This document shows, piece after piece, positions 1 to 64,000 of a stretch of DNA of 64,000 nt. Location: positions 62,001 through 126,000 of the forward strand of contig CABIKM010000026.1 in NCBI GenBank assembly GCA_902196205.1, in the 5' to 3' direction. The translations under genes and the position numbers were made by a program. This DNA comes from Candidatus Methylomirabilis lanthanidiphila (GTDB lineage Bacteria > Methylomirabilota > Methylomirabilia > Methylomirabilales > Methylomirabilaceae). Numbering within the stretch: the first letter of the stretch is position 1; every line of letters starts with the position of its first letter. The notes below the pieces were generated by a model that saw only the letters and a list, made by a program, of their open reading frames with translations, did no database searches and had not been told where the DNA came from.

Positions 1-2
1 TG

Positions 3-2095
<2,093 letters not shown>

Positions 2096-2135
2096 GCTTC
2101 CGCTGGATCGTCGCGTCCAGAGCGCTCCGCATGAC

Positions 2136-2211
2136 GACCCGTTAGCTCAGTTGGCAGAGCTCCTGCCTTTTAAGCAGGGAGTCCCGGGTTCGAGTCCCGG
2201 ACGGGTCACCA
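2136..2211 (+). tRNA. tRNA-Lys (anticodon TTT), CCA encoded
   Basis: A full cloverleaf can be folded. Acceptor strand GACCCGT at 2136 pairs with ACGGGTC at 2201-2207; the discriminator A and the CCA follow at 2208-2211. The D-arm has AGCTCAGTTGG, the anticodon loop is CTTTTAA (anticodon TTT), and the T-arm is CCGGG-TTCGAGT-CCCGG. The 3' end is of interest because degenerate copies of its last ~20 bases recur at 5414-5435 and 8175-8195, as expected if this gene has served as an integration site. Confidence 0.97.
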
Positions 2212-2714
2212 ATTTCCGCCTCCCCCCATCATTGCCTTTTCATCGTTCGCCGCCTGTCTATTCACGGTCGCCGTGACCGTAGGATGGATAATACAGCGTA
2301 GTGGTTGAAATGGACACCGCGAGGCTCACCAGCGCAACCCTGAACGTGCTCATTTTATTCGGTCCAGTTCGCTCACCCTTTTTCATTGACACCCTTGCAA
2401 GCTGAATGCTACAAGTCGGCTACTTGATTCTATGGTTTATTGCTTTTCACAGAGCAACAGGATGCAAACATGGCGAGCGGCGGACATCTGCTTCGAGGAG
2501 GTCCTGTGACAAACTGATAGAGGGGACGTCAGGGCGATGCGCAAGAGTTTAATTTGTGAGCCTGTCGAAAAGGCGTCACCGCCAGGCGGGATCTGCAAGA
2601 GACGTGGATACTTTAGTGTCCGTAAGTAAGACCATCAACAAGGAGCGTTCCGCATGGATGACTGGCTCCTAACCGCGCAGGAGGTAGCCCCAAGGTGAAG
2701 ATGGAGGCGACAAT
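2212..2714 (+). other. Long leader/intergenic region upstream of the secreted protease
   Basis: About 500 bp without a credible gene. A possible sigma-70 promoter has TTGACA at 2386-2391 with a weak TACAAG about 18 bp downstream, which would leave a ~290-base untranslated leader. The leader holds small hairpins (for example around the GCCTGTCGAAAAGGC stretch near 2560) but I could not match it to a riboswitch class. A good ribosome binding site, GGAGG at 2703-2707, sits 7 bases before the protease start. Confidence 0.35.
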
Positions 2715-4973
2715 ATGTATCCATTGAGCAGTATACAACACACCTGGGCAGGTTTACGTTGGTTTGTCGGCAGTGTGGCAGTTATGACCGCGCTGGCGTC
2801 TGGGGTCGCCGCCGGCCAGGAGATGGGTGGCGCAGCCTACCCTGGGGCACACGTCGAAGGCGAGCTTGCACCTGCCCTTCCCGGCGTGCGCGCTCTGCCG
2901 CAACGGCGGCTGCCGCAATCTCGACTGCCGGCGCAGGTGGTTCTCGACCGTGTCGAGGCGGCGCACTTGAAGATGGAGGCGACAGACCAGCCGTCTAAAC
3001 CCGGGGTGCCGCTGCAGATCGGTGTCAGTCGAGATGTGCCGATGCTGCGTAACACCGCTCACACCTCGGCGCTCATGTCCTGGACGTCCATTCCCGGCGG
3101 GCAGATTGCCGCGATCAGCATTACGTCTCCTGACGCCCTCGGTTTGCGTCTGGGCTTGTTGGTTGAAAAGCTGTCTCGTACGGCCCTGCTGCGGTTTTAT
3201 GCCCAGGGGACGGAGCAGGTGTTCGAGGTGTCGGGCGGGGAGATCATGGACACCATCGCCCGCAATCTCGCCGCCGGCGACGCAAGCGATGAAGCCCGGA
3301 CGTACTGGTCGCCCGTCATCGACGGTCAGGAAATGACGGTCGAAATCGAACTGCCTACCGGGGTGTCTCCGGATGAGGTGATGTTTTCCATCCCGCGTGT
3401 TTCCCATTTGTTCTCATCGCCTCTGGATCCCGGCGCCTTGCAACAGCAAATTGGCGAGGCGGCGGGGTGCACTCTCGATTCCGCGTGCTACACATCGACA
3501 TGGGGAAACGAATCCCTGGCGACCGCCAAAATGACATTTACGAAAGGCGGTGGGAGTTATCTCTGTACGGGTACCCTAATGAATGACAGCGATCCCTCCA
3601 CGTTCATTCCCTATTTCCTGACCGCCAACCATTGTATTTCGACGCAAACCGTGGCCTCGACCCTGCAAACCTATTGGTTTTATCGTGCCTCGAGTTGCAA
3701 CGCTGGTCTTTTGAATCCCAGCACCCAGACGTTGACCAGCGGGGCCGCACTGCTCTATGCCAGTTCGATTACCGATACGGGCTTCTTACTACTGAACAGC
3801 TCAGCCCCGCCTGGTGCCGTATATTCAGGGTGGTCGACCTATCTACCGGTCCTCTCTAGCCAGAGCGTTGGCATCCATCATCCGCAGGGCGATCTGCAAA
3901 AGATCAGTGCTGGAAACATCGCTGGCTACTACAATTGCACCCCTAATGCCGGCGACACTTTTAGCTGTTTTCCAACGTCCTCTGACGGTGCTGACCATCT
4001 CGAAGTTGTCTTTGGCCTTGGCATCACCGAGGGCGGCAGCAGCGGTTCCGGTCTTTGGATCGTATCCGGCGGCAGCCACTACCTGGTGGGCCAGTTACAT
4101 GGTGGAAACATTTCCTGCGTCATGCCCACTAGCCCGGTTTACTATGGTCGTTTTGATGTGGCCTACAACGCGGCGCTGTTTCAATGGCTGGGAACCACCC
4201 CGGTGAACTACACGTTGTCGGTGACGGGCGCCGGCACGGGCCAGGGCACGGTGACGGGGCCTGGAATTAACTGCACCATCAGCGCAGCGAGCACGAGCGG
4301 GACATGCAGTGCGAACTACGCCTCGGGAACGGGGGTCTCGCTGATCGCAACGTCCATCGGGGTCTCGACATTCATTGGCTGGGGTGGGGACTGCGCCGCC
4401 GATGGGACCGTCACGCTGGAGGCGGACAAGATCTGTACTGCCACCTTCATCAGACCGCTCATCCTCTCGACCACCTCGCTGTCCGCAGAGGAGCAGGGGG
4501 TCGCCTATGTCTATGCGCTGCAAGCCGAAGGCGGCCTTCCCTCTTACACCTGGAGCCGTATCAAGGGTAAGCTCCCCAAAGGTCTGACCCTGGATGCGGC
4601 AGGCACCCTCAGCGGGATCCCGACCAAGGCCAAGACCGCGACCTTTACCGTCCAGGTGGCGGATGCCGCTGGGGCCTCAGTGACGCAGAACCTCTCTTTG
4701 CAGATCGTCAAGCGTGTCGATTTCAAGACCAAAAAACTAAGTCGGGGTACGGTCGGGACGCCGTACGCAGCCACGCTCAAGACCAAGGGCGGGATACCGC
4801 CACTGACCTTCAGCCTGGTCGGCGGGGCGCTCCCCACGGGTCTTACCCTTGATCCGGGCACCGGGCAGGTCTCCGGGACACCCACAGTGGCCGGCATCTT
4901 CGACTTTGTTGCCCAAGTTACCTCGAGCGGCGGCTCCAGTCATCAGAGGAACATTCGGATCACGATCAGGTAG
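2715..4973 (+). CDS. Secreted trypsin-like serine endopeptidase with C-terminal Ig-like repeats
   Basis: 752 residues. A signal peptide is visible (hydrophobic residues ~14-32, Ala-rich cleavage area near 33). Residues ~245-490 form an S1-type protease domain resembling lysyl endopeptidase: His306 in TANHC, Asp354 in SITDTGFLLL, and Ser443 in GGSSGSGLW, with several cysteines for disulfides. Residues ~497-585 look like a bacterial beta-repeat domain (GWGGDC motif). Residues ~590-752 hold two putative-Ig (He_PIG-like) repeats with the GLTLD..G.LSG.PT pattern. Family knowledge predicts an extracellular protease anchored or displayed through the C-terminal repeats. It stands alone between tRNA-Lys and a tRNA-end repeat, so it may be island cargo. 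The substrate is unknown. Confidence 0.85.
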   Translation: MYPLSSIQHTWAGLRWFVGSVAVMTALASGVAAGQEMGGAAYPGAHVEGELAPALPGVRALPQRRLPQSRLPAQVVLDRVEAAHLKMEATDQPSKPGVPLQIGVSRDVPMLRNTAHTSALMSWTSIPGGQIAAISITSPDALGLRLGLLVEKLSRTALLRFYAQGTEQVFEVSGGEIMDTIARNLAAGDASDEARTYWSPVIDGQEMTVEIELPTGVSPDEVMFSIPRVSHLFSSPLDPGALQQQIGEAAGCTLDSACYTSTWGNESLATAKMTFTKGGGSYLCTGTLMNDSDPSTFIPYFLTANHCISTQTVASTLQTYWFYRASSCNAGLLNPSTQTLTSGAALLYASSITDTGFLLLNSSAPPGAVYSGWSTYLPVLSSQSVGIHHPQGDLQKISAGNIAGYYNCTPNAGDTFSCFPTSSDGADHLEVVFGLGITEGGSSGSGLWIVSGGSHYLVGQLHGGNISCVMPTSPVYYGRFDVAYNAALFQWLGTTPVNYTLSVTGAGTGQGTVTGPGINCTISAASTSGTCSANYASGTGVSLIATSIGVSTFIGWGGDCAADGTVTLEADKICTATFIRPLILSTTSLSAEEQGVAYVYALQAEGGLPSYTWSRIKGKLPKGLTLDAAGTLSGIPTKAKTATFTVQVADAAGASVTQNLSLQIVKRVDFKTKKLSRGTVGTPYAATLKTKGGIPPLTFSLVGGALPTGLTLDPGTGQVSGTPTVAGIFDFVAQVTSSGGSSHQRNIRITIR

Positions 4974-5465
4974 AGCGATTACCCGAGAAAGGAGGCGAAT
5001 CCACAGAGGGTGTATTGTCCGTGGCGTACGACGAGTTTGTCATAGCAATTCCGCAATTCCGAATTCCGCGAATTCCGGGGACACAATACCGATTTCTTAT
5101 AGTTTGTATAGCTGGAGTCTCACTCGATTTGTCGAAGAGGGAGGTGAGGCGCTATCCACCGCCTGAGACGTCCCCATACGCCGCTTGAGGTTCATTGCGG
5201 GGAGACCGCCAATCGGCTGCATGAGTGCCAGCCATACGGCGTGCAGGGTCGTCGCTGATCCATTGTGTCATATTGCCGGTAATCGCTGTGGACATACGGG
5301 AGGCGATTGGCACGATCCGCCTCCGCAGTGGAAACGCACAATACGCCTTACGCCGCTACCTGCCCAGCGAAGGAGATCGTCAGGTCGAGAGTCCGAAGCG
5401 CCGCATATTTGCATCGAATCCCCGACGGGTCACCATCCTTTTTAAACAGTCGGGATCATCCATGG
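4974..5465. other. Non-coding stretch with iterated AATTCCG motifs
   Basis: No convincing gene. Around 5045-5090 the motif (A)ATTCCG is repeated several times and is followed by GGGGACACAATACC, a style of sequence I associate with REP elements mobilised by RAYT/IS200-like transposases; no transposase is present here, so that link is inference. A related GTGTATTGTCC occurs in inverted sense near 5009-5020. Short open frames in the region have no codon-usage or homology support. Confidence 0.4.
5414..5435 (+). repeat. Degenerate copy of the tRNA-Lys 3' end (att-like)
   Basis: The 22 bases match the T-arm/acceptor end of the tRNA-Lys gene (2190-2211) at about 19 positions, including all of ACGGGTCACCA. 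The core ATCCCCGACGGGTCAC is shared with a third copy at 8175-8195. No tRNA body precedes it. This is what an attachment-site scar left by an integrating element looks like, although no integrase gene is present. Confidence 0.55.
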
Positions 5466-6449
5466 CTAATGGGTAGGTGGTAGCGGCGCCTCCGCTTTCT
5501 TCCAGGTGCTGTCCGGATTGTACGTCTGCATAGCACGAGCGAGGTGGTCGGTGTCCGGGCCGAGGTCTTTTTCGTAGACGACGCCCTGGTGGTTGACGAT
5601 GAAGGTCATAACGCCAGAGACCCCGTATTGCGCCGGATGCGCGATAAGGGCGAACCCGCCGATCATCTTGCCATCGACGACGTAGTCGAAGGCACGGCCC
5701 GGTGCGCCCGGACCCTGGGCCGTCAGGATCCGATAGACGTAGCCATGGTAGGGGGCCGGCTTGTCCGCCGAGGTCTGGCTGGAGTATCCTTCCGCCCGGG
5801 CATTTGCGACGAGTACGCCCAACGGGCTCGGTTCCTCGCCTTCCTTGATCGGCCAGTAGAGTCCGTTCCTCCTGCCCTCGTCGCTGCGGAACTTCATCGC
5901 ATACGTGAGCAGCCCGCCGCCCTCGCGCGCTACCCGGGCATACTCGCGCTGCGCATCGACGTAGGCGAGGCAGACTTGCATGGCATTCAACTCGTTTCGG
6001 CCGATGCGGCGGGTGAGGATCTCCTCCTTCCCTGCAGCGGTATCGAAGCGCCAAACGTTCCTCGCTTTCACGACCGGGATCGGTAGCGGCCACTCGTCCT
6101 GGCCGATGACCAACATCGCCTTCGTCTCGGTGCGGTATTCCAGTGTGTTCGCCTGCTCGAAAGCGTGGACGAATTGCTCCCGCCCCTGTTTGTCGGCTAC
6201 CGGATCCCCGGAGGAGATCAGGTCCCTACCCTCGGGGCCCAGGATCGCAGCGAGCGCCGCCATGTCCCCGCCTTTCACGGCCTTCACAAGGGCCTGCACC
6301 GCCTTCCTTGGCGACGCAAAGGTCTTCTGGCCTCGGCTGGCGGCGACCGCGTCCCTCGATTCGACGATACCGATGAGCAGCGTGGCCATCACGGCGATGG
6401 CGAGCCGCCGGGTCAGGGTGGGATGCGCATGCCGATTAGATGAAGCCAT
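5466..6449 (-). CDS. DUF2950 family exported protein
   Basis: 327 residues with an N-terminal signal sequence (RRLAIAVMATLLIGIVES) and an FASPRKAVQALV start of the mature domain. The tryptophan-rich blocks (NVWRFDT, GLYWP, PYHGYVYRIL, VNHQGVVYEKDLG) match my recollection of DUF2950, a periplasmic family of unknown function. It lies 88 bp downstream of a DUF3300 gene on the same strand; DUF3300 and DUF2950 genes are commonly neighbours, so the pair probably works together in the envelope. The stop lies only ~30 bp beyond the tRNA-end repeat at 5414-5435. Confidence 0.8.
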   Translation of the reverse strand: MASSNRHAHPTLTRRLAIAVMATLLIGIVESRDAVAASRGQKTFASPRKAVQALVKAVKGGDMAALAAILGPEGRDLISSGDPVADKQGREQFVHAFEQANTLEYRTETKAMLVIGQDEWPLPIPVVKARNVWRFDTAAGKEEILTRRIGRNELNAMQVCLAYVDAQREYARVAREGGGLLTYAMKFRSDEGRRNGLYWPIKEGEEPSPLGVLVANARAEGYSSQTSADKPAPYHGYVYRILTAQGPGAPGRAFDYVVDGKMIGGFALIAHPAQYGVSGVMTFIVNHQGVVYEKDLGPDTDHLARAMQTYNPDSTWKKAEAPLPPTH

Positions 6450-6537
6450 CCTTACCTCCTCCAGACCTGCCGTTCGTCAGATTGTTCATCCGTACAGGAG
6501 GGAGACCGATCCCAGCCTGGAACGTCCGCGATGCTCC

Positions 6538-7743
6538 TCATCTGCGCCCTCCGCCCCCCCCGCCGATGCGCCCGCCCCCGGCCGGGGCCCTTGGGACGCT
6601 TGGCGCAGGCCTGGCCGCGCCCGTACCCAACCGGCTCGTGCGCCCACGGTCGCTGGAGTTCCGGGTCTCACCGCCGCGTCCAAGCCCCTCGAGCGCGGCC
6701 GGTGGGCGGGGGGCCCTGGAGACCTGTGGCGCGACATGACCGCCCTGCTGGCCCCCACCGACGCGAGCGTCCGCTGCGCCGACCGGGCGGCGATCGACGG
6801 TACGCGCCCCCAATGGCGAGACCCCTTGCGGGCGGCCGCGGAACGCCTCGCGGGCGGGCGCGCCTGGCAGCAGGCCCTGGCCGAAGCGCTGCCGCACGCC
6901 TGGATCACGGTAAGGGACACCCCGGCGGTGACTTGCGTCGTGGCGCCAGGTGTGGTCCATAATCCTGGTCCGATTGAAGGTATTATAGTTGTGCACATTG
7001 ACGATGGTGACGTGGTGACGGTGCCAGTCGAAGCCGCCCCAGAGAACCGCCCCCGCGGCCAAGCCGACGCCGAACGAGAATACACCGGCCCCGACCACGT
7101 AGCCCGGCGGGTACCAGACATAGGGCGGGTAGGCCGGATACCACCATGGCCCGTACACGACGGTGGGGTCGTAGATAGGCACGTAGACGACCCGCGGGGT
7201 CGCCGGCTCGATCCTGATGACCTGCGGCTCGGCGATGATAGTCTGCTGGGGAGTAGTCTGAAGGTAGCCTGCGGCCTGCGCCTTGATTCGCAGCGTCTGG
7301 ACGGTAACCATCACATCCGGCTGCTGGGCGAGGAAAGCCTCTCCCAACTTCTGGGTCCACTCCAAGTTCGCGTCCATCATGGCGAGTACCTGGGGAAACG
7401 CCGCCAACGACTTCACGCTTGGATCCCAGGGCTGTTGCTGCATCACCTCTTCAAGTTGCGGGCCGACGACGTTGGGATACGCTTTGACCCAGCGGGCGGC
7501 CTGGACGACCTCTAGCGGGTAGGTGGACGCCATGAGGATCTGCGCCAGGAGCGCATCGGGGTACAGGGCGATCGGCGCCAGGAGCTGATCCAGCTCTTCC
7601 TGCTGGAAAATCGGTGGTGCGGGCGTCTCCGCGGGGGGCGGCGAGGACAGCGGGGCGGGTTGCGCAACGGCGCTAGGCGGCGCTGCCAGCAACAGGATCA
7701 GCATTCCAAGCAATCCGCGCCCCGCGGCGCTGTTTATTATCAT
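6538..7743 (-). CDS. DUF3300 family exported protein
   Basis: 401 residues. A signal peptide (LLGMLILLLAAPPSAVA) is followed by a Pro-rich linker and the DUF3300 domain (residues ~50-260), with LDQLLAPIALYPDALLAQIL, a PWDPSVKSL block, and a Trp/Tyr/Pro-rich VVYVPIYDP segment. After about residue 270 the sequence turns into low-complexity His/Arg/Gly/Ala-rich chain ending in GGGGGRR. Function is unknown; it is the likely first gene of a two-gene operon with DUF2950. The GC-rich tail also leaves long open frames on the opposite strand, which I take as shadows. Confidence 0.8.
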   Translation of the reverse strand: MIINSAAGRGLLGMLILLLAAPPSAVAQPAPLSSPPPAETPAPPIFQQEELDQLLAPIALYPDALLAQILMASTYPLEVVQAARWVKAYPNVVGPQLEEVMQQQPWDPSVKSLAAFPQVLAMMDANLEWTQKLGEAFLAQQPDVMVTVQTLRIKAQAAGYLQTTPQQTIIAEPQVIRIEPATPRVVYVPIYDPTVVYGPWWYPAYPPYVWYPPGYVVGAGVFSFGVGLAAGAVLWGGFDWHRHHVTIVNVHNYNTFNRTRIMDHTWRHDASHRRGVPYRDPGVRQRFGQGLLPGAPAREAFRGRPQGVSPLGARTVDRRPVGAADARVGGGQQGGHVAPQVSRAPRPPAALEGLGRGGETRNSSDRGRTSRLGTGAARPAPSVPRAPAGGGRIGGGGGGRR

Positions 7744-8258
7744 GATTCGGCCTCGCGCTTGTCGGTGTCGATGAGTTCGGGGACGACTGATCGGGCGATC
7801 ATCTCTCGGCTATCTTACCACTGTTGACCACTGCTGTCCAAATTAGACGGTTCAGCTACGTGTCAAGCCTCCTTTAACTCGATCCCAGCGTAATCCGCAG
7901 ATAATACGCATATCCCAGACCGTCGTAAGCCATTGTGGCCCACTCCGCTTTGACTCGACACCCCTACAACCCCTACAAAGCCGTAACATGCGTGCAGCAT
8001 TTCAAGAGCATTCAGCGCTCCACAGGGAGGTACACCATGAGAATCAACGAGGTGATACCTATCTCAGATCCGGAATGACAATTGCTGTTAAGGGACTTGG
8101 GACGCTATACTTGTACGAGAGAACGGCAGTCCCGGAATTCCCTAAATCTATTGAGATTAAAGGCTGGGGCATTACGTATCCCCGACGGGTCACTACCCTT
8201 TGCCCTATCTGCGTCAGGACATTCGCGGTCAAGAGTCGGATGGTGTATATCAGGCGCC
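7744..8258. other. Intergenic region between DUF3300 and queC
   Basis: About 515 bp. It must contain the DUF3300 promoter (reading left) and the end of the queE-queC transcript. Apart from the tRNA-end-like repeat at 8175-8195 and a CCCGGAATTCC motif near 8131 resembling the ATTCCG iterations at 5045-5090, I see no gene, RNA or clear terminator. Confidence 0.4.
8175..8195 (+). repeat. Second degenerate tRNA-Lys 3'-end copy (att-like)
   Basis: The stretch shares ATCCCCGACGGGTCAC with the copy at 5414-5435 and ACGGGTCAC with the tRNA itself. It closes the DUF2950/DUF3300 segment on its right. Together the three copies delimit two adjacent accessory segments (2212-5413 and 5436-8174). Confidence 0.5.
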
Positions 8259-8948
8259 TCACAAGGCAATGGGGCCGGGGTCAGGGATGCCGGCCTCAGC
8301 AAAGCCCTTTCCCCGCAGTATGCAACTGTCACAGGCGTGACAGGGCCGTCCATCCGGGGTCGGGTCGTAGCAACTCCAGGTGAGCCGGTAATCGACCCCA
8401 AGGGCCGCGCCTTGCCGGATAATTTCGGCCTTGGTCAGGTGGATCAGCGGAGTGTAGATGGTAAGTGTAGATTTGCCCTCAACGCAGGCTTTAGTCGCCA
8501 GATTCGCCATCCGCTCAAAGGCTGCGATATATTCGGGACGGCAGTCCGGGTACCCGCTGTAGTCGATCGCGTTCACGCCGAGCACAATGTGCCCGGCATC
8601 GAGCACCTCAGCCCAGGCCAGCGCATAAGAGAGAAAGACGGTGTTGCGGGCAGGGACGTAGGTGATAGGAATACCGGAGCCGATCTCCTCAACCCCGCGG
8701 CCCTTTGGCACTGGGATATCGGCAGTGAGGGCCGACCCCCCGATCTGCCGAAGGTCGAGGTCCAGGATCAGGTGCTGGACGGCGCCGATGGCCGCCGCGA
8801 TCCGCCGGGCGCTTTCCACCTCGCACGCGTGACGCTGGCCGTAGCGAAAGGTGAGGGCATAAAGCTGATATCCCCCGGCCTTTACCATCGCGGCTGTCGT
8901 TGCGGAGTCGACCCCACCGCTCAGCAGGACCACAGCGCGCTTATTCAC
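8259..8948 (-). CDS. queC: 7-cyano-7-deazaguanine synthase QueC
   Basis: About 229 residues. It converts 7-carboxy-7-deazaguanine plus ammonia and ATP to preQ0 for queuosine. The PP-loop SGGVDS sits at the N-terminus, and the C-terminal zinc-binding cysteines are seen in [19 protein letters not shown] prefer the GTG at 8948, which shares one base with the queE stop codon and puts the PP-loop ~9 residues in, as usual; another GTG at 8975 would overlap queE by 28 bp. Translation is probably coupled to queE. The other pathway genes (queD, folE, queF) are not in the window. Confidence 0.93.
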
Positions 8949-9589
8949 TACACGCCCCGCCGATTCGGATCCCACAGATACTTGTGGAGCTGAATCTGCA
9001 GCCTGGCGTCAAGTCGATCAGCCAAGAGCCATTCCGCCAGCTCTCGGGGGGGTAATTCGTCCAACACCGCAGAGAACAGGACCTGGGCCTTGTCAGCCAA
9101 GGCGCATTCCGTCATCACCCGCTTGGCCCATTCGTAGTCGTCGCGGTCTGCCACGACGAATTTGATCTGGTCTTTCCTGTTGAGATATCGGAGATTCTCA
9201 AGATTATTGTGCGGATCCATCCCGCTCCCCGGCGCCTTGAGGTCCAGGATCTTAACCACTCTAGGATCGAGGCGATCGACACTGAGGCTCCCGCCTGTTT
9301 CGATCAGGACCTCGTACCCCTCAAGGAGCAAGCGATCGATCAGGGGATACACCTCCTCCTGTAGCAGCGGCTCTCCCCCGGTAATCTCGATCAGCGGGCA
9401 CTTGTAGGCCCGCACTTGCTCCAGCACCTGCTCGACCGAGCGTTGCTCGCCGTCGTAGTATGCGTAGGTCGTATCACACCACCGGCACCGAAGGTTGCAC
9501 CCGGTCAGACGGACGAAGACACACGGCCGACCGGCAAAGGTCGATTCGCCCTGAAGGCTATAGAAGATCTCATTAACCTGGAGGCTCAT
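8948..9589 (-). CDS. queE: 7-carboxy-7-deazaguanine synthase QueE (radical SAM)
   Basis: 213 residues, normal for QueE. The radical-SAM cluster motif CNLRCRWC (Cys31, Cys35, Cys38; CX3CX2C) is intact and preceded by the family signature [10 protein letters not shown] and by [19 protein letters not shown] is the SAM-binding GGE motif. It makes the ring-contracted 7-carboxy-7-deazaguanine from 6-carboxytetrahydropterin, the step immediately before QueC, whose gene is fused to it by overlapping stop and start codons. Confidence 0.95.
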
Positions 9590-9631
9590 GACCGTCTCAC
9601 TTGAGGATGCTCCAATAAAACGGAAATAGAA

Positions 9632-9675
9632 GTGGGCAGGCGCTCATCTCATCCATCAAGCGAGGGCCTGCCCAC
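9632..9675 (-). terminator. Probable terminator between htrA and queE
   Basis: A perfect 10-bp inverted repeat, GTGGGCAGGC (9632-9641) and GCCTGCCCAC (9666-9675), with a 24-base loop, lies just past the htrA stop. On the minus strand it is followed by a T-rich run (TCTATTTCCGTTTTATT). The long loop lowers confidence. Confidence 0.55.
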
Positions 9676-9707
9676 CAAACAACAAATAACCTGGAACCGT
9701 GATACGA

Positions 9708-11192
9708 CTAACCTTCGGACCCGATCACCACATACCGCGTTCCACCGTCCCGCTTGACCAGAAGGAGTGTCGGTTCGTCCGGCTTCGTTTTCTCCAAGAC
9801 CCGCCTGACCTGGCTGACTGTCGTCACCTTTACGCGGTTGATCTCCAGAATCAGATCGCCGGGCTGTAACCCGACCGCGTCGCCTGGGCTATCAGGTTCA
9901 ACCTCCGTAATCACGACTCCCTTTTCCCCCTTCAATCCAAACTTGCGAGCGAGCGCCGGAGTGAGTTCCTGTATATCGATCCCCAGCTTCATTTTTGGAG
10001 AGGTCGACGTCGTGGCCGCCACCTGCTCCTCTTTGAGTTCGCCGACCTTGACCTGCAGCGTCACTTCGGCTCCATCGCGGACAACTTTCATGGCAACCTC
10101 TTTGCCCACAGGGGTGCTGGCCACGAGATGAGGCAAGTCGGTGGAGGACTTGACGTTTTTATCATCGAACGCCACGATGACGTCCCCCTGTTTCAGCCCG
10201 GCCTGTTCTGCCGGTGATCCCTCCGTAACTTCCGATACCAGGGCGCCATTTGCCTGCTTGAGAGAAAATTTCTTGCCCAGCTCCGGGGTAATCGGCTGAA
10301 TGGCTACACCAAGCCACCCTCGGGTGACCTGCCCACGCTCTCTTAGCTGGGGCAGGATCTCCTTTGCCATATCAATCGGAATCGCAAAACCGATTCCGAT
10401 TGAACCTCCCGTTGGGCTAAAGATAGCGGTATTGATTCCTACCGCCTCGCCGTTCGTGTTGATCAACGGTCCGCCGCTGTTGCCTCGATTAATCGAGGCA
10501 TCGGTCTGGATGAAGTTGTCATATGGGCCCTCTCCGATAAACCGGCCCTTGGCGCTGACGATACCGGTCGTGACCGTCTGGTTCAAACCGAATGGATTGC
10601 CGATGGCCATGACCGGCTCGCCGACTTCCAGCTTATCCGAGTTGCCAAAAGGGATCACCGGCAGGTTGGAGGCCTCGATTTTAATGATAGCGATATCGGT
10701 CTTTGGATCTCTCCCGATCACCTTCGCCTTGAGCTCTCGACCGTCACCCAGCTTCACGGTAATGTCCGTAGCGTTCTCAACGACGTGATTGTTCGTTAGA
10801 ATATAGCCGTCTTTGTTGATAATGAATCCTGATCCAAGGCTGGTCGCCTTGAACTGCCTCGGTTGGTCGCCGAAAAATCGTTTGAAGAACTCATTAAAGG
10901 GGTCGTCTTCACTGAAAGGACTACGGGACGGGATACCCCTTTTGACCACCTGGGTGGTACTGATATTCACCACCGCGGGAGTCAGTTCCTTCGCTAACTT
11001 CACCCAGAGCTTCCCATCCGAAATCTGACTCGAACTGAACAGCCCGCTCTCTCCCTTTTCGGTCCACACTTGAGCGGTCGTCGCCCTTGTGAGCGGGACT
11101 AAGTTCAAGGAGGCTGTAATCAGCACTCCAAGAATCAGACAGGAAGCTGCAACGAGAATTAAGGTTCTGGTGTTAAACCGGCCGTGGCGCAT
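9708..11192 (-). CDS. htrA: Periplasmic serine protease of the HtrA/DegP/DegQ family
   Basis: 494 residues from the ATG at 11192, chosen because AGGGGG lies ~5 bases upstream and the signal/membrane segment (TLILVAASCLILGVLITASL) then starts at once. The protease domain shows the catalytic triad context: His in NNHVVENA, Asp in KTDIAIIKI, Ser in GNSGGPL. Two PDZ domains follow, the second ending about 10 residues before the stop. The family degrades or refolds misfolded envelope proteins. It is monocistronic, bounded by a likely terminator downstream and a divergent membrane gene upstream. Confidence 0.95.
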   Translation of the reverse strand: MRHGRFNTRTLILVAASCLILGVLITASLNLVPLTRATTAQVWTEKGESGLFSSSQISDGKLWVKLAKELTPAVVNISTTQVVKRGIPSRSPFSEDDPFNEFFKRFFGDQPRQFKATSLGSGFIINKDGYILTNNHVVENATDITVKLGDGRELKAKVIGRDPKTDIAIIKIEASNLPVIPFGNSDKLEVGEPVMAIGNPFGLNQTVTTGIVSAKGRFIGEGPYDNFIQTDASINRGNSGGPLINTNGEAVGINTAIFSPTGGSIGIGFAIPIDMAKEILPQLRERGQVTRGWLGVAIQPITPELGKKFSLKQANGALVSEVTEGSPAEQAGLKQGDVIVAFDDKNVKSSTDLPHLVASTPVGKEVAMKVVRDGAEVTLQVKVGELKEEQVAATTSTSPKMKLGIDIQELTPALARKFGLKGEKGVVITEVEPDSPGDAVGLQPGDLILEINRVKVTTVSQVRRVLEKTKPDEPTLLLVKRDGGTRYVVIGSEG

Positions 11193-11492
11193 CGTGTCCC
11201 CCTGCAATGGTGTGGCCTTATTCCGTTCACTGTTCCACATACCCCGATATCCACCTTTTATTAGTCACGGTAAACGAGAGAGCGTTTAGCAGAACCTGCC
11301 CAAAGTTGCCCACAACGATCCCAGCCTTTATTGCTCTTAGCTTAGCAGACTCATTGCTGAAATTCAACTGACCCCTCTGTGGCACACGCATCACAGGTAG
11401 GAAACAATGGAAGACGAACTGTACGTCATGGGACACCGCCGGGTAGTATATTAGAAGTGGATAGGGCGCCTTGCGCAGCGGATACGGGAGGG

Positions 11493-12470
11493 ATGAAAGC
11501 AGTGGGTCGGATCCGTCGTCTTCTCCTGCTTCTGGGTCTCGTCCTCTTGGGGGTCCTCCTCGCCAGGATCGACTTGAGCCCGGTCTTCGATCAGGTGAGA
11601 TCCCTCTCGTGGGGCCTGCTAATCCTTCTCTTTCCGTGCGGACTTACTACGATTCTGGATACCGTCGGATGGCGATACGCCTTTCGGGGAGCCCTTCTGC
11701 CGCTCTCTATTCTCCTACCTGTTCGCCTGGCGGGTAAAGCCTTTAACACGACGAGTCTCACCGCCACTCTGGGGGGTGAGCCGGTCAAGATCTATCTTCT
11801 CCACCCGCAGGTATCGGTGGAAGAAGGCGCAGCCTCGGTAGTTATCGACAAGACGACGGCGCTCCTGGCCCAGATATGCGTGCTCCTGCTTGGAATCGTG
11901 TTCTCCCCTTTGGTCCTACCGGTAGGATCCCCCTTTGTATTTGGAATGGTGGGGCTGGCGATACTAGGGGCACTGGCGATTGCGGGATTTGTCATGGCAC
12001 AGCGGCATGGGCTTTTTGGTCGATCCCTGAGGATTCTCAACCGCCTGGGCTTCAGGTGGCATGGGGGGCTAGAGACCGCTCAGGGGCTGGATGAGGCCAT
12101 TGCCACGTTCTATACGATTCATCGCCCGCGCCTCGCCCTCTCGTATCTTTTTCACCTGATGGGGTCTCTTGTCGGGATCGTGGAGGTCTACCTGATTCTC
12201 TGGCTGCTCGGGTTTCCGATCTCCCTGACCACAGCTATTGTCATCGAGGCCTTCAGCTCGGCCATCAAGGCGGTCGGCTTTCTCATCCCGGGCGCCATCG
12301 GTGTGGAGGAAGGGGGCAATATGGCCATCTTCATGGCGTTGGGATTGACGGCAGGAGGCGGGCTCTCCTTCAGCGTTGTCCGACGGATACGAGAGCTGGT
12401 TGTGGTGGTTGTCGGCTTGACAGCCCTGGCGGTTGTTCGAAGGGGCCGCCCCATCCCGCATCCGGGGTAG
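11493..12470 (+). CDS. Lysylphosphatidylglycerol synthase/flippase-like integral membrane protein (UPF0104, HpnL-like)
   Basis: About 325 residues, almost wholly hydrophobic with about eight membrane segments and no soluble catalytic domain. The pattern (GVLLARIDLSPVF near the start, GEPVKIYLL, VVIDKTTALLAQ, PGAIGVEEGG near the C-terminus) matches the flippase-type domain of the LPG synthase/UPF0104 family, which includes HpnL-like proteins near hopanoid genes. No hopanoid genes are seen here, so the lipid substrate is open. The ATG at 11493 directly abuts GGGAGGG, which is too close; the in-frame GTG at 11502 has better spacing and may be the real start. Confidence 0.75.
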   Translation: MKAVGRIRRLLLLLGLVLLGVLLARIDLSPVFDQVRSLSWGLLILLFPCGLTTILDTVGWRYAFRGALLPLSILLPVRLAGKAFNTTSLTATLGGEPVKIYLLHPQVSVEEGAASVVIDKTTALLAQICVLLLGIVFSPLVLPVGSPFVFGMVGLAILGALAIAGFVMAQRHGLFGRSLRILNRLGFRWHGGLETAQGLDEAIATFYTIHRPRLALSYLFHLMGSLVGIVEVYLILWLLGFPISLTTAIVIEAFSSAIKAVGFLIPGAIGVEEGGNMAIFMALGLTAGGGLSFSVVRRIRELVVVVVGLTALAVVRRGRPIPHPG

Positions 12471-12545
12471 TATCGGTTTCCGCTGGCAGCGGTCGGCCTG
12501 ACCTTCTTCTTCGATTGTTTTCCGAAAAATAGACGTTGGGATGCG

Positions 12546-12634
12546 TCATTACGGGCGTAGCGAAGTAATCTTACTGCTCTTCGCATCCTCAAAAACGCTG
12601 AGATTGACGCGCATCCTTCGGGTGCTCGCAATGA
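12546..12634. repeat. Dispersed repeat with TCATTGCGAGC-type ends (copy 1)
   Basis: The left end TCATTACGGGC and right end GCTCGCAATGA are imperfect inverted copies of each other, with CGTAGCGAAGTAATCT and CTTCGGGTGCTCG inside. Related elements occur at 44690-44799 and 61287-61434. It fills most of the 285-bp gap before the DUF3386 gene; nothing else was recognised in that gap. Confidence 0.6.
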
Positions 12635-12755
12635 CAGACAAAAAACGCGTTAGAGGACGGCTTGACGCAGGGTCCGCCGTAGCCTACACTTCACCCCGAA
12701 CTGATCAATTGTTTCTCGTGAGAGCTAAGAACTCTTAAAGAGGAGGAAGGAACCC

Positions 12756-13496
12756 ATGAAGAGACGGTTACGTTGGATCCAAAGCCTGTTCTTCGCCATC
12801 CTACTACTCGCCTTTGCGGGTGATCCTCTGCAAGCTCAGGAGGTCAAGGACGATCCTGAGGCCCGCGCCCTCCTGGAGGAGGCGCGTCGGCAGGTAGTCG
12901 TGTGGGACCGCTTCCCGGGTCTTAAGGCAAAACTGGACGTAGATCGGAATGGAAAAAGGTCGGGTGGTGACCTGACGGTTCTGCCCTCCGGAAAGGTGGA
13001 GGTTGAGCTGCAAGACCGGGAGGCGGCAGAATGGGCCAAGCGGGTTCTGAAATCACTTGTGAACCACAGACTGAAGGCGGAGACACATAAGCACGAGGAG
13101 GCGACGGTTACCTTCGGCCCTCAGGATCAGCATCCGTTGGGACGTCTGGTGAAGAAAAGCGACCGCGCTGCATCGACGTACCGCATCAAGGATCGACAGA
13201 TCTTTCAGGTCAATCAGAGAAACGAAAAAGGGTGGTTGAGCCTCAACGTCTTAGAGTATATCCCGACGCCTCAAGGCTCCTTACCTAAGCAGGTGGCCGT
13301 CTTCCAGCTTGACGAAAAGGGTTCGCTTGCAGAAAGCACCGTCTTTACCGATGAGTATGTCGAGGTGGAGGGTTTCTGGCTCCCCAAGTCCCGCGTGATC
13401 ATCACCGCCCAAGGGGGAAAGATCGAGGTATCGAGGCTTCAGTTTCACGAGCACCGCCTGCTTTCAAAAGAAGCGGTCAAGCCCCCAGCTTCCTGA
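12756..13496 (+). CDS. DUF3386 family exported protein
   Basis: 246 residues with a clear signal peptide (RRLRWIQSLFFAILLLAFAGDPLQA) and a strong ribosome binding site (AGAGGAGGAAGG) ahead of the ATG. The mature chain (ARALLEEARR, WDRFPG, GDLTVLPSGKVEV, then a beta-rich region with STYRIKDRQIFQVNQ) matches DUF3386 as I know it, a family of unknown function. It is probably periplasmic and monocistronic: the next gene converges on it with only 12 bp between stops. Confidence 0.65.
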   Translation: MKRRLRWIQSLFFAILLLAFAGDPLQAQEVKDDPEARALLEEARRQVVVWDRFPGLKAKLDVDRNGKRSGGDLTVLPSGKVEVELQDREAAEWAKRVLKSLVNHRLKAETHKHEEATVTFGPQDQHPLGRLVKKSDRAASTYRIKDRQIFQVNQRNEKGWLSLNVLEYIPTPQGSLPKQVAVFQLDEKGSLAESTVFTDEYVEVEGFWLPKSRVIITAQGGKIEVSRLQFHEHRLLSKEAVKPPAS

Positions 13497-13508
13497 TCTC
13501 CGGCACTA

Positions 13509-14315
13509 TCAGTTGCCCTTCTCGGCAACCAGCATGAGTGCCGCGAGGTTTCGGTCGTACTGACGGAATACCCGCCGCATGGCGTGTATCCGCTGGCGCG
13601 CAGCCGGATTCTGCAGCACATTCCAGGCGATCCGCGCCATCCCCGCCAACCCTTCATTTCGAATCATCTCGGATGGTTCGAGCAGGTGCATCGGAGCGGT
13701 TGCCTGCGCCTTGATGGTCAACCCTTCGCGTTGCAGCAGCGCCTTCCACTCCGCAACAGTCATCGGACGCACGCCTACATGAATCGACTGCGAGAGTGCG
13801 CGATTGATCGCGTCTCTGGTCGCATGATCGATATCATCCGGCACTAAAGCCAATTCATGGAGGCCATAACGCCCGCCTGGTACCAGCAGACGCTTGGCCT
13901 CTTGAATGATCTTCGCCTTGTTCTCGGGTGTTTTCATGCTCAACATCGCTTCGCAGTATACCACCGTGGCGCTATTGTCCGGTAAACCTGAGTGTTCTGC
14001 CTGCCCGACAACACAGCGCTGATTGTCGCCGGATAGGTAGCCCTGTACCCGTTTCGCCGCGGCATCGTCAGCGTCTACCGCCGTGTAGCTGGACGGGGAT
14101 TTCGCCAGCACCAATTGCGCGGTTACACCCAGACCGGGCGCAAATTCGACGACCCTATCCATCGACACGATGTTGAGCGCGTCCAGCATCTGACGGGTCA
14201 ATTCAAGGCCGCCGGGACGCAACACTCGCTTACCCATCTGCGCCAGCAGCCAGTGGCCCGGCATCTTATCAACGTGCAGTCCGTGTCCCGGCAAGATCTC
14301 CTCGTGTTCACTCAT
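13509..14315 (-). CDS. Class I SAM-dependent methyltransferase
   Basis: 268 residues. The Rossmann-like domain shows motif I as VVEFAPGLGVTAQLVL (residues ~54-70), an acidic motif II region (YTAVDADDAAA), and post-motif segments LVPGGRYGLHELAL typical of small-molecule methyltransferases related to the UbiE/Methyltransf_11 group. The C-terminal third (RPMTVAEWKALLQREGL) resembles the substrate-side helices of that group. The substrate cannot be told from sequence or context; it stands alone and converges on the DUF3386 gene. Confidence 0.8.
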   Translation of the reverse strand: MSEHEEILPGHGLHVDKMPGHWLLAQMGKRVLRPGGLELTRQMLDALNIVSMDRVVEFAPGLGVTAQLVLAKSPSSYTAVDADDAAAKRVQGYLSGDNQRCVVGQAEHSGLPDNSATVVYCEAMLSMKTPENKAKIIQEAKRLLVPGGRYGLHELALVPDDIDHATRDAINRALSQSIHVGVRPMTVAEWKALLQREGLTIKAQATAPMHLLEPSEMIRNEGLAGMARIAWNVLQNPAARQRIHAMRRVFRQYDRNLAALMLVAEKGN

Positions 14316-14984
14316 GAGCTTTTCCGTTTTCCCTTGCCAATGGATTGTCCATATATGCTTTTCTGCGTCGTAGTAGCCAGCAGCTTGAGGCTACCATACC
14401 ATAGTTGTGGTCTCAGGTCACAAATAGCCGATCGCTGTGATGAGGACATTCGGCGTCCGAATGGCCACGGTCGGCATGTGCTCGATTGGCCCCATACTAC
14501 TGCACTCCCATGCGAAGCGCAATAAGACACCCGGGGTGTCAGCCGCGGTATGCGCGCGTTGAGGGCGTAGCCGGTGTGCTGGTACTTCGGGCCAACCACG
14601 TGGGTTACCTCAGCTACCAAGGTGTCGGCCACCACTTGTGGGGTGGGGGTCAAGACGAAAGAGCGCCTGGATGTGCGCGATCGTGGTGCCGACATCCCCC
14701 TGACTGGTGTGTAGATTTTGCCGACGAGTGACGTTTATTGTCGCCTCGGGCTACCCAGGAATGTCTGCGTCAGCGATACTCACCACAATGAATCCCTCCA
14801 GAACCGTCAGCACGATACAGATGCGGTAGTGCTGGGCCTTGAATTCCGGGTAGATATGTCGTAGTGTGCTGAGGAGGTGAGAGAAGCTGTTGATCTGGCA
14901 TACTTATTGCTTGCTCATTCACCAATGCCTTGCACGGAGATCCCGACTTTTGATCGGCACACAGCTTCACGGGAGGAGTGTTAA
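14316..14984. other. 670-bp intergenic region, possibly gene remnants
   Basis: No intact gene is convincing. On the minus strand around 14790-14880 a short stretch reads like coding sequence (YPEFKAQHYRIC..LTVLEGF) but lacks a proper start and partner regions, so it may be a decayed small gene. The right end contains the sigma-54-type promoter and the ribosome binding site of the esterase gene. Confidence 0.35.
14896..14911 (+). promoter_or_regulatory. Sigma-54 (-24/-12) promoter for the secreted esterase
   Basis: TGGCATACTTATTGCT fits the consensus TGGCAYR-N4-TTGCW, with exactly ten bases between the invariant GG and GC. It lies ~75 bp upstream of the esterase start codon in the right orientation. 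Two NtrC-family activators with intact GAFTGA loops are encoded in the window, but which one acts here is unknown. Confidence 0.6.
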
Positions 14985-16583
14985 ATGATATTCTCAAGTT
15001 GCCGTGCGCGCCAGGATCGAGCGCCGGATGGTAAGATCCGATTGCGGTCGAAGGGAACACGAGCTCAGGTTGCATGGTACAGACGTTACCTATTAGCACG
15101 CTTGTGTATGGTTATGATGCTTGTCGGGATCGGTGGGGCCGACTGGATGCAACCGCCCGACGCCGCGTCAACTACACTGTCTCCTGGAAACTTTACCTTC
15201 AATATAACTTTTGGCGGGCAGAGTCGCTCGTTCAACCTTCACGTGCCAGGCAGCTATACGGGACTGGTCCCCGTTCCGCTTGTACTGGATCTCCACGGCC
15301 TAGGTTCGACCGCCACCCAACAGGCCTTTATTTCGGGCTTTCGGGAGAAATCGGATAGGGTTGGTTTTCTTGTGGCATATCCGCAGGGAGTCAGCAACTC
15401 GTGGAACGCATACGGCTGTTGTGGAACAGCGTACTCGTCACGCATTGATGACGTTGGATTCCTGAAAGCCGTCGTCAATCAGATTGCTTCAATGGGCAAT
15501 ATCGACCATAGCCGGGTCTATATCACGGGCCTTTCCAACGGCGGCTTCATGAGCCACCGGATGGCTTGCGAGGCAGCCGATATGTTTGCAGCCGCAGCGC
15601 CTGTCTCGGCGCCACTTAACCTCAGGGATCCGACTACCTGCCGTCCGGCGCGGCCGATCACGGTCGTCCAGTTTCACGGACTCAACGACACGACCATCCC
15701 CTACAACGGCAGCTTCGGCATTCCATCAGCGCAGGACAGCCTGAGCGCGTGGCACGATATCAACGGCTGTACGGGTTCGGCGACGGTGCTCAACCTGGGC
15801 GGGTCGAGCCGGTGTGAAACGTTCAAAACCTGTAACGACGGTGCTGAGGCGGGACTGTGCAGCCTCGATGGAACGCACATCCTTTACGCCAGCCAATCGG
15901 CGCTCAACATTGCCGACTATGCGTGGGACAATGTGTTCAGTCGTCATACCCTTTCACTGGCGGATCAGGATGATGACGGCGTAGCCGATATAGATGACAA
16001 CTGCGTCGCAATTCCGAATCCTGATCAGGCTGATTCGGATGGCGACGGTATCGGCGATGTATGCGACGGCGGCGGCGGCGTGCCGAGTTGCACTGCCGGT
16101 AACACGGGATTTCTCAGTCCGTCCGCGCAGGCAGCCGACACCGGCGGGGACAATAATGGGTTCGAGGGGGTTCCGACGAACGCGTTCGCAGATGGCGGCG
16201 GCGTGGCGACCAACAATAACGGGGCAGGGGACCGCCATCGCTACTACAACTACAACCTGACGATTCCCACCAGTTGCATTGTGAAGGGCATCGAGGTCCG
16301 TCTCGACTGGCGCCTTGACAGCACGTCCGGGACCAACAGCATGAGAGCGCAACTGTCCTGGAACGGGGGCGCCACCTGGACGACGCTGAAGACCGACACG
16401 CGAGAGACAACGTCGGAACATACCGGAGCGTTGGGATCTGCAACCGACACATGGGGACGAAGCTGGACTGCGGCGGATCTCAACAATGCAAATTTCAGGC
16501 TGCGACTGACTTCGAACAGCACGAGTTCAAGCCGGGATTTCTTCCTTGACTGGGCGGCCGTGCGGGTGACGTTTGGTCCATAG
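14985..16583 (+). CDS. Secreted PHB-depolymerase/feruloyl-esterase-like hydrolase with thrombospondin-3 linker
   Basis: 532 residues; GGGAGGAG precedes the ATG. A basic leader and hydrophobic stretch (residues ~34-51) suggest export. The alpha/beta-hydrolase domain (~65-310) has the oxyanion HGLGST, the nucleophile elbow GLSNG (Ser185), an acidic VQFHGLNDTTIPY region and a likely catalytic His in DGTHILY, as in the LpqC/PHB depolymerase family. Calcium-binding thrombospondin type 3 repeats (DQDDDGVADIDDN, DSDGDGIGDVCDG) follow at ~318-360, then a C-terminal beta-sandwich-like domain of ~165 residues. It likely hydrolyses an extracellular ester polymer; which one is not evident. Transcription probably starts at the sigma-54 promoter upstream and ends at the strong terminator downstream. 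Confidence 0.85.
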   Translation: MIFSSCRARQDRAPDGKIRLRSKGTRAQVAWYRRYLLARLCMVMMLVGIGGADWMQPPDAASTTLSPGNFTFNITFGGQSRSFNLHVPGSYTGLVPVPLVLDLHGLGSTATQQAFISGFREKSDRVGFLVAYPQGVSNSWNAYGCCGTAYSSRIDDVGFLKAVVNQIASMGNIDHSRVYITGLSNGGFMSHRMACEAADMFAAAAPVSAPLNLRDPTTCRPARPITVVQFHGLNDTTIPYNGSFGIPSAQDSLSAWHDINGCTGSATVLNLGGSSRCETFKTCNDGAEAGLCSLDGTHILYASQSALNIADYAWDNVFSRHTLSLADQDDDGVADIDDNCVAIPNPDQADSDGDGIGDVCDGGGGVPSCTAGNTGFLSPSAQAADTGGDNNGFEGVPTNAFADGGGVATNNNGAGDRHRYYNYNLTIPTSCIVKGIEVRLDWRLDSTSGTNSMRAQLSWNGGATWTTLKTDTRETTSEHTGALGSATDTWGRSWTAADLNNANFRLRLTSNSTSSSRDFFLDWAAVRVTFGP

Positions 16584-16595
16584 CATCTCGTCTCA

Positions 16596-16636
16596 AGTGT
16601 CAGCGCGGCCTTTCGGGGCCGCGCTGACACTTTTTG
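16596..16636 (+). terminator. Rho-independent terminator
   Basis: A perfect 15-bp stem, AGTGTCAGCGCGGCC (16596-16610) and GGCCGCGCTGACACT (16617-16631), with a six-base loop, followed by TTTTT. The stem is flanked on both sides by A/T, so it may also work for panE arriving from the right. Confidence 0.95.
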
Positions 16637-16673
16637 ACAGTGTCTCATGTGGTGCAGGTAACGTTGGTTGCGC

Positions 16674-17582
16674 TTAGTGTTTGGCAGTAAGCATAGTGAG
16701 GAGGGAGTAGAGGGCGAAGTTGTATGGAGTTGGCAGGCTCAGTGCGGTCGCCTTCTTAATAATGACGCCATTCAAGGCTTCATGCTCTAAAGGTTTGCCC
16801 GCCTCGTAGTCCTGAAGCATTGAGGTCTTGACGTCGTAGTGTTCGGAGAACTTGAGGTTGCGTTCCCACACCTGCTCAAAGGCCAGGCGAACCCCAGAAG
16901 CGTTCGCTGCGGCGACGACCTCCGCCGTCACCAGCCTCGCCAGTTCGAGGGTGTAAGGATTCTCGATGATCGTCTTGACGGGGCCGCCGACCAGGGTATT
17001 AATTGAGTTAAAAGGAGCATTCCAGGCCAGCTTGGCCCACAGGACGGTTTTCATATTGGGCGAGGCTTCAGCCGGACAGCCGTAACGGTCGAAGAACGCC
17101 TTGAGTCCGGCAACTCGCTCGCTGGCACCCCCGTCGAGCTCTCCGAATACGATCTTCCCGCTCTCCTGATGAAGGATCACCCCAGGCTCCGGTGAACTCG
17201 CCCCGATGTAGGCGATCCCTGCCAAGACCTTCTCCTGTCCGATGACGGACGCGATCTTTTCCTCGTTGTCGATCCCGTTCTGAAGCGACAGCACGTCGGT
17301 TTGCGGCCCGACCATTGGGAGTGCCTGGCGAATTGCCGACTCGGTGTCGTATGATTTCACGCAGAACAGGACCAAGTCGACGGGACCAACCTCCGCTGCA
17401 TTATCGGTGGCGCTGACGCGGATGGAGAAGTCCCCCTTCCAACTCTTGACCGTGAGGCCCTTCGTCCGGAGCGCCTCCAAACGCTCCCTGCGGGCGATGA
17501 ACGTGACGTCGGCGCCGCCCTTGGCCAACAGCCCGCCGAAGTAGCCCCCCACCGCCCCTACCCCCACCACCGCGACTTTCAT
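16674..17582 (-). CDS. panE: 2-dehydropantoate 2-reductase
   Basis: 302 residues. It reduces ketopantoate to pantoate with NADPH in pantothenate/CoA synthesis. The N-terminal dinucleotide fold GVGAVGGYFGG is intact, followed by the ApbA/PanE signatures LFCVKSYDT and LQNGIDNEE, with the C-terminal helical domain containing KLAWNAPFNSI (family Lys and Asn/Ser contacts). I start it at the ATG at 17582, which has GGAGGTG seven bases upstream. It is monocistronic. Some ApbA-family proteins act on other 2-oxo acids, so the assignment is by family. Confidence 0.9.
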   Translation of the reverse strand: MKVAVVGVGAVGGYFGGLLAKGGADVTFIARRERLEALRTKGLTVKSWKGDFSIRVSATDNAAEVGPVDLVLFCVKSYDTESAIRQALPMVGPQTDVLSLQNGIDNEEKIASVIGQEKVLAGIAYIGASSPEPGVILHQESGKIVFGELDGGASERVAGLKAFFDRYGCPAEASPNMKTVLWAKLAWNAPFNSINTLVGGPVKTIIENPYTLELARLVTAEVVAAANASGVRLAFEQVWERNLKFSEHYDVKTSMLQDYEAGKPLEHEALNGVIIKKATALSLPTPYNFALYSLLTMLTAKH

Positions 17583-17712
17583 CCGTTCACCTCCGATCAC
17601 GCTGTCGCACATCCCACGTTCCAGTGGTCATGCAGGAAGCAGCGTAAACCCCTCAGTTCTGGCCGCAGTCCTTTAATGTACAGAGGAATCAGGACAGACG
17701 CGTCCCAGAATT

Positions 17713-18114
17713 TCACCGGGATTCCGTTCGTTCTTTCAAGAGTGCTTCCAAGGCGCGGTTCTTAGGATCTTTCGGCCGTGGCAAGTGCCAAAAGTCATGA
17801 GGTAGTTTATCTGTCCCGATTTTGGCCAGCCCCGCTGTCTTGACCGCCAGACCCTTCAACTCGGCAAAGACCGGTGACGCCGTGTTGGCGTGATAATACA
17901 CTTGGTTCCCGCGCTGCGTCCTAACAAGCAGCCCGGCTTCGACCCAGCGCGCCAACTCGCGCTGCGCCGCCCCCTGGCCGATCTCGGCCGTGCGCACAAT
18001 CTGCCGGAGATAAAACGACTGCTCCGGCCGCACGAAGAAGAGCCTCAGCAGCGCCCGCTGCGTCTTGCCGAACAACGCCGTGCCGATTGTATGGACTGAA
18101 CTGACCGTACTCAT
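17713..18114 (-). CDS. Winged-helix transcriptional regulator with a foreign C-terminal tail
   Basis: About 133 residues from the ATG at 18114. Residues ~10-80 form a winged helix (KTQRALLRLFFVRPEQSFYLRQ, then RELARWVEAGLL) of the kind fused to minimal nucleotidyltransferase domains in many genomes. Here, just after KGLAVKTAGLA where the nucleotidyltransferase domain should begin, the chain switches to a short Pro/Lys-rich end (LPHDFWHLPRPKDPKNRALE) that looks like the C-terminus of a small antitoxin. It may be a chimera created by deletion. GTAC-containing inverted bases just upstream of the start could be an autoregulatory site. Confidence 0.6.
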   Translation of the reverse strand: MSTVSSVHTIGTALFGKTQRALLRLFFVRPEQSFYLRQIVRTAEIGQGAAQRELARWVEAGLLVRTQRGNQVYYHANTASPVFAELKGLAVKTAGLAKIGTDKLPHDFWHLPRPKDPKNRALEALLKERTESR

Positions 18115-18170
18115 TCTGGGTACGAGTGTATCCACGTAGGGTACAACTTTCAAGTCTCTTGTGCGCCCGC

Positions 18171-18254
18171 GCCCTGAAGTACGAGAAGGTCTATCTGAAA
18201 GACTACATGGAGGTTCTGGAGGCTATCGAATCAGGCCGGCTTCCTGAAAACTGA
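18171..18254 (+). mobile_element. Fragment of an IS3-family transposase (OrfB C-terminal region)
   Basis: In one plus-strand frame the bases encode ALKYEKVYLKDYMEVLEAI, which strongly resembles the LKYEEVYLKDY segment found near the C-terminus of IS3-group OrfB integrases, just before the FYN..RPH motif. The match stops after about 20 residues and runs into the 3' end of radC, so only a scar remains. It marks the left border of the defence island. Confidence 0.6.
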
Positions 18255-18885
18255 AGTAGCCTTTCCGCGTCACTATCACGTGATCCAGAACGCGAAGTCC
18301 GAGAATCTTCCCGGCCTCCGTCAATTGCTCGTGGATGCGGAGATCGGCCTCGCTTGGTTGAAGGTCGCCGGATGGGTGATTGTGGGCAAAGATCACGGCG
18401 GCGGAACGGTCCGCGATGACGTCGGCGAATACTTCACGCGGATGAACCGGGCTTTTGTCGAGCAGACCAATGGTGACCACACGCTTTTCGATGACCTCGT
18501 TCGCGCCGTTCAGGGAGATGCACACGAAATACTCTTGTTGTTTCCCAGCGATGTCGGCCACAAGCGGCAGCACGTCCTGAGCCACGGTGATCTTGACGGT
18601 GTCCTTGAGTAGGTGTCGCCGGGCCAGCTCAAAGGCCGACAGGATTTGCGCGCCCTTCGCAAGCCCCATGCCGGGGACGGCCAGCAAGTGATCGAGTGTC
18701 AGGTCCGCCTTGTGCTCCCGGATCAGCCCCGCCACCTGCCGGGCCATCGTGCGGACATCAATACCCACGGTTCCCACACCGAGGATCGCCGCGACAAGCT
18801 CCTCGTCGGATAGGGCCGACGCGCCTCTCTCCCGCAATTTCTCGCGGGGGCGGCAGTGCTCCGGCATGTCCTTGATAGTTTTCAT
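18223..18885 (-). CDS. radC: RadC family JAMM/MPN+ domain protein
   Basis: 220 residues, full length for the family. A helix-hairpin-helix region (LDHLLAVPGMGLAKGAQIL) precedes the metalloprotease-like domain with HNHPSGDLQPSEAD near residue 168, the intact JAMM metal-binding motif. Despite its old name a role in DNA repair is not established; RadC-like genes are frequent in mobile and restriction loci. It is the last gene of the island. Its first 13 codons (MKTIKDMPEHCRP) are also present as truncated copies ending modules upstream at 20325-20363 and 23614-23652, which makes this gene the terminal anchor of the stack. Confidence 0.92.
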   Translation of the reverse strand: MKTIKDMPEHCRPREKLRERGASALSDEELVAAILGVGTVGIDVRTMARQVAGLIREHKADLTLDHLLAVPGMGLAKGAQILSAFELARRHLLKDTVKITVAQDVLPLVADIAGKQQEYFVCISLNGANEVIEKRVVTIGLLDKSPVHPREVFADVIADRSAAVIFAHNHPSGDLQPSEADLRIHEQLTEAGKILGLRVLDHVIVTRKGYFSFQEAGLIR

Positions 18886-18916
18886 GCCGTTCGTAAGTCG
18901 CTCAATTCATTATTGT

Positions 18917-19738
18917 TTAACGAGATCCGTTGGACGACCATAACCTGCTAAACTCCGGCGTCTCTCGCTCACTCCACCGGTAGATCGCATCACTATACCC
19001 ACGGAGGATAGCAATTGTCTGGTCACTCACCCGTCTGAAGGACTCTTCAGACTCGTCAACTAAGGGATCTGGCGACCGAACGTCATTGAGAACAACCACC
19101 CGCTGGCTGGCTGGACGCGTTTCTTTCAACTCCATCCATGTGAAGGACACTAGCTTGGCCGTCTGTGGGGACGGACTTCCAATCAATTTTACCAGTCGCT
19201 CTATCTTGGGATGCAGTGGGATAACAAAGTCTATGGGATGCTCCACAGTTCGCCCTGGTATGCTCACATTTGCCGTGTACAGAACCTGGCGACGGTCAAG
19301 GAATTCGGCGACCATCTCAAAGAAATCGATAAGAGTATACGGGACCTGACTCATCCATAGATCATTGAGTCGAATAACTGCCGTCAGAAGGTAGTGAGCT
19401 CGTTGTGATAGGTTGGCGGCAGTAGCGGTTGTTTCCAGCCGTTCCTTTGTCTGCCGCACCGCGCATCCCGCTATTGCTCTTTCGATCAAAGCTTTCCGGC
19501 GTGCAGAATCTTCAATCTTGACTCCGAGGCACTGAAGGTTCTCCAAAGTGTTACCGTTGTCATGAAGAACGAATTCCCCGTTAGAGCGCTCAATGTAGAT
19601 CTGAATACCGTCGTGGAACGGGTCCAAAAACGGAGTACTTAAGACTGACACGTCCCCTCGCTCGATTACCCTTAAACGCTCTTTGAGCCAGTTCAGGTAA
19701 TCCTGAACGATATCGTTGTGCGGCCGAGCTACTGCCAT
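18917..19738 (-). CDS. DUF1828/DUF1829 domain protein (candidate defence gene)
   Basis: 273 residues. The N-terminal half matches DUF1828 (TPFLDPFHDGIQIYIE, then FVLHDNGNTLENL), and the C-terminal half matches DUF1829, with TAKLVSFTWMELKE and VVVLNDV. I know of no biochemical function for either domain. The gene starts one base after the stop of the DUF6978-like gene and probably forms a two-gene module with it. The module occupies the third cargo slot between an hsdS-tail/radC-head scar and radC, where the other two slots hold anti-phage systems. There is no signal peptide or membrane segment, so it is probably cytosolic. A role in defence is inferred only from position. Confidence 0.7.
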   Translation of the reverse strand: MAVARPHNDIVQDYLNWLKERLRVIERGDVSVLSTPFLDPFHDGIQIYIERSNGEFVLHDNGNTLENLQCLGVKIEDSARRKALIERAIAGCAVRQTKERLETTATAANLSQRAHYLLTAVIRLNDLWMSQVPYTLIDFFEMVAEFLDRRQVLYTANVSIPGRTVEHPIDFVIPLHPKIERLVKLIGSPSPQTAKLVSFTWMELKETRPASQRVVVLNDVRSPDPLVDESEESFRRVSDQTIAILRGYSDAIYRWSERETPEFSRLWSSNGSR

Positions 19739-19739
19739 C

Positions 19740-20174
19740 TTAGATGAGCTCCATCTGTATACCGTGAGGGAAGTGCGCGCTAATCAGTTCAAGAAAACGC
19801 TCCAGCGTACCAAACGGATTGTTCGCATCGTACCAATCGACCGGATCGGCCCATTCTAATCCGAATCCTTCGCGGTACCGGTGCAAGTGGGGTTGGTCCC
19901 TTATTTCCGTACCATCAGGATTGGGATGATACGGGTTATTATCCAGCCGAACAAGCCCCATGTCTCGATCTCTAGTCCTGAAGTGAAGCCGAACCTCAAA
20001 GGGATTCCGCTTCAAAGAGAGCACAAACCTAAGCCCTTTCTCGTTGGTAGCCGTTAAGCCCTCGTCGGTGTGCCTGTTGGCAATCCACACGAAAGGATCG
20101 GTCCTTTCGGCCTCCTTGGCAGCCTCTATCAGTCTATCTGCTTGGGCTTGAGTCAGCAAGTTTCGTCCTTTCAC
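19740..20174 (-). CDS. DUF6978-like protein (candidate defence gene)
   Basis: 144 residues, starting at a GTG at 20174 with a weak ribosome binding site. The pattern FVLSLKRNPFEVRLHFRTR, then NPDGTEIRDQPHLHRYREGF, fits the DUF6978 family as I recall it, which is often encoded next to DUF1828 proteins. The clustered His and Asp residues (HPNPDG, HLHRY) could bind a metal or act as a hydrolase site, but this is speculation. It begins ~30 bp beyond the hsdS-tail scar at 20204-20331, so it is the first gene of the third module. Confidence 0.55.
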   Translation of the reverse strand: MKGRNLLTQAQADRLIEAAKEAERTDPFVWIANRHTDEGLTATNEKGLRFVLSLKRNPFEVRLHFRTRDRDMGLVRLDNNPYHPNPDGTEIRDQPHLHRYREGFGLEWADPVDWYDANNPFGTLERFLELISAHFPHGIQMELI

Positions 20175-20203
20175 TGGGGGTGTCTTCTCGGGTTCCCTCC
20201 TCC

Positions 20204-20363
20204 CCCCACATCTCCGCCAGCTTCGCCCACATCTTCTTCTCCATCCGCACGATCAGCTCCCGATTCGCCTCCGCCAACTTGCGCTCCGTCTCCAACTCGG
20301 CGACGATCCGGCGCTGGGTGGCGAGGGGCGGCTGTGTTCCGGCATGTCCTTGATGGTTTTCAT
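20204..20363 (-). pseudogene. Hybrid scar A: radC 5' end fused to hsdS 3' end
   Basis: Read on the minus strand, 20363-20325 is a radC start (MKTIKDMPEHSRP). At a shared CCGCCCC the sequence switches to the 3' end of a type I specificity gene; in that frame it encodes RRIVAELETERKLAEANREL and continues to KLAEMWGEE near 20204, the same tail that ends hsdMS. Neither piece is functional: the radC frame stops after 36 codons at 20253. Bases 20231-20357 are identical to 23520-23646. The start codon overlaps, as ATGA, the stop of the probable extended herA frame. Confidence 0.9.
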
Positions 20364-20504
20364 TTCTTACTATTGCCGTCCGGAGATTCTGCATCCGGTT
20401 TTGGCTTCTCTGATCGAATCCAATAGTCGCAAATCTTGGCGATGTCGGGTTCCTTCCGTTGTCCAATCTTCTTGCCCCAATGTTTTCCGAATTCAGGATC
20501 ACCG

Positions 20505-22199
20505 CTATTCGGAACTCGGTCTTTTTTCTGCAATCGGTGAGACCTCAAGTCGAACCGGCATCTTCGACGCTTGGCCGATGGCGATGACCTGGCCACGGGG
20601 TAGGGACGGCAGAACACTGGTCAACATCTGCATCGAATCCGGCAGCAAGGCGAGGACATGGTTCTTATCAACAGTATTGGCAAGCCGCATGCAAAGGAAG
20701 GTATTGCACTGGCTCAAAAGCGTTTCACTTAATTCACTGGGACGCTGACTGACAACCAGCGTACCGATTCCGAATTTCCGGCCTTCCTTTGCGATACGCT
20801 CCACGCTGTCTCGTGCCTCTCCGTAGGCGCCTCGACCACTCCGCGAAATATAGTTGTGCGCCTCCTCATATACAGCCAGTGTCGGGGTCGTTGCACCCCG
20901 TTCAGCGAGGAAATGGACCTGAAATAGCATGCGCGAAATGGTCGCCACCACCGTGCCAACCGTTTCCGAGGGCAGGTAGCTGAGGTCAAACACAGTAATC
21001 GGTGTTGATTTGTCACCGAGGAAAGCCGTCATCTTGCGTACAATGTCGGGAAGTTCATCCTTACTCTTTTCCTTGAGCGTGTATTTGAACATGAATGCGT
21101 AACGCGGATCATTTATGCGAGAGTCAACACGCAACACCAGGCGGTCCAGTTGTCCATTCATAGGACCAGGGGAAATGGATCCTGCCTTCTTTGGTTGGAA
21201 TTTCATCCTTTTTCCGAACCAGTCCTCTGTTTCACCCACCTCCAACGCCCAGTTATCGGACTTGTCCTGTGTCGCTGCATTTTGGTTGTGGAGGTAATTT
21301 TGAAGCCCTGTAATATCGAATGGAACGGGGGCATCTAAATCTACCTTCTCGGCCAGCACCTTGTCAGTTAGCACATCTTTGCAGTAAGTCTGCTTGAGCT
21401 TCAGAATGCCCTCTCTGAAGGCCCAACTTTGGTTATGAATATTGAATTGGTTTCCTAAGTCTGCGCACAGTTGAAAGAGGTCATCAAACCCGTGCAACCA
21501 AGCAGGTAGTGAAAGCAAGTCAGCACGGATGTGCCGAGCCTCTGCGCCGAAGCAGGTGCTGTACTCGCCATGTAGATCGAAGACAACAATGTTGCCGCCT
21601 GGAAAGTCAGACACAAGCTGCTGAATCAGCCGGGCAACGGTATATGACTTCCCGCAACCTGTTGTGCCGACAATAGCCGTATGCTTGCCCAGAAGATGAT
21701 CAACGTCGAGATAAACCGGCAAGTCCGAATCAACATGGTTGCCAATAGAAACAACGTTCCGGTCTGCGGGCGGGGAAAGCGCAATGCGAAGGTGATCTTC
21801 CAGAGCCAGCGTGACAACGTCACCAACTACCGGCAACCGGAACACGCCGACCTCAAAAGCGCCGCCAACAATCGTGCCGACAATCACACCGTCAATGAGT
21901 GTCTTGTCGATCTGATTCGTGGGCATCGGAAGAAATGGGAAATGCCCTGCGGGCAGTAGTGGGTTGCTTTGCCCTGCGCCAACAGAGGGCTCGGTGGGTA
22001 CCCACTTGCTTTTTCTGACAGTTGTGACGAGGACAAGGTACTTATCGTGACCTGCGTCAACGATCAGATAGGTTCCCGGCTGCCCGACTGTGTAGGTTGC
22101 GCCTTCGTGGCGCACATGTAAGTCGCTCAACTGTGGGTCAACCTCAACTGTCACCTGCGCTCCGGAGACCGCGAGCACCTGCCCGATATTCTTACTCAT
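20505..22199 (-). CDS. HerA-like DNA translocase/ATPase of a SIR2-HerA defence module
   Basis: 564 residues as read. An N-terminal beta-barrel (HAS-barrel-like) domain leads to a DUF87/HerA FtsK-like ATPase with Walker A GTTGCGKS at 178-185 and a Walker B region LAVYEEAHNY, plus the arginine-containing VVSQRPSELSETLLSQCNT segment. HerA forms hexameric rings; with SIR2 it forms a known anti-phage complex that degrades NAD. The start overlaps the SIR2 stop as ATGA. Oddity: at an A6 tract (20522-20527 on the plus strand) the frame ends after ten more codons, while one base fewer would add 53 plausible residues (for example HWGKKIGQRKEPDIAKICDYW) and end exactly on the following ATG at 20360-20363. 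A one-base insertion near the 3' end is likely. Confidence 0.88.
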   Translation of the reverse strand: MSKNIGQVLAVSGAQVTVEVDPQLSDLHVRHEGATYTVGQPGTYLIVDAGHDKYLVLVTTVRKSKWVPTEPSVGAGQSNPLLPAGHFPFLPMPTNQIDKTLIDGVIVGTIVGGAFEVGVFRLPVVGDVVTLALEDHLRIALSPPADRNVVSIGNHVDSDLPVYLDVDHLLGKHTAIVGTTGCGKSYTVARLIQQLVSDFPGGNIVVFDLHGEYSTCFGAEARHIRADLLSLPAWLHGFDDLFQLCADLGNQFNIHNQSWAFREGILKLKQTYCKDVLTDKVLAEKVDLDAPVPFDITGLQNYLHNQNAATQDKSDNWALEVGETEDWFGKRMKFQPKKAGSISPGPMNGQLDRLVLRVDSRINDPRYAFMFKYTLKEKSKDELPDIVRKMTAFLGDKSTPITVFDLSYLPSETVGTVVATISRMLFQVHFLAERGATTPTLAVYEEAHNYISRSGRGAYGEARDSVERIAKEGRKFGIGTLVVSQRPSELSETLLSQCNTFLCMRLANTVDKNHVLALLPDSMQMLTSVLPSLPRGQVIAIGQASKMPVRLEVSPIAEKRPSSE

Positions 22200-23431
22200 T
22201 GTGCGCCCTCCGTGGTCTTCGTTGTGCCGGGCATGGCATCCAGTGTCTTGAATTCCGGAACGAACTGCGAGAATTCCATACTAATGACAGGTTGAACTGA
22301 GCGGGAGACCCCGAAGAGGGACTTGAGATTGTCGCTCTTCACCTGCGGGTCAACGACAAATAGAAGCGTGTTGTCGCGTTCGACAAATGACCGAATTGCT
22401 GAGCGGATGTGCTGATCAGGGAAGCTCGTCCCAATGCAAATCAGTAGTTCAATTTCCTCCAGTGTGCGCCGGAATGCCTCAAACAGATCCATGTACGGCA
22501 CGGTATATGTCTGAGAGTATTTCGCTGGCGTGGGGAAGATCACGATTCGTTTACTTCGGTCCGGTTGCTTAGCGGACAGCGCGCCGCAACTCGCTAGGTT
22601 ATCCGACAAGCTCCCGTCAACTCTGCGAACGATTATGGATTGATCAGAATAGTCCGCTTCGCCTTCTCCCGACCCGTCAGCACCAATGGCCTGAGCATAG
22701 GTCCAGTCAACGGAACCGTGTAGTTTCCAGTAATAGACGGCGCATCGTTCACCAAACGAAGATACCTCCCGTCTATAGCATCCCATGTTGAACGTCGGCA
22801 GTATCGCACTTTCAAATCCGTCCACCAAGACGAGGTCCGGTCGGCGGTCGGCACGAGGCCGTTGTGATAAGCGGACCAACGCAGCTTCAACGCACAGGTC
22901 AATATTCGTGGAGAAAACTCGAATGAGTTTGTTTGCCGGTTTCCCAAAGGAAGCCATAGCCAGGAAGAAGTCGGCCAAATAGTCCACGTTGCCGCTGCCA
23001 TGTTTGGAGTGCTTATGGCTCGACAGGTCGCACATCTCGGCCATGAATCCGATAAGTTCTTCCGAAGCCTGCCTGATTGCCGTTGCAGGAATCTCGGATT
23101 TCCCAATAGCAGTTGTCACCGGGGCGAATGCGGTATGTGCAGTCCCCGCAGCGTCGAGGAGTTGAGATAGTCTGGTCAGCAAGTCCTCGATATTCCAATT
23201 CGCAAGTATCTTCTGGTCTTCGGGGCACAGCGTCTTCAATAGATCCAGCGTCGGCTTGGTGATTCCGTAATCGGGTTTGTTGTCTCGAATCTGACCGCGA
23301 AGGATTTCAGCGATTTCCACCATGGTCGGAATGCCGTAGTCGTAACTTGCCCCGGCGCCGAGGAATACCGCCCATCGCTCTTTAGCCTGTCGTAAGCTGT
23401 TGTGCAGGTTCAGTACCGGGGAATCACCCAT
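22196..23431 (-). CDS. SIR2-like NADase of a SIR2-HerA defence module
   Basis: 411 residues from the ATG at 23431. The SIR2 Rossmann fold is plain: FLGAGAS at 23-29 (NAD pyrophosphate loop), STNID at 174-178, and YYWKLHGS at 233-240 with the likely catalytic His238, then IGTSFPDQHIRSAI near the C-terminus. SIR2 effectors of this kind hydrolyse NAD on phage infection, and the adjacent HerA gene (4-bp ATGA overlap) identifies the two-gene SIR2-HerA system. A 13-bp tandem duplication places a second, out-of-frame ATG with the better-placed ribosome binding site just upstream (see findings). It sits in the second cargo slot of the hsdS/radC stack. Confidence 0.9.
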   Translation of the reverse strand: MGDSPVLNLHNSLRQAKERWAVFLGAGASYDYGIPTMVEIAEILRGQIRDNKPDYGITKPTLDLLKTLCPEDQKILANWNIEDLLTRLSQLLDAAGTAHTAFAPVTTAIGKSEIPATAIRQASEELIGFMAEMCDLSSHKHSKHGSGNVDYLADFFLAMASFGKPANKLIRVFSTNIDLCVEAALVRLSQRPRADRRPDLVLVDGFESAILPTFNMGCYRREVSSFGERCAVYYWKLHGSVDWTYAQAIGADGSGEGEADYSDQSIIVRRVDGSLSDNLASCGALSAKQPDRSKRIVIFPTPAKYSQTYTVPYMDLFEAFRRTLEEIELLICIGTSFPDQHIRSAIRSFVERDNTLLFVVDPQVKSDNLKSLFGVSRSVQPVISMEFSQFVPEFKTLDAMPGTTKTTEGAQ

Positions 23432-23455
23432 GACTATCACCCATGACTATCTCCT
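23431..23455 (-). promoter_or_regulatory. Duplicated start region of the SIR2 gene
   Basis: On the minus strand AGGAG is followed by two tandem copies of ATAGTCATGGGTG. The first ATG (23444) has ideal spacing from AGGAG but opens only a six-codon frame (MGDSHG) whose TGA overlaps the second ATG (23431), which starts the SIR2 protein. Translation of the SIR2 gene may therefore depend on re-initiation. Confidence 0.5.
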
Positions 23456-23493
23456 GTCTTGAGATCAACCGCAGCGCGGGCGATCAGTTCCCC

Positions 23494-23652
23494 CCCAAAT
23501 CTCCGCCAGCTTGCCCTGAATCTTCTTCTCCATCCGCACGATCAGCTCCCGATTCGCCTCCGCCAACTTGCGCTCCGTCTCCAACTCGGCGACGATCCGG
23601 CGCTGGGTGGCGAGGGGCGGCTGTGTTCCGGCATGTCCTTGATGGTCTTCAC
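23494..23652 (-). pseudogene. Hybrid scar B: radC 5' end fused to hsdS 3' end
   Basis: Same structure as scar A: on the minus strand a radC head (23652-23614, here with GTG start) is joined at CCGCCCC to an hsdS tail that ends in KKIQGKLAEIWG near 23494. The radC frame stops at 23542. It begins one base after the stop of the RloC-like gene and ends ~65 bp before the SIR2 start. The distal tail (IQGKLAEIWG) is closer to the authentic HsdMS end (IQVKLAEIWG) than to scar A (MWAKLAEMWG), although 127 bp around the junction are identical between the scars. Confidence 0.9.
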
Positions 23653-23653
23653 G

Positions 23654-26023
23654 TCAGACTTTCTCCGCACCGCTGAAGGTCTCCTGAATTGCCGAACAGA
23701 TTTCTTCGCGGGTCAACGTGTGCTCAGGTAGTTTTGCCAACCCGCCGTGATGGGCCATATCTGAAAGCCTGCATAAGCGGAACAGTTGATCCTTCGTGGC
23801 GTTGCTGACGAGTCCTTTACCGTGAAGAGTGCCAATGAGGTCGCCTAATCCGCTCTTGTCCTTGATTTCGGCGGCTAGGGTTCGGTAGTACTTGGTTTTC
23901 AGAATGATCTCGAAAACCTTGCGGATGTTGCCCTGCATATCTTCGGGTGTGGGTCCGAAGTCCTCGTCCAGATAGCGACTCATGTCGTCACACAGGCGGG
24001 CGATCTCCGCTTTGCGATCGTCCTCTACATCAAAAGGTTCGATCCAGCTACCGTTCTTCTTGTCGGACTTAAGTTGAAGCACGCCCTTGTTTTGAATGCC
24101 GTCGAAAAGCATCCGAAGAAAGTCCTTCTTGTGGGTGAACACGCAAAGCTGATTCACCAGAGGGGAAAGACCAGCCAGTAATGTGACCGTGCCTAAACGC
24201 CGAGTCTCGTCCAGACTGGAAAGCGGATCGTCAAAGATGACGATTTGCTTGTCGAGTTCCGGCGCCTTCTCCAGTGCTGCAATGAAGAAAGCAAAGGCCA
24301 ACGTACTCTTGTCGCCCTCGCTGAGCGTATTCTTGAAGGACGGCGCATCGTCCTGGCGGGATGTGAGCGGGACTTTCTGTTCCAGAATGAGGAATTCAAA
24401 ATCGCTGTAGCTTTCGTTTGCCCGCTCATCTGTCTTTCCTGTCAAACCGATGATGGTGAAGTCGGCTCCTAAAGACAAAAGGCGCCTGTTGATGCGTGTC
24501 TGGTACGTCTCGAAGATGGTCTTGGTGTAGGCGGCAAGCTCAGCCTCCTTGGCCTTCTTCTGGTTCAGAAGGTTGTCGGCGTCCATCTTGACCGCCTGGT
24601 AGTCAGTTGCCCATTTCTTCCATTCTGGCTTAAACCGCGACTGGATCTCCCGTTCCTTCGCCAGCGCAATGCGGATCGAAGGAACGTCCGACTTTGGCAG
24701 ACTCGCAACGCAGTTCTTCGCTTTCTCTGTGAAAGCCGTGACTGCCGTGTTGTACGATTCGACAGCCATTTTTATCGAGGCGAGCTCAGCGGTGAGAGCG
24801 TCGAATTGCGGCAGCTCAGCATCGGCGTTCGGGTCTTTCTGCTTCTTATCCAACTCGGACTGGATCTTAGCCTTCAACTCGGTAAGTTTGGGACGGAGGG
24901 TCTCAGCGGTAGCCGAAACAGCGGGCAACGTTTCCACTCCAATAAAGGGTTCCCACTGCCTCAACGTGGCAATGTTGGCGTTATGGACGGAAACCAGCGC
25001 TGTGAGGTCGTTGTCGAGATTCCATTTGGCAAGTGCCGAGGCCCGCAGGACGAGATTCTGTTGGTAAGTCCGGAAGGCATCGTTGAAGAATTCCTGGTAT
25101 GCCTTTAGGAGATCAGCCGCGTTTTTTAGATTCTGTCCGCAGAACGGGCAATCCGCCTGCACATGATCGAGCCCTTGCCGTATGAACTCCTTCGCTTGCG
25201 CTTTGTTTTTGATGTTCTGGTCAATGTGAGTAAGAACGCGCTTCTCGGCAGTCGCATGTGCGGCGGCGAGCTTTTTTGCGACGAGTGCCCTCAACTCGTT
25301 CAGGTAATTAAGTGGGGTCGACATCTCCTCCTCGTCCTGGATGACATCCGACGAGTCTTGCCCTGGTTGAGTCGGATCGAAGTCCGGTGCCGTTAATGTG
25401 TTTGGATAGCTGAGTTGCCGGATTCGGGTCTCGGATTCCTTTGACTTAATGTCTTGTTCAAGCTTCTGGATTCGCGTGATAACCGCGATTTCTTCAGCGG
25501 TAGAAATTGTCATGAAAGCGTCGAGTTTGTGATGTGTGAAGCGAGCGTCTGTAAACTGCTTGGCAAGGACTTCGAATTGCTGTCTCCGTTCCTTCTCACG
25601 GTTCTTTAGGTTAGCGAGTTGTTCAGCCAGCTTGATCCCCTCAGCGCCGATGATGATCTTGTGAATGTTCTTTTTGTGTTCATGTTCGATCTTTTGGGCA
25701 AGGATGTTCGCATGGATGAAGGGGGTGTCGAAAATCCGAATGTTGGGAAACGGCCTATCCCATCTCGTGTCGTTGAAAACATGGTTTGCCCCGTCAATAA
25801 TGATGACGGCTTCGGGCGCGGCGACTTTGCCCAAGGTCTTGCGACTTTGGACCAATTTCGAGTTATTGTCGCGCAGAGATCGGAGGACATTGACAAGGGT
25901 TGACTTGCCATAGGCGTTGGGAGCAAAAAGGAAGGTATTTTTATGCCAATCTAACCCCTCGCCTTTTGCGGTAAAGCCATAGAACTTGCCGACGTTCTTG
26001 AGGAGCTTGACCTTGGTGATCAT
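23654..26023 (-). CDS. RloC/PrrC-like AAA_13 ATPase, probable restriction-linked anticodon nuclease
   Basis: 789 residues; the start ATG overlaps the hsdMS stop as ATGA. It is an ABC/SMC-type ATPase: Walker A region APNAYGKST (34-42), a long coiled-coil middle with a zinc-hook-like CPFC at 292-295 embedded between helices, ABC signature LSEGDKSTLAF (~568-577), Walker B IVIFDDPLSSLDE (~594-606) and a switch His in CVFTHKKDF. The C-terminal domain has R701-x3-E705 and a later AHHGG (His758/759), reminiscent of the Arg-Glu-His set of the PrrC/RloC anticodon nucleases. Those proteins guard type I restriction systems and cut tRNA when restriction is inhibited. The nuclease assignment is inference; a plain AAA_13 ATPase is the alternative. 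Confidence 0.7.
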   Translation of the reverse strand: MITKVKLLKNVGKFYGFTAKGEGLDWHKNTFLFAPNAYGKSTLVNVLRSLRDNNSKLVQSRKTLGKVAAPEAVIIIDGANHVFNDTRWDRPFPNIRIFDTPFIHANILAQKIEHEHKKNIHKIIIGAEGIKLAEQLANLKNREKERRQQFEVLAKQFTDARFTHHKLDAFMTISTAEEIAVITRIQKLEQDIKSKESETRIRQLSYPNTLTAPDFDPTQPGQDSSDVIQDEEEMSTPLNYLNELRALVAKKLAAAHATAEKRVLTHIDQNIKNKAQAKEFIRQGLDHVQADCPFCGQNLKNAADLLKAYQEFFNDAFRTYQQNLVLRASALAKWNLDNDLTALVSVHNANIATLRQWEPFIGVETLPAVSATAETLRPKLTELKAKIQSELDKKQKDPNADAELPQFDALTAELASIKMAVESYNTAVTAFTEKAKNCVASLPKSDVPSIRIALAKEREIQSRFKPEWKKWATDYQAVKMDADNLLNQKKAKEAELAAYTKTIFETYQTRINRRLLSLGADFTIIGLTGKTDERANESYSDFEFLILEQKVPLTSRQDDAPSFKNTLSEGDKSTLAFAFFIAALEKAPELDKQIVIFDDPLSSLDETRRLGTVTLLAGLSPLVNQLCVFTHKKDFLRMLFDGIQNKGVLQLKSDKKNGSWIEPFDVEDDRKAEIARLCDDMSRYLDEDFGPTPEDMQGNIRKVFEIILKTKYYRTLAAEIKDKSGLGDLIGTLHGKGLVSNATKDQLFRLCRLSDMAHHGGLAKLPEHTLTREEICSAIQETFSGAEKV

Positions 26024-28440
26024 TCCGCTCCCCAAATCTCGGCCAGCTTCACCTGAATCTTCTTCTCCACCCGCGCGATCAAGTCCCGGTTCGCCTCCAC
26101 CAACCTCCGCTCCGCCTCCAACTCCGCCACGATCTGGCGCTGGATGTCGAGGGGCGGGAGGGGGATTGGAACGGTCTCGACTATTGACTGGTTGATCTTC
26201 GGCATACTCCCGGCTGAACCCGATGCATTCCTCTTAAGAAAAGCCCTCGCATCGGGAGATTGAAGTACGACAATCAAATACTCACTCAATACGATGGACT
26301 CGTTTGCCCGAATTCTGATCATCAAGTCCGGATAGACATAATCTCCGTCATCAACATTAAACAACGCGGCAGTTCCAACTAATTCGGCGGTGTTTCCACG
26401 CTGAAGGAAGATGTCGCCCTTACGGCATCGCACTGGAGAGTCCCGACTGATTCTCTCATCCAAGTATTTGAATTGCGCGATGTCCAATCGACCGCTGGTT
26501 GTGGCACTCAACGACAAGACCTTCACTTTCGTAGGGAAATCAACAGGCTTCCCAGAGTAACCGTTCTTCGGTTTCTCCGTAATGATGTCTCCGAGACGCC
26601 GAACAGACCACGCCGGATCAATCCGGATGGTGGGTTTGTAGTTGGCGATGACCTGGCGGGCGCCTTCGATGACCTTCCGGTAGCCCTCCAACTCCGCCAC
26701 GATCCGCTCCTGCTCCGCCAGCGGCGGGAGGGGGACTTCTATTACGACTAAGTCTTTCGCATAGACGTGCGGTTGCGCCATACCTTTCTGGATGCCGTAA
26801 ATTGCTTTTTGTTTTCCTTTGAGAATTTCAGAAACAAAGCGAGTTTTCGCTTTCTGTTCATCGAGCGAAATAATCGTTGTGCAATCGGTAGCGAAGATGG
26901 GGACTTCGAAATAGTTTACGAACCCAGCATACGCGCCAGACGCGCTCACTGTGATAACTGGTGGTTGGCGGTTCGCCTCTGCGTGGTAGCAAGAAGGCAC
27001 TTGTCCGCCAGCAATCACGGGAACATTTCCAGGCTTTGCTTGGGCTCTTGTAAAACTAGCTCCCTTTTCCAGTTTGCACACCTTCCCTAACTTCACCATC
27101 GGCCACTTGCCGTTGGGGAGGGTAGCAACGGGGCGATAGCGGTCGCCGGAGAGGTTGCAGTCGGGCGATTCGAGGAGGCGCTTGCGACTCACGGCATGCG
27201 CCATTTTATTTTCTCCCGTTTGTCGCCCCTTCTTGTGGCTATCCATAATCCTCAGCGCGCCCATCAAATCGCTTCCCTCGATCGGCCTTCTCTGTGCGCC
27301 GAGGTTGAATCCGTCGTTCTCCACCTTCACAAACAGCACCTCATCCGTCCGCTTTGCGAGGTTGCGGTCGAGGAAGAGGATGCTGGTTTTCACGCCGCTA
27401 TATGGATTAAACACGCCAGCCGGAAGGCTGACTACGGCCCAGAGGTAATTCTCAACGAGCATTCGGCGCAGGTTCTTGTAGGCGTTCTGGCTCTGGAAGA
27501 TGATCCCCTCTGGAACGATGACGCCCGCGCGTCCGCCTGAGTTGAGGTGCTCGGCAATGTAGTCCACGAACAGCACTTCGCTTCGCTTGGCTTTGATGGA
27601 AAACCGGTTGTGCGGGCGGATGCCGCCTGTCGGGGTCATGAACGGCGGATTGGCCATGATCACGTCACACCGCTCGTCCCATCGCTCTTCGCTGGTCAGT
27701 GTGTCGTACTCGTGAAGGGTCGGATTCGGGAAGCCGTGCAGGTATAGGTTGACGCGCGAAAGGCGCACCATGTCGGGCGCAATGTCATAGCCCCGAAAAT
27801 TGGTCATCAGCCGCGCCCGCTCGTCCGGGGTGAGGTTCTCGTTGTTCCGTACAATGTGCTTGAACGCCGAGATGAGAAAGCCTGCCGTGCCGCAGGCCGG
27901 ATCAAGGACGGTGTCATTCTTCTGCGGATCTACAACGGCAACGATAAAGTCGATAATATGGCGCGGGGTGCGGAACTGCCCGGCGTCGCCTTGGGTGCCA
28001 AGAACGGAGAGCAGGTATTCGTAGGCATCGCCGAGGCGTTCGCTGTGATCGTAGGTGAACCCGGCGATCTCTTTCAGGAACAGGTTGAGCGTTTCAGGGT
28101 CGCGGTATGGCAGGAACACGCCCCTGAAAATGTCCCGAAAGAGTTGAGGAATATTCTTATTCTCGTTCATCTTCTCGATGCCTTCGGCATAGAGACCCAG
28201 GCGCTCGTGACCACCGAGGCGCTTGTCGAGCAGATTGGCCCACCGGTATTTCTTGAACTCGCCGATGAAGAACGTCGCCTTGCCGCCCAGTTCTTCGGAC
28301 TGGCGGTCCATGTCGTCCATGAATTTGTAGATCAGGGCAATCGTAATCTGCTCCACCTGCGATTTCGGATCGGGCACCTTACCGACCAGGATGTCGCGCG
28401 CGGAGTCGATTCTTGCTTTGGTGTCAGTATCTAACATCAC
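26020..28440 (-). CDS. hsdM: Fused type I DNA methyltransferase and specificity subunit (HsdM-HsdS)
   Basis: 806 residues. Residues ~1-430 are an N6-adenine methyltransferase with an N-terminal helical HsdM domain, SAM-binding motif DPACGTAGF (180-188) and catalytic NPPF (264-267). Residues ~440-806 are a specificity region with two target-recognition domains, each followed by a conserved helical repeat (LPPLAEQERIVAELE and LPPLDIQRQIVAELE). One polypeptide therefore carries both methylation and bipartite recognition. It starts 7 bp after hsdR. Its final ~45 codons (to KLAEIWGAE) are the parent-type sequence of the two hsdS-tail scars downstream. Confidence 0.92.
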   Translation of the reverse strand: MMLDTDTKARIDSARDILVGKVPDPKSQVEQITIALIYKFMDDMDRQSEELGGKATFFIGEFKKYRWANLLDKRLGGHERLGLYAEGIEKMNENKNIPQLFRDIFRGVFLPYRDPETLNLFLKEIAGFTYDHSERLGDAYEYLLSVLGTQGDAGQFRTPRHIIDFIVAVVDPQKNDTVLDPACGTAGFLISAFKHIVRNNENLTPDERARLMTNFRGYDIAPDMVRLSRVNLYLHGFPNPTLHEYDTLTSEERWDERCDVIMANPPFMTPTGGIRPHNRFSIKAKRSEVLFVDYIAEHLNSGGRAGVIVPEGIIFQSQNAYKNLRRMLVENYLWAVVSLPAGVFNPYSGVKTSILFLDRNLAKRTDEVLFVKVENDGFNLGAQRRPIEGSDLMGALRIMDSHKKGRQTGENKMAHAVSRKRLLESPDCNLSGDRYRPVATLPNGKWPMVKLGKVCKLEKGASFTRAQAKPGNVPVIAGGQVPSCYHAEANRQPPVITVSASGAYAGFVNYFEVPIFATDCTTIISLDEQKAKTRFVSEILKGKQKAIYGIQKGMAQPHVYAKDLVVIEVPLPPLAEQERIVAELEGYRKVIEGARQVIANYKPTIRIDPAWSVRRLGDIITEKPKNGYSGKPVDFPTKVKVLSLSATTSGRLDIAQFKYLDERISRDSPVRCRKGDIFLQRGNTAELVGTAALFNVDDGDYVYPDLMIRIRANESIVLSEYLIVVLQSPDARAFLKRNASGSAGSMPKINQSIVETVPIPLPPLDIQRQIVAELEAERRLVEANRDLIARVEKKIQVKLAEIWGAE

Positions 28441-28446
28441 GTTTTC

Positions 28447-30972
28447 CTAGGCCGCAAAAGCGTTCAATGAAACATAATCCTTCACGTATTCCGGGATCAC
28501 GTCCCGCCACTGGTCGAGGGCGCGCACGTCCGCCAGCGACACCTTGGGGTTGTCCGCCAGCTTGGGGAATTCGCGGGAATCCACAATAGCCCGGACGCCT
28601 CCGTCGGTGACATACGCTTTGAAGAATTGCCGGATAACCGGCATGTGCATGGCGTCAGGTTTATAGATCGAGACGAACTTCGCCAACTCTTCTTCGAGCA
28701 GTTCGTCCTTGGTCTTGAACCGATCAATCTCACCGAACACCTTGGCGAGGATTTCGCGCAATGTGACGCGGCGGTCGAGTTGGACGGCCTTGCGGAGTTT
28801 GTCAAGATTGAAGAAGTCCTCCGGCTTGTTGAACAGCGCCGTCACCACGACCTCTTCTGCGCCCTTGATGTCGCCGCGCTCGTACCGCTCGCGGACTTCG
28901 AGCGCGGCCTTGACCTTGTCCTCAAACTTCTCGAAGAATTTGCGGTCAATCTTCATGCCGTGGAGGGGGACAGGAATTTCAACATACTCGGCCAGCGGGT
29001 CCGGGTTCACGTTTGTGAAAGCTGGCGAGACTAGCGGGGGTGGTGGTGGTTCCGGCCCCAACCCGGTCGGACGCAACGGTGGCAACTTAATGACCTCATC
29101 GTAGTTGAATTTCTCCTCGAAATATTCGCAGTTGGCGAAGAAATCGAACAGCTTGAATCGTTCTTTCTGTTTCGTGTGTTCCTCAGTACGCCCACCCTCC
29201 TTCTCCACGTAGCGAAACGTATATGTGCGCGTGCCGCGCCCTTTGATTTGGATAAAGTCGGTCGGCGAGAAGATCGGGCGGAGCAGGACGATGTTCAAGA
29301 TGTCTTCACAGTCGTAGCCGGTCGTCATCATCCCGACCGTGACACAGACGCGGGTCTTTGAACTGATGTGACCGTCCAGAAAGCTGGTGTGTCCATTGAG
29401 GTTGTTATTGGCGAAACTGATCGCCATTTGCTGAGCTTCGTCTATCCGCGACGTGACCTGGACGGCGAAGTCCGAGTTGTATTTACCGGGAAACATCGCG
29501 TGGGCCAGTTCGTTCAGCTTTTGAGTGATGCGGGTGGCGTGGTCCTGCCGGATGCAGAAGACGATGCTCTTGCCGATCTCGCCGCTGAGCGGATCGCGGA
29601 GGGCGTTCTTGAGAAAGGTGTCACAGAATACGCGGTTGGTTTCGTCGGAGAAAAACCTCTTCTCGAAGTCCCGCCCGAAGAACGTCTGCTCGACCAATTC
29701 GCCGTCTTCGTTCTCCGACATCACGGAGTAGCCTTCTTCGGCGAGCAGTTCCGTGGTGATCTCGGTCCGCGCGTCCACGACGACCGGGTTCAGCAGGTAA
29801 TCCTCGCGTACGCCGTCAATCAGACTGTAGCGGAAGGTCGGCGTTCCGCTCTCACAACCAAAGGTCTTGTAGGTGTCCATCAATTGGCGGCGTTCCCACT
29901 CGCGCGGATCGCGCTGGTTGATCCTCGCTGGGTCAATCTTCTTGAGGTAGTCCTTCGGCGTCGCGGTCAGGCCGAGTTTGTAGCCAATGAAATATTCGAA
30001 CACCGCACGACTGTTGCCGCTGATGGAGCGGTGCGCTTCGTCCGAGATCAGCAGGTCAAAGTCTGTCGGCGAAAACAGCCGCCGATACTTGTTGTTGAAC
30101 TGAAGGCTTTGAACGGTGGATACCACGATGTCGGCCTTGCGCCAGTCGTCACGATTCTCCTTGTAGATGACGGTGCGGTAGTCGTTCTTGAGGAACTGAA
30201 CAAATCGCTTCTTCGCCTGATCCTCCAGTTCGATGCGGTCCACTAGAAACAGCGCGCGCTTGGCGTTACCGGTGCGCATGAACAGCTTGATGACGGCGGC
30301 AGCGATCAATGTCTTACCCGTACCTGTAGCCATCTCAAACAGAAAGCGCGTCTGGCCCTTTCGCGCGGCGGCTTGGAGGGCCGCAATCGCCCGAAGTTGG
30401 TACAGGCGAAGGAACTTCAGTTCCGCGTCTTTGATGAAGGCATCACGTTGCGCGGCATCGTTCCACCGAGGATCATTCCGGTAGTTGGGATTCTGAGTGA
30501 CCGCGACGTAATCGGCTTCAATCTTCTCGGTGGCGATGACGTCAGGGTTTGGTGTGAATGCGTGAAAATGGCCGAGTGACTCGGGCGTCGGGAACTCGGT
30601 AATGATGGTTGGGTTGCCGTGCTCCAGGTCCCAGAAGTAATGTAGGTTGCCGTTCGAGAGGATGACGAAGCGAACATTCTGCGAGCGGGCGTACTGACGG
30701 GCTTTTTCCTTGCCGACGAGCGGATCGAGATTTTCGCGCTTGGCCTCCAAGACGGCAATCGGGAAACCGCGTCCGTCCAACAGCAGGTAGTCAACAAAGC
30801 CGTCGCCGGTCTTCTCGAAATCGTCGCCGAGAGCGTCAAGGGTCTTTTTCTTGAGTTTGACGTGCGCTTCGAGCGCGATATTGGCTGGGCCGGTCTCGTC
30901 GTCAAAGAAGCGCCAGCCCGACCGTCGGAGGAGGTCGTTGATCAGAATCCGCGCCTTGGCTTCCTTAGACAT
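28447..30972 (-). CDS. hsdR: Type I restriction endonuclease subunit R
   Basis: 841 residues, shorter than EcoKI HsdR but normal for the EcoEI-like branch. The nuclease core is visible as D61 with E76-A-K78 (VLEAKR). The superfamily 2 helicase motor follows: Walker A MATGTGKT (214-221), DEAH at 311-314, SAT-like GLTATP, and a motif VI region KGRGTR. A C-terminal helical domain contacts the methylase. The complex cleaves unmodified DNA after ATP-driven translocation. It is the first gene of the minus-strand island; about 150 bp separate it from the sigma-54 regulator upstream and presumably hold the promoter. Confidence 0.95.
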   Translation of the reverse strand: MSKEAKARILINDLLRRSGWRFFDDETGPANIALEAHVKLKKKTLDALGDDFEKTGDGFVDYLLLDGRGFPIAVLEAKRENLDPLVGKEKARQYARSQNVRFVILSNGNLHYFWDLEHGNPTIITEFPTPESLGHFHAFTPNPDVIATEKIEADYVAVTQNPNYRNDPRWNDAAQRDAFIKDAELKFLRLYQLRAIAALQAAARKGQTRFLFEMATGTGKTLIAAAVIKLFMRTGNAKRALFLVDRIELEDQAKKRFVQFLKNDYRTVIYKENRDDWRKADIVVSTVQSLQFNNKYRRLFSPTDFDLLISDEAHRSISGNSRAVFEYFIGYKLGLTATPKDYLKKIDPARINQRDPREWERRQLMDTYKTFGCESGTPTFRYSLIDGVREDYLLNPVVVDARTEITTELLAEEGYSVMSENEDGELVEQTFFGRDFEKRFFSDETNRVFCDTFLKNALRDPLSGEIGKSIVFCIRQDHATRITQKLNELAHAMFPGKYNSDFAVQVTSRIDEAQQMAISFANNNLNGHTSFLDGHISSKTRVCVTVGMMTTGYDCEDILNIVLLRPIFSPTDFIQIKGRGTRTYTFRYVEKEGGRTEEHTKQKERFKLFDFFANCEYFEEKFNYDEVIKLPPLRPTGLGPEPPPPPLVSPAFTNVNPDPLAEYVEIPVPLHGMKIDRKFFEKFEDKVKAALEVRERYERGDIKGAEEVVVTALFNKPEDFFNLDKLRKAVQLDRRVTLREILAKVFGEIDRFKTKDELLEEELAKFVSIYKPDAMHMPVIRQFFKAYVTDGGVRAIVDSREFPKLADNPKVSLADVRALDQWRDVIPEYVKDYVSLNAFAA

Positions 30973-31122
30973 TCGTGGTTATCTCGTCTCAGCCCAACCA
31001 TTGATGTTAGTCAGCATATTTCTACCTCTATTCGTCAATCGATTGCGGCAATTGTCTCTTGTTTTCAAAAGCTCGTCAACTGTGTCCGAAACGCGGTACT
31101 GAGCGCCAGGAGCCTTAGCACT

Positions 31123-32481
31123 TCACGGGGAAATGTTATAGCGCTTGATCTTGCTGTTGAGGGTTTTCAGGTCGATGCCGAGCAGTCGGGCGGCCTGCAT
31201 CTTTTTGCCTCCGGTGTGATCGAGTATACGGATAAGGTGCAGCCGCTCCATTTCCGCGAGTGAGACGGGACCGACCGACGAGCCTCCCGGGAACCGGGTG
31301 TTGGGCGGCAGATCCTCAAGGCCGACGGCATCGCCCGAGGTGAGGATCTGAAGGCGCTCGATCGTATTTGCAAGTTCTCGCACATTGCCCGGCCACGGGT
31401 AATCCACCAGCGATTGCATGGCTTCCCGAGAGATGGTCTTGGCCTGTTGACCGGTGACCCGGCATTGCTGCAAGAAGTGCTCAATAAGGAGCGGGATGTC
31501 CTCCTTCCGCTCACGCAGAGACGGCAGCGTCACACTGACGACGTTCAGGCGATAATAGAGATCCTCGCGGAATCCACCTGTCCGCACCTCGTGAGCCAGG
31601 TCCTTGTTGGTCGCGGCGATGATGCGCACGTCCACCCGGTGCACGCGGGTACCCCCGACCCGTCGTAACTCCTTGGTATCGAGTACTTGAAGGAGCTTCG
31701 CCTGCATGGCCGGACTCATCTCCCCGACCTCATCCAGCAACAGGGTCCCGCCCGCCGCCACCTCAAAGAGCCCCATCTTGACGCTGGTTGCGCCGGTAAA
31801 CGCCCCCTTTTCATGCCCGAACAGCTCGCTCTCCAGCAACGGGTCCTGAAACCCGCTGCAGTTGATGATCAGGAACGGCCCGTTGGCTCGAGGGCTCGCC
31901 ATATGAATGGCCTTGGCCACCAGGCTCTTACCGGTCCCGCTCTCTCCCTGGATAAGGATACTCGCCTCGCTCGGCGCGATCCGCCGTATGGTGGCCAACA
32001 GGAAGGCCATGGCCGGGCTCTGACCGATCATGATGGGCGCAGGCTCGCGCTGGGCGACCATGCGGCGCAGGGCCGTATTCTCGGTACGCAGGCGCTTTCG
32101 CTCCGCGGCCCGCCACAGCACCTCTTCCAATTCGGCGAGCTTAAAAGGCTTGGTCAGGTAGTCGTAGGCGCCCAGCTTCATCGCCTGAATGGCGCTGTCC
32201 ACATCGGGGTGGCCGGTCAGGATGACCACCTCCGCCGAAGTGCCGGAATCGCGAATGTGGCGGAGCGCCTCCATCCCCCCGATCCCCGGCATCTTGAGGT
32301 CGAGGAGGATGACATCGAACTCCTGCGTTCGCAACTGCTCCAGGGCCTCTTCGCCGCTTCCGGCGCAGGTGACCTGGTAGCCCGCCCGCGGCAGCTCCAT
32401 TTCCATGAGCAGCCGGATGGGTCGCTCGTCATCAACAATCAGCGCACGAGTCACGCCGCTCCGTTCACTCGCGTGAACCAT
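31123..32481 (-). CDS. NtrC-family sigma-54-dependent response regulator
   Basis: 452 residues from the ATG at 32481, which overlaps the kinase stop by 17 bp. The receiver domain (RALIVDDERPIRLLM, phospho-acceptor Asp in VILLDLKMPG, YLTKPFK) precedes an AAA+ domain with GESGTGKS, the sigma-54 contact loop GAFTGA and a GGTLLLDEVGEM Walker B. A Fis-type helix-turn-helix (MQAARLLGIDLKTLNSKI) ends it. It is the output partner of the kinase encoded immediately upstream. Target genes are unknown; the sigma-54 promoter at 14896 is one candidate in the window. Confidence 0.93.
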   Translation of the reverse strand: MVHASERSGVTRALIVDDERPIRLLMEMELPRAGYQVTCAGSGEEALEQLRTQEFDVILLDLKMPGIGGMEALRHIRDSGTSAEVVILTGHPDVDSAIQAMKLGAYDYLTKPFKLAELEEVLWRAAERKRLRTENTALRRMVAQREPAPIMIGQSPAMAFLLATIRRIAPSEASILIQGESGTGKSLVAKAIHMASPRANGPFLIINCSGFQDPLLESELFGHEKGAFTGATSVKMGLFEVAAGGTLLLDEVGEMSPAMQAKLLQVLDTKELRRVGGTRVHRVDVRIIAATNKDLAHEVRTGGFREDLYYRLNVVSVTLPSLRERKEDIPLLIEHFLQQCRVTGQQAKTISREAMQSLVDYPWPGNVRELANTIERLQILTSGDAVGLEDLPPNTRFPGGSSVGPVSLAEMERLHLIRILDHTGGKKMQAARLLGIDLKTLNSKIKRYNISP

Positions 32482-34240
32482 CTTCACCCCCAGTCCTCCG
32501 AGGATCGGGTCGCTTGCTATCCATCTCGGTGCGGTCGGCGAGCGGCAGGCTGACGATGATGACCGTGCCCGTGCCGACCCCCTTGCTGCGCACCTCAATG
32601 CTGCCTTTGTGCTGTTCGACGATGCTCTGGCTGATGGCAAGACCGAGGCCCGTCCCCTTGCCCACCTCTTTCGTGGTAAAGAAAGGATCAAAGACCTTCG
32701 AAAGGTTCTCCGGCGAGATCCCGCTGCCCGTATCGGCCACACACACATCGAGCCATATCTGTTCACAAGCCGGTTCGACGACCTCCCGACGGTGACGCGC
32801 GTCGATGTGAATCTCCCCGCCGCTCTCGATCGCATCGAGCGCATTGGTCAGAAGGTTGAGGAAGACCTGCTGAAGCATCTGCGCGTCGGCCCGGACCATA
32901 CGCCCATCAGGAAACGGGTCTACGACGATCCGCTGATTTTCGAGGCTGGCTTGCCGCTCGACAAACGACACCGCGTGCAATACGACGTCATACAGATCCA
33001 CGAAGCTGAAGGCGGGCTCGCGCTGCCGCGCGAAGTCGAGCAGGCGGCGGACAATCGCCGCCGCGCGGGCGACCTCGTCTTGGATCATCGCGACATACTG
33101 CCCCCACTCTGCGAGGACGGTAGGGTCGCCGATCTCCACGGTCTCGACGCGCCGTTGAAGGGCCTCGGCAAACCCCGCCACCGAGGAGAGGGGGTTATTC
33201 AATTCATGGGCCAGGCCGGCAGCCAATCGACCAAGCGACGCGAGCTTTTCCTGCCGCACCAGCAACTGCTGCGACTGTTTCAACTCGTCGTATGAGCGGC
33301 GCAACTCCGCATACAAACTGGCGTTCTCAAGCGCGATGGCGGCCTGCGTGGCCAAGGTGATGGCCATGGTTTCATCCTCTTCACTGAACTCGCCGGCGCC
33401 CTGCTTCTCCGTGACGTAGAGGTTGCCAAGGACTTTTCCTTTCGATACGACGGGCACACCCAGGAAGGAGTGCATGGCAGGATGGTGGGGTGGGAACCCA
33501 TGCGCGCGCGGGTCCGCCGTCAGGTTCTTCAGACGCAGGGGCCTCCCCTCGCGCACCAGGACGCCCAGGATCCCCTTTCCGACCGGCGGAGGACCGATGG
33601 CCTGCCTGGCGCTCTCGTCAATGCCCGCCGTGATGAACCGGCTGAGGCCGCCCTTTCCGTCTAAGACGCCGAGGGCGGCGTATTTGGCGCTCATCAACTT
33701 GCAGGCCATGTTGACGATGCGCTGCAATACCTCTTCAAGGGAAAGCTTCGCGCTGAGAATCATGCCTGCCCGTACAAGCATCCGAAGCTGGTTCATCTCC
33801 CGTTTGCTCGTCCGCTCCCGTTCCTCCACAAACGCGAGCGTGATCAGGGTCTGGAGACGGTGGGCTACGGGGGCGTAGAGATCAAGCAGCCCGGCCAGCC
33901 GGTCCACGTTCTCCCGATACCTTCTGAAGAGCGAGTGCCTGCATACCTCGTGCAATATCGCCAGGCGATCGATGATCTGCTCCGGGGTCTGTCCTCCAAG
34001 CACCCCCTGTCGCGCCCTGAGATGGACGTAGGTCACGGCCGCATTATACTTCCCGCTCTCTAAGCACTCCCGAAAGATGGTCAAGAGAACGCCGGATTCG
34101 GCGTCAATCTCATCAAGGGCGAGGCCATCCAGCAGACCTTGTGTTCTCATCCGACGCACCCACTCTCGCCGGAGCCGTTCGCCATGCGCCGAAAAGTATC
34201 TCAGGAGCTCTTCACGCAGTTCAGCGTGCTTCCCAATCAT
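32465..34240 (-). CDS. Soluble sensor histidine kinase (RsbRD_N-like, GAF, HisKA, HATPase)
   Basis: About 591 residues from the ATG at 34240; longer in-frame starts would run into the divergent NUDIX promoter. The N-terminal ~150 residues are helical and resemble the RsbRD/RsbR N-terminal sensor fold. A GAF domain follows (~165-315), then a coiled coil, the phospho-acceptor helix HELNNPLSSVAGF, and an ATPase domain with NLLTNALDAIE, DTGSGISPE and GTGLGLAISQ. No membrane segment is seen, so the signal is probably cytosolic. It pairs with the overlapping sigma-54 regulator gene. Confidence 0.9.
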   Translation of the reverse strand: MIGKHAELREELLRYFSAHGERLRREWVRRMRTQGLLDGLALDEIDAESGVLLTIFRECLESGKYNAAVTYVHLRARQGVLGGQTPEQIIDRLAILHEVCRHSLFRRYRENVDRLAGLLDLYAPVAHRLQTLITLAFVEERERTSKREMNQLRMLVRAGMILSAKLSLEEVLQRIVNMACKLMSAKYAALGVLDGKGGLSRFITAGIDESARQAIGPPPVGKGILGVLVREGRPLRLKNLTADPRAHGFPPHHPAMHSFLGVPVVSKGKVLGNLYVTEKQGAGEFSEEDETMAITLATQAAIALENASLYAELRRSYDELKQSQQLLVRQEKLASLGRLAAGLAHELNNPLSSVAGFAEALQRRVETVEIGDPTVLAEWGQYVAMIQDEVARAAAIVRRLLDFARQREPAFSFVDLYDVVLHAVSFVERQASLENQRIVVDPFPDGRMVRADAQMLQQVFLNLLTNALDAIESGGEIHIDARHRREVVEPACEQIWLDVCVADTGSGISPENLSKVFDPFFTTKEVGKGTGLGLAISQSIVEQHKGSIEVRSKGVGTGTVIIVSLPLADRTEMDSKRPDPRRTGGEDGSRE

Positions 34241-34388
34241 CGTTACCCTGTCTCTCCGGTGTACTCTGTCCTGTACCATGACGTTGCTCTCCGCCGGCTC
34301 CATCCGATGGGGAGAAATAACGTCACCGTCTGTGATGACGAACGTCGGGTTGACACACCCGCCAAAGACCTTTATGCTTCGTGCCTCG

Positions 34389-34994
34389 ATGCGCGCTGTC
34401 GCGGGGGGAGGCGTGAAACTTTTCGAGCAAGTCCTTCGCACACAGGTAGTCTATGCGGGGGCATATCTTTCAACCGAACGCCGGACGGTTGTCCTGCCGG
34501 ATGGACGGCAGGCAATCCGTGATATCGTTCGTCCTCCGGACGCCGTGGCGATCGTACCGATCGATGACGATGGTCGAATCTACCTGGTCCGGCAGTATCG
34601 GCCGGCTATCCGGCGCGCTATCTATGAAATCCCGGCCGGCATTATCGATCCCGGCGAGCGCCCGACGACAACCGCCCGGCGGGAGTGTGAGGAGGAGATC
34701 GGGCTTCGCCCGCGCCGGCTGCTCAAGCTGTGCACCTTCTATTCCGCGGTTGGGTTCTCCACAGGGTCTATCCGACTGTTTCTCGCTCAAGGACTTGTGA
34801 CCGGCCGGAATCGACACCACGATGCCACCGAGTTCCTGCAGGTCCATGCGGTACCGTTTGAGCAGGCCTACCGCTGGGTGTTGTCGAACACCATTGTGGA
34901 TGCCAAGAGCATTGTTGGCATTCTCTGGGCGAAGCAACGACTTGACCTCCCATCGCTCCGTGATCGCCGACGGCCGGCTGCACGCCGGTGTTAA
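34389..34994 (+). CDS. NUDIX hydrolase, ADP-ribose pyrophosphatase type
   Basis: About 201 residues. The NUDIX box is complete: a Gly-rich start (GIIDPGE), then RRECEEEIGL with all metal-binding glutamates. The preceding IYLVRQYRPAIRRAIYEIPAG segment is typical of the ADP-ribose/NUDT5-like branch that hydrolyses ADP-sugars. The start is uncertain between ATG 34389, an ATG at 34374 and a GTG at 34413. It is divergent from the kinase gene. The product may lower ADP-ribose, but the substrate cannot be fixed from sequence. Confidence 0.88.
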   Translation: MRAVAGGGVKLFEQVLRTQVVYAGAYLSTERRTVVLPDGRQAIRDIVRPPDAVAIVPIDDDGRIYLVRQYRPAIRRAIYEIPAGIIDPGERPTTTARRECEEEIGLRPRRLLKLCTFYSAVGFSTGSIRLFLAQGLVTGRNRHHDATEFLQVHAVPFEQAYRWVLSNTIVDAKSIVGILWAKQRLDLPSLRDRRRPAARRC

Positions 34995-35035
34995 CCGAAC
35001 GCAATACCGCTCGGTTCGTCACTTGCCAAGAAAGT

Positions 35036-35128
35036 TCCCCTCACCCTCGCCCTCTCCCCCAAATGGGGGCGAGGGGTTAATGATAAAGGACTCCTCTCCC
35101 CGTTGGGGAGAGGATGAAGGAGAGGGGG
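35036..35128. repeat. Palindromic CCCTCACCC/GAGAGGATG dispersed-type element
   Basis: An element with CTCACCCTCGCCCTCTCCCC on the left, a first hairpin CCCCCAAATGGGGG, and a second hairpin CTCTCCCCGTTGGGGAGAG, ending in AGGAGAGGGGG. Such composite inverted repeats are widespread intergenic elements in many GC-rich genomes. It lies in the ~160-bp gap where the NUDIX and hydrolase genes converge and may also terminate transcription. Confidence 0.6.
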
Positions 35129-35152
35129 ATCGGGCTTGTATGCCCATAGGTG

Positions 35153-36070
35153 TCATACTAGCACATGAGGTATCGCGCCCAAGAAACTCCAGAATCGCCC
35201 GGTTGGTCTGGTCGGGTGTCTCCCACATTGGTATGTGCCGCTGTCTTTGATCACAACCAGCCTGGAATCCCTGATTGAGGCGTGGAGCTGCTGCCCGACC
35301 TCCACAGGGAACAGCTCGTCCCGTTCGCCCCAGATGATCAGCGTTGGCTTGCGCAAGGTCGCCAGCGCGTCGGCATACCGAGCAACCTCATCAGCGTAGC
35401 GAATCGTAGAGGCCATGACCCTGGCGGTTCCTGCCAGACGGCTGATCCGGTATTGCCGCTCCACCACCACGTCGGTAATCAGCCGACCGTTAGAGACGAC
35501 CTGCATGAGCGCCATCCGTACCGTCCGACGAGTCTGTAATGCGATGGCCAGGTAAGGCAATAGGGGGACGTGCCGAATCGCGAGGAGACAACGCAAGAAA
35601 CGATTTCGAACCGCGTGAACCACCTGTGGAGGGATGCCATCAATCAGGATAAGCTTGTCAACTCGCTCGGGATGAGTGAGGGCGAACGCCCAGGCGATCC
35701 CTGCACCCATTGAGTTGCCGATCAGGCTGGCACTTCTCACGCCGAGTTGGTCCATAAACTGCCTGATCGAATCAATGAAAAGCGACGGCGTGTAGTCAAC
35801 CTTTGGCCGATCTGAATAGCCGTACCCGATGAGATCGGGGATGTAGAGGCAATGACGCTTTGACAGCGCCGGCACCTGCCTTTCCCACATCCAGATCTCC
35901 CCTCCAAAGCCGTGAAGCAACAGAAGCGGGGGACCCTCTCCGGTCATCGCATAAAGGATCGTCCCCTCATCGATCCCCACGAACCGTGGTTCGAGGGTCT
36001 GGTTCCAGTCAAAGACAGTTGGACGCCCGATCGGCCGAGTGCCGCCCATCGCTATAGCATTCAGATCCAT
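35153..36070 (-). pseudogene. Alpha/beta hydrolase, frameshifted at the catalytic histidine
   Basis: From the ATG at 36070 (GAGGTG upstream) the protein reads as a normal alpha/beta hydrolase: oxyanion LLLLHGFGGEIWMWE, nucleophile elbow GNSMGAG, acidic WGERDELFPV. After KDSG near 35240 the frame breaks. One extra base there would restore HIPMWETPDQTNRAILEFLG, the canonical C-terminal strand and helix whose first residue is the catalytic His. As written the protein instead ends in a non-homologous tail (TYQCGRHPTRP) and lacks that His. It is either a recent pseudogene or a sequencing error. Substrate unknown. Confidence 0.8.
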
Positions 36071-36252
36071 AGACACCTCAGCCACAACGGCTCCACGGAC
36101 ATACCGTGCTATCGAATCGCTGACATGGTTGGCTCTATACCGGTGAACGCATAAAGAAACGTTGCAAGGATTACGGAAATCTATTATCATCTACCCGTTT
36201 GATTGTCCACCTTCTCCTTTTTGTGGACATCTGCCGGACGACACCCCTGTTT

Positions 36253-37455
36253 ATGCGATTGATACTGTTCAGGTTGATTATCCTTGGGATGCTGGTCGCG
36301 TCGCAGCTCTATCTCTTCGTGCGAGGAGATCGGGCGCTGAGACAATTCCGATGGGGCAGGCGGCATACAACGCTGCTTCGTCTCGTCCTGACCGGCTTCC
36401 TGGTATCAACATCGATCATCTATCTCGCCTTCGTCTCTCGATGGGCGCCCCTGGATCATCCGTCTTCCGTGATCCTGTATGCACTGATTTATCCGACCGC
36501 AATCTGGACCTTCGGGTCGTTGTTCTCTTCGCTGTTGTTGCTCCTGGCCGGTCTGGGCGGCCGTTGTGTCGCATGGCTCCGCTCGACGGTTATCGAACGG
36601 GTGGAAGTATCTGCGCCGCCGCGTGATCCCTCGCGCAGGATTTTCATGCAAACCTCGCTGGGCGCACTGGCTGCGGCACCCATCTTGATTTCTGGCTATG
36701 GCGCATCCTATGCCAGTACCGGATGGGAGATTGAGGAGGTGCATCTCTCGCTCAATCCGATCCGTCCTTTCGACGTCCCGCTGAAGGTGGTCCAGGTGTC
36801 CGACATCCACTCCGGTCTCTTTATGACGCCCGCCCGGATGCGCCACTGCGTCGAGGCGATCCGGCGGCTCGAGCCAGACCTCTTCGTACTGACAGGGGAT
36901 TTCATTTCTAACTCGGTGGCCGACCTTCCCCCTTGTATTCAGGAAATGGCGCGAGTCGAGAGTCGGTACGGGAGTTACGCCGTCCTGGGAAATCATGACC
37001 ATTGGTACGGCGAGCCCGCAAAGATCATCGCCGCCTTCGAAGGTGAGGGCATCGCCGTTCTGCACAATGCCCATCGGGTCGTGGAGACCGATCGCGGTGC
37101 TATTGCTATTGCAGGTATTGAAGATCTACGCGTTGGCCGACCGGATCTTCATCAAGCGCTGGATAATCTCAACCCGACGCTTCCAACTATATTGCTGTCC
37201 CATCGTCCCGAGATCTTTCCGCAGGCTGCCGCTCGCAATATCGCCCTCACCCTGTCCGGACATTATCATGGGGGACAGGTCAAGGTGAGCGCGCTCGGGC
37301 TGAGCGTCAGCCTCGCCCATCTGCTGAGTTCATACCCCGAGGGTCTGTACCGTCTCAGGAATTCCCACCTGTATGTTAATCGCGGTCTCGGGACCACGGG
37401 GACCCCTATCCGAGTCAACGCCAGTCCGGAGATCACACTTTTCCATCTCACGTAG
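36253..37455 (+). CDS. Membrane-anchored metallophosphoesterase (YaeI-like)
   Basis: About 400 residues. Three or four N-terminal membrane helices (to ~110) and a short linker with a twin-Arg-like SRRIFMQTSLGALAAAP segment lead to a calcineurin-like phosphoesterase domain. Metal ligands are visible as SDIHSG, TGDFIS, GNHDHW, LSHRPE and SGHYHGGQ, in the usual order. The family includes YaeI-type phosphodiesterases acting at the membrane. It stands alone between the hydrolase (divergent) and TauE/SafE (convergent). A start at 36199 is possible but adds residues without support. Confidence 0.88.
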   Translation: MRLILFRLIILGMLVASQLYLFVRGDRALRQFRWGRRHTTLLRLVLTGFLVSTSIIYLAFVSRWAPLDHPSSVILYALIYPTAIWTFGSLFSSLLLLLAGLGGRCVAWLRSTVIERVEVSAPPRDPSRRIFMQTSLGALAAAPILISGYGASYASTGWEIEEVHLSLNPIRPFDVPLKVVQVSDIHSGLFMTPARMRHCVEAIRRLEPDLFVLTGDFISNSVADLPPCIQEMARVESRYGSYAVLGNHDHWYGEPAKIIAAFEGEGIAVLHNAHRVVETDRGAIAIAGIEDLRVGRPDLHQALDNLNPTLPTILLSHRPEIFPQAAARNIALTLSGHYHGGQVKVSALGLSVSLAHLLSSYPEGLYRLRNSHLYVNRGLGTTGTPIRVNASPEITLFHLT

Positions 37456-37560
37456 AGGCGCAGAATCACGCGGACGGCTGAATAGCTGCTGCGATCGTTC
37501 GGTCCAGGGAGGAGGGTGCGGCGCAGGCTGAAATGTCAGGGCCACTTCCGAGGCGCCGCC

Positions 37561-37932
37561 TCATTTGGCAAAGATCATTTTGAGCGAGATCAGGAAGAGC
37601 GCGGCACCAAACAGCTTCTCCAGCACCGAGTTGGATGCGCCGACCGCCAGCTTCGCGCCCAGCAACCCGCCGGCGAAGAAGCCGATACCAATTAGGCCGG
37701 CTACTCTCAGATCGACATACCCTTTGCTGTAGTAGGTCCAGGCTGCCAACAAGCCGATAGGCGGCACCAAGAGGGCCAACGTTGTCCCTTGGGCCTGATG
37801 TTGCGATAACCCGAACACAAACACCAGTACGGGGATGATGATGACGCCCCCGCCGATTCCGATCAGCCCACTGAAGATTCCCGCTACCACACCTAAGAGC
37901 ACATACAGCAATATCTCTGCCATAGGCATCAT
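37561..37932 (-). CDS. Half-size TauE/SafE family membrane protein
   Basis: 123 residues, about half the usual TauE/SafE length. Four hydrophobic segments are visible; the first contains GVVAGIFSGLIGIGGGVIIIP, the diagnostic glycine-rich motif of sulfite/organosulfonate exporters, and the second part has GTTLALLVPPIGLLAAW. Such half-length members are known and may work as dimers; the absence of the second half here looks genuine because the frame ends cleanly at ISLKMIFAK. The transported substrate is unknown. Confidence 0.85.
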   Translation of the reverse strand: MMPMAEILLYVLLGVVAGIFSGLIGIGGGVIIIPVLVFVFGLSQHQAQGTTLALLVPPIGLLAAWTYYSKGYVDLRVAGLIGIGFFAGGLLGAKLAVGASNSVLEKLFGAALFLISLKMIFAK

Positions 37933-38036
37933 CTCCGGATGAGTAAACGCTGCACACGCACGAGCCGGCCGGCCCTTCGCTCAGCGTCTTAGCCTGTAAC
38001 AGATCGACCGTGATCCGCACTCTCGCCGTGTCGTAG

Positions 38037-39032
38037 TTAGAGATTGGCAGTCTCGATCTTGACTTTGGCCCGTGCTCGCACTTGACGAATCCAATCGGCG
38101 AACACCTGCTCTTGCTTTCTCTGCAAAAGCCCGCGGCCGAACTGAGCCTTCGCGCCTTCGAAGTCCGTAGGGCTCGGGTCTTTTCGATCGATGACTCGAA
38201 GGAGGTAGCGCGCCTTTTCGCCCTGGATAACCGAGCTGATGGCGCCTCGCTCCGTAGCTAAGGCGGCCTCCTTAAACCTCTCCTGGTCCGGTATCTGCGG
38301 GAGGTTGCGATCCCATGAGAAAATTTCACTAACGGCCGGTTTCAGCCCGGACGCCTTCACGATCTCCTCCCAAGGCTTCTTGCCGTTGACCAATTCGGCG
38401 ACCTTCTGAACGGCGGCCTGTTGGGCCTGAGGATCCGCGAACAGGAGATACTCAACCTTGACGGATGCTCGGTTAAAGCGAAATGCCTCCCATGTCTCAA
38501 CCGGGAGCAGATGAATTCCGCCCTTGACCCACGCCTCAACCTTGCGAAGCAACAGATCCTCGCGCAGGCTGTCCTCGAACTTCTCAGGGGTCAGGCCCGC
38601 CGATTGAAGGGTCTGGAGATACCTGCCTCGGCTGAAGCCCGTCCCATCGCTGAAAGCCGGCATAGCGGTGATCTCTGCGACCAGTTCATCCGGACTGATC
38701 ACAATACCCAATCGCCTCGCCTCTTGGAGCAGCAGGCGGCGTCCGATCAGTCCCTCCACGACCTGCCCTTTCAGGTTCAGTTGATCGAGGATCTTTTCAC
38801 TAAACCGCTCTCCCAATCGCTCCTGATATAGCTTATACTGACGCTGGTAAGCCTGCTGATACTCCGTGTATGGGATGTTCTCGCCTTCCACGGCGGCAAT
38901 GGGGTCCACCCCCCCAGGGCCCGATGTGGAACGGAATCCCCAGACGAGGAAAGTCGTTCCAATAAAGGCAAAGATCACCAGCCATAATGTCACACTTAAC
39001 GCCTTCGTATATCCGCGTATTCGCTTCAGCAC
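38037..39032 (-). CDS. Periplasmic PpiD/SurA-like chaperone, membrane anchored
   Basis: About 331 residues. One N-terminal membrane helix (ALSVTLWLVIFAFIGTTFLVW) anchors a SurA_N-type chaperone domain (IPYTEYQQAYQRQYKLY, then LLLQEARRLGI and SPDELVAEI). The C-terminal region looks like a parvulin-like fold but I cannot identify the active-site residues, so it may lack isomerase activity. I start it at the GTG at 39032, which has GGAGG five bases upstream; the ATG at 39044 has none. In the family the protein escorts outer-membrane and periplasmic proteins. It is divergent from mreB. Confidence 0.8.
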   Translation of the reverse strand: MLKRIRGYTKALSVTLWLVIFAFIGTTFLVWGFRSTSGPGGVDPIAAVEGENIPYTEYQQAYQRQYKLYQERLGERFSEKILDQLNLKGQVVEGLIGRRLLLQEARRLGIVISPDELVAEITAMPAFSDGTGFSRGRYLQTLQSAGLTPEKFEDSLREDLLLRKVEAWVKGGIHLLPVETWEAFRFNRASVKVEYLLFADPQAQQAAVQKVAELVNGKKPWEEIVKASGLKPAVSEIFSWDRNLPQIPDQERFKEAALATERGAISSVIQGEKARYLLRVIDRKDPSPTDFEGAKAQFGRGLLQRKQEQVFADWIRQVRARAKVKIETANL

Positions 39033-39244
39033 ATTGTCCTCCATCGAATTTCCGATACCACGATGTTCATAGAACAGTTTTACTAATGTTATCGCATCAT
39101 TATAGGCGGCGCAACCTGATTTATGCGTTGGGCCGGTGTACGCTCCAGATACTGCTTGTATTCCGCAGGGTTCTGTGTTACAAAAAAATTTCATCGGCGT
39201 ATGGGCCCCTATGCTGGGGAGCCGTATGTCGATGTGAGGAGTGA

Positions 39245-40276
<1,032 letters not shown>

Positions 40277-40366
40277 ATGCGGTCTTCCGGGAGGCCCGCC
40301 AACTGCGTCGTCTAGGCGGCGCAGATCTCGCTTTTCCCCGTAGTCTCACGGGCAGTACACACAGGT

Positions 40367-41230
40367 ATGACTCGACTGCTGCTTCGATATCGACGGACAC
40401 TGGTCCTTTCGACCGCCCTTCTCTTGGCCTTTGTGCTGATGACGTTACAAGTTCGCGGCGACAGCTCCGTCGCCCTCATCACGAAGCGGATCCTCCTTGC
40501 CTCCATTTCCCCATTCCTACAGCTTGCAACATGGAGCTTCGACATCACCGCCACGGTCTGGAATGAGTACGTCGACCTTCGCCGGGTTCGCCGCGACAAT
40601 CAGCTTCTGAAGGAGGATGTTCGGCAGCTCCGGACTGAGGTGGACGAACTGCGCGAGACCGCTTTGGAACATTCTCGCTTAAGCCGTCTCCTTCAATTGG
40701 GCAACCGAGTGGATACAGAGACGGTCGTCGCCAAGGTGATCGGTAAAGATACGACCAACTGGTTCAGGTCGATCCTGATTGACATGGGAGCGAACCGCGA
40801 TATCCGACGCCACATGGCGGTCATCACCAGTGAAGGACTGGTGGGCCGGGTGGTGGACGTCACTACGTCGGCGGCTCGCGTGCAGCTCATTACCGATCCG
40901 GAAAGCGCGGCCGGCGTGCTCATCCAGCGAAGCCGCGCCATCGGGGTCGCTGCGGGGAGTCAAGGCGGCGCCATCCAGATCAAGTATCTGCCTTTAATGG
41001 CCGATGTGGCTGTCGGCGACCGGATCATCACCTCTGGCATGGGCGGAATCTTTCCGAAAGGTATCCCGGTTGGGACGGTCGTGCGTTCGAGCCGACCGAC
41101 AAACGGAACCCTTTTCCAATTGATTGAGGCACAGCCTTATGTCGACCTCTCGCGGCTGGAAGAGGTCATGGTCCTGAAACGAGCGCCTTCGAGCGGCCTG
41201 TCGTGGGCCGGCCAAGAGTCCCCGCCATGA
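40367..41230 (+). CDS. mreC: Rod-shape-determining protein MreC
   Basis: 287 residues. A single N-terminal membrane segment (TLVLSTALLLAFVLMTLQV) is followed by a coiled coil (DNQLLKEDVRQLRTEVDELR) and the two beta-barrel domains of MreC, with WFRSILIDMGANRDIRRHMAV, GLVGRVVDV and TSGMGGIFPKGIPVG as family landmarks. It links MreB to the periplasmic synthases. The stop overlaps the mreD start as ATGA, so the two are translationally coupled. Confidence 0.95.
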   Translation: MTRLLLRYRRTLVLSTALLLAFVLMTLQVRGDSSVALITKRILLASISPFLQLATWSFDITATVWNEYVDLRRVRRDNQLLKEDVRQLRTEVDELRETALEHSRLSRLLQLGNRVDTETVVAKVIGKDTTNWFRSILIDMGANRDIRRHMAVITSEGLVGRVVDVTTSAARVQLITDPESAAGVLIQRSRAIGVAAGSQGGAIQIKYLPLMADVAVGDRIITSGMGGIFPKGIPVGTVVRSSRPTNGTLFQLIEAQPYVDLSRLEEVMVLKRAPSSGLSWAGQESPP

Positions 41231-41706
41231 TGAAGTTCCTGCTCGCGCTTTTCTGCGTCTGCCTTCTCCAGGCCGCTGTCGCCCCTCGCCTGGCCATCGG
41301 CGGTGTTCAGCCGGACCTGTTTCTGATCCTCCTCTTCGGACTGGGCCTCTCGGTAGGACCGGAGCTGGCCGCCGTCGCCGGCTTCCTCATCGGACTCTAT
41401 CAGGACTCGTTGTCGGGCGCTCCCCTCGGCCTCAACGCATTCACCTTAAGCCTGATCGGCTTCCTGGTGAGCGGATTGAGTCAGCAGGTCAAGACGACCC
41501 AGCCGGCCTGGCGATTTGCCCTGCTCTGCGTGGCCGGCCTGCTATCCGGGCTCATCACCCTGTTGCTCCTTCGTTTTTTCCACGCACCCCGCCCCCTGGC
41601 ATCCGCCCTCCTGTGGACCGCGCTGCCGGGGGCGCTCTACACTGCGATGCTGGGGACCGGGCTGCTGGGTATGGTGAAGCCCGGCGCCGACAAGGGGCTG
41701 GCCTGA
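41227..41706 (+). CDS. mreD: Rod-shape-determining protein MreD
   Basis: 159 residues with about five membrane segments and no soluble domain, the standard MreD form (PDLFLILLFGLGLSVGPE, GLYQDSLSGAPLGLNAF). I start it at the ATG at 41227, inside the mreC stop. Its own stop overlaps the mrdA start (TGATG). It is a membrane partner of MreC in the elongasome. Confidence 0.93.
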   Translation: MMKFLLALFCVCLLQAAVAPRLAIGGVQPDLFLILLFGLGLSVGPELAAVAGFLIGLYQDSLSGAPLGLNAFTLSLIGFLVSGLSQQVKTTQPAWRFALLCVAGLLSGLITLLLLRFFHAPRPLASALLWTALPGALYTAMLGTGLLGMVKPGADKGLA

Positions 41707-43547
41707 TGAGCCGGGAACATGAGATCGCAAACCGCTATGCCCCGTTTCAGAAACGGATCAGGGTTGCAGCCGTTCTCATCTCTGCAGCCGTCCTGATCCT
41801 AGTGCTCCGCCTCTGGGCTCTTCAGATCCTGGAGGGCGATCGTCTGCTCCAACTCTCCCTCAATAATCGCCTGCGCCTGCGGTCGGTCGAAGCGCCCAGG
41901 GGGCTCATTGTCGATCGAAACGGAACCCTCATGGTGGAGAATCTGGCATCCTTCGACGTATATGCAACGCCGGATGATATGCGCAATGTTGAGGACACCA
42001 CGCGCCGCCTTGCAGAGATCCTTCAGTCTTCGCCGGACGAGTTGAGACAGCGCGTCTCGCAAGGACAGCGCTCGCAATTGGAGCCTGTACTGCTGCGGAA
42101 AGGCGTGGATGAGCGGACTGTTACAGCCATCGAGGAGCAACAGATCGATCTGCCCGGCGTGAGCCTCCGAGTCAGACCGGTGCGTACGTACCCGAACGGC
42201 GGGTCAGCCGCTGCCCTGCTGGGCTACGTTACCGAGGTAAGCCGTGCGCAACTCAAGTCGAAAGAGTTTCGAGACTTTCATCCGGGCGAGACGATGGGGC
42301 AGGCCGGAATCGAGCGGCGATACGACGCATTCATACGGGGCGTAGACGGCGGGGAACAGATAGAGGTAGACGCGCTTGGAAGAGTCAGCCGACAGGTCCG
42401 ACAGGTCGAACCGCAGTCCGGATTCAGTCTGCACCTCACGCTCGACAACCGTTTGCAGCAGGTCGCCGAAGAGGCCCTGCAGGGCAGAAGCGGGGCGCTT
42501 ATCGCGGTTCATCCGTCTACCGGGGAAATCCTGGCCATGGTCAGTCAGCCATCGTACGACCCGAACCAGTTCTCCCGGCGCATGACGCCGGAGCAGTGGC
42601 GGACGCTCATTGCCAACCCCCATCATCCTATGCAAAATAGAGGGCTGCAGGGTCAGTATGCGCCGGGCTCCATTTTCAAGCTGGTGACCGCACTTGCCGC
42701 CCTTGAGAAGGGGGCCATTACGCCCGACACAAAGTTTTCCTGCGATGGCGCCTTCAACCTCGGTTCCCATCTCTTCCATGACTGGAAGAAGGGCGGTCAT
42801 GGAACGCTCAATCTGCAACAGGCCATCGCGAACTCCTGCAACATCTATTTCTATAACACCGCCCTCAAAGCCGGAATCGGGGAGATCACTCGCGTCGCGA
42901 GAGAGTTGGGACTTGGCGCCCCCTCGGAGCTTGGGTTGGGCGGTGAAGCACGAGGGGTTATCCCTCCCAAAACAACCGGTCCGCCCGAGGCAAGCGGATG
43001 GTATCCCGGCAATACCGTCATGGCCGGAATCGGACAGGGGATGGTGACCGTAACGCCGATGCAGGCCGTCATGATGGTATCCGCCATTGCCAACGGTGGG
43101 ACCCTCTACCGGCCCTGGGTCGTACGGAAGGTCGAAACGCTGGATCGTGAATTGATTGAAGAATACGGCCCGGCGCCTATCCGAAAGGTCAATATCGACC
43201 CCGATAACCTGGCCATCGTCAGGGATGGGATGCAGGCGGTCGTGAGCGAGGGAACGGGGGGCCGCGCCAAGATCCCGGGACTCAGCGTGGCCGGTAAGAC
43301 GGGGACCGCGCAGGTTGTGGAGAATAGCGGTTCGCAGCGAGGCGATAAACGGGATCATGCCTGGTTCGTCGCCTTTGCGCCCGCCGATCATCCCCAGATT
43401 GCCATTGCCGTGGTGGTCGAACACGGCGGGTTTGGCGGCCAGGTGGCGGCGCCGGTTGCGAGAAGCCTCCTGGAGGCGTGGTTTAAGCTTCCCAAGGAGC
43501 CGACGCCGGCTCACGTTGCCGAGCCGGAGCCGAGCGAAGGGGACTGA
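41706..43547 (+). CDS. mrdA: Penicillin-binding protein 2 (elongation transpeptidase)
   Basis: 613 residues. After a short cytosolic start and one membrane helix (VAAVLISAAVLILVLRLWALQ) comes the pedestal domain (EAPRGLIVDRNGTLM) and the transpeptidase domain with the active-site SxxK as GSIFKLV, SxN as SCN, and KTGTAQ. It cross-links peptidoglycan during lateral growth and works with RodA, encoded next. All catalytic motifs are intact. Confidence 0.96.
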   Translation: MSREHEIANRYAPFQKRIRVAAVLISAAVLILVLRLWALQILEGDRLLQLSLNNRLRLRSVEAPRGLIVDRNGTLMVENLASFDVYATPDDMRNVEDTTRRLAEILQSSPDELRQRVSQGQRSQLEPVLLRKGVDERTVTAIEEQQIDLPGVSLRVRPVRTYPNGGSAAALLGYVTEVSRAQLKSKEFRDFHPGETMGQAGIERRYDAFIRGVDGGEQIEVDALGRVSRQVRQVEPQSGFSLHLTLDNRLQQVAEEALQGRSGALIAVHPSTGEILAMVSQPSYDPNQFSRRMTPEQWRTLIANPHHPMQNRGLQGQYAPGSIFKLVTALAALEKGAITPDTKFSCDGAFNLGSHLFHDWKKGGHGTLNLQQAIANSCNIYFYNTALKAGIGEITRVARELGLGAPSELGLGGEARGVIPPKTTGPPEASGWYPGNTVMAGIGQGMVTVTPMQAVMMVSAIANGGTLYRPWVVRKVETLDRELIEEYGPAPIRKVNIDPDNLAIVRDGMQAVVSEGTGGRAKIPGLSVAGKTGTAQVVENSGSQRGDKRDHAWFVAFAPADHPQIAIAVVVEHGGFGGQVAAPVARSLLEAWFKLPKEPTPAHVAEPEPSEGD

Positions 43548-43562
43548 GAGGAGCGCGTCCCA

Positions 43563-44663
43563 ATGTCGACACCTCGCCGTATCCTACCCGCCTTTGACTG
43601 GCAACTGACCGTCGCCGCCGCAGGACTTGCCGCCCTGAGCGTCCTGATCATCTACAGCACGAGCGGGATGTACGCCTCCCTCTTCCGAAAATCGCTTTAT
43701 CTGAAGCAAGCCACCTGGGCAACGATAGGGCTCTTTGCCATGACACTGCCCTGGCTGTTCCCGCACCGAACAACCTGGCGTCTGGCCTATCCTCTGTATG
43801 CCGTTCTCCTTGTCGCTCTGTTGCTTGTCGCGCTGATCGGCCGAAGCGGTCTGGGCGCCCAGCGGTGGCTCAGTATCGGATCGTTTGCGTTTCAACCCTC
43901 AGAGTTCATGAAGCTGTCGCTCATTATCCTGTTGGCTCGTTACTTTGAGGATCGAAAGGAAGAGTTGAGCGCGCCTCGGATCTTTATCCCGCCGATCCTC
44001 CTGACCCTCCTGCCGATGGCCTTCGTGCTGCGACAACCCGATCTCGGCACCGCCATCATGCTGCTCTTAATCTCCGCCAGCATCCTGATAATCATGGGAT
44101 TGAAGATCCGCTACTTCGTTCTGCTCGGCGTAGTCGGATCGGCCATCGCTCCGGTGCTCTGGCGCTTTCTGCATGACTACCAGAAGAATCGGATTCTCGT
44201 ATTTCTTTATCCGGATATGGATCCCATGGGCGTCGGCTATCACGTCGCTCAATCGAAGATCGCCGTCGGCTCAGGGGGATTGTTCGGGAAGGGATGGATG
44301 GCGGCCACACAGAGCCAGCTCAACTTCCTTCCGGAGAATCACACCGATTTTGTGTTTGCCGGTCTGGCTGAACAGTTGGGCTTCTTCGGTTCTCTCGGCC
44401 TGCTGTTGGTCTATGCCTATCTACTTTCAAGGGGTCTGCGCCTCGCCAAAGATGCCCACGACCTGTTCACCATGATTACGAGCTTCGGTATTGTCGCCAT
44501 GATGGCGTGGCAGATCGTCATCAACATCGGGATGGTGACCGGCATAATGCCGGTGGTAGGCATCCCGCTCCCGCTGCTCTCCTACGGCGGCTCGTCCATG
44601 CTTATGAATATGCTGGCCGTCGGTCTCCTGCTCAACATTCACAAGCATCGCTATCAGTATTGA
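43563..44663 (+). CDS. rodA: Rod-shape protein RodA (SEDS glycosyltransferase)
   Basis: 366 residues, about ten membrane segments. SEDS signatures are clear: FQPSEFMKLSLIILLARYF, a large extracytoplasmic loop with PENHTDFVFAGLAEQLGF, and the C-terminal IPLPLLSYGGSSML. RodA polymerises glycan strands from lipid II together with PBP2. It lies 15 bp after mrdA and is the last gene of the shape operon; a dispersed repeat follows. Confidence 0.96.
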   Translation: MSTPRRILPAFDWQLTVAAAGLAALSVLIIYSTSGMYASLFRKSLYLKQATWATIGLFAMTLPWLFPHRTTWRLAYPLYAVLLVALLLVALIGRSGLGAQRWLSIGSFAFQPSEFMKLSLIILLARYFEDRKEELSAPRIFIPPILLTLLPMAFVLRQPDLGTAIMLLLISASILIIMGLKIRYFVLLGVVGSAIAPVLWRFLHDYQKNRILVFLYPDMDPMGVGYHVAQSKIAVGSGGLFGKGWMAATQSQLNFLPENHTDFVFAGLAEQLGFFGSLGLLLVYAYLLSRGLRLAKDAHDLFTMITSFGIVAMMAWQIVINIGMVTGIMPVVGIPLPLLSYGGSSMLMNMLAVGLLLNIHKHRYQY

Positions 44664-44689
44664 GACTGTGCAACCCATTCATGTGTCTG

Positions 44690-44799
44690 TCATTGCGAGC
44701 ACCCGAATGGTGCGCGACAATCTCACCGTTCTATTTCGTTAGATTGGGAAACTTGAGGGCGAAGAACGGTTGGATTGCTTCGCCTTCGGCTCGCAATGA
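44690..44799. repeat. Dispersed repeat with TCATTGCGAGC ends (copy 2)
   Basis: TCATTGCGAGC (44690-44700) and its exact inverse GCTCGCAATGA (44789-44799) bound a 110-bp element rich in short inverted pieces (GATTGCTTCGCC near its right end). It lies between rodA and ileS. Same family as 12546-12634 and 61287-61434. Confidence 0.7.
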
Positions 44800-44898
44800 C
44801 GCCATGGGGCGACTGTAGGCTTGACAGCTACTGTTGTCACTGTTATGAAGTACACGGTAGAGGGTCCAGGGGGAAGGGTTTAGTGCGACCCCTGGTCC

Positions 44899-44920
44899 TA
44901 CACCCCACACCCTACACCCC
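44899..44920. repeat. Left arm of 22-bp inverted repeat flanking ileS
   Basis: TACACCCCACACCCTACACCCC ends 11 bases before the ileS start codon. Its reverse complement, with one mismatch, recurs at 47758-47779, right after the ileS stop. The sequence itself is a short iteration of the unit CTACACCC. Confidence 0.7.
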
Positions 44921-44931
44921 TGAGTTTAAGG

Positions 44932-47751
44932 ATGAACTATAAAGAGACGCTCAATCTGCCAACAACCGTTTTTCCGATGAAGGCGGATCTCCCTGTCCTC
45001 GAACCGGCTATTCTTCAGCGGTGGGAGACCTCGAGTCTGTACGACAGAATCCGAGAGGTCCGAGCCGATCGACAGGCCTGGATCCTCCACGACGGTCCCC
45101 CCTATGCGAACGGCCATATCCATATCGGTCATGCGCTCAATAAGATCTTGAAGGACTTCGTGGTGAAATCTAAGTCGATGTTCGGCTACAACGCGACCTA
45201 CGTCCCGGGATGGGATTGCCATGGGTTGCCGATCGAACACCAGGTCGATAAGAATCTGGGCAGTAAGAAGGCGGAGGTGTCGCTGGTTGAGAAGCGAAAG
45301 CTCTGTCGCGAGTACGCCGCCAGGTTTGTTGACATTCAGCGGGAAGAGTTCAGGCGCCTCGGGGTGCTCGGCAACTGGCCGGCCCCGTATCTCACTATGG
45401 ATTACCTGTATGAGGCGACGATCGTCCGTGAACTGGGGCGGCTGTTCGGAACCGGGGTCGTGTATAAGGGGAAGAAACCGGTCAACTGGTGCGCCTCATG
45501 CCGAACCGCTCTGGCCGAGGCTGAGGTCGAATATGGCGATCACACATCTCCATCCATCTACGTCAAGTTCCCGCTCAACCCGGATGCCGCTGAGCGTCTG
45601 CCGGTACTACAAGGTACACGATCATTCGTCGTGATCTGGACGACAACGCCGTGGACGCTGCCGGCCAACCTCGCGATCGCCGTCCATCCGGATGCGCCCT
45701 ACGTAATCGTCGAATCGGCTGATGAGTACTTCATCCTCGCCAAAGAACGGCTGGAGGCAACGCTGGCAGCCGCAGGGATAAAAGAGAGCCGGGTTATTGA
45801 GGAGGTGCCGGGCCGAGCGCTGGAAGGGCTGACGGCCAGGCATCCCTGGATTGACCGACCCTCGAAGGTCGTAGTGGCCGACTACGTCACCATGGATCAG
45901 GGGACCGGGTGCGTACACACGGCGCCGGGGCACGGGGTTGAGGATTACGAGACCGGTCTCAGATACGGCCTCGACATCTATAACCCTGTCGACGCCGCCG
46001 GGCGGTTCGTCGCGGACCTGCCGCTCGTCGGCGGCGTGAGCGTCTGGAAGGCCAACAGTACGATTATTGCAGAGCTTCAGCGTCTCGGTCTGTTGCTGTC
46101 AGAGGTACAAGTCGAGCACTCCTATCCCCATTGTTGGCGGTGCAAGCACCCGACGATCTTCCGGGCGACGGAACAGTGGTTCATCTCGATGGATACATCC
46201 GTCCTCCCTGATGAGGGCGGCGGGCAGACCGGACTGCGCGCCAAGGCCCTGGCGGAGATCAAGCAGGTCCGATGGATTCCCTCCTGGGGTGAGGACCGGA
46301 TCAGCAATATGATCGCCTTTCGTTCGGATTGGTGTATCTCGCGGCAACGGGCGTGGGGGGTGCCGATCGTAGCCTTTTACTGCGCCCATTGCGGCCATAT
46401 CCTGGCGGACCAGCGGCTGGCCGAGCACGTGGCGACCATGATGGAGCAGGCCGGAGCCGACGTCTGGTACACGCGAGCGGCAGCAGAGCTGTTGCCGCCC
46501 GGGACCGTCTGCCCCAACTGTGCGAAGGCCGACTTCGACAAGGAACGCGACATTCTGGATGTCTGGTTCGATTCCGGCGTCAGCCACGCGGCCGTCCTTG
46601 CGGTCAGGCCGGACCAACAGTGGCCTGCCGACATGTACCTCGAAGGGAGCGATCAGCATCGGGGGTGGTTCCATAGCTCGCTGCTCACGGCAGTCGGAAC
46701 CCGGGGACACGCGCCCTATCGGGCGGTTCTGACCCACGGCTTCGTGGTGGACGGCGACGGCAAGAAGATGTCCAAGTCGCTCGGCAACGTCGTGGCCCCC
46801 CAGGAGGTGATTGAACGGTACGGCGCCGAGATCCTTCGCCTCTGGGTCGCAGCGGAGGACTACCGCGACGATATCCGCATCTCCGAGGAGATCCTGAAGC
46901 GGCTGGCGGAAGGGTACCGGCGCATCCGGAACACCTGCCGCTATCTGCTCGGCAACCTGTCCGACTTCCAGCCTGCTCACGACGCGCTGCCGCTGAACGA
47001 ACTCGATGAAATCGATCGGTTCATCCTGCGCCGGGTGGGGCGGCTGATCGAACGATTGCGACGGGCCTACGAGACCTACGAGTTTCACCTCCTGTACCAT
47101 GGCCTGCATAACTTCTGCGCCGTGGACCTATCGGCCTTTTACCTGGATGTTTTAAAGGATCGGGTCTACACCTCCGCCCCCCGCTCACGCGCCAGACGCG
47201 CGGCCCAAACCTCGATGTATCAGATCCTTGACGCGCTCGTCAGACTCATGGCGCCGGTGCTCTCTTTTACCGCCGAGGAGGTCTGGCAGGCGATGCCTAA
47301 ACAGGGCGGCGAGGCGGAGAGCGTGCACCTTGCCGAATTCCCGCCTGTCCGGTCCGATTGCCTGGATGAGTCCCTTGAAGCCCGCTGGGACGTCTTACTG
47401 TCGGTTCGTGACGAGGTGCTGAAGGCCCTCGAGGCCGCTCGCAAGGCCAAGCTGATCGGCACATCGCTGGAGGCGCGAGTCGACCTCCTGGTCGAGCCCG
47501 CCCTGCTGCCGATCCTCACCCGGTACGAGGCCGATCTGCCGACCCTGTGTATCGTCTCCGCCGTAAGCGTGGGGAGTCTGGCCGAAACCGACGCGGTCGG
47601 AAAACGGGTTGAGGTGCGGGTAGAACGGGCCGAGGGGTCCAAGTGCGCCCGCTGTTGGACCTACAGCGCAAGCGTAGGCTGGTCTACCCCGCACCCGGAC
47701 GTCTGTGCCCGCTGCGCCGGCGTCCTGGAAGAGATAGGATATGGGGGGTAA
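44932..47751 (+). CDS. ileS: Isoleucyl-tRNA synthetase
   Basis: 939 residues, typical of bacterial IleRS. The class I signatures HIGHALNK (near the N-terminus) and KKMSKSLGN are intact, with a CP1 editing domain in between (TTTPWTLPANLAIAV, and the GTGCVHTAPGHG editing motif) and a C-terminal zinc finger (CARCW, CARC). It charges tRNA-Ile and edits valine. It is followed closely by lspA and rluD, a common order. There is no T-box leader in the 268 bp upstream, which instead hold repeats. Confidence 0.97.
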   Translation: MNYKETLNLPTTVFPMKADLPVLEPAILQRWETSSLYDRIREVRADRQAWILHDGPPYANGHIHIGHALNKILKDFVVKSKSMFGYNATYVPGWDCHGLPIEHQVDKNLGSKKAEVSLVEKRKLCREYAARFVDIQREEFRRLGVLGNWPAPYLTMDYLYEATIVRELGRLFGTGVVYKGKKPVNWCASCRTALAEAEVEYGDHTSPSIYVKFPLNPDAAERLPVLQGTRSFVVIWTTTPWTLPANLAIAVHPDAPYVIVESADEYFILAKERLEATLAAAGIKESRVIEEVPGRALEGLTARHPWIDRPSKVVVADYVTMDQGTGCVHTAPGHGVEDYETGLRYGLDIYNPVDAAGRFVADLPLVGGVSVWKANSTIIAELQRLGLLLSEVQVEHSYPHCWRCKHPTIFRATEQWFISMDTSVLPDEGGGQTGLRAKALAEIKQVRWIPSWGEDRISNMIAFRSDWCISRQRAWGVPIVAFYCAHCGHILADQRLAEHVATMMEQAGADVWYTRAAAELLPPGTVCPNCAKADFDKERDILDVWFDSGVSHAAVLAVRPDQQWPADMYLEGSDQHRGWFHSSLLTAVGTRGHAPYRAVLTHGFVVDGDGKKMSKSLGNVVAPQEVIERYGAEILRLWVAAEDYRDDIRISEEILKRLAEGYRRIRNTCRYLLGNLSDFQPAHDALPLNELDEIDRFILRRVGRLIERLRRAYETYEFHLLYHGLHNFCAVDLSAFYLDVLKDRVYTSAPRSRARRAAQTSMYQILDALVRLMAPVLSFTAEEVWQAMPKQGGEAESVHLAEFPPVRSDCLDESLEARWDVLLSVRDEVLKALEAARKAKLIGTSLEARVDLLVEPALLPILTRYEADLPTLCIVSAVSVGSLAETDAVGKRVEVRVERAEGSKCARCWTYSASVGWSTPHPDVCARCAGVLEEIGYGG

Positions 47752-47757
47752 AAGATG

Positions 47758-47779
47758 GGGGTGTAGGGTATGGGGTGTA
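47758..47779. repeat. Right arm of 22-bp inverted repeat flanking ileS
   Basis: GGGGTGTAGGGTATGGGGTGTA starts seven bases after the ileS stop codon and is the inverse of 44899-44920 with one mismatch; a further partial unit (GGGTATGG) follows. The rest of the ~100-bp gap before lspA shows nothing else. Confidence 0.7.
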
Positions 47780-47851
47780 GGGTATGGAGCACATACCATG
47801 GACCCCAAACTCCAAACCCTGCGATCAATGCTTCGGATCTCGCACTAATCC

Positions 47852-48340
47852 ATGCGTTTCTACGTGGTTGCGCTCACAGTTATTGTCCTCGATCAGGTTT
47901 CGAAGCTGTGGATCCAGGCGACGATCCCCCTCGGCTACAGCATCCCCCTTATCCCCGATTTCTTCGCGATCGTCCATGTCCTGAACCCCGGCGCGGCGTT
48001 CGGCCTGCTGGCCGCCCAGGCCGCAGGGATTCGTAACCCATTCTTCATCGGCATATCCCTTCTGGCCATCGGGTTCATCCTGTACTATCGACATCGCAGA
48101 CTGGACGACCATCCGCTGGCCTCGTTTGGCTTGAGTCTGATCCTTGGGGGCGCCGTCGGCAACATGGTGGATCGGCTCAGAATCGGCATGGTGGTCGACT
48201 TCATCGATGTCCACTACTACCAGTACCACTGGCCCGCGTTCAACGTCGCAGACTCCGGCATCACCGTCGGCGTGTCGCTCATGATGCTCACCCTGATCCT
48301 TGATGAACGTCGAGGGCGTCATCGAGGTCCGGCCTCATGA
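47852..48340 (+). CDS. lspA: Lipoprotein signal peptidase (signal peptidase II)
   Basis: 162 residues with four membrane helices. The catalytic aspartate motifs are present: NPGAAFGLLA, GGAVGNMVDRLRIGMVVDF and FNVADSGITVG. It removes signal peptides from prolipoproteins at the inner membrane. The stop overlaps the rluD start (ATGA), so the two are coupled. Confidence 0.96.
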   Translation: MRFYVVALTVIVLDQVSKLWIQATIPLGYSIPLIPDFFAIVHVLNPGAAFGLLAAQAAGIRNPFFIGISLLAIGFILYYRHRRLDDHPLASFGLSLILGGAVGNMVDRLRIGMVVDFIDVHYYQYHWPAFNVADSGITVGVSLMMLTLILDERRGRHRGPAS

Positions 48341-49302
48341 GCGGCGATGACGTCCGCCAACTCATAGCCGATGCCTCCGCCGTCGGCCTTCGCCTCGACC
48401 GGTACCTCTCTTCTGCGACGGGGCTGCCGCGATCACAGATCCAGCGCCTCATCAAGGCCGACCGGGTGCTGGTCGATGGTCGTCACCCGAAGGCGAGCGC
48501 GACGATCCTTCCCGGCCAGCAGATCAGCCTCTCAATCCCACCGCCCCAGCCATCCACCCTCACACCCGAACCGATTCCACTCGACATCCTGTACGAAGAC
48601 ACCGACCTCCTGGTCCTGAATAAGCCGGCAGGACTTGTTGTGCACCCCGCCCCCGGGCATCAGGCCGGGACGCTGGTCCACGCCATCCTGTATCACTGTC
48701 CGGATTTACCCGGGATCGGCGAGGAGCGACGGCCGGGGATCGTCCACCGCCTCGACAAAGAGACGTCCGGGGTGATGGTGGTGGCCAAAACCGACGTGGC
48801 CATGGCCTCGCTCGCAACACAATTCAAGGGACGCCGGGTAAAGAAAACCTACATCGCGCTGGTGCATGGTGAGGTCAAGCAGCCGGAAGGGCAGATCGCG
48901 GCCGACATCGGCCGTCACGAACGGGATCGGAAGCGGATGGCGGTGCGGACACGCAAAGGCCGGGAGGCGGTGACGATCTACCGGGTCATCAAGCGAGTGG
49001 GCAGCCTGACGCTACTCCAGCTTCAGCCGCAAACCGGCAGAACCCATCAGATCCGGGTGCACCTATCCGCGATCGGCCACCCGGTGGTGGGTGATAAGGT
49101 GTATGGGGGACGGAAGGAAAAAAAGTTCAACGTTCAACGTTCAAGGTTCAAGGTTGAGGTGGAGCGGCACTTGCTGCATGCCTGGAAACTCGGCTTCTTC
49201 CATCCGAGGACCGATGCGTGGATGGAGTTCGAAGCCCCGCTCCCGCCGGACCTGAGCGCGTGGCTCGCCCCCCAAGGTCACCCCTCGTCGCTCGGCTCCT
49301 GA
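48337..49302 (+). CDS. rluD: Ribosomal large-subunit pseudouridine synthase, RluA/RluD family
   Basis: 321 residues. An N-terminal S4 RNA-binding domain (LRLDRYLSSATGLPRSQIQRLI) is followed by the pseudouridine synthase domain with the catalytic HRLDKETSGVMVV. The family isomerises uridines in 23S rRNA; which site is not certain. Oddity: between VYGGR and HLLHAWKLGF about 15 extra residues (KEKKFNVQRSRFKVEVER) are encoded by a GTTCAA-iterated repeat inserted in frame at 49125-49155. Confidence 0.92.
   Translation: MSGDDVRQLIADASAVGLRLDRYLSSATGLPRSQIQRLIKADRVLVDGRHPKASATILPGQQISLSIPPPQPSTLTPEPIPLDILYEDTDLLVLNKPAGLVVHPAPGHQAGTLVHAILYHCPDLPGIGEERRPGIVHRLDKETSGVMVVAKTDVAMASLATQFKGRRVKKTYIALVHGEVKQPEGQIAADIGRHERDRKRMAVRTRKGREAVTIYRVIKRVGSLTLLQLQPQTGRTHQIRVHLSAIGHPVVGDKVYGGRKEKKFNVQRSRFKVEVERHLLHAWKLGFFHPRTDAWMEFEAPLPPDLSAWLAPQGHPSSLGS
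49125..49155 (+). repeat. In-frame GTTCAA(C/G) iterated repeat inside rluD
   Basis: Five units of the form GTTCAACGTTCAAGG lie inside the coding sequence and keep the frame, adding residues that include SRFKVE. The same repeat, in the same reading frame, is inside the sensor kinase gene at 52409-52437. Confidence 0.75.
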
Positions 49303-49357
49303 CCGAATAGTCCGAGTCCCGAGGTGGCCCACAGTCGGAAAGATTCCCGAGTGCCTC

Positions 49358-49718
49358 TCACGCAGCCGGCAGACGCTGCCGCGCCCGGAATAGCTTGAGC
49401 AGATTGTGCGTGAGGCAGATCAACAGCCATTCCGCGGTCACCTTGGCGTGCCCCAGAAACGCAAAGCGCTGGATGCCCCGCCCGGCCTTGGTCTGGTCGA
49501 ACACGGGTTCGACGATCGCCTTGCGCAGGGCGTAGATCGCCTGTCCGGCGGCGGTCCGGAGTTTGTACCGCATCTGCACGATGGCCGGCGCGTTGAGCGG
49601 CGGTGGGTCGCTGTCGGAGGGGGGACGGCCCTCCATGTTGCTGCCGGTCCGGGGGCACGTACAGGTCGATGCCCTGCAGCGTCATGCCCGTCACATGTGT
49701 TGCGCTGAAATAGCCCAT
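49358..49718 (-). mobile_element. Remnant of an IS1182-type transposase (C-terminal part, frameshifted)
   Basis: Two frames on the minus strand together encode the end of an IS1182-family DDE transposase: first GYFSATHVTGMTLQGIDLYV, then, after a frameshift near 49630, RYKLRTAAGQAIYALRKAIV and EPVFDQTKAGRGIQRF to THNLLKLFRAR. The catalytic glutamate region (KAIVEPVF) is retained, but the N-terminal two-thirds and both IS ends are missing. Confidence 0.8.
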
Positions 49719-49739
49719 CCGCCGAAACCTGCGCCGGCT

Positions 49740-50290
49740 TAAGGAACAGTTGGGGCCCTTTGAACCTGCTGGAGTGCAACAAGGGGATGGCGAGAGAGGC
49801 GCTCCTCCAGGGGTATCTGTTTTTAGCTAGATCAGCAGAGCGAGAACCGGCAGACGGCTGGACCCATAAATTGGGGGAGGCAACGACTACTTGATGAGAT
49901 GGGGTGAGAGAGGAGAGCCATCCGGGGGGTAGCGGATGGCTCTCCTCATTGGCCCCTTGGACGCGATGTGGGTTGAAGAAGCGGCCGTGAGATAGACGAC
50001 CCTGCGACACGCATCTCTTCCAACCAGTGGATCGCAGCGACCGCCCCTAACGACCATCCAAAAACCACTATACAGTAGTATAGTGAAGCAACAAGCGTGC
50101 CACATCATATCTCGCCGCTACACTTTTATACATCAAGGAGGGAGGCGTAATCTTATTGATTTATTTGCCTGAGGGCAGATCTGACGAGAGGACGAAATCT
50201 GGCAAGCACCAGTGAGCCATAGAAGATAGTACCCAATCGCATACAATGGAGAATCGAAAGAGATACACAAAATGCAGCGCCATGGCTGTA
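49740..50290. other. Gene-free stretch with a strong hairpin
   Basis: About 550 bp without a supported gene. A perfect 15-bp stem lies at 49910-49924 and 49933-49947 (GAGGAGAGCCATCCG and its inverse, eight-base loop), without a T-run on either side. It could be a terminator, a decayed IS end or a structured RNA. The right half is AT-richer than its surroundings (for example near 50070-50240). Confidence 0.4.
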
Positions 50291-51676
50291 TCAAAAGCGG
50301 TCTTTGTCGGTGAGGCCAAGGTCTGCCTTGACCTCCAGTAATCGGATCAGCTTGGCGAGGTAGGTACGCTGAAGTCCAAGGAGTTCCGCCGCCTTGGTCT
50401 GATTACCCTGCGAGCGCTTGATCGCATCCTGAATCACCCACCGCTTGAACTCCTTGACGCCCTCGTGGAACTCTTTTCCTCTAAACGATTCCCGGCGGGC
50501 GCCTGCGGTGATCTGCAGCGGAAGATCTTCTGGACCGATCCGGTCTCCCGTGCTCAAAACCATCGCCCGTTCGATCACGTTCTCCAGCTCGCGCACGTTT
50601 CCAGGCCAGTGATAGGCCAGCAAGTCGTCTATCGTACTGGAGGCAAGCTGCTTTACAGGCTTCTTCAATTCGTCGGCATACTTTCGCAGGAAGTAATCGA
50701 CCAATACGGGGATATCTTCTTTCCGTTCCCTCAAGGGCGGTAGCTTAATGTTGACGACGTTCAACCGATAGTACAGGTCTTCTCGGAAGCGACCCTCCCG
50801 TACAGCCCGTTCGAGGTCGCTGTTGGTGGCGGCTATCACGCGGATGTCGGCCTTGATTGCACGGGTTCCGCCCACACGCTCAAACTCGTGGTCTTGCAAT
50901 ACCCGCAGGAGCTTCGTCTGAATACCGACCGGGATCTCTCCGATTTCGTCAAGAAATACTGTCCCGTGATCCGCGATCTCAAATTTGCCTTTTTTGAGCT
51001 GATAGGCACCTGTGAAGGCCCCCTTTTCATGACCGAACAGGTCACTTTCCAACAATTGATCAGGGATGGCCACACAGTTCACGACGGTAAACGGGTAAAG
51101 GGCACGAGTGCTCCACCAGTGAATTCTTCGGGCTAACACCTCTTTACCGGTTCCACTTTCTCCCAGGAGGAGAATGGTTGAATTACTGTCGGCGGCGCGC
51201 TGTGCAAGCTGTAAGAGGTGTTTCATGATCGGGTTTGTTGTGATGATTGGAACGAGGCGACCCTCGACTTCTGCCTGTAAGGACAGATTGCGCGCCCGTA
51301 ACGACTCGCGCTCGAATGCCTTTCCCAGAACGATCTCCAGATGTTGTGAATCGACGGGCTTGGTGATAAAGTCATACGCGCCCTCCTTCATCGCCTCGAC
51401 AGCGATTTCGATGGTTGCGTGCGCAGTGACAACAATCACGGTCGACCCCAATCCTTCACGCTTCAACGATCTGAGAACATCGATTCCCGACATCTTCGGC
51501 ATTTGTAGATCAAGCAGGACGATCCCAGGTGTCTCTCGACGGATCTGTTCGAGGGCTTCAGGGCCGCTGGATGCGACAAGCGTCTGGACGTTCATGATCC
51601 GCAGCCGGCCCTGGAGAATCTTCCTGGCCGATGGATCATCGTCAACGATCAGTACTTTCGTTCGATACGCTTCCAT
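50291..51676 (-). CDS. NtrC-family sigma-54-dependent response regulator
   Basis: 461 residues. The receiver (KVLIVDDDPSARKIL, Asp in VLLDLQMPKMSG, DFITKPVD) leads to an AAA+ domain with GESGTGKE, GAFTGAYQLKKG and GTVFLDEIGEIP, and a C-terminal Fis-type helix-turn-helix (NQTKAAELLGLQRTYLAKLI). It ends a minus-strand run of receiver and kinase genes and probably shares their signal. It needs RpoN, not encoded in the window. Confidence 0.95.
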   Translation of the reverse strand: MEAYRTKVLIVDDDPSARKILQGRLRIMNVQTLVASSGPEALEQIRRETPGIVLLDLQMPKMSGIDVLRSLKREGLGSTVIVVTAHATIEIAVEAMKEGAYDFITKPVDSQHLEIVLGKAFERESLRARNLSLQAEVEGRLVPIITTNPIMKHLLQLAQRAADSNSTILLLGESGTGKEVLARRIHWWSTRALYPFTVVNCVAIPDQLLESDLFGHEKGAFTGAYQLKKGKFEIADHGTVFLDEIGEIPVGIQTKLLRVLQDHEFERVGGTRAIKADIRVIAATNSDLERAVREGRFREDLYYRLNVVNIKLPPLRERKEDIPVLVDYFLRKYADELKKPVKQLASSTIDDLLAYHWPGNVRELENVIERAMVLSTGDRIGPEDLPLQITAGARRESFRGKEFHEGVKEFKRWVIQDAIKRSQGNQTKAAELLGLQRTYLAKLIRLLEVKADLGLTDKDRF

Positions 51677-51757
51677 CTCTCCTCCGACACTAGGCTCCTC
51701 CCGCCTCAGCGATCACCATGCTCAGCCGATTTCTTTACCCTCTTCCGAGATAGGCGC

Positions 51758-52129
51758 TCACGAGCCTAAGAAGCCTCGAATCATCTCCAACAGTTCTCGT
51801 GGTCTGAACGGCTTTGCGATATACGCGTTGCAACCTGCCTCAAAGGCCAGACGATCATCACCGCTCAGAGCAAATGAGGTGATGGCGATCACCGGGATCT
51901 CGGCAAGTAAAGGATTTGCCCTGATCCTGCGGGTCGCTTCGAGGCCGGAAAGCTTCGGCAACTGAACATCCATCAGAATCAGATCAGGACACCGGCGAGC
52001 CAGCACCTCAAGCGCTGCCTCCCCGTTGTGAGCCTCTACGATGTCATAACCGTTTCTAGAGAGAAGGTCTCTGATGATTTTTCGATTGTACTGGTTGTCC
52101 TCAACGTGCAGGATCAGTTTGCTACTCAC
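51758..52129 (-). CDS. Single-domain response regulator (CheY/DivK-like)
   Basis: 123 residues, one receiver domain and no output. The acidic pair is in HVEDNQYNRKIIRDLL, the phospho-acceptor Asp in LILMDVQLPKLSG, the conserved Thr/Ser in IAITSFALSGDD, and the Lys in YIAKPFRPREL. The ALSGDD pattern resembles DivK/Spo0F-like relay receivers used with hybrid-type kinases. It starts 11 bp after the kinase gene and is probably its direct partner. Confidence 0.92.
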   Translation of the reverse strand: MSSKLILHVEDNQYNRKIIRDLLSRNGYDIVEAHNGEAALEVLARRCPDLILMDVQLPKLSGLEATRRIRANPLLAEIPVIAITSFALSGDDRLAFEAGCNAYIAKPFRPRELLEMIRGFLGS

Positions 52130-52140
52130 AGGCTTTCTTC

Positions 52141-53820
52141 CTACTGAGTCCGGAGCGGAATCTGAAAGTAGAAGATTGACCCCTTGCCGACCTGACTTTC
52201 CGCCCAGATGGACCCATTATGCATCTCAATCAAGCGCTTGGCGATGCTGAGGCCGAGACCGCTTCCACCGTATTCTCTGGTGATAGAGCTATCAACCTGG
52301 CGGAATTCGCTGAAAATACTTTTCAGCTCTTCTGCGGGAATGCCGATTCCCGTATCTGCGACTGAAATCTCTATAAGATCAGAAGGTTGCTGGATGTCGG
52401 GCTCCAAGCCTTCAACCTTGAACCTTGAACCTTGAACAACCTTCGCCGTGACGGTCACGGAACCGCCATCCGGGGTGAACTTGATCGCATTGCCCACCAG
52501 ATTCATGAGGACCTGGGTCATGCGTTTGCTGTCGCCCCACACCACCCGCAGATCCGTGTCAACTTGGCCGACCAACTCCAGTCGCTTTTCTGTTGCGAGC
52601 GATCGCGTGGCTGAGACCACCGAGTCGATTAAAGATTGAATGGAGTATTCGCCCAGATTTAACCGCATTTGTCCAGCTTCAATTTTCGAAAGATCCAATA
52701 CGTCGTTGATGAGTCTGAGCAGGTGCCGGCCGTTAATATGGATGTCTTGGATCGATTCGCTCAACTCGTCCGGAACCGTGCCGTACACCCCATCGATGAT
52801 CAGCTCAGTAAACCCCAGGATTGCATTTAAGGGCGTTCGCAACTCATGACTCATATTGGCCAGGAACTCCGATTTGTGGCGACTCGCTCGCGCGAGTTCA
52901 CGGTTGGACTCTTCCAGTTGAGAGGTCCGCTCGCGAATCCGGTCTTCAAGGCTCCGGTTCAGGTCCCGGAGTTCCGTGGCCACTCGTGCCCGCTCATCCA
53001 GGGTCCGTTTTAACGCCTTGGCCATATTATTATATGTTGTCGCCAATGTTCCGAGCTCATCCTGGGAATCGACCGGAATTTCCTGGTCGATCTGCCCTTC
53101 GGCCATCCGTGCCGTGGATTCCGTCAGGCGGGTAATCGGCTGTGTGATCTTCCGGGAAAGAGCATACGCGGCAAGCGCGCCGGCTGCCAAAAAGACGACT
53201 GACAGGATCGCCCACAGCCTGATCAAGTACGCCGAGTGTGCATCGATATTCCGCATCGACAGGCCCACTTTTGCGATCCCGATCACACGGGTCCGATTCT
53301 CACTGGGGCCGTGAGCCGACTCGGGTATCCCGAAATATTGTTCCTCAACCAGGCGGACTTCAGTGGAGAGAATGGGCGCATAAAACTCTAGGAACGACTC
53401 CACCCCGGAGTTGGTGACGGTCCTGCTGACGGGTTGGCGGTCGGTGAGCATCCGTAGGCGGATCTCGCGACTCAATATCTCCGCACTCGATGCGAAATCG
53501 GGTTGAGTCAGGGCCTTGCCTCCGCCGATCAAACGGTTCCCAACGTCATTGTAAATGAAGACGTAGGCAACATCCTCTTCGCCGGTGGTCCCGCGTAACG
53601 CGGCATTGAGGAGCCGCTCGTCCTCGCTGAACACGCCCAGCTCTCCACTGGCAGCCAGATTGCTGGCGAGCGCCTTTCCCCGCTTCACAAATTCACTGCG
53701 CAGTAATCTATTGTGCTGATACAGCGACATTCCACCAAAGAGGATACAGAGGGCTAGGATCATTGGCATAATCGACAGCAGCACCTTTGTTCGGAACCTG
53801 GTCAACCGCCTGATTATCAT
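52141..53820 (-). CDS. Membrane sensor histidine kinase (periplasmic sensor, HAMP, HisKA, HATPase)
   Basis: 559 residues. Two membrane helices (VLLSIMPMILALCILFGGM and LWAILSVVFLAAGALAAYAL) flank a ~150-residue periplasmic sensor region. A HAMP domain and coiled coil precede the phospho-acceptor helix SHELRTPLNAILGF, and the ATPase domain shows NLVGNAIKFTPDGG, DTGIGIP and GGSGLGLSIAKRL. The GTTCAAGG repeat at 52409-52437 adds residues (GSRFKVEGLEP) in the ATPase domain between a beta strand and the DTG box. It lies just downstream of a substrate-binding protein gene that may supply the ligand. Confidence 0.94.
   Translation of the reverse strand: MIIRRLTRFRTKVLLSIMPMILALCILFGGMSLYQHNRLLRSEFVKRGKALASNLAASGELGVFSEDERLLNAALRGTTGEEDVAYVFIYNDVGNRLIGGGKALTQPDFASSAEILSREIRLRMLTDRQPVSRTVTNSGVESFLEFYAPILSTEVRLVEEQYFGIPESAHGPSENRTRVIGIAKVGLSMRNIDAHSAYLIRLWAILSVVFLAAGALAAYALSRKITQPITRLTESTARMAEGQIDQEIPVDSQDELGTLATTYNNMAKALKRTLDERARVATELRDLNRSLEDRIRERTSQLEESNRELARASRHKSEFLANMSHELRTPLNAILGFTELIIDGVYGTVPDELSESIQDIHINGRHLLRLINDVLDLSKIEAGQMRLNLGEYSIQSLIDSVVSATRSLATEKRLELVGQVDTDLRVVWGDSKRMTQVLMNLVGNAIKFTPDGGSVTVTAKVVQGSRFKVEGLEPDIQQPSDLIEISVADTGIGIPAEELKSIFSEFRQVDSSITREYGGSGLGLSIAKRLIEMHNGSIWAESQVGKGSIFYFQIPLRTQ
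52409..52437 (-). repeat. In-frame GTTCAAGG iterated repeat inside the kinase gene
   Basis: On the coding strand GTTCAAGG is iterated three times, then GTTGAAGG. It encodes SRFKVE in the same frame as the rluD copy and lies in a surface loop region of the ATPase domain, without breaking the frame. Confidence 0.75.
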
Positions 53821-53857
53821 TTATGCATCTCTACGCCATCACCTGGTTCCTCTTGAG

Positions 53858-54805
53858 CTATCGGATGACTGCGTCGGCTCGGTCGAGGATCTCCCTCGGA
53901 ATGTGTATACCGAGTTTACCGGCGCTTTTTAGGTTCACTGTCAACCGCACCTTTCTGGCTGTCGTAAACGGGATCTCGCCAACACTTCTGCCGGACAGGA
54001 TTCCGCTTGCCAATTCAGCGGCTTGACTTCCGATATCCCATCCACTTTCAAAGGAGAGGCCGAAGAGGGCGCCCATGCGGGCCTGGTTCTCCGAGAGCCC
54101 TAGGACGGGGATCTTATGTCTGAAGGAAAACAGGAGCATATACTGAACCGATTCCGGCGCCAGCACGGTCAGATCCGGTAAGATCCAAAGCGCGTCGATC
54201 TCGTCCCGCATGGCATCAAGGGCGGCGAACGAGTCTTTCGATGAGGCAATGGCCTTCGTGACGAGCTTGACACCCTGGTCTCTGGCAATCCGCTCAGCCT
54301 GTCTCACCAACCAGCCGGTCTTGGAGGGATCGTAGATGACGCCGATTCGCCTGACTTGGGGTGAGGTTTTCTTCAGCAGGGTAAGCTGCTGTTCTATCGA
54401 GACATTCATGCTGGCGCCGGTGATATTGTGGGCCTCTTGCCCGACCACCGTAGTCGGGTTCAACACCATAGCAAAGACGACCGGGATGTCCTGTATCTCC
54501 TCAGCGACCACCTGTAAGGCCCAGACTCCGATCGCAAGGATGAGGTCAGGTCTGGCGCCGGACTTCACACGCGCCAGAAACTTTTTGCCCTTCTGGAAGT
54601 CCCCTTCCATGTCGTATTCGACGATAGTAGACCCGTGCGATGCGCTCTTAAACCCTTCCAACGCTTCATTGTAGACATCGACATCGGCGCTCTTGAGCGC
54701 AATAATCTTTGCGGCTTCTGTCGGTGTCGAGGAGCACACTATCGCCCCCGCGACGACACAAGCCATAACGAGAAGGGAAGCGGCACGACTTGTCAGGAGT
54801 GACAT
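53858..54805 (-). CDS. ABC-type substrate-binding protein (ABC_sub_bind/TrpX-like), probably sensory
   Basis: 315 residues with a signal peptide (SLLVMACVVAGAIVCSSTPTEA). The two-lobed fold of the ABC_sub_bind family is recognised from PDLILAIGVWAL, IPVVFAMVLNP, ITGASMNVSIEQQL and VRRIGVIYDPSKTGWLV. No permease or ATPase gene is nearby; the next gene downstream is a membrane histidine kinase 37 bp away. I infer a ligand-sensing partner of that kinase rather than a transporter part. The ligand is unknown. Confidence 0.85.
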   Translation of the reverse strand: MSLLTSRAASLLVMACVVAGAIVCSSTPTEAAKIIALKSADVDVYNEALEGFKSASHGSTIVEYDMEGDFQKGKKFLARVKSGARPDLILAIGVWALQVVAEEIQDIPVVFAMVLNPTTVVGQEAHNITGASMNVSIEQQLTLLKKTSPQVRRIGVIYDPSKTGWLVRQAERIARDQGVKLVTKAIASSKDSFAALDAMRDEIDALWILPDLTVLAPESVQYMLLFSFRHKIPVLGLSENQARMGALFGLSFESGWDIGSQAAELASGILSGRSVGEIPFTTARKVRLTVNLKSAGKLGIHIPREILDRADAVIR

Positions 54806-54824
54806 CCAGGAGATCCTAAGACCC

Positions 54825-56096
54825 TCAGAAAAGAAACTCGACTCCTACAGTAGGAATCACATCCGCGCGGAGACCGCTGTTTTTATCCAATGGAATCTGG
54901 ACGTTCGCCCGGACGATCCAGGAACTGACAGGATTCCATTTTACGCCGAGGGAGAGATCATGAATATGCTCCCCGGTTTTGTCTGCAGCCGGTTTCAAAC
55001 GACCGATGACGTCTGCGTCGACAGACAGTTCCGACAGGAGGCGCGCATCAAAACCGAGAGCGTATCTGATACTGTTCTGTTCAAGATCCTGAGTATCGAT
55101 CTCGTAGCCGACGTTGACGTGAGGCGTGAACCATCGCCCATAGGTTTTAGAGGCTATGAAGAGACCAGCCAGGTTGGTTCCGCCGGTTCCCAGAAGTCGT
55201 CCCTCATCTCCCGTTGGAAGCTTTACTTCGAACAGCAACGCCATATCCGGCGTGATACCGCCGTAGTTGCGCAGGAAGTTGTATTTCGTTCGAAGGATGA
55301 TATCCCCTATACCGGTCTCATCCCCGCCGTTACGGCGTTTGCAGAAGGTCTGGTTAACGGGGGGGTCGCATTTGGAATTGGCTCCGAATTGGTGGATCGG
55401 AAGGTCGCCGACCCTGGTCCCACCGGGATTACCAAACTGATCGTAGATCGCAGCCGACGCTTTAGCTCTAAGCCGAACATGGGCGATAGGAACGACAATC
55501 CCTGCATCCCACACAGAGGTGATGCCGTACGTCGCGATGAAGGCAATAATATCTTCGTCCAAATCAACCTTGAGCCTGGCGCGGATAATGTCGCTCTCAA
55601 AGCTGAACGCACCGCTGGTATCCCGGATCCCGTTTCCGTTGGCATCGTCTCGTACGAACGTCAACTCCAACTTATCGAGGTCTTTGCCTTGCAGCTTGGT
55701 AAAGTTCAACCGAGTGTACGTGAGGGTTATGTCGAGCTTGCGGGCGCCAAGGGTGGTGGCGCGTTCTGTCAGCAAGGGACCAAGACTCTCGGTAGTCCGG
55801 ACCGGAATCCCGCGCTCCAGATCGAAGGTGAAACCGGTTATCGAGGAGCTGAATGACGGTAGTCCTATTGCGGAGGTCAGTTGGGTATTGAGCTGGTCAA
55901 GCCCCTGGAGTGATGATGCCTGAAAACGCGATTCCTGCGTGAAAAATGGCAAGGGACGCGGTTCGAGGAGGAGTCCCTCGCTTCCGTATAGATTCCTGAT
56001 GGTATTTTTGAGATTCGCAGCCTCAACAGAAGGAACGATGATCCCGATCCACAGGATCAGTGGGACGGCTGCGATGGCTCGGAGGTATGGGATCAT
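54825..56096 (-). CDS. Outer-membrane beta-barrel protein, transporter-like
   Basis: About 423 residues from the ATG at 56096 (GAGGAG eight bases upstream). A signal peptide (AAVPLILWIGIIVPSVEA) is followed by a long stretch of alternating beta strands ending in GVEFLF; the C-terminal Phe is the usual sorting signal of outer-membrane barrels. Segments such as GIGDIILRTKYNFLR and LLFEVKLPTGDEGRLLGTG resemble the MetA-pathway phenol-degradation (Phenol_MetA_deg) channel group. It is upstream of, and probably co-transcribed with, the substrate-binding protein (19-bp gap). Confidence 0.7.
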   Translation of the reverse strand: MIPYLRAIAAVPLILWIGIIVPSVEAANLKNTIRNLYGSEGLLLEPRPLPFFTQESRFQASSLQGLDQLNTQLTSAIGLPSFSSSITGFTFDLERGIPVRTTESLGPLLTERATTLGARKLDITLTYTRLNFTKLQGKDLDKLELTFVRDDANGNGIRDTSGAFSFESDIIRARLKVDLDEDIIAFIATYGITSVWDAGIVVPIAHVRLRAKASAAIYDQFGNPGGTRVGDLPIHQFGANSKCDPPVNQTFCKRRNGGDETGIGDIILRTKYNFLRNYGGITPDMALLFEVKLPTGDEGRLLGTGGTNLAGLFIASKTYGRWFTPHVNVGYEIDTQDLEQNSIRYALGFDARLLSELSVDADVIGRLKPAADKTGEHIHDLSLGVKWNPVSSWIVRANVQIPLDKNSGLRADVIPTVGVEFLF

Positions 56097-56224
56097 CCAC
56101 AAGCTCCTCGGATAAGCACGGGGGGGCCGCTCCCTGGTTTTATTGCCACATCGGGCGGGGAACACGAACGGCCCCGGCGAGAGAACTGGTAGACACACCT
56201 TTGTCACGGGGTACCTCTCGGTTC

Positions 56225-56677
56225 CTACTCAGGAGAAGACCCCGCTGCCGCCACTTTTACGGCCGTTCCCGCGCATGTCACCTTCGTTGCCGTGAATTTG
56301 ACGGCGGGGAAGACGAGAAACCGTTTCGGGTCCGTATGTTCGTAACTGTCTGTGACCATTTTCAGATCGAGGACGGCGTTAGCGCCCATCCGGATGGCCT
56401 CCTTGATGAGGCCGTGCATGGCCTCCCGCTCGGCCAGTTTCCGCTCGTCATTGTTTGAGGCGGGTATGCGGGAGGTTCCTGTTGCGGGACCCAGCACCTG
56501 TTCTGTGGTCCTGCCGGGAATGGCGTTCGCGGTTGCGATGGCCACCCGATTCTGGAAGTACTTGATTTCCTTGTCCAGAGCGATGGTTCTCCACTTGATT
56601 CTGTACGTGTAGAGAAAGGGCCAAGCCAAACCAAATAACGCTATTACCACAAAGATGATAGCGGCTACCGCAGCCAT
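56225..56677 (-). CDS. Membrane-anchored YbjQ/UPF0145 family protein
   Basis: 150 residues. One N-terminal membrane segment (AAIIFVVIALFGLAWPFLYTY) precedes a YbjQ-type domain, with ATANAIPGRTTEQVLG, the REAMHGLIKEAIRMGANAVL helix and LDLKM. YbjQ proteins are small pentameric proteins once proposed to bind heavy metals; their function is not settled. A membrane anchor is a less usual addition. It lies ~130 bp upstream of the barrel gene on the same strand. Confidence 0.75.
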   Translation of the reverse strand: MAAVAAIIFVVIALFGLAWPFLYTYRIKWRTIALDKEIKYFQNRVAIATANAIPGRTTEQVLGPATGTSRIPASNNDERKLAEREAMHGLIKEAIRMGANAVLDLKMVTDSYEHTDPKRFLVFPAVKFTATKVTCAGTAVKVAAAGSSPE

Positions 56678-56715
56678 GTGAACCTCCTCTCGCTCCTTTT
56701 CCTCGAGGACCCGAT

Positions 56716-57396
56716 CTAAGACAATGAAGCGGCAGCCGTGAGCGGCTTGCGCGCCCTGTACAGCGACAACGTGCCGAATAGCGTCGCAAAGCGGGCCGTT
56801 TCCGATATGTTCTCAAGCCCGGCATCCCGAAAGAGCGCAGGCAGACGCCCCTCTATGTTGTCCGCGGTTCTAGCGAAACTGTCGCCGAGGCGTACAGAGA
56901 AAGCCAGCACGCGCATCAGCAGATTGTGGGGTTGCCCCCAGTCGGCGACATGCAACTCGCCACCCGGACGCAGAACGCGAACGACCTCCTGTAGCGTCCG
57001 GACCTTCTCGGATCGCGTCAGATGGTGTAGCATCAGACTTGAGAGTACTCGATCGAACGCGCCATCGGCAAAAGGAATATTAAAGCAGAACGCCTGGATC
57101 AGCGTGATCTTTTCGGCACGTCTGTGGGCCTTTGACCTTGCAATGCCCAGCACGTTCATATCACCATCCAGGCCAATAGCCAACAAAGATTTTGATCGGC
57201 GCCTCGTCAACAGGAGCAGCGTCCCCGTACCGCATCCCACATCCAGAATCCGAGCGGTCTCATCGATGCCTGCTTCATCCAGGAGGCGACTTTTGAAGCT
57301 CATCTCGCGTGTCGTCAAGCGAACGAGGGGATCGTAGAGCGGGGTCAGGATATTCCAGCCCAGCGCCGGGACATACCCCGTCTTCTTATGAGCCAT
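56716..57396 (-). CDS. Class I SAM-dependent methyltransferase (UbiE/Methyltransf_25-like)
   Basis: 226 residues. Motif I is ILDVGCGTGTLLLL, the ribose-binding acidic residue is in IGLDGDMNVLGIA, and post-motifs are LSSLMLHHL and LRPGGELHVADWG. The C-terminal residues (LPALFRDAGLENI) are typical of quinone or lipid methyltransferases, but no pathway genes adjoin it. It is 38 bp upstream of the YbjQ-like gene and may be co-transcribed. Confidence 0.85.
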   Translation of the reverse strand: MAHKKTGYVPALGWNILTPLYDPLVRLTTREMSFKSRLLDEAGIDETARILDVGCGTGTLLLLTRRRSKSLLAIGLDGDMNVLGIARSKAHRRAEKITLIQAFCFNIPFADGAFDRVLSSLMLHHLTRSEKVRTLQEVVRVLRPGGELHVADWGQPHNLLMRVLAFSVRLGDSFARTADNIEGRLPALFRDAGLENISETARFATLFGTLSLYRARKPLTAAASLS

Positions 57397-57627
57397 CTGT
57401 ATTCTCCAGGTCTACTCACTGCGAGGCTCAACTGCGCAGGACGATATGCCGATACTTACAACACAATGTGACGACGAACATCCGTTTCGCGCGTGAGGTA
57501 GTTGCACTATCGATGCGGAACGAGAGGATGTCAAGCGCTTTCTCCGATATCGATCGCAGTTCAAGAGGTGACTATACCATGCTTGCTTTCCGGAACTGCT
57601 GAATTGCGTCTAAGAGTGCAGATGTGG

Positions 57628-57656
57628 TTGAAAGCTGGTACGATTTCGTGTATCAT
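57628..57656 (+). promoter_or_regulatory. Sigma-70-type promoter for the flavoprotein pair
   Basis: TTGAAA (57628-57633) and TATCAT (57651-57656) are separated by 17 bp, the ideal spacing, and point toward the gene starting at 57737. The leader would be ~75 bases. The remaining part of the 340-bp gap (57397-57627) shows no gene or repeat. Confidence 0.6.
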
Positions 57657-57736
57657 AAACTTGGTTTTTTCCTAAGCACAGCAAGAGCGTAAGTATTCCG
57701 TATGAGTTGAAGGTTCTTTGGAGGAAGCATGTTCCG

Positions 57737-59383
57737 ATGACACATAGAATCAACAGCATTACAGCCAAAATTTCGTCCCAGAATACTGAACAGTTGAAGG
57801 CCGCCTTGGCGGAGGTGTTGACGCTTGCCGACCTCACTTCGGAAGAAAAGCGAGAGTTGGCGGCGGCGGTGTCCACCACCTTCTACCGTGACCACGCCGG
57901 CGATGAGGCGCTCGCGCAACTCATTGACCAGGGCGAGTCGGTTCTGGCCTCCATGGGTCCAGAGGTCGCCGAATGGGTGATCGAGCAACTTGTCGAGGCC
58001 GATGCGGAATCCGCGGAGCATTTTGCCGGCGCCTTGGGCCAGATCGGCGCGCCTGTTGTAGATCTGCTTCGCTCATGGTTCGACACGAGCAGGAGCGACG
58101 ATTATGCCCGGATCAACCTCCTGTTGGCAGCCGGGCGTTTCACCGATCCGGCCATTGCCAGAATCCTACCTGAGGTCTTGCGATGCGCGGAATCCGGCAA
58201 CAAACAGGTGAAGTCCGCCGCCTTTTACTGCGTGGGACGGATCTTTAACCGCATTCCCCCTGAGACGATCAGTGACGCAAATCGATCGACGCTGTTCGAC
58301 ACATTGTTCGCCGGCCTTGCGGACCCGTCGCCCCTTGTCCGCCGACACGCCGTACGCGCCATCGGGAAAGGCGTTCGCAACTCCTATTTCACGCCGGAGC
58401 AGGTGGAGAAGAGTCACAACGCCTTCCGTACTATCCTCGGAATGGATCAGTTCGACTGGGACAATGCCTTTATTGTCCGCAGTGAAGCCGAATATCAACT
58501 GCACTTCTGCCAGCATGGCCTGGATGCAAGTGAGAACCTGCCCAAGGGCAGGTATTACCAGGATTTTTCGATACTTGAAAAGCGGGAGCTGTGTGCCAAC
58601 ACCTACTATTTCAAGGTGAACGCGCCGCTTTTGGCCAAAAAGATACAGGCCGGACAGTTCATCATTATGCGTCCCAACTACGACAGCGAACGCATCCCCC
58701 TATCCATTGCAGGATGGGACAGAGACAAGGGATACATCGAGATCGTCATCATGGCGGCGGGCAGGACCTCCACCGAGGCCACGCAGAAAAATGTGGGTGA
58801 CCGTTTTCAGGACGTTGTCGGGCCGCTGGGCCAGCGCTCGCATGTCGCCAAATACGAGGGCGCCTGTGTGGTGCTCGGCGGCGGCTACGGCACGGGCGCC
58901 GTGATTCCCACAGCGCGGGATTTGAGGGCGCTCGGCAATAAGGTCTACGGCGTAGTGGGCGCCCGCACGAAGGACCTGTTGATTCTGGTGGATGAACTCA
59001 AGGCGGTGTGCGATGAGGTGTTCGTCACCACCAATGACGGGTCGGTCGGGATTCAAGGATTCGTCACCCATGCGCTGGAAGCGATCATGGCGAGGGAGAA
59101 GGTCTCCATGACGTTGGCGGTCGGCCCCGTGCCGATGATGATGGCTGTCGCCAGGATGACGGAGGGGAAGGGGATTGAGGCATGGGTCTCGCTAAACGCC
59201 ATCATGGTGGACGGCACCGGCATGTGCGGCGCCTGCCGGGTGACGGTGGGCGGGAAAACCAGGTTCGCCTGCTACCACGGGCCAGATTTCAATGCGCACC
59301 AGGTGGACTTTAACGAGTTGATGAAGCGCCAGCAGATGTTCGTCGAGCAAGAAAAGATCGCCTTCCAGGCGATGCAGCGATAA
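57737..59383 (+). CDS. HEAT-like repeat domain fused to NfnA/SudB-type FAD/NAD-binding electron-transfer subunit
   Basis: 548 residues, about twice the usual length of this family. Residues ~1-265 are helical with HEAT-like pairs (for example DPSPLVRRHAVRAIGKGVR at ~196-214 and GNKQVKSAAFYCVGRIF). Residues ~275-548 match the dihydroorotate-dehydrogenase-type electron-transfer subunit: RELCANTYYFKV, AGQFIIMRP and PLSIAGW for FAD, LGGGYGTGAVIPTA for NAD(P), and cysteines 497, 500 and 512 in MCGAC and FAC for a [2Fe-2S] cluster. With the next gene it should form an NfnAB/sulfide-dehydrogenase-like complex moving electrons between NAD(P)H, ferredoxin or a sulfur compound. A three-codon frame (ATG TTC CGA TGA) sits in front, its stop overlapping the ATG at 57737. 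Confidence 0.85.
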   Translation: MTHRINSITAKISSQNTEQLKAALAEVLTLADLTSEEKRELAAAVSTTFYRDHAGDEALAQLIDQGESVLASMGPEVAEWVIEQLVEADAESAEHFAGALGQIGAPVVDLLRSWFDTSRSDDYARINLLLAAGRFTDPAIARILPEVLRCAESGNKQVKSAAFYCVGRIFNRIPPETISDANRSTLFDTLFAGLADPSPLVRRHAVRAIGKGVRNSYFTPEQVEKSHNAFRTILGMDQFDWDNAFIVRSEAEYQLHFCQHGLDASENLPKGRYYQDFSILEKRELCANTYYFKVNAPLLAKKIQAGQFIIMRPNYDSERIPLSIAGWDRDKGYIEIVIMAAGRTSTEATQKNVGDRFQDVVGPLGQRSHVAKYEGACVVLGGGYGTGAVIPTARDLRALGNKVYGVVGARTKDLLILVDELKAVCDEVFVTTNDGSVGIQGFVTHALEAIMAREKVSMTLAVGPVPMMMAVARMTEGKGIEAWVSLNAIMVDGTGMCGACRVTVGGKTRFACYHGPDFNAHQVDFNELMKRQQMFVEQEKIAFQAMQR

Positions 59384-59398
59384 GGGAGAGGCGTCGAT

Positions 59399-60901
59399 AT
59401 GGCAGACGTGAGCAAAGGACTCAGTTCAAAGGAGCGGATGAAGAAGCCGCGCAACCATATGCCTCTCCATGAGGCAGGGCTGCGCATTCACACCTGGGAA
59501 GAGGTGCCCGTCGGCTACTCAATGGAGCAGGCCATGGACGAGGCCATACGGTGCATTCAGTGCAAGAAGCCTGAATGCGTGCCCGCGTGTCCTGTGGGTA
59601 TCAATATCCCTGCCTTCATCAAATTAGTTGAGGAGGGGGATGTTGCCGGCGCGGCAAAGAAGATTCGAGAGACCAACTTTCTTCCGGCTGCCTGTGGCCG
59701 TGTATGCCCTCAGGATAAGCAGTGCGAGGCCGTGTGTGTGGTAGGCAAAAAGAACGATCCGGTCGGCATTGGCAATCTGGAGCGGTTCGTGGCGGACTAC
59801 GAGCGGGAGCACAAGCTGGACCGTATTCCGGCGATGCCGCCCCCCACCGGCAAGCGGGTGGCCATCATCGGCTCCGGTCCCTCGGGGATGACCTGCGCCT
59901 ACGAGCTTCGTACCCGCGGCCATGAGGTGACGGTGTTCGAGGCCTTCCACCGGGGCGGGGGCGTGATGGTCTACGGCATCCCGCGATTCCGCCTGCCGCT
60001 GGAGGTCATCGACGAAGACCTCAAACTCCTCGAAGATATGGGGGTTGAGTTCGTCTACAATATGGTCATCGGTAAGATCCTCACCATCGATGACCTGCTG
60101 GAAACGGAAGGGTTTGATGCGGTGTTCATTGGAACCGGCGCGGGTCTGCCAAAGATGCTGGGCATTCCCGGCGAAAACCTGAATGGCATCTATTCCGCCA
60201 ACGAGTATCTCACCAGAATCTATTTGATGCACGCCAATGAGTTTCCGCACTCGCCCACGCCCCTCTACCAAGGCAAGAAGATGGCGGTCATCGGCGCGGG
60301 CAACACCGCCATGGACGTGCTCCGCACCGGCAAGAGGCTTGGGGCGGATGTCACCTGTTACTACCGCCGCTCCCATGAGGAGGCCCCGGCCAGGACGGAA
60401 GAGCTGGAGCATGCCGAGCAGGAGTTCGTCGACTTCAAGTGGCTTTCCAACCCTGTCGAGTTCATCGGCGACGAGCGCCACTTCGTCAAAGGTATCAGGT
60501 GCGAGGTGATGAAGCTGTCCGAACCGGATGAGTCGGGCAGACGAAAGCCTCTTCCAACCGGCGAGTATTTTATCGATGAGGTAGATACGGTGGTCTTCTC
60601 ACTGGGATGCGACGTGAACCCGGTCATTCCCAGCCATACGCCTGAGCTTCGCACCAACAAGTGGGGCGTCGTGATGGTGGATCACGCGACCTACCACACC
60701 AGCAAAAAGGGGGTCTTCGCCGGCGGCGACGTCATTACCGGCGGGTCCACGGTGATCCTGGCCATGGGACAGGCGAAGCATGCCGCCAAACATATCCATG
60801 AATACCTCATGGGCCAGTTCAACTATGAGCTGAATATTCCGACCGATCCTAACGCCCCCGGCGTGCAGTGGGAAGGCCGCTTCGCCAAGGGGAAGCGATA
60901 A
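59399..60901 (+). CDS. NfnB/GltD-like FAD- and Fe-S-dependent NADPH oxidoreductase subunit
   Basis: 500 residues. N-terminal cysteine sets (CIQCKKPECVPACPVG and CGRVCPQDKQCEAVC) bind two [4Fe-4S] clusters; two Rossmann folds follow, IIGSGPSGMTCAYELRTRG for FAD and VIGAGNTAMDVLRTG for NADPH, and FAGGDVITGGSTVILAMGQ ends the flavin site. This is the glutamate-synthase small-subunit type used in NfnAB and SudAB. It lies 15 bp after the partner subunit. Without a glutamate synthase large subunit nearby, electron bifurcation or sulfide/polysulfide chemistry is more likely than glutamate synthesis, but sequence alone does not decide. Confidence 0.9.
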   Translation: MADVSKGLSSKERMKKPRNHMPLHEAGLRIHTWEEVPVGYSMEQAMDEAIRCIQCKKPECVPACPVGINIPAFIKLVEEGDVAGAAKKIRETNFLPAACGRVCPQDKQCEAVCVVGKKNDPVGIGNLERFVADYEREHKLDRIPAMPPPTGKRVAIIGSGPSGMTCAYELRTRGHEVTVFEAFHRGGGVMVYGIPRFRLPLEVIDEDLKLLEDMGVEFVYNMVIGKILTIDDLLETEGFDAVFIGTGAGLPKMLGIPGENLNGIYSANEYLTRIYLMHANEFPHSPTPLYQGKKMAVIGAGNTAMDVLRTGKRLGADVTCYYRRSHEEAPARTEELEHAEQEFVDFKWLSNPVEFIGDERHFVKGIRCEVMKLSEPDESGRRKPLPTGEYFIDEVDTVVFSLGCDVNPVIPSHTPELRTNKWGVVMVDHATYHTSKKGVFAGGDVITGGSTVILAMGQAKHAAKHIHEYLMGQFNYELNIPTDPNAPGVQWEGRFAKGKR

Positions 60902-60919
60902 ACTCAGTTCAGAAGCTCA

Positions 60920-61216
60920 TCAGGCATATCCGCGGTACGGCTCTGCAAGCAGACGTATCCCAAGCGGGCGGTATAAGAGAATATGGGTAAGCGCAATCTC
61001 CGGCCCGAGGCGCTCTACTCTGGTCTCAATTAGCTCGAACTCCCGCGCCTCTCCAAGGCCAAGCGTGTTGAGTCGCTCCGCCTCTGATCGACAGACATCC
61101 CCAGGCGTCGGTCGGCTCGCGGGATAGGCGTCTGTGTGGTGCGCGATGAGCGCCTGCCAGTGTTCGTCGCCGGCGCGTTCGACCGCTTCTCGTATCGATT
61201 CACGCGTATAAGCCAT
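60920..61216 (-). CDS. Small hypothetical protein
   Basis: 98 residues from the ATG at 61216, with GGAGGGG upstream. I do not recognise a family. It is charged and probably helical (RESIREAVERAGDEHWQALIA, then GEAREFELIETRVERLG), without signal peptide or membrane segment. It converges on the flavoprotein operon with 18 bp between stops. A longer in-frame start at 61462 would run through a dispersed repeat and is unlikely. Confidence 0.55.
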   Translation of the reverse strand: MAYTRESIREAVERAGDEHWQALIAHHTDAYPASRPTPGDVCRSEAERLNTLGLGEAREFELIETRVERLGPEIALTHILLYRPLGIRLLAEPYRGYA

Positions 61217-61286
61217 ACCTTGCCCCTCCTTCAGATCAATTGTGCAATTGTATTTTAGCACCATCGGCTCGAAAGTTCCCCCACCG

Positions 61287-61434
61287 TCATTGCGAGGGAG
61301 CAGAGCGACCGAAGCAATCCGACCCGAAGGGTCATCCCGAGTGTAACGAGGGATCTCGTAGGAGATTGCTTCGGCTTCGCCTCGCAACGACACTGCGTGT
61401 CGGATTGCCGCGCTCCCTCCGGTCGCTCGCAATG
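61287..61434. repeat. Dispersed repeat with TCATTGCGAGG/GCTCGCAATGA ends (copy 3)
   Basis: A 148-bp element beginning TCATTGCGAGG and ending GCTCGCAATGA, with internal related pieces (ATTGCTTCGGCTTCGCCTCG, GAAGGGTCATCCCGAGTG). It looks like a nested or doubled copy of the element at 44690-44799. It occupies much of the 350-bp gap before purU. Confidence 0.7.
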
Positions 61435-61566
61435 ACAGAGCATGAAGAACGTGCACGGTCATGAGCGTGCCGGCGCATGCGGCATTGGTAGCCCGCCTTT
61501 GCCCTTGCGATATCCCCGAATTCGGACTACGCTTCTTCTGTCGCGGTTCTGAATGGAGGAGAGTTT

Positions 61567-62427
61567 ATGACGTTGAGCGATCGCGCCCGTTTACTCATCT
61601 CGTGTCCTGATCGTCCAGGCATCGTTGCGGCAGTCTCGCAGTGCTTGTTTGACCAGGGCGCCAATATTGTGCATTCAGACCAGCATACGACTGATCCGGA
61701 GGGGGGCGTCTTCTTCATGCGGATCGAGTTCGACCTTCCGGAGCTGGACAACCGTGGCACTGAGCTGGAGAGGGCTTTTGAGCCGGTCGCCAGCCGGTTC
61801 CGGATGGATTGGAGGCTGGCGTACGCAGCCCGCGTCAAGCCCCTGGCCATCTTTGTGTCGAAGGAGGACCACTGCCTTTTAGAGTTGCTGTGGCGATGGA
61901 GGGCGGGAGATATGGCCGCAGACATCGCCATGGTGGTGAGCAATCACCCCGACCTGCGCGAACTTGTCGAGGCTTACGGTATTCCTTTTCACCACATCGC
62001 GGTCACGCGGGAAAGACTCGATCAGGCCGAGACCGCACAGCTTCAACTGGTCGACGGCAAGGTTGACGTGATTGTCCTGGCCCGGTATATGCGAATCCTC
62101 TCGCCATCGTTCATCAGCCGTTTTCCCAACCGGATTATCAATATCCACCACAGCTTTTTGCCGGCCTTTGCCGGGGCGGATCCCTACGCGCAGGCGTACT
62201 CACGCGGGGTCAAGTTGATCGGCGCCACGGCGCATTACGCAACCGACGCGCTGGATGCCGGGCCGATCATCGGGCAGGATGTGGAGCGGGTGGATCACCG
62301 TCACAATGTGGAAGACCTGAAGCGCATCGGCCGCCATGTGGAGCGGATGGTGCTGGCGCGGGCCGTCGCCTGGCACCTGGAGGACAAGGTGCTGGTCCAC
62401 GGCAACAAGACCGTGGTGTTTGCCTAG
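61567..62427 (+). CDS. purU: Formyltetrahydrofolate deformylase
   Basis: 286 residues. An N-terminal ACT domain ([26 protein letters not shown], here 17 or so key positions) is followed by the formyltransferase-like catalytic domain with [11 protein letters not shown], the catalytic [10 protein letters not shown], and [20 protein letters not shown] with its active Asp. The enzyme hydrolyses 10-formyl-THF to formate and THF. GGAGGAGAG precedes the ATG. It stands alone. Confidence 0.95.
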
Positions 62428-62622
62428 TCGCCGTTTCGGTGGCCGTTTGGCCCCCGTTTATACTCCCTTTCTCTGCCCGCGCTGGCAGATAACGGACCAA
62501 GCTCAGCGGCGGTGCGCAGCACTGTAGGCAAGCCTTTTCTCTTGTCGGCGTCTAACTACGCGAACCCGCGGGCATGCGAAGCGCGACCAACGGGTGCAGC
62601 GCCAGATAGATAAGTCCTGAGA

Positions 62623-62835
62623 CTACGCGAAGATCATTCGCCGCCCCTTCGGCATGGGAATAGGATCACCGAATTCTCGCGCCGTGTCGATCCAGAGACG
62701 GATGGCCTCTTGGGCATTGGCCAGTGCGGTCTCGTGCGTCGCCCCGTGCGCCGAACAGCTCGGCAACTCAGGTACGTCTGCGACGAATACCTGGTCTTCT
62801 TCGCTCCAGTAGATGATCACTTCGTACTTGTTCAT
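62623..62835 (-). CDS. HicB-family antitoxin-like protein (orphan)
   Basis: 70 residues. The fold-defining pattern YEVIIYWSEEDQVFVADVPE and LPSCSAHGATHETALANAQE is that of the degenerate RNase H-like HicB domain. No HicA toxin gene is adjacent, so it is an orphan or acts with an unlinked partner. The start codon lies inside GCGTTATGA, which resembles an integron core site, and a GTTAGAC follows the gene on its strand (62556-62550). Confidence 0.85.
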   Translation of the reverse strand: MNKYEVIIYWSEEDQVFVADVPELPSCSAHGATHETALANAQEAIRLWIDTAREFGDPIPMPKGRRMIFA

Positions 62836-62924
62836 AACGCCTACCCTCCAAGCCGATACTTCAGGATCACGGCCCGCACCGGTCTAACGCGATGCCGCTC
62901 TTGGGCAGCGCGTCGCGTCGTCCA

Positions 62925-63395
62925 CTACCTGTCGCCGAGTACGGTGTCCAGTGCGGCTTCAAAGCGATCAAAGTCGATCTCCTCAACCGGCGCAACGAAC
63001 ATCTGGCGAAAGCCGCGTTGCTGATCCCACTTGGGGCCAAAGAGGCGCACGGCAGTATAGAAGAGGAGGGCGCGCTCCTTCGACGTCCCGTCTGCAAGCA
63101 TCGCCTCATAGAACATCCGATGCGCTTCCTTGGAGGTCTTCTCCCGGCGATCACAGGCAACGTCATGGACGACGCTGGCCCGGCGGTAGTCGCCAATGAA
63201 AGGTGTCCCAACAACCTTCGACCAGACGACTTCCGGAATACTCGCGCCGTCCACCTGCTCGCCAAGGTGTGCCGCCCACCTGTAACCTGTGCTGTCGATG
63301 AAGGCGAACTCGCTCAGCATCTCCATCTTGCGGTCTTCGCCAGATTCGACTAACCACCGCGTCTCAACGTCTCCTTCAAAGTGCGGATCGGGCAT
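62925..63395 (-). CDS. DUF1353 family protein
   Basis: 156 residues. The DUF1353 landmarks are present: WAAHLGEQVDGASIP, the GDYRRASVVHDVACD block with its conserved His-Asp, and DRREKTSKEAHRMFYEAML. In phage and integron contexts such proteins occur as small accessory genes; the function is unknown. Its ATG overlaps the end of an inverted-core pair (GTTATGC), as in gene cassettes. Confidence 0.85.
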   Translation of the reverse strand: MPDPHFEGDVETRWLVESGEDRKMEMLSEFAFIDSTGYRWAAHLGEQVDGASIPEVVWSKVVGTPFIGDYRRASVVHDVACDRREKTSKEAHRMFYEAMLADGTSKERALLFYTAVRLFGPKWDQQRGFRQMFVAPVEEIDFDRFEAALDTVLGDR

Positions 63396-63485
63396 AACGT
63401 CCCCCCTTCGTCGTGTTGTCCCGTGTCGCTTTCACGCAGAGCTAGCCGGCGCTGCGCAGCACCGGTATTGAGTGCCATGTTATGC
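63392..63485 (-). repeat. attC-like recombination site between higA and DUF1353
   Basis: GCATAAC (63392-63398) and GTTATGC (63479-63485) are perfect inverse copies about 94 bp apart, with the near-palindrome CCGGCGCTGCGCAGCACCGG inside. This is the outer geometry of an integron attC site, and the start codon of DUF1353 lies in its R' core. The inner L boxes are not obvious and no integrase is in the window. Confidence 0.45.
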
Positions 63486-63514
63486 ATTGGCTTGACGATG
63501 GCGGCACCGACACC

Positions 63515-63811
63515 TCACACATGCGCCAACTCGGCCACTGCCTTCAATTGCTTGCCCATGACCGCCTCGGCGGTTTTCAGGTCATAGGTCGCTTGCAAGT
63601 TGAGCCAGTATTGCGGCGACTGACTAAACGCCCGGCCGAACAATAACGCCAATTCCGCCGTTACTGGGCGCGCGCCGTTGACAACGTGCGACACCCGCAT
63701 GGGGGACACGCCAATGGCGCGAGCGAACTGCGCTTGAGAAATGCCCAGTTCATCGAGGATTTCGCGCAGGAACGCTCCCGGATGCATGGGTGGCAAACCG
63801 TTCTTCAACAT
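63515..63811 (-). CDS. higA: HigA-family antitoxin (XRE helix-turn-helix)
   Basis: 98 residues. The helix-turn-helix (LGISQAQFARAIGVSPMRVSHVVNG) is preceded by MHPGAFLREILDE, the signature of HigA/VapI antitoxins, and followed by the GRAFSQSPQYWLNLQATYDL tail. AGGAGG precedes the ATG. It should bind and repress its own operon. The partner toxin gene upstream is only a remnant here. Confidence 0.92.
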   Translation of the reverse strand: MLKNGLPPMHPGAFLREILDELGISQAQFARAIGVSPMRVSHVVNGARPVTAELALLFGRAFSQSPQYWLNLQATYDLKTAEAVMGKQLKAVAELAHV

Positions 63812-63823
63812 CAGGGCCTCCTG

Positions 63824-63889
63824 TCAGTGGTAGTCAACGATCTCGACATCGAACGCATCGCCCCGCTCGAAGCGAAAGCATACGCGCCA
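63824..63889 (-). pseudogene. higB: higB toxin remnant (C-terminal end)
   Basis: The 21 codons before the TGA at 63826-63824 encode WRVCFRFERGDAFDVEIVDY plus His, the typical end of a RelE-like HigB toxin, ending 12 bases before higA. Immediately upstream the frame has a TAG (63892-63890) where HigB proteins have Gln (IND-Q-WR), and beyond that the sequence no longer resembles HigB. The toxin is therefore inactive unless a sequencing error is involved. Confidence 0.65.
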
Positions 63890-64000
63890 CTAGTCGTTAA
63901 TGGGGATTGGGTGGCGGGGCCCCAATCGTCAGTTGACCGGCGACGCGCTCGTGCGGCGTCCGGTCGAGCGTCGAGTTGGGCCACGCCCCGACTTCGGTAG

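What the first reader, a model, noticed from the sequence alone, without database searches (positions are those of the whole stretch)
18917..20174. Candidate new defence pair: DUF6978-like plus DUF1828/DUF1829
The two genes are one base apart, occupy the third cargo slot of a stack whose other slots hold an RloC-like ATPase and SIR2-HerA, and carry domains without a known function. Position in a row of anti-phage modules makes a defence or toxin-antitoxin role a good guess.
Basis: inference. Interest (0 to 1): 0.66.

Follow-up and report, generated by a model that had tools for sequence, protein, structure and literature searches.

The report
Two-gene phage-defence cassette PDC-M24
Two small neighbouring genes form a widespread, probably toxin-antitoxin-like anti-phage cassette that tends to sit inside restriction-modification operons and in prophages; the pair was already on a list of defence candidates, and its mechanism has not been tested.

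Summary
Two ORFs one base apart (A 19740-20174, DUF6978; B 18917-19738, DUF1828+DUF1829) fill one low-GC cassette, bounded upstream by an hsdS-tail/radC-head scar and downstream by radC. The same scar separates the RloC-like and SIR2-HerA cassettes. The pair is not new as a candidate: PADLOC-DB 2023 holds it as PDC-M24 A/B.

New here: A and B are near-obligate partners across bacteria, archaea and phages. In surveys of 1,111 genomes, all 39 confirmed A genes with enough downstream sequence are followed by B. The pair lies in type I restriction operons (any hsd gene within 5 kb in 52 of 80 loci; within 1.5 kb in 16 of 41 survey loci) and, in temperate phages, near the repressor and usually the integrase. 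It moves as a unit (A-B distance r 0.84) and switches restriction hosts (B-HsdR r 0.55). A models confidently without a known fold, has invariant R76, H96, H98, and a sub-threshold Ntox24-like core. B models as a chaperone-like domain plus a PD-(D/E)XK-fold domain without the standard motif.

Most likely A is a toxin, perhaps an RNase, held by B and released on infection. The rival that B is the nuclease stays open. No functional test exists here.

The parts
19740..20174 (-). Gene A, 144 aa, DUF6978 / PDC-M24A; predicted beta-rich protein with conserved R76, D78, H83, N85-P86-D87, H96-x-H98-x-Y100; candidate toxin. Start may be TTG at 20159
18917..19738 (-). Gene B, 273 aa, DUF1828 (T3SS-chaperone/YbjN-like fold, residues ~14-134) + DUF1829 (PD-(D/E)XK fold, ~134-272) / PDC-M24B; candidate antitoxin or sensor
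20202..20378 (-). Scar J1 upstream of the pair: radC 5' head (20325-20363) joined to an hsdS 3' tail; not a gene
23491..23667 (-). Scar J2, 92% identical to J1, between the RloC-like gene and SIR2
26028..26204 (-). 3' end of the genuine hsdMS gene, third copy of the repeat
18223..18885 (-). RadC (220 aa, intact); downstream border of the cassette; its 39-nt head is copied in J1 and J2
20505..22199 (-). HerA helicase, cassette 2
22196..23440 (-). SIR2-like protein, cassette 2
23654..26035 (-). AAA_13 / PDC-S06, RloC-like ATPase, cassette 1
26020..28440 (-). HsdM-HsdS fusion of a type I restriction system
28447..30972 (-). HsdR-like type I restriction helicase

Best explanation
The pair is a mobile two-gene defence cassette of toxin-antitoxin type (PADLOC PDC-M24). 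SHOWN: A and B form a conserved operon with fixed order A-B, mostly with a 4-nt overlap; they are inherited and transferred together; they occupy the cargo position of type I restriction operons and the lysogeny region of temperate phages and satellites; in this window they are one cassette between an hsdS-tail scar and radC. INFERRED: A is the toxin, a small beta-rich protein whose invariant Arg and His-x-His(-x-Tyr) core resembles the Ntox24 toxins, so an RNase-like attack on host RNA is the first guess. B is the antitoxin and sensor: its N-terminal chaperone-like domain clamps A, and its C-terminal PD-(D/E)XK-fold domain, which lacks the usual catalytic motif, binds nucleic acid or a phage product. 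Infection, possibly including phage anti-restriction, frees A and stops the cell, so the cassette is a second line behind the restriction system.
For: Pairing: A sequence found upstream of B in 122 of 140 B loci (two of the 18 misses are copies of this window with B on the minus strand, not scored, and one contig begins at B). Spacing is -4 nt in many genome loci. Surveys: 43 A places in 37 of 1,111 genomes (6 of 369, 7 of 367, 24 of 375); 41 confirmed by profile, B adjacent in 39, contig ends in the other 2. Mirror distances: A-B r 0.84 (74 loci), B-HsdR 0.55 (36), B-HsdM 0.42 (29), HsdR-HsdM 0.99 (23). Context: 52 of 80 loci with an hsd gene within 5 kb, 27 of 80 with HsdS/HsdM directly upstream; HsdM/S density 16.8 per 100 kb within 1 kb, 0.4 at 5-7.5 kb; near genes rich in hsd, DUF1016/YhcG, TOTE and Abi_C, far genes housekeeping. 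Phages: B lies in the repressor region in all eight temperate phage or satellite regions viewed, close to the integrase in seven. Conserved residues. A core resembles Ntox24 at 64-108; Ntox24 is described as all-beta with Y, H, H, also in type II TA systems (PMC3482391, passages). DUF1829 sits in the HipA partner DS-6B of a validated system (PMC13092281, passages). DarTG2 between hsdS and hsdR is a proven embedded TA defence (PMC12255303, abstract and passages).
Against: The Ntox24 match is below the Pfam cut-off (13.3-14.4 bits against 24 in the members listed; best E 0.018 among 75 members) and could not be tested profile against profile because no Ntox24 protein was found in 95 + 33 genomes. 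A has no PDB or viral fold match. Solo B genes exist (L039, L075, L080, L112, L119, L127), which fits an antitoxin but also a self-sufficient B. Pair exchange between HsdR types argues against a dedicated physical link to one restriction enzyme. Single-gene decay is mixed: A broken or degenerate with B intact in L211, L225, L204; B broken with A intact in L226. In this window the pair lies about 6 kb from its type I genes and directly follows only an hsdS-tail scar. Nothing here measured toxicity or defence.
Confidence: 0.5

Rival explanations
1. B is the effector: its PD-(D/E)XK-fold domain is a non-canonical nuclease, and A is the sensor, adaptor or inhibitor.
For: Best fold matches of B 134-272 are active nucleases: PspGI Z 11.5 (121 residues, 2.5 A), AF1548 Z 10.8 (110, 3.1 A; itself of unknown function), Can2, Cdn1 and NucS Z 9-9.5. 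D170 (77/84), E180 (77/84), R181 (81/84), R208 (82/84), N218 (84/84) and D219 (81/84) are conserved, and solo B genes exist.
Against: No (D/E)-x-K in the third core strand: E180-R181-hydrophobic, position 184 is Q/R/K and 186 is hydrophobic. DUF1829 in HipAD sits in the partner of the toxic kinase, not in the toxin. A carries the more active-site-like invariant set.
Confidence: 0.25
2. The pair is an accessory of type I restriction enzymes, tuning or guarding restriction (PrrC-like), rather than an independent defence system.
For: Strong linkage to hsd operons. PrrC is silenced by its linked type I enzyme and set off by a phage anti-restriction factor (abstract of PMC2610378, seen in the listing).
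Against: 25 of 41 survey A loci show no hsd gene within 1.5 kb. Phage-borne copies lie in lysogeny modules without hsd annotation nearby. B-HsdR distances correlate far less than HsdR-HsdM.
Confidence: 0.13
3. A selfish addiction module that stabilises islands, plasmids and prophages, with no antiviral benefit.
For: Found on plasmids, phages and islands.
Against: Enrichment beside defence genes and not merely beside mobile genes; the repressor-integrase position in phages is typical of superinfection-exclusion genes (general knowledge).
Confidence: 0.1
4. A housekeeping or metabolic pair.
For: None found; the far genes in the same loci are housekeeping, the near ones are not.
Against: Patchy presence: DUF6978 in 2 of 60 relatives including this genome and in about 2-6% of survey genomes.
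Confidence: 0.02

Closest known systems
PADLOC PDC-M24 (PDC-M24A + PDC-M24B)
   Same: Both proteins match the two models (A 1e-20, B 1.8e-51), adjacent and in operon
   Different: Nothing found; PDC-M24 itself is an untested candidate. PDCs are described as 'guilt-by-embedding' predictions (PMC12988326, passages)
HipAD / DS-6 (HipA-like kinase + DUF3037-DUF1829 protein)
   Same: DUF1829 protein paired with a presumed toxin in an anti-phage system
   Different: The toxin is a kinase; the first domain of the partner is DUF3037, not DUF1828
DarTG2 embedded between hsdS and hsdR
   Same: A two-gene TA module in the same slot of type I operons
   Different: Unrelated domains (ADP-ribosyltransferase and macrodomain, recalled); controlled by RptR
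Ntox24 toxins (PF15529)
   Same: Beta-rich, H and Y conserved, also reported in type II TA systems
   Different: Sequence match below the cut-off; homology not established
PrrC and RloC anticodon nucleases
   Same: Defence cargo linked to type I restriction loci; an RloC-like gene is in this very stack
   Different: Single ATPase-nuclease proteins; no shared domains with A or B

Membership tests
PADLOC PDC-M24 | A subunit matches PDC-M24A | tested here: met
   E 1e-20, residues 7-139 of 144
PADLOC PDC-M24 | B subunit matches PDC-M24B | tested here: met
   E 1.8e-51, residues 7-222
PADLOC PDC-M24 | The two genes lie together | tested here: met
   One base apart; PADLOC's own spacing rule was not available
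Type II toxin-antitoxin system | Compact two-gene operon, partners rarely found alone | tested here: met
   39 of 39 assessable A genes have B; A upstream of 122 of 140 B loci
Type II toxin-antitoxin system | One protein toxic alone and neutralised by the other through binding | not testable with these tools
Ntox24 (PF15529) | Profile match above Pfam's gathering score (24 bits) | tested here: not met
   13.3-14.4 bits in the members listed, best E 0.018; 20 of 75 members reach E<=10
Ntox24 (PF15529) | All-beta with conserved Y, H, H (PMC3482391) | tested here: inconclusive
   A is mostly beta with two helices; H96, H98 75/75 and Y100 72/75; positional equivalence not shown
PD-(D/E)XK nucleases (domain DUF1829) | Alpha-beta-beta-beta-alpha-beta core fold | tested here: met
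   PspGI Z 11.5, AF1548 Z 10.8, Foldseek E 1.8e-4; secondary structure H136-149 E155-161 E166-176 E179-186 H191-207 E212-217
PD-(D/E)XK nucleases (domain DUF1829) | Catalytic D ... (D/E)-x-K | tested here: not met
   D170 present, no conserved (D/E)-x-K in strand 3; strand register read from the model's secondary structure by eye
T3SS-chaperone/YbjN-like fold (domain DUF1828) | Fold similarity | tested here: inconclusive
   8q8o Z 9.9, 3cxj Z 9.2, SycN-YscB 8.7, SycE 8.3, YbjN 6.9 over residues 14-134; middling Z
Type I restriction-linked guard (PrrC type) | Genetic linkage to a type I system | tested here: met
   52 of 80 loci (any hsd gene) and 16 of 41 survey loci; in this window in the same island but not adjacent
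Type I restriction-linked guard (PrrC type) | Silenced by the restriction complex, triggered by an anti-restriction protein | not testable with these tools
   Needs experiment

The most novel reading that the evidence does not exclude
DUF6978 is a new toxin fold, and DUF1829, a catalytically silenced PD-(D/E)XK domain, is a portable antitoxin/sensor module that has been joined to unrelated toxins (DUF6978 here, a HipA kinase in HipAD). Restriction operons and prophages would use such couples as interchangeable second-line cassettes, here swapped between hsdS tails and radC heads.
Probability: 0.3. Interest if true: 0.62.

Novelty: new member of a known kind. Interest (0 to 1): 0.42.

Why it matters
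If the toxin-antitoxin reading is right, a pair present in bacteria, archaea and their viruses gives a second example of DUF1829 acting as a defence-toxin partner, makes one slot of type I restriction operons a general address for abortive-infection cassettes, and offers a conserved His/Arg-rich protein without a solved relative for enzymology.

Tried and rejected
Rejected: (1) fused A-B proteins as proof of contact. L204 and L216 are single frames, but L204's A has lost the H-x-H and L216 is a deletion joining the front of A to the back of B, so both look decayed. (2) 'B often occurs without A' from profile misses: L192 and L193 have a diverged A with HEHTW, and L195, L198 and L199 have a small unassigned ORF in its place. 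(3) Phage DUF1828-only ORFs (L114, L116, L117, L118) as decoy anti-defence proteins: 5 to 10 nonsynonymous against 3 to 5 synonymous codon differences among distinct copies give no sign of purifying selection; kept as a lead only. (4) ORF 20134-20502 overlapping A: it reads through scar J1 and is not a gene. (5) Ntox24 members were sought in 95 and 33 genomes; none was found and the control genomes were silent too, so this shows nothing about absence. (6) No solved relative by sequence for A or B. (7) Promoter and terminator scan near chance. (8) The first single-protein scan of viral contigs found no relative. (9) Looking for a functional paper on the pair: searches for DUF1828, DUF6978/PDC-M24 and DUF1829 in the open library found no functional study of it; most subscription papers and all bioRxiv preprints are not held.

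Rows dropped before counts: neighbour set A5 holds 131 of the 139 near genes of the even-numbered half of the loci (8 large genes left out to stay under the size limit, several in the position of hsdR or hsdM, so hsd counts are lower bounds); the 145 near genes of the other half were not scanned. Three short A sequences (L030, L057, L091) of 77 were left out of A4. The 80 genome loci are the best of 374 relatives of an alignment led by an IncP plasmid protein and fall into 24 clusters at 75% single linkage, 8 of them with HsdM/S within 5 kb. Six of the 41 confirmed survey A places lie in genomes that were reached through the B search; without them B follows in 33 of 33 assessable and an hsd gene lies within 1.5 kb in 12 of 35 (counted by hand).

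Full report
WHAT IS THERE. A (19740-20174) is DUF6978; B (18917-19738) is DUF1828 followed by DUF1829. NCBIfam has no match for either. PADLOC-DB 2023 has models for each: PDC-M24A (1e-20) and PDC-M24B (1.8e-51). So the pair is already a catalogued defence candidate. Papers that use PADLOC describe PDCs as 'guilt-by-embedding' predictions, mostly without experiments (PMC12988326, passages; the idea also in PMC12255303, passages). I found no functional paper on this pair.

THE STACK. A 177-nt repeat marks the seams between the cassettes: 20202-20378, 23491-23667 and the genuine hsdS end at 26028-26204; the radC head recurs at 18847-18885. Each inner seam is the first ~39 nt of radC joined to the last ~130 nt of hsdS; J1 and J2 are 96% identical over 161 nt and 84-87% identical to the real hsdS tail. 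Hence hsdS-tail | RloC-like | radC-head + hsdS-tail | SIR2-HerA | radC-head + hsdS-tail | A-B | radC. The cassettes have GC 0.51-0.53, the seams and RadC 0.61-0.63. In other species of the genus the same place carries other genes with the same kind of scars: G005 has a helicase/MTES_1575 nuclease gene, an hsdS-tail remnant and radC; G014 and G008 have GmrSD-like and NTase/HEPN-type genes with two hsdS tails around a 73-nt radC head; G006 keeps an hsdS tail between the response regulator and panE. Both ends of the slot are therefore recurrent recombination points. That stacking proceeds through them is an inference.

THE PAIR ELSEWHERE. An A-B order is found on an IncP plasmid beside a CHAT-domain gene, in an Acetobacter plasmid, in Aerococcus and in Haloarcula. 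It also occurs in temperate phages and a satellite: among eight such regions viewed (L007, L010-L016) B is in the repressor region, and in seven it is close to the integrase; Lj965 has an annotated superinfection-immunity gene next but one. A ninth record, UPMK_1 (L017), is not a clean phage context. A scan of 84,980 species genomes gave 374 relatives of B, of which 80 were kept. A sequence lies upstream of B in 122 of 140 B loci. Three surveys not chosen through B, apart from their centres and a few drawn genomes, gave A in 6 of 369, 7 of 367 and 24 of 375 genomes (by the organism of the centre these should be Gammaproteobacteria, Alphaproteobacteria and Bacteroidota, an inference). Of 43 A places, 41 were confirmed; B follows in 39, and in 2 the contig ends. 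In the first of these groups B was found in 13 of 369 genomes, 16 places; A was found by profile in 10 of these 16, one B starts at a contig end, and the other five have either a diverged A (2) or an unassigned small ORF (3). Solo B genes also exist (L039, L075, L080, L112, L119, L127).

NEIGHBOURS. Of 131 near genes, 13 match Methylase_S, 10 ResIII, 7 HSDR_N, 6 DUF1016_N, 5 YhcG_C, 4 TOTE primase and 4 Abi_C, and up to 17 match a single PADLOC HsdS model. Of 133 genes from the far ends of the same loci, no PADLOC model matches more than 2 and the Pfam list is housekeeping. With profiles grown from this window's own hsd genes, 52 of 80 loci have an hsd gene within 5 kb, often as hsdM-hsdS-A-B-hsdR (the HsdR profile also takes other helicases). 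For HsdM/HsdS alone it is 40 of 80, and their density falls from 16.8 per 100 kb within 1 kb to 0.4 at 5-7.5 kb and 1.8 at 7.5-10 kb. In the A surveys 16 of 41 loci have an hsd gene within 1.5 kb. A and B distances agree (r 0.84); B agrees less with HsdR (0.55) and HsdM (0.42), while HsdR and HsdM agree at 0.99. The pair travels as one piece and changes restriction host.

PROTEINS. A: 75 sequences; R76, H96, H98 and A109 invariant, D78, H83, N85, P86, D87 and Y100 nearly so. AlphaFold2 mean pLDDT 89.5, pTM 0.83, mostly beta with two helices. No fold match: best PDB E 0.22, best Z 4.2, no viral E below 0.001. Of the 75, 20 weakly match Ntox24, in the three members listed over residues 63-108, the stretch that holds the conserved core. 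Ntox24 is described as all-beta with Y, H, H, present in polymorphic toxins and in type II toxin-antitoxin systems, and thought to be a metal-independent RNase (PMC3482391, passages). This is a lead, not membership. B: 84 sequences; P36, D43, D60, L68, F139 and N218 invariant. pLDDT 90.9, pTM 0.66, two domains. Residues 134-272 match PD-(D/E)XK nucleases (PspGI Z 11.5, 2.5 A over 121; AF1548 Z 10.8), residues 14-134 a YbjN/T3SS-chaperone-like fold (Z 7-10). The third strand of the nuclease fold lacks (D/E)-x-K.

HOW IT PROBABLY WORKS. DUF1829 has been seen in the partner of a HipA-like toxic kinase in a validated defence system, for which a toxin-antitoxin model is proposed (PMC13092281, passages). 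DarTG2, a toxin-antitoxin system, works from the hsdS-hsdR slot in E. coli (PMC12255303, abstract and passages). Together with the active-site-like core of A and the degenerate nuclease motif of B, the best reading is A toxin, B antitoxin/sensor, abortive infection as the outcome. I put 0.5 on that assignment and about 0.85 on a defence role of some kind. The chief rival is B as a non-canonical nuclease.

VERDICT. A real, well-bounded and widespread defence candidate, already catalogued; its context, partnership and folds are now much clearer, its biochemistry is not. Interest 0.42.

Noticed in passing
window 18847-18885, 20202-20378, 23491-23667, 26028-26204; L171-L176: hsdS-tail/radC-head scars separate foreign low-GC defence cassettes in this genome and recur, with other breakpoints, in other species of the genus and on another contig of this genome (C64): a cassette-stacking slot next to a sigma-54 response regulator and panE.
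   Followed up: partly
L114 2943-3371, L116 4954-5388, L117 7992-8387, L118 7992-8369: Viral contigs carry an ORF with DUF1828 only, about 65% identical to a betaproteobacterial B, in what looks like a replication region (a Holliday-junction-resolvase-like gene lies just upstream in L117) and without A or DUF1829; decoy or remnant.
   Followed up: partly
L004 5580-7109: On the IncP plasmid pRSB223 a CHAT-domain protein lies just upstream of the pair.
   Followed up: no
L075 about 9563-9946: In this locus an intact B follows an unrelated gene fragment instead of A, between hsdS and hsdR: a possible change of partner.
   Followed up: no
L192, L193, L195, L198, L199: Diverged or unassigned small ORFs upstream of B, some with an H-x-H motif, suggest that the A family is broader than the Pfam model DUF6978.
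   Followed up: partly
window 17713-18153: A small ORF downstream of RadC with weak AbiEi/MarR-like matches, probably a winged-helix regulator left in the same slot.
   Followed up: no

Follow-up and report, generated by a model that had tools for sequence, protein, structure and literature searches.

How did the same 127 bp, made of pieces of two genes, come to stand at two places in one bacterial defence island, when the sequence on either side of the two copies differs? This question is raised by an island within a window of 64,000 nucleotides (the whole stretch of DNA that was analysed) from Candidatus Methylomirabilis lanthanidiphila, in which two short remnants, here called scar A and scar B, lie between predicted defence genes. 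A sequence-only reading of this DNA had proposed that a fusion of radC and hsdS arose once and was copied, and that segments from different donor loci were then joined by homologous exchange. Our analysis supports this interpretation in part: most likely, the scars represent one copied joint between separately acquired cassettes, with homologous recombination in shared gene ends.

Organisation of the island and its chromosomal site

On the minus strand, the genes follow in the order hsdR, hsdMS (fused), AAA_13 ATPase, scar B, SIR2-like gene, herA, scar A, DUF6978, DUF1828 and radC (Table 1). The hsd genes are predicted to encode a type I restriction-modification system, with matches to ResIII, HSDR_N, N6_Mtase and Methylase_S (two matched stretches) as well as to the type I models of PADLOC. 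All cargo genes matched models of known or candidate defence genes. For the AAA_13 cargo these were Pfam AAA_13 (E 4e-39) and PADLOC PDC-S06 (E 1e-73), and PrrC at only 1.5e-6. The SIR2-like and HerA genes are adjacent, overlap by 4 nt and match the PADLOC SIR2 and HerA models, so that they are predicted to form a SIR2-HerA defence pair. The GC3 of the cargo is 0.56-0.65, versus 0.75 for radC and hsdR. In the 10-40 kb region no repeat larger than the scars was found, and thus the cargo itself was not duplicated.

Table 1. Features of the island and its flanks (positions within the window)
Feature	Position	Strand	Basis and remarks
Hotspot flank, ketopantoate-reductase-like	16674..17612	-	Conserved in the genus; name from sequence resemblance, not family search
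Intact radC, last gene of the operon	18223..18885	-	Pfam RadC E 2.2e-38
Cargo 3b, DUF1828/DUF1829	18917..19738	-	PDC-M24B
Cargo 3a, DUF6978	19740..20174	-	PDC-M24A
Scar A, hsdS side, last ~135 nt	20198..20331	-	hsdS-tail profile positions 3-137, E 4.1e-29; ends MWAKLAEMWG
First 127-bp copy (scar A)	20231..20357	-	Identical to 23520-23646
CCGCCCC fusion point, scar A	20325..20331	-	7-bp radC/hsdS microhomology
Scar A, radC side, first 39 nt, truncated	20325..20363	-	radC-head profile positions 1-38, E 5.9e-6; alignment
Cargo 2b, HerA helicase	20505..22199	-	Pfam DUF87; PADLOC HerA E 2.9e-119
Cargo 2a, SIR2-like protein	22196..23440	-	Pfam SIR2_2; PADLOC SIR2
Scar B, hsdS side	23490..23621	-	hsdS-tail profile E 2.6e-31; ends IQGKLAEIWG
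Second 127-bp copy (scar B)	23520..23646	-	Identical to 20231-20357
Scar B, radC side	23614..23652	-	radC-head profile E 2.3e-5; begins GTGAAG, 1 nt past the AAA_13 stop codon
Cargo 1, AAA_13 ATPase	23654..26023	-	PADLOC PDC-S06, weakly PrrC; start set at ATGA overlap
Authentic hsdS 3' end	26022..26160	-	hsdS-tail profile; ends IQVKLAEIWGAE; ATGA overlap with next gene
hsdMS, fused methylase and specificity subunit	26020..28440	-	Pfam N6_Mtase, Methylase_S
hsdR, type I restriction subunit	28447..30972	-	Pfam ResIII, HSDR_N; PADLOC REase_I
Hotspot flank, sigma-54 response regulator	31123..32844	-	

The island occupies a defence-island hotspot, that is, a site with variable content between conserved flanks and with empty counterparts in relatives. 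The flank genes are only 62-92 bp apart in three of these relatives (G011, G009 and G001), and the gap is differently filled in G000, G005, G008, G014, G010, G003 and G006, the last being a relative in the genus with a complete genome of 2,752,854 bp. In a sister species, the same hotspot (L025, 4472-10285) carries a 37-residue hsdR head and, behind it, a large helicase-nuclease (AAA_11/AAA_12, MTES_1575), then an hsdS tail and finally radC in intact form; the interior of the restriction operon has been replaced there.

Within the hotspot of the window, the small frame at 17713-18153 (minus strand) is chimeric and represents another fused relic. Its residues 1-112 resemble the nucleotidyltransferase-type regulator PDC-M05A, with 80-89% identical stretches in L009, L026 and L089, and its residues 102-146 resemble a stretch in L092 as well as the terminal part of an antitoxin-like gene of L025 (3346-3654). 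Furthermore, the same genome contains a second, decayed site (L009, 6897-7975; G000 contig C64), composed of an hsdS tail, a nucleotidyltransferase/HEPN-like pair and a radC head, without hsd genes or an intact radC.

The two scars share one joint

The base-for-base identity claimed for the two copies is exact: it covers 127 bp, the adjoining base is different at both ends and neither side can be extended. The copies are embedded in a wider homology of 164 bp (20200-20363 versus 23489-23652) with 10 mismatches, at 20200, 20201, 20209, 20224, 20225, 20228, 20229, 20230, 20358 and 20363. None of these falls within the 127 bp (0/127), whereas the adjoining homologous bases differ at 10 of 37 positions; eight mismatches affect the terminal codons on the hsdS side, and the other two are in the initial codons of the radC head. 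When ten mismatches were placed at random, a mismatch-free run of 127 bp was not obtained in any of 400,000 shuffles. On the radC side the divergence starts immediately past the identity, with ATGAAA in scar A and GTGAAG in scar B.

Each scar consists of the first 39 nt of radC and the last ~135 nt of hsdS, which overlap in CCGCCCC and are fused one frame off, and thus out of frame. The radC head, CCGCCCC and the hsdS tail were found in both copies, as had been described, and the tail ends listed by the sequence-only reading for A and B (Table 1) and for the authentic gene (IQVKLAEIWG) proved correct. Within the 18-31 kb region, CCGCCCC occurs at four sites only, namely in radC (18847), scar A (20325), scar B (23614) and hsdS (26151). 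A comparison of the final 200 bp of hsdMS with the initial 100 bp of radC gave no other exact match of at least 7 bp, and the heptamer covers 8 of the 20,299 possible breakpoints between these gene ends. That the joint lies on the longest available microhomology suggests that it originated by illegitimate joining. That the fusion arose once and was copied is well supported by the shared breakpoint and by the contrast between 0/127 differences inside and 10/37 in the adjoining homology.

Could the 127 bp instead be functional, for example as a regulatory RNA or a site-specific recombination site, with the cargo inserted there by a dedicated enzyme? Its perfect conservation and its location between cargo units would suit such a role. 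However, a Pfam scan of the ten island and flank proteins revealed no recombinase, the repeat had no Rfam match and a fold z-score of -0.35, other loci break at different positions, and the sequence is fully accounted for as pieces of two genes. We regard this explanation as barely credible. An RNA or structured element was likewise rejected as a separate candidate, the fold calculated with RNA parameters being not unusual, and scans for dedicated promoters or terminators at the scars gave counts close to the shuffle level.

A technical origin was also considered. The value 127 is a common maximum k-mer size in assembly, and the genome is a draft of 90 contigs, so that the repeat could be a de Bruijn graph node with a wrong connection between two strains or loci. 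The order of the two inner cassettes rests on the assembler's choice, since the repeat is as long as a common largest k. The scars themselves are argued to be real by the conservation of both hotspot flanks, by the locus L100, which also has AAA_13 directly after hsdMS and a truncated hsdS tail after AAA_13, and by similar relics in independent assemblies. We consider an assembly artefact very unlikely.

Origin of the scars

Compared to the resident genes, the scars are ~14-16% different in the hsdS part and differ at 3 of ~29 bases in radC, while no difference exists between A and B. This bears on the possibility of a local tandem duplication, in which the resident hsdS and radC would have undergone unequal exchange at CCGCCCC, so that an hsdS tail-X-radC head unit was duplicated and triplicated, two cargo copies being replaced later. 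Both resident genes do contain the microhomology, and a tail tree allows a clade of the scars with the resident hsdS. The divergence from the resident genes speaks against it, as does the lack of any duplicated cargo in the island, and the divergent ends would still require replacement of the cargo by exchange. We consider such a duplication rather unlikely.

Trees of the tails had been suggested as a way to distinguish between donors and a local origin. In the tail tree, which with 139 columns is too short to decide, A and B grouped together (96/86), and the scars and the resident hsdS as one clade were not rejected (AU p = 0.42). Because of this p value, the tree cannot separate a donor from a local origin.

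Alternatively, an array of complete hsdMS-cargo-radC units could have collapsed when deletions removed what lay between a radC head and the following hsdS tail. The same product in the same orientation would be expected, and heavily eroded hsd loci are common in the genus. On the other hand, none of the loci examined contains a complete tandem array, and the identical deletion would be required twice or would have to be copied, which leaves this an unlikely course of events.

Scars A and B probably mark where separately acquired cassettes meet; the joint would have been formed a single time, at a microhomology, and then spread by homologous recombination in the shared hsdS and radC ends. In this model the interval between hsdS and radC would serve as a slot for other defence genes, and a cassette unit would comprise an hsdS 3' end, the cargo and a radC 5' end, with scars A and B joining successive cassettes. 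The first joint would have formed when a radC head was joined illegitimately to the hsdS tail of another locus at CCGCCCC. The 127-bp piece may then have recombined homologously with other copies of the operon, and crossovers in the shared hsdS 3' and radC 5' ends would have introduced SIR2-HerA and DUF6978-DUF1828 together with their own hsdS ends. Such events would leave the joint identical at both places and the flanking sequence different. The order of events, the route of DNA uptake and the homologous nature of the exchange are what we infer here.

Exchange with other operon copies fits the divergence of the scars from the resident genes, the unduplicated cargo and the lower GC3 of the cargo, which amounts to a fit rather than a proof. 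The sharp change at both edges of the 127 bp requires homologous replacement under exchange and under duplication alike. The proposal that different donor loci contributed the segments is in keeping with the mosaic pattern, the GC3 values and the absence of a larger duplication in the region. A search of 95 genomes of the phylum, and of plasmids and phages, gave no locus with the exact tail of either scar. The 95 genomes yielded tail and head relics and other radC genes only, and no donor of SIR2-HerA or DUF6978; in plasmids and phages the scar had no match.

Truncated gene ends recur as relics

We searched 94 sequences (1.39 Mb) with profiles built solely from intact hsdS ends and intact radC starts. 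Additional truncated hsdS tails were found in L100 (behind AAA_13), L025, L026/L027 (near twins, two each), L088, L089, L009, L111 and L112 (two), and additional truncated radC heads in L103, L104, L026/L027 and L009. The same profiles found neither tails nor heads in 65 control loci with other radC genes (L115-L179). In other genomes the relics do not end at the same positions, and the exact joining process may therefore vary from one locus to another. L026 lies at the same hotspot as the island and repeats its arrangement (hsdS tail, cargo, radC head, hsdS tail, cargo), but both the cargo and the junction are different. The process thus recurs, whereas the window's joint arose a single time.

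In L112, a deltaproteobacterial MAG, the hsdS tails at 2936-3039 and 5894-5993 are ~3 kb apart; three non-obvious genes lie in this interval, and the second tail is followed by YhcG-radC.

Why should a cargo gene travel with the end of a gene to which it does not belong? Among 16 tails examined, the hsdS stop reads ATGA, a form able to overlap the next start codon, in seven, and in most of the others the next long frame begins within or directly behind the tail. The pattern includes relics that lack the rest of hsdS (L026 tail 1, L112 and L111). The tail probably stays with the cargo because the cargo start overlaps the hsdS stop or lies closely behind it. A cargo gene that starts inside the hsdS tail must carry the tail along on moving, which explains why each cargo keeps its own hsdS end. 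This part of the sequence-only reading gains comparative support from the start/stop overlaps in intact relatives and in relics, and from the tails at cargo borders in other species and phyla. The hsdS tail may also have a role in the translation of the cargo.

The operon and its cargo slot in other phyla

Relatives of the island radC with 62-90% identity were found in Verrucomicrobia, Omnitrophota, a Troglogloeales MAG, Hydrogenedentota, Lentisphaerae, Planctomycetota, Armatimonadetes and several deltaproteobacterial MAGs; the phylum labels of the MAGs are those of the record titles, and some contigs may be mis-binned. The operon, with hsdR 82-85% and radC 82-90% identical, is present in Verrucomicrobia, Omnitrophota, Hydrogenedentota and Planctomycetota. 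Where the contig is long enough, hsdR (82-85%) and hsdMS lie upstream of radC, in L100, L101, L104 and L106. A Lentisphaerae MAG has radC (80%) and a partial hsdMS, and several other relatives have radC without intact hsd genes on the DNA stretches examined. The radC tree is star-like, with the phyla intermixed. The restriction operon hsdR-hsdMS-[cargo]-radC is horizontally spread among very different bacteria. A search of viral contigs for the hsd-linked radC gave only distant relatives of this gene (54% or less).

The slot contains AAA_13 and an MNT-type nucleotidyltransferase in L100, HipA_2 and DUF3037 in L101, RloB and AAA_21 in L104, YhcG in L106 and L112, and a deaminase fusion in L111. 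It is empty in L105, where the hsdMS stop and the radC start overlap as ATGA. The wider finding of this analysis is that the restriction operon, which has crossed phyla, has a slot for cargo between hsdS and radC, and that the half-gene scars are a record of how it grew. Tentatively, we propose that the hsdS 3' end and the radC 5' end could act as homology handles of a general cassette slot across many phyla, in which unrelated defence genes would be swapped or chained without a dedicated recombinase, leaving readable scars.

In an Omnitrophota sequence (L270, 267-9009), hsdR, hsdMS and a distant radC-like gene are followed by SIR2-like and HerA genes, a gene order which indicates that SIR2-HerA cargo is tied to this restriction operon elsewhere too. 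In E. coli conjugative plasmids (L266, 8992-16540), a relative of the island hsdR (57%) precedes a methylase gene and an SMC-like gene; matches were obtained in 56 plasmid records. In L103 (60-275), L104 (10120-10230), L111 (6930-7000) and L101 (9930-10000), we observed 3' ends with a triple repeat of the type TCCGGACATTTATCCGGACATTTTGTCCGG, the letters of which differ from locus to locus. They sit just upstream of radC or a radC head and are probably the ends of cargo genes.

Comparison with known systems

Our literature search found no paper describing a cargo slot between hsdS and radC. Growth of defence islands gene by gene and without an integrase is an open question, and preserved joints allow the order, breakpoints and donors to be read from sequence in principle. 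If the slot is general, hsdS and radC ends could be used as a search key for unknown defence genes, the content between them being likely defence cargo.

The island resembles integron gene-cassette arrays in that cassettes are chained with a short repeated sequence between them. In contrast to these arrays, the Pfam scan of the ten island and flank proteins found no integrase or other recombinase family, the repeat has no attC-type or otherwise unusual fold, and it consists of gene fragments. PrrC/RloC and the hypervariable hsd region of Campylobacter jejuni likewise have variable non-restriction genes between or beside hsd genes, including PrrC-related AAA ATPases, and the hsd loci of C. jejuni are reported to be extensively rearranged (PMC5183652). 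Unlike in those loci, the slot of the island lies between a fused hsdMS and radC, several cassettes are joined in a row, and the borders retain hsdS tails and radC heads in truncated form.

Homology-facilitated illegitimate recombination (PMC3240628), in which one end is homologous and the other illegitimate, would produce half-gene relics of this kind beside new cargo. The scar joint has a 7-bp microhomology at one end, and the mosaic edges suggest a homologous other end; in difference to that process proper, the origin of the scars is deduced from their sequence. Finally, the island shares variable defence content, conserved flanks and empty sites in relatives with the E. coli immigration control region (PMC12707154), Pseudomonas islands (PMC12629846) and other E. 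coli defence hotspots (PMC10121019). Unlike in these hotspots, exchange in the island would also take place at a second, inner level, within the restriction operon and via the ends of the operon's own genes.
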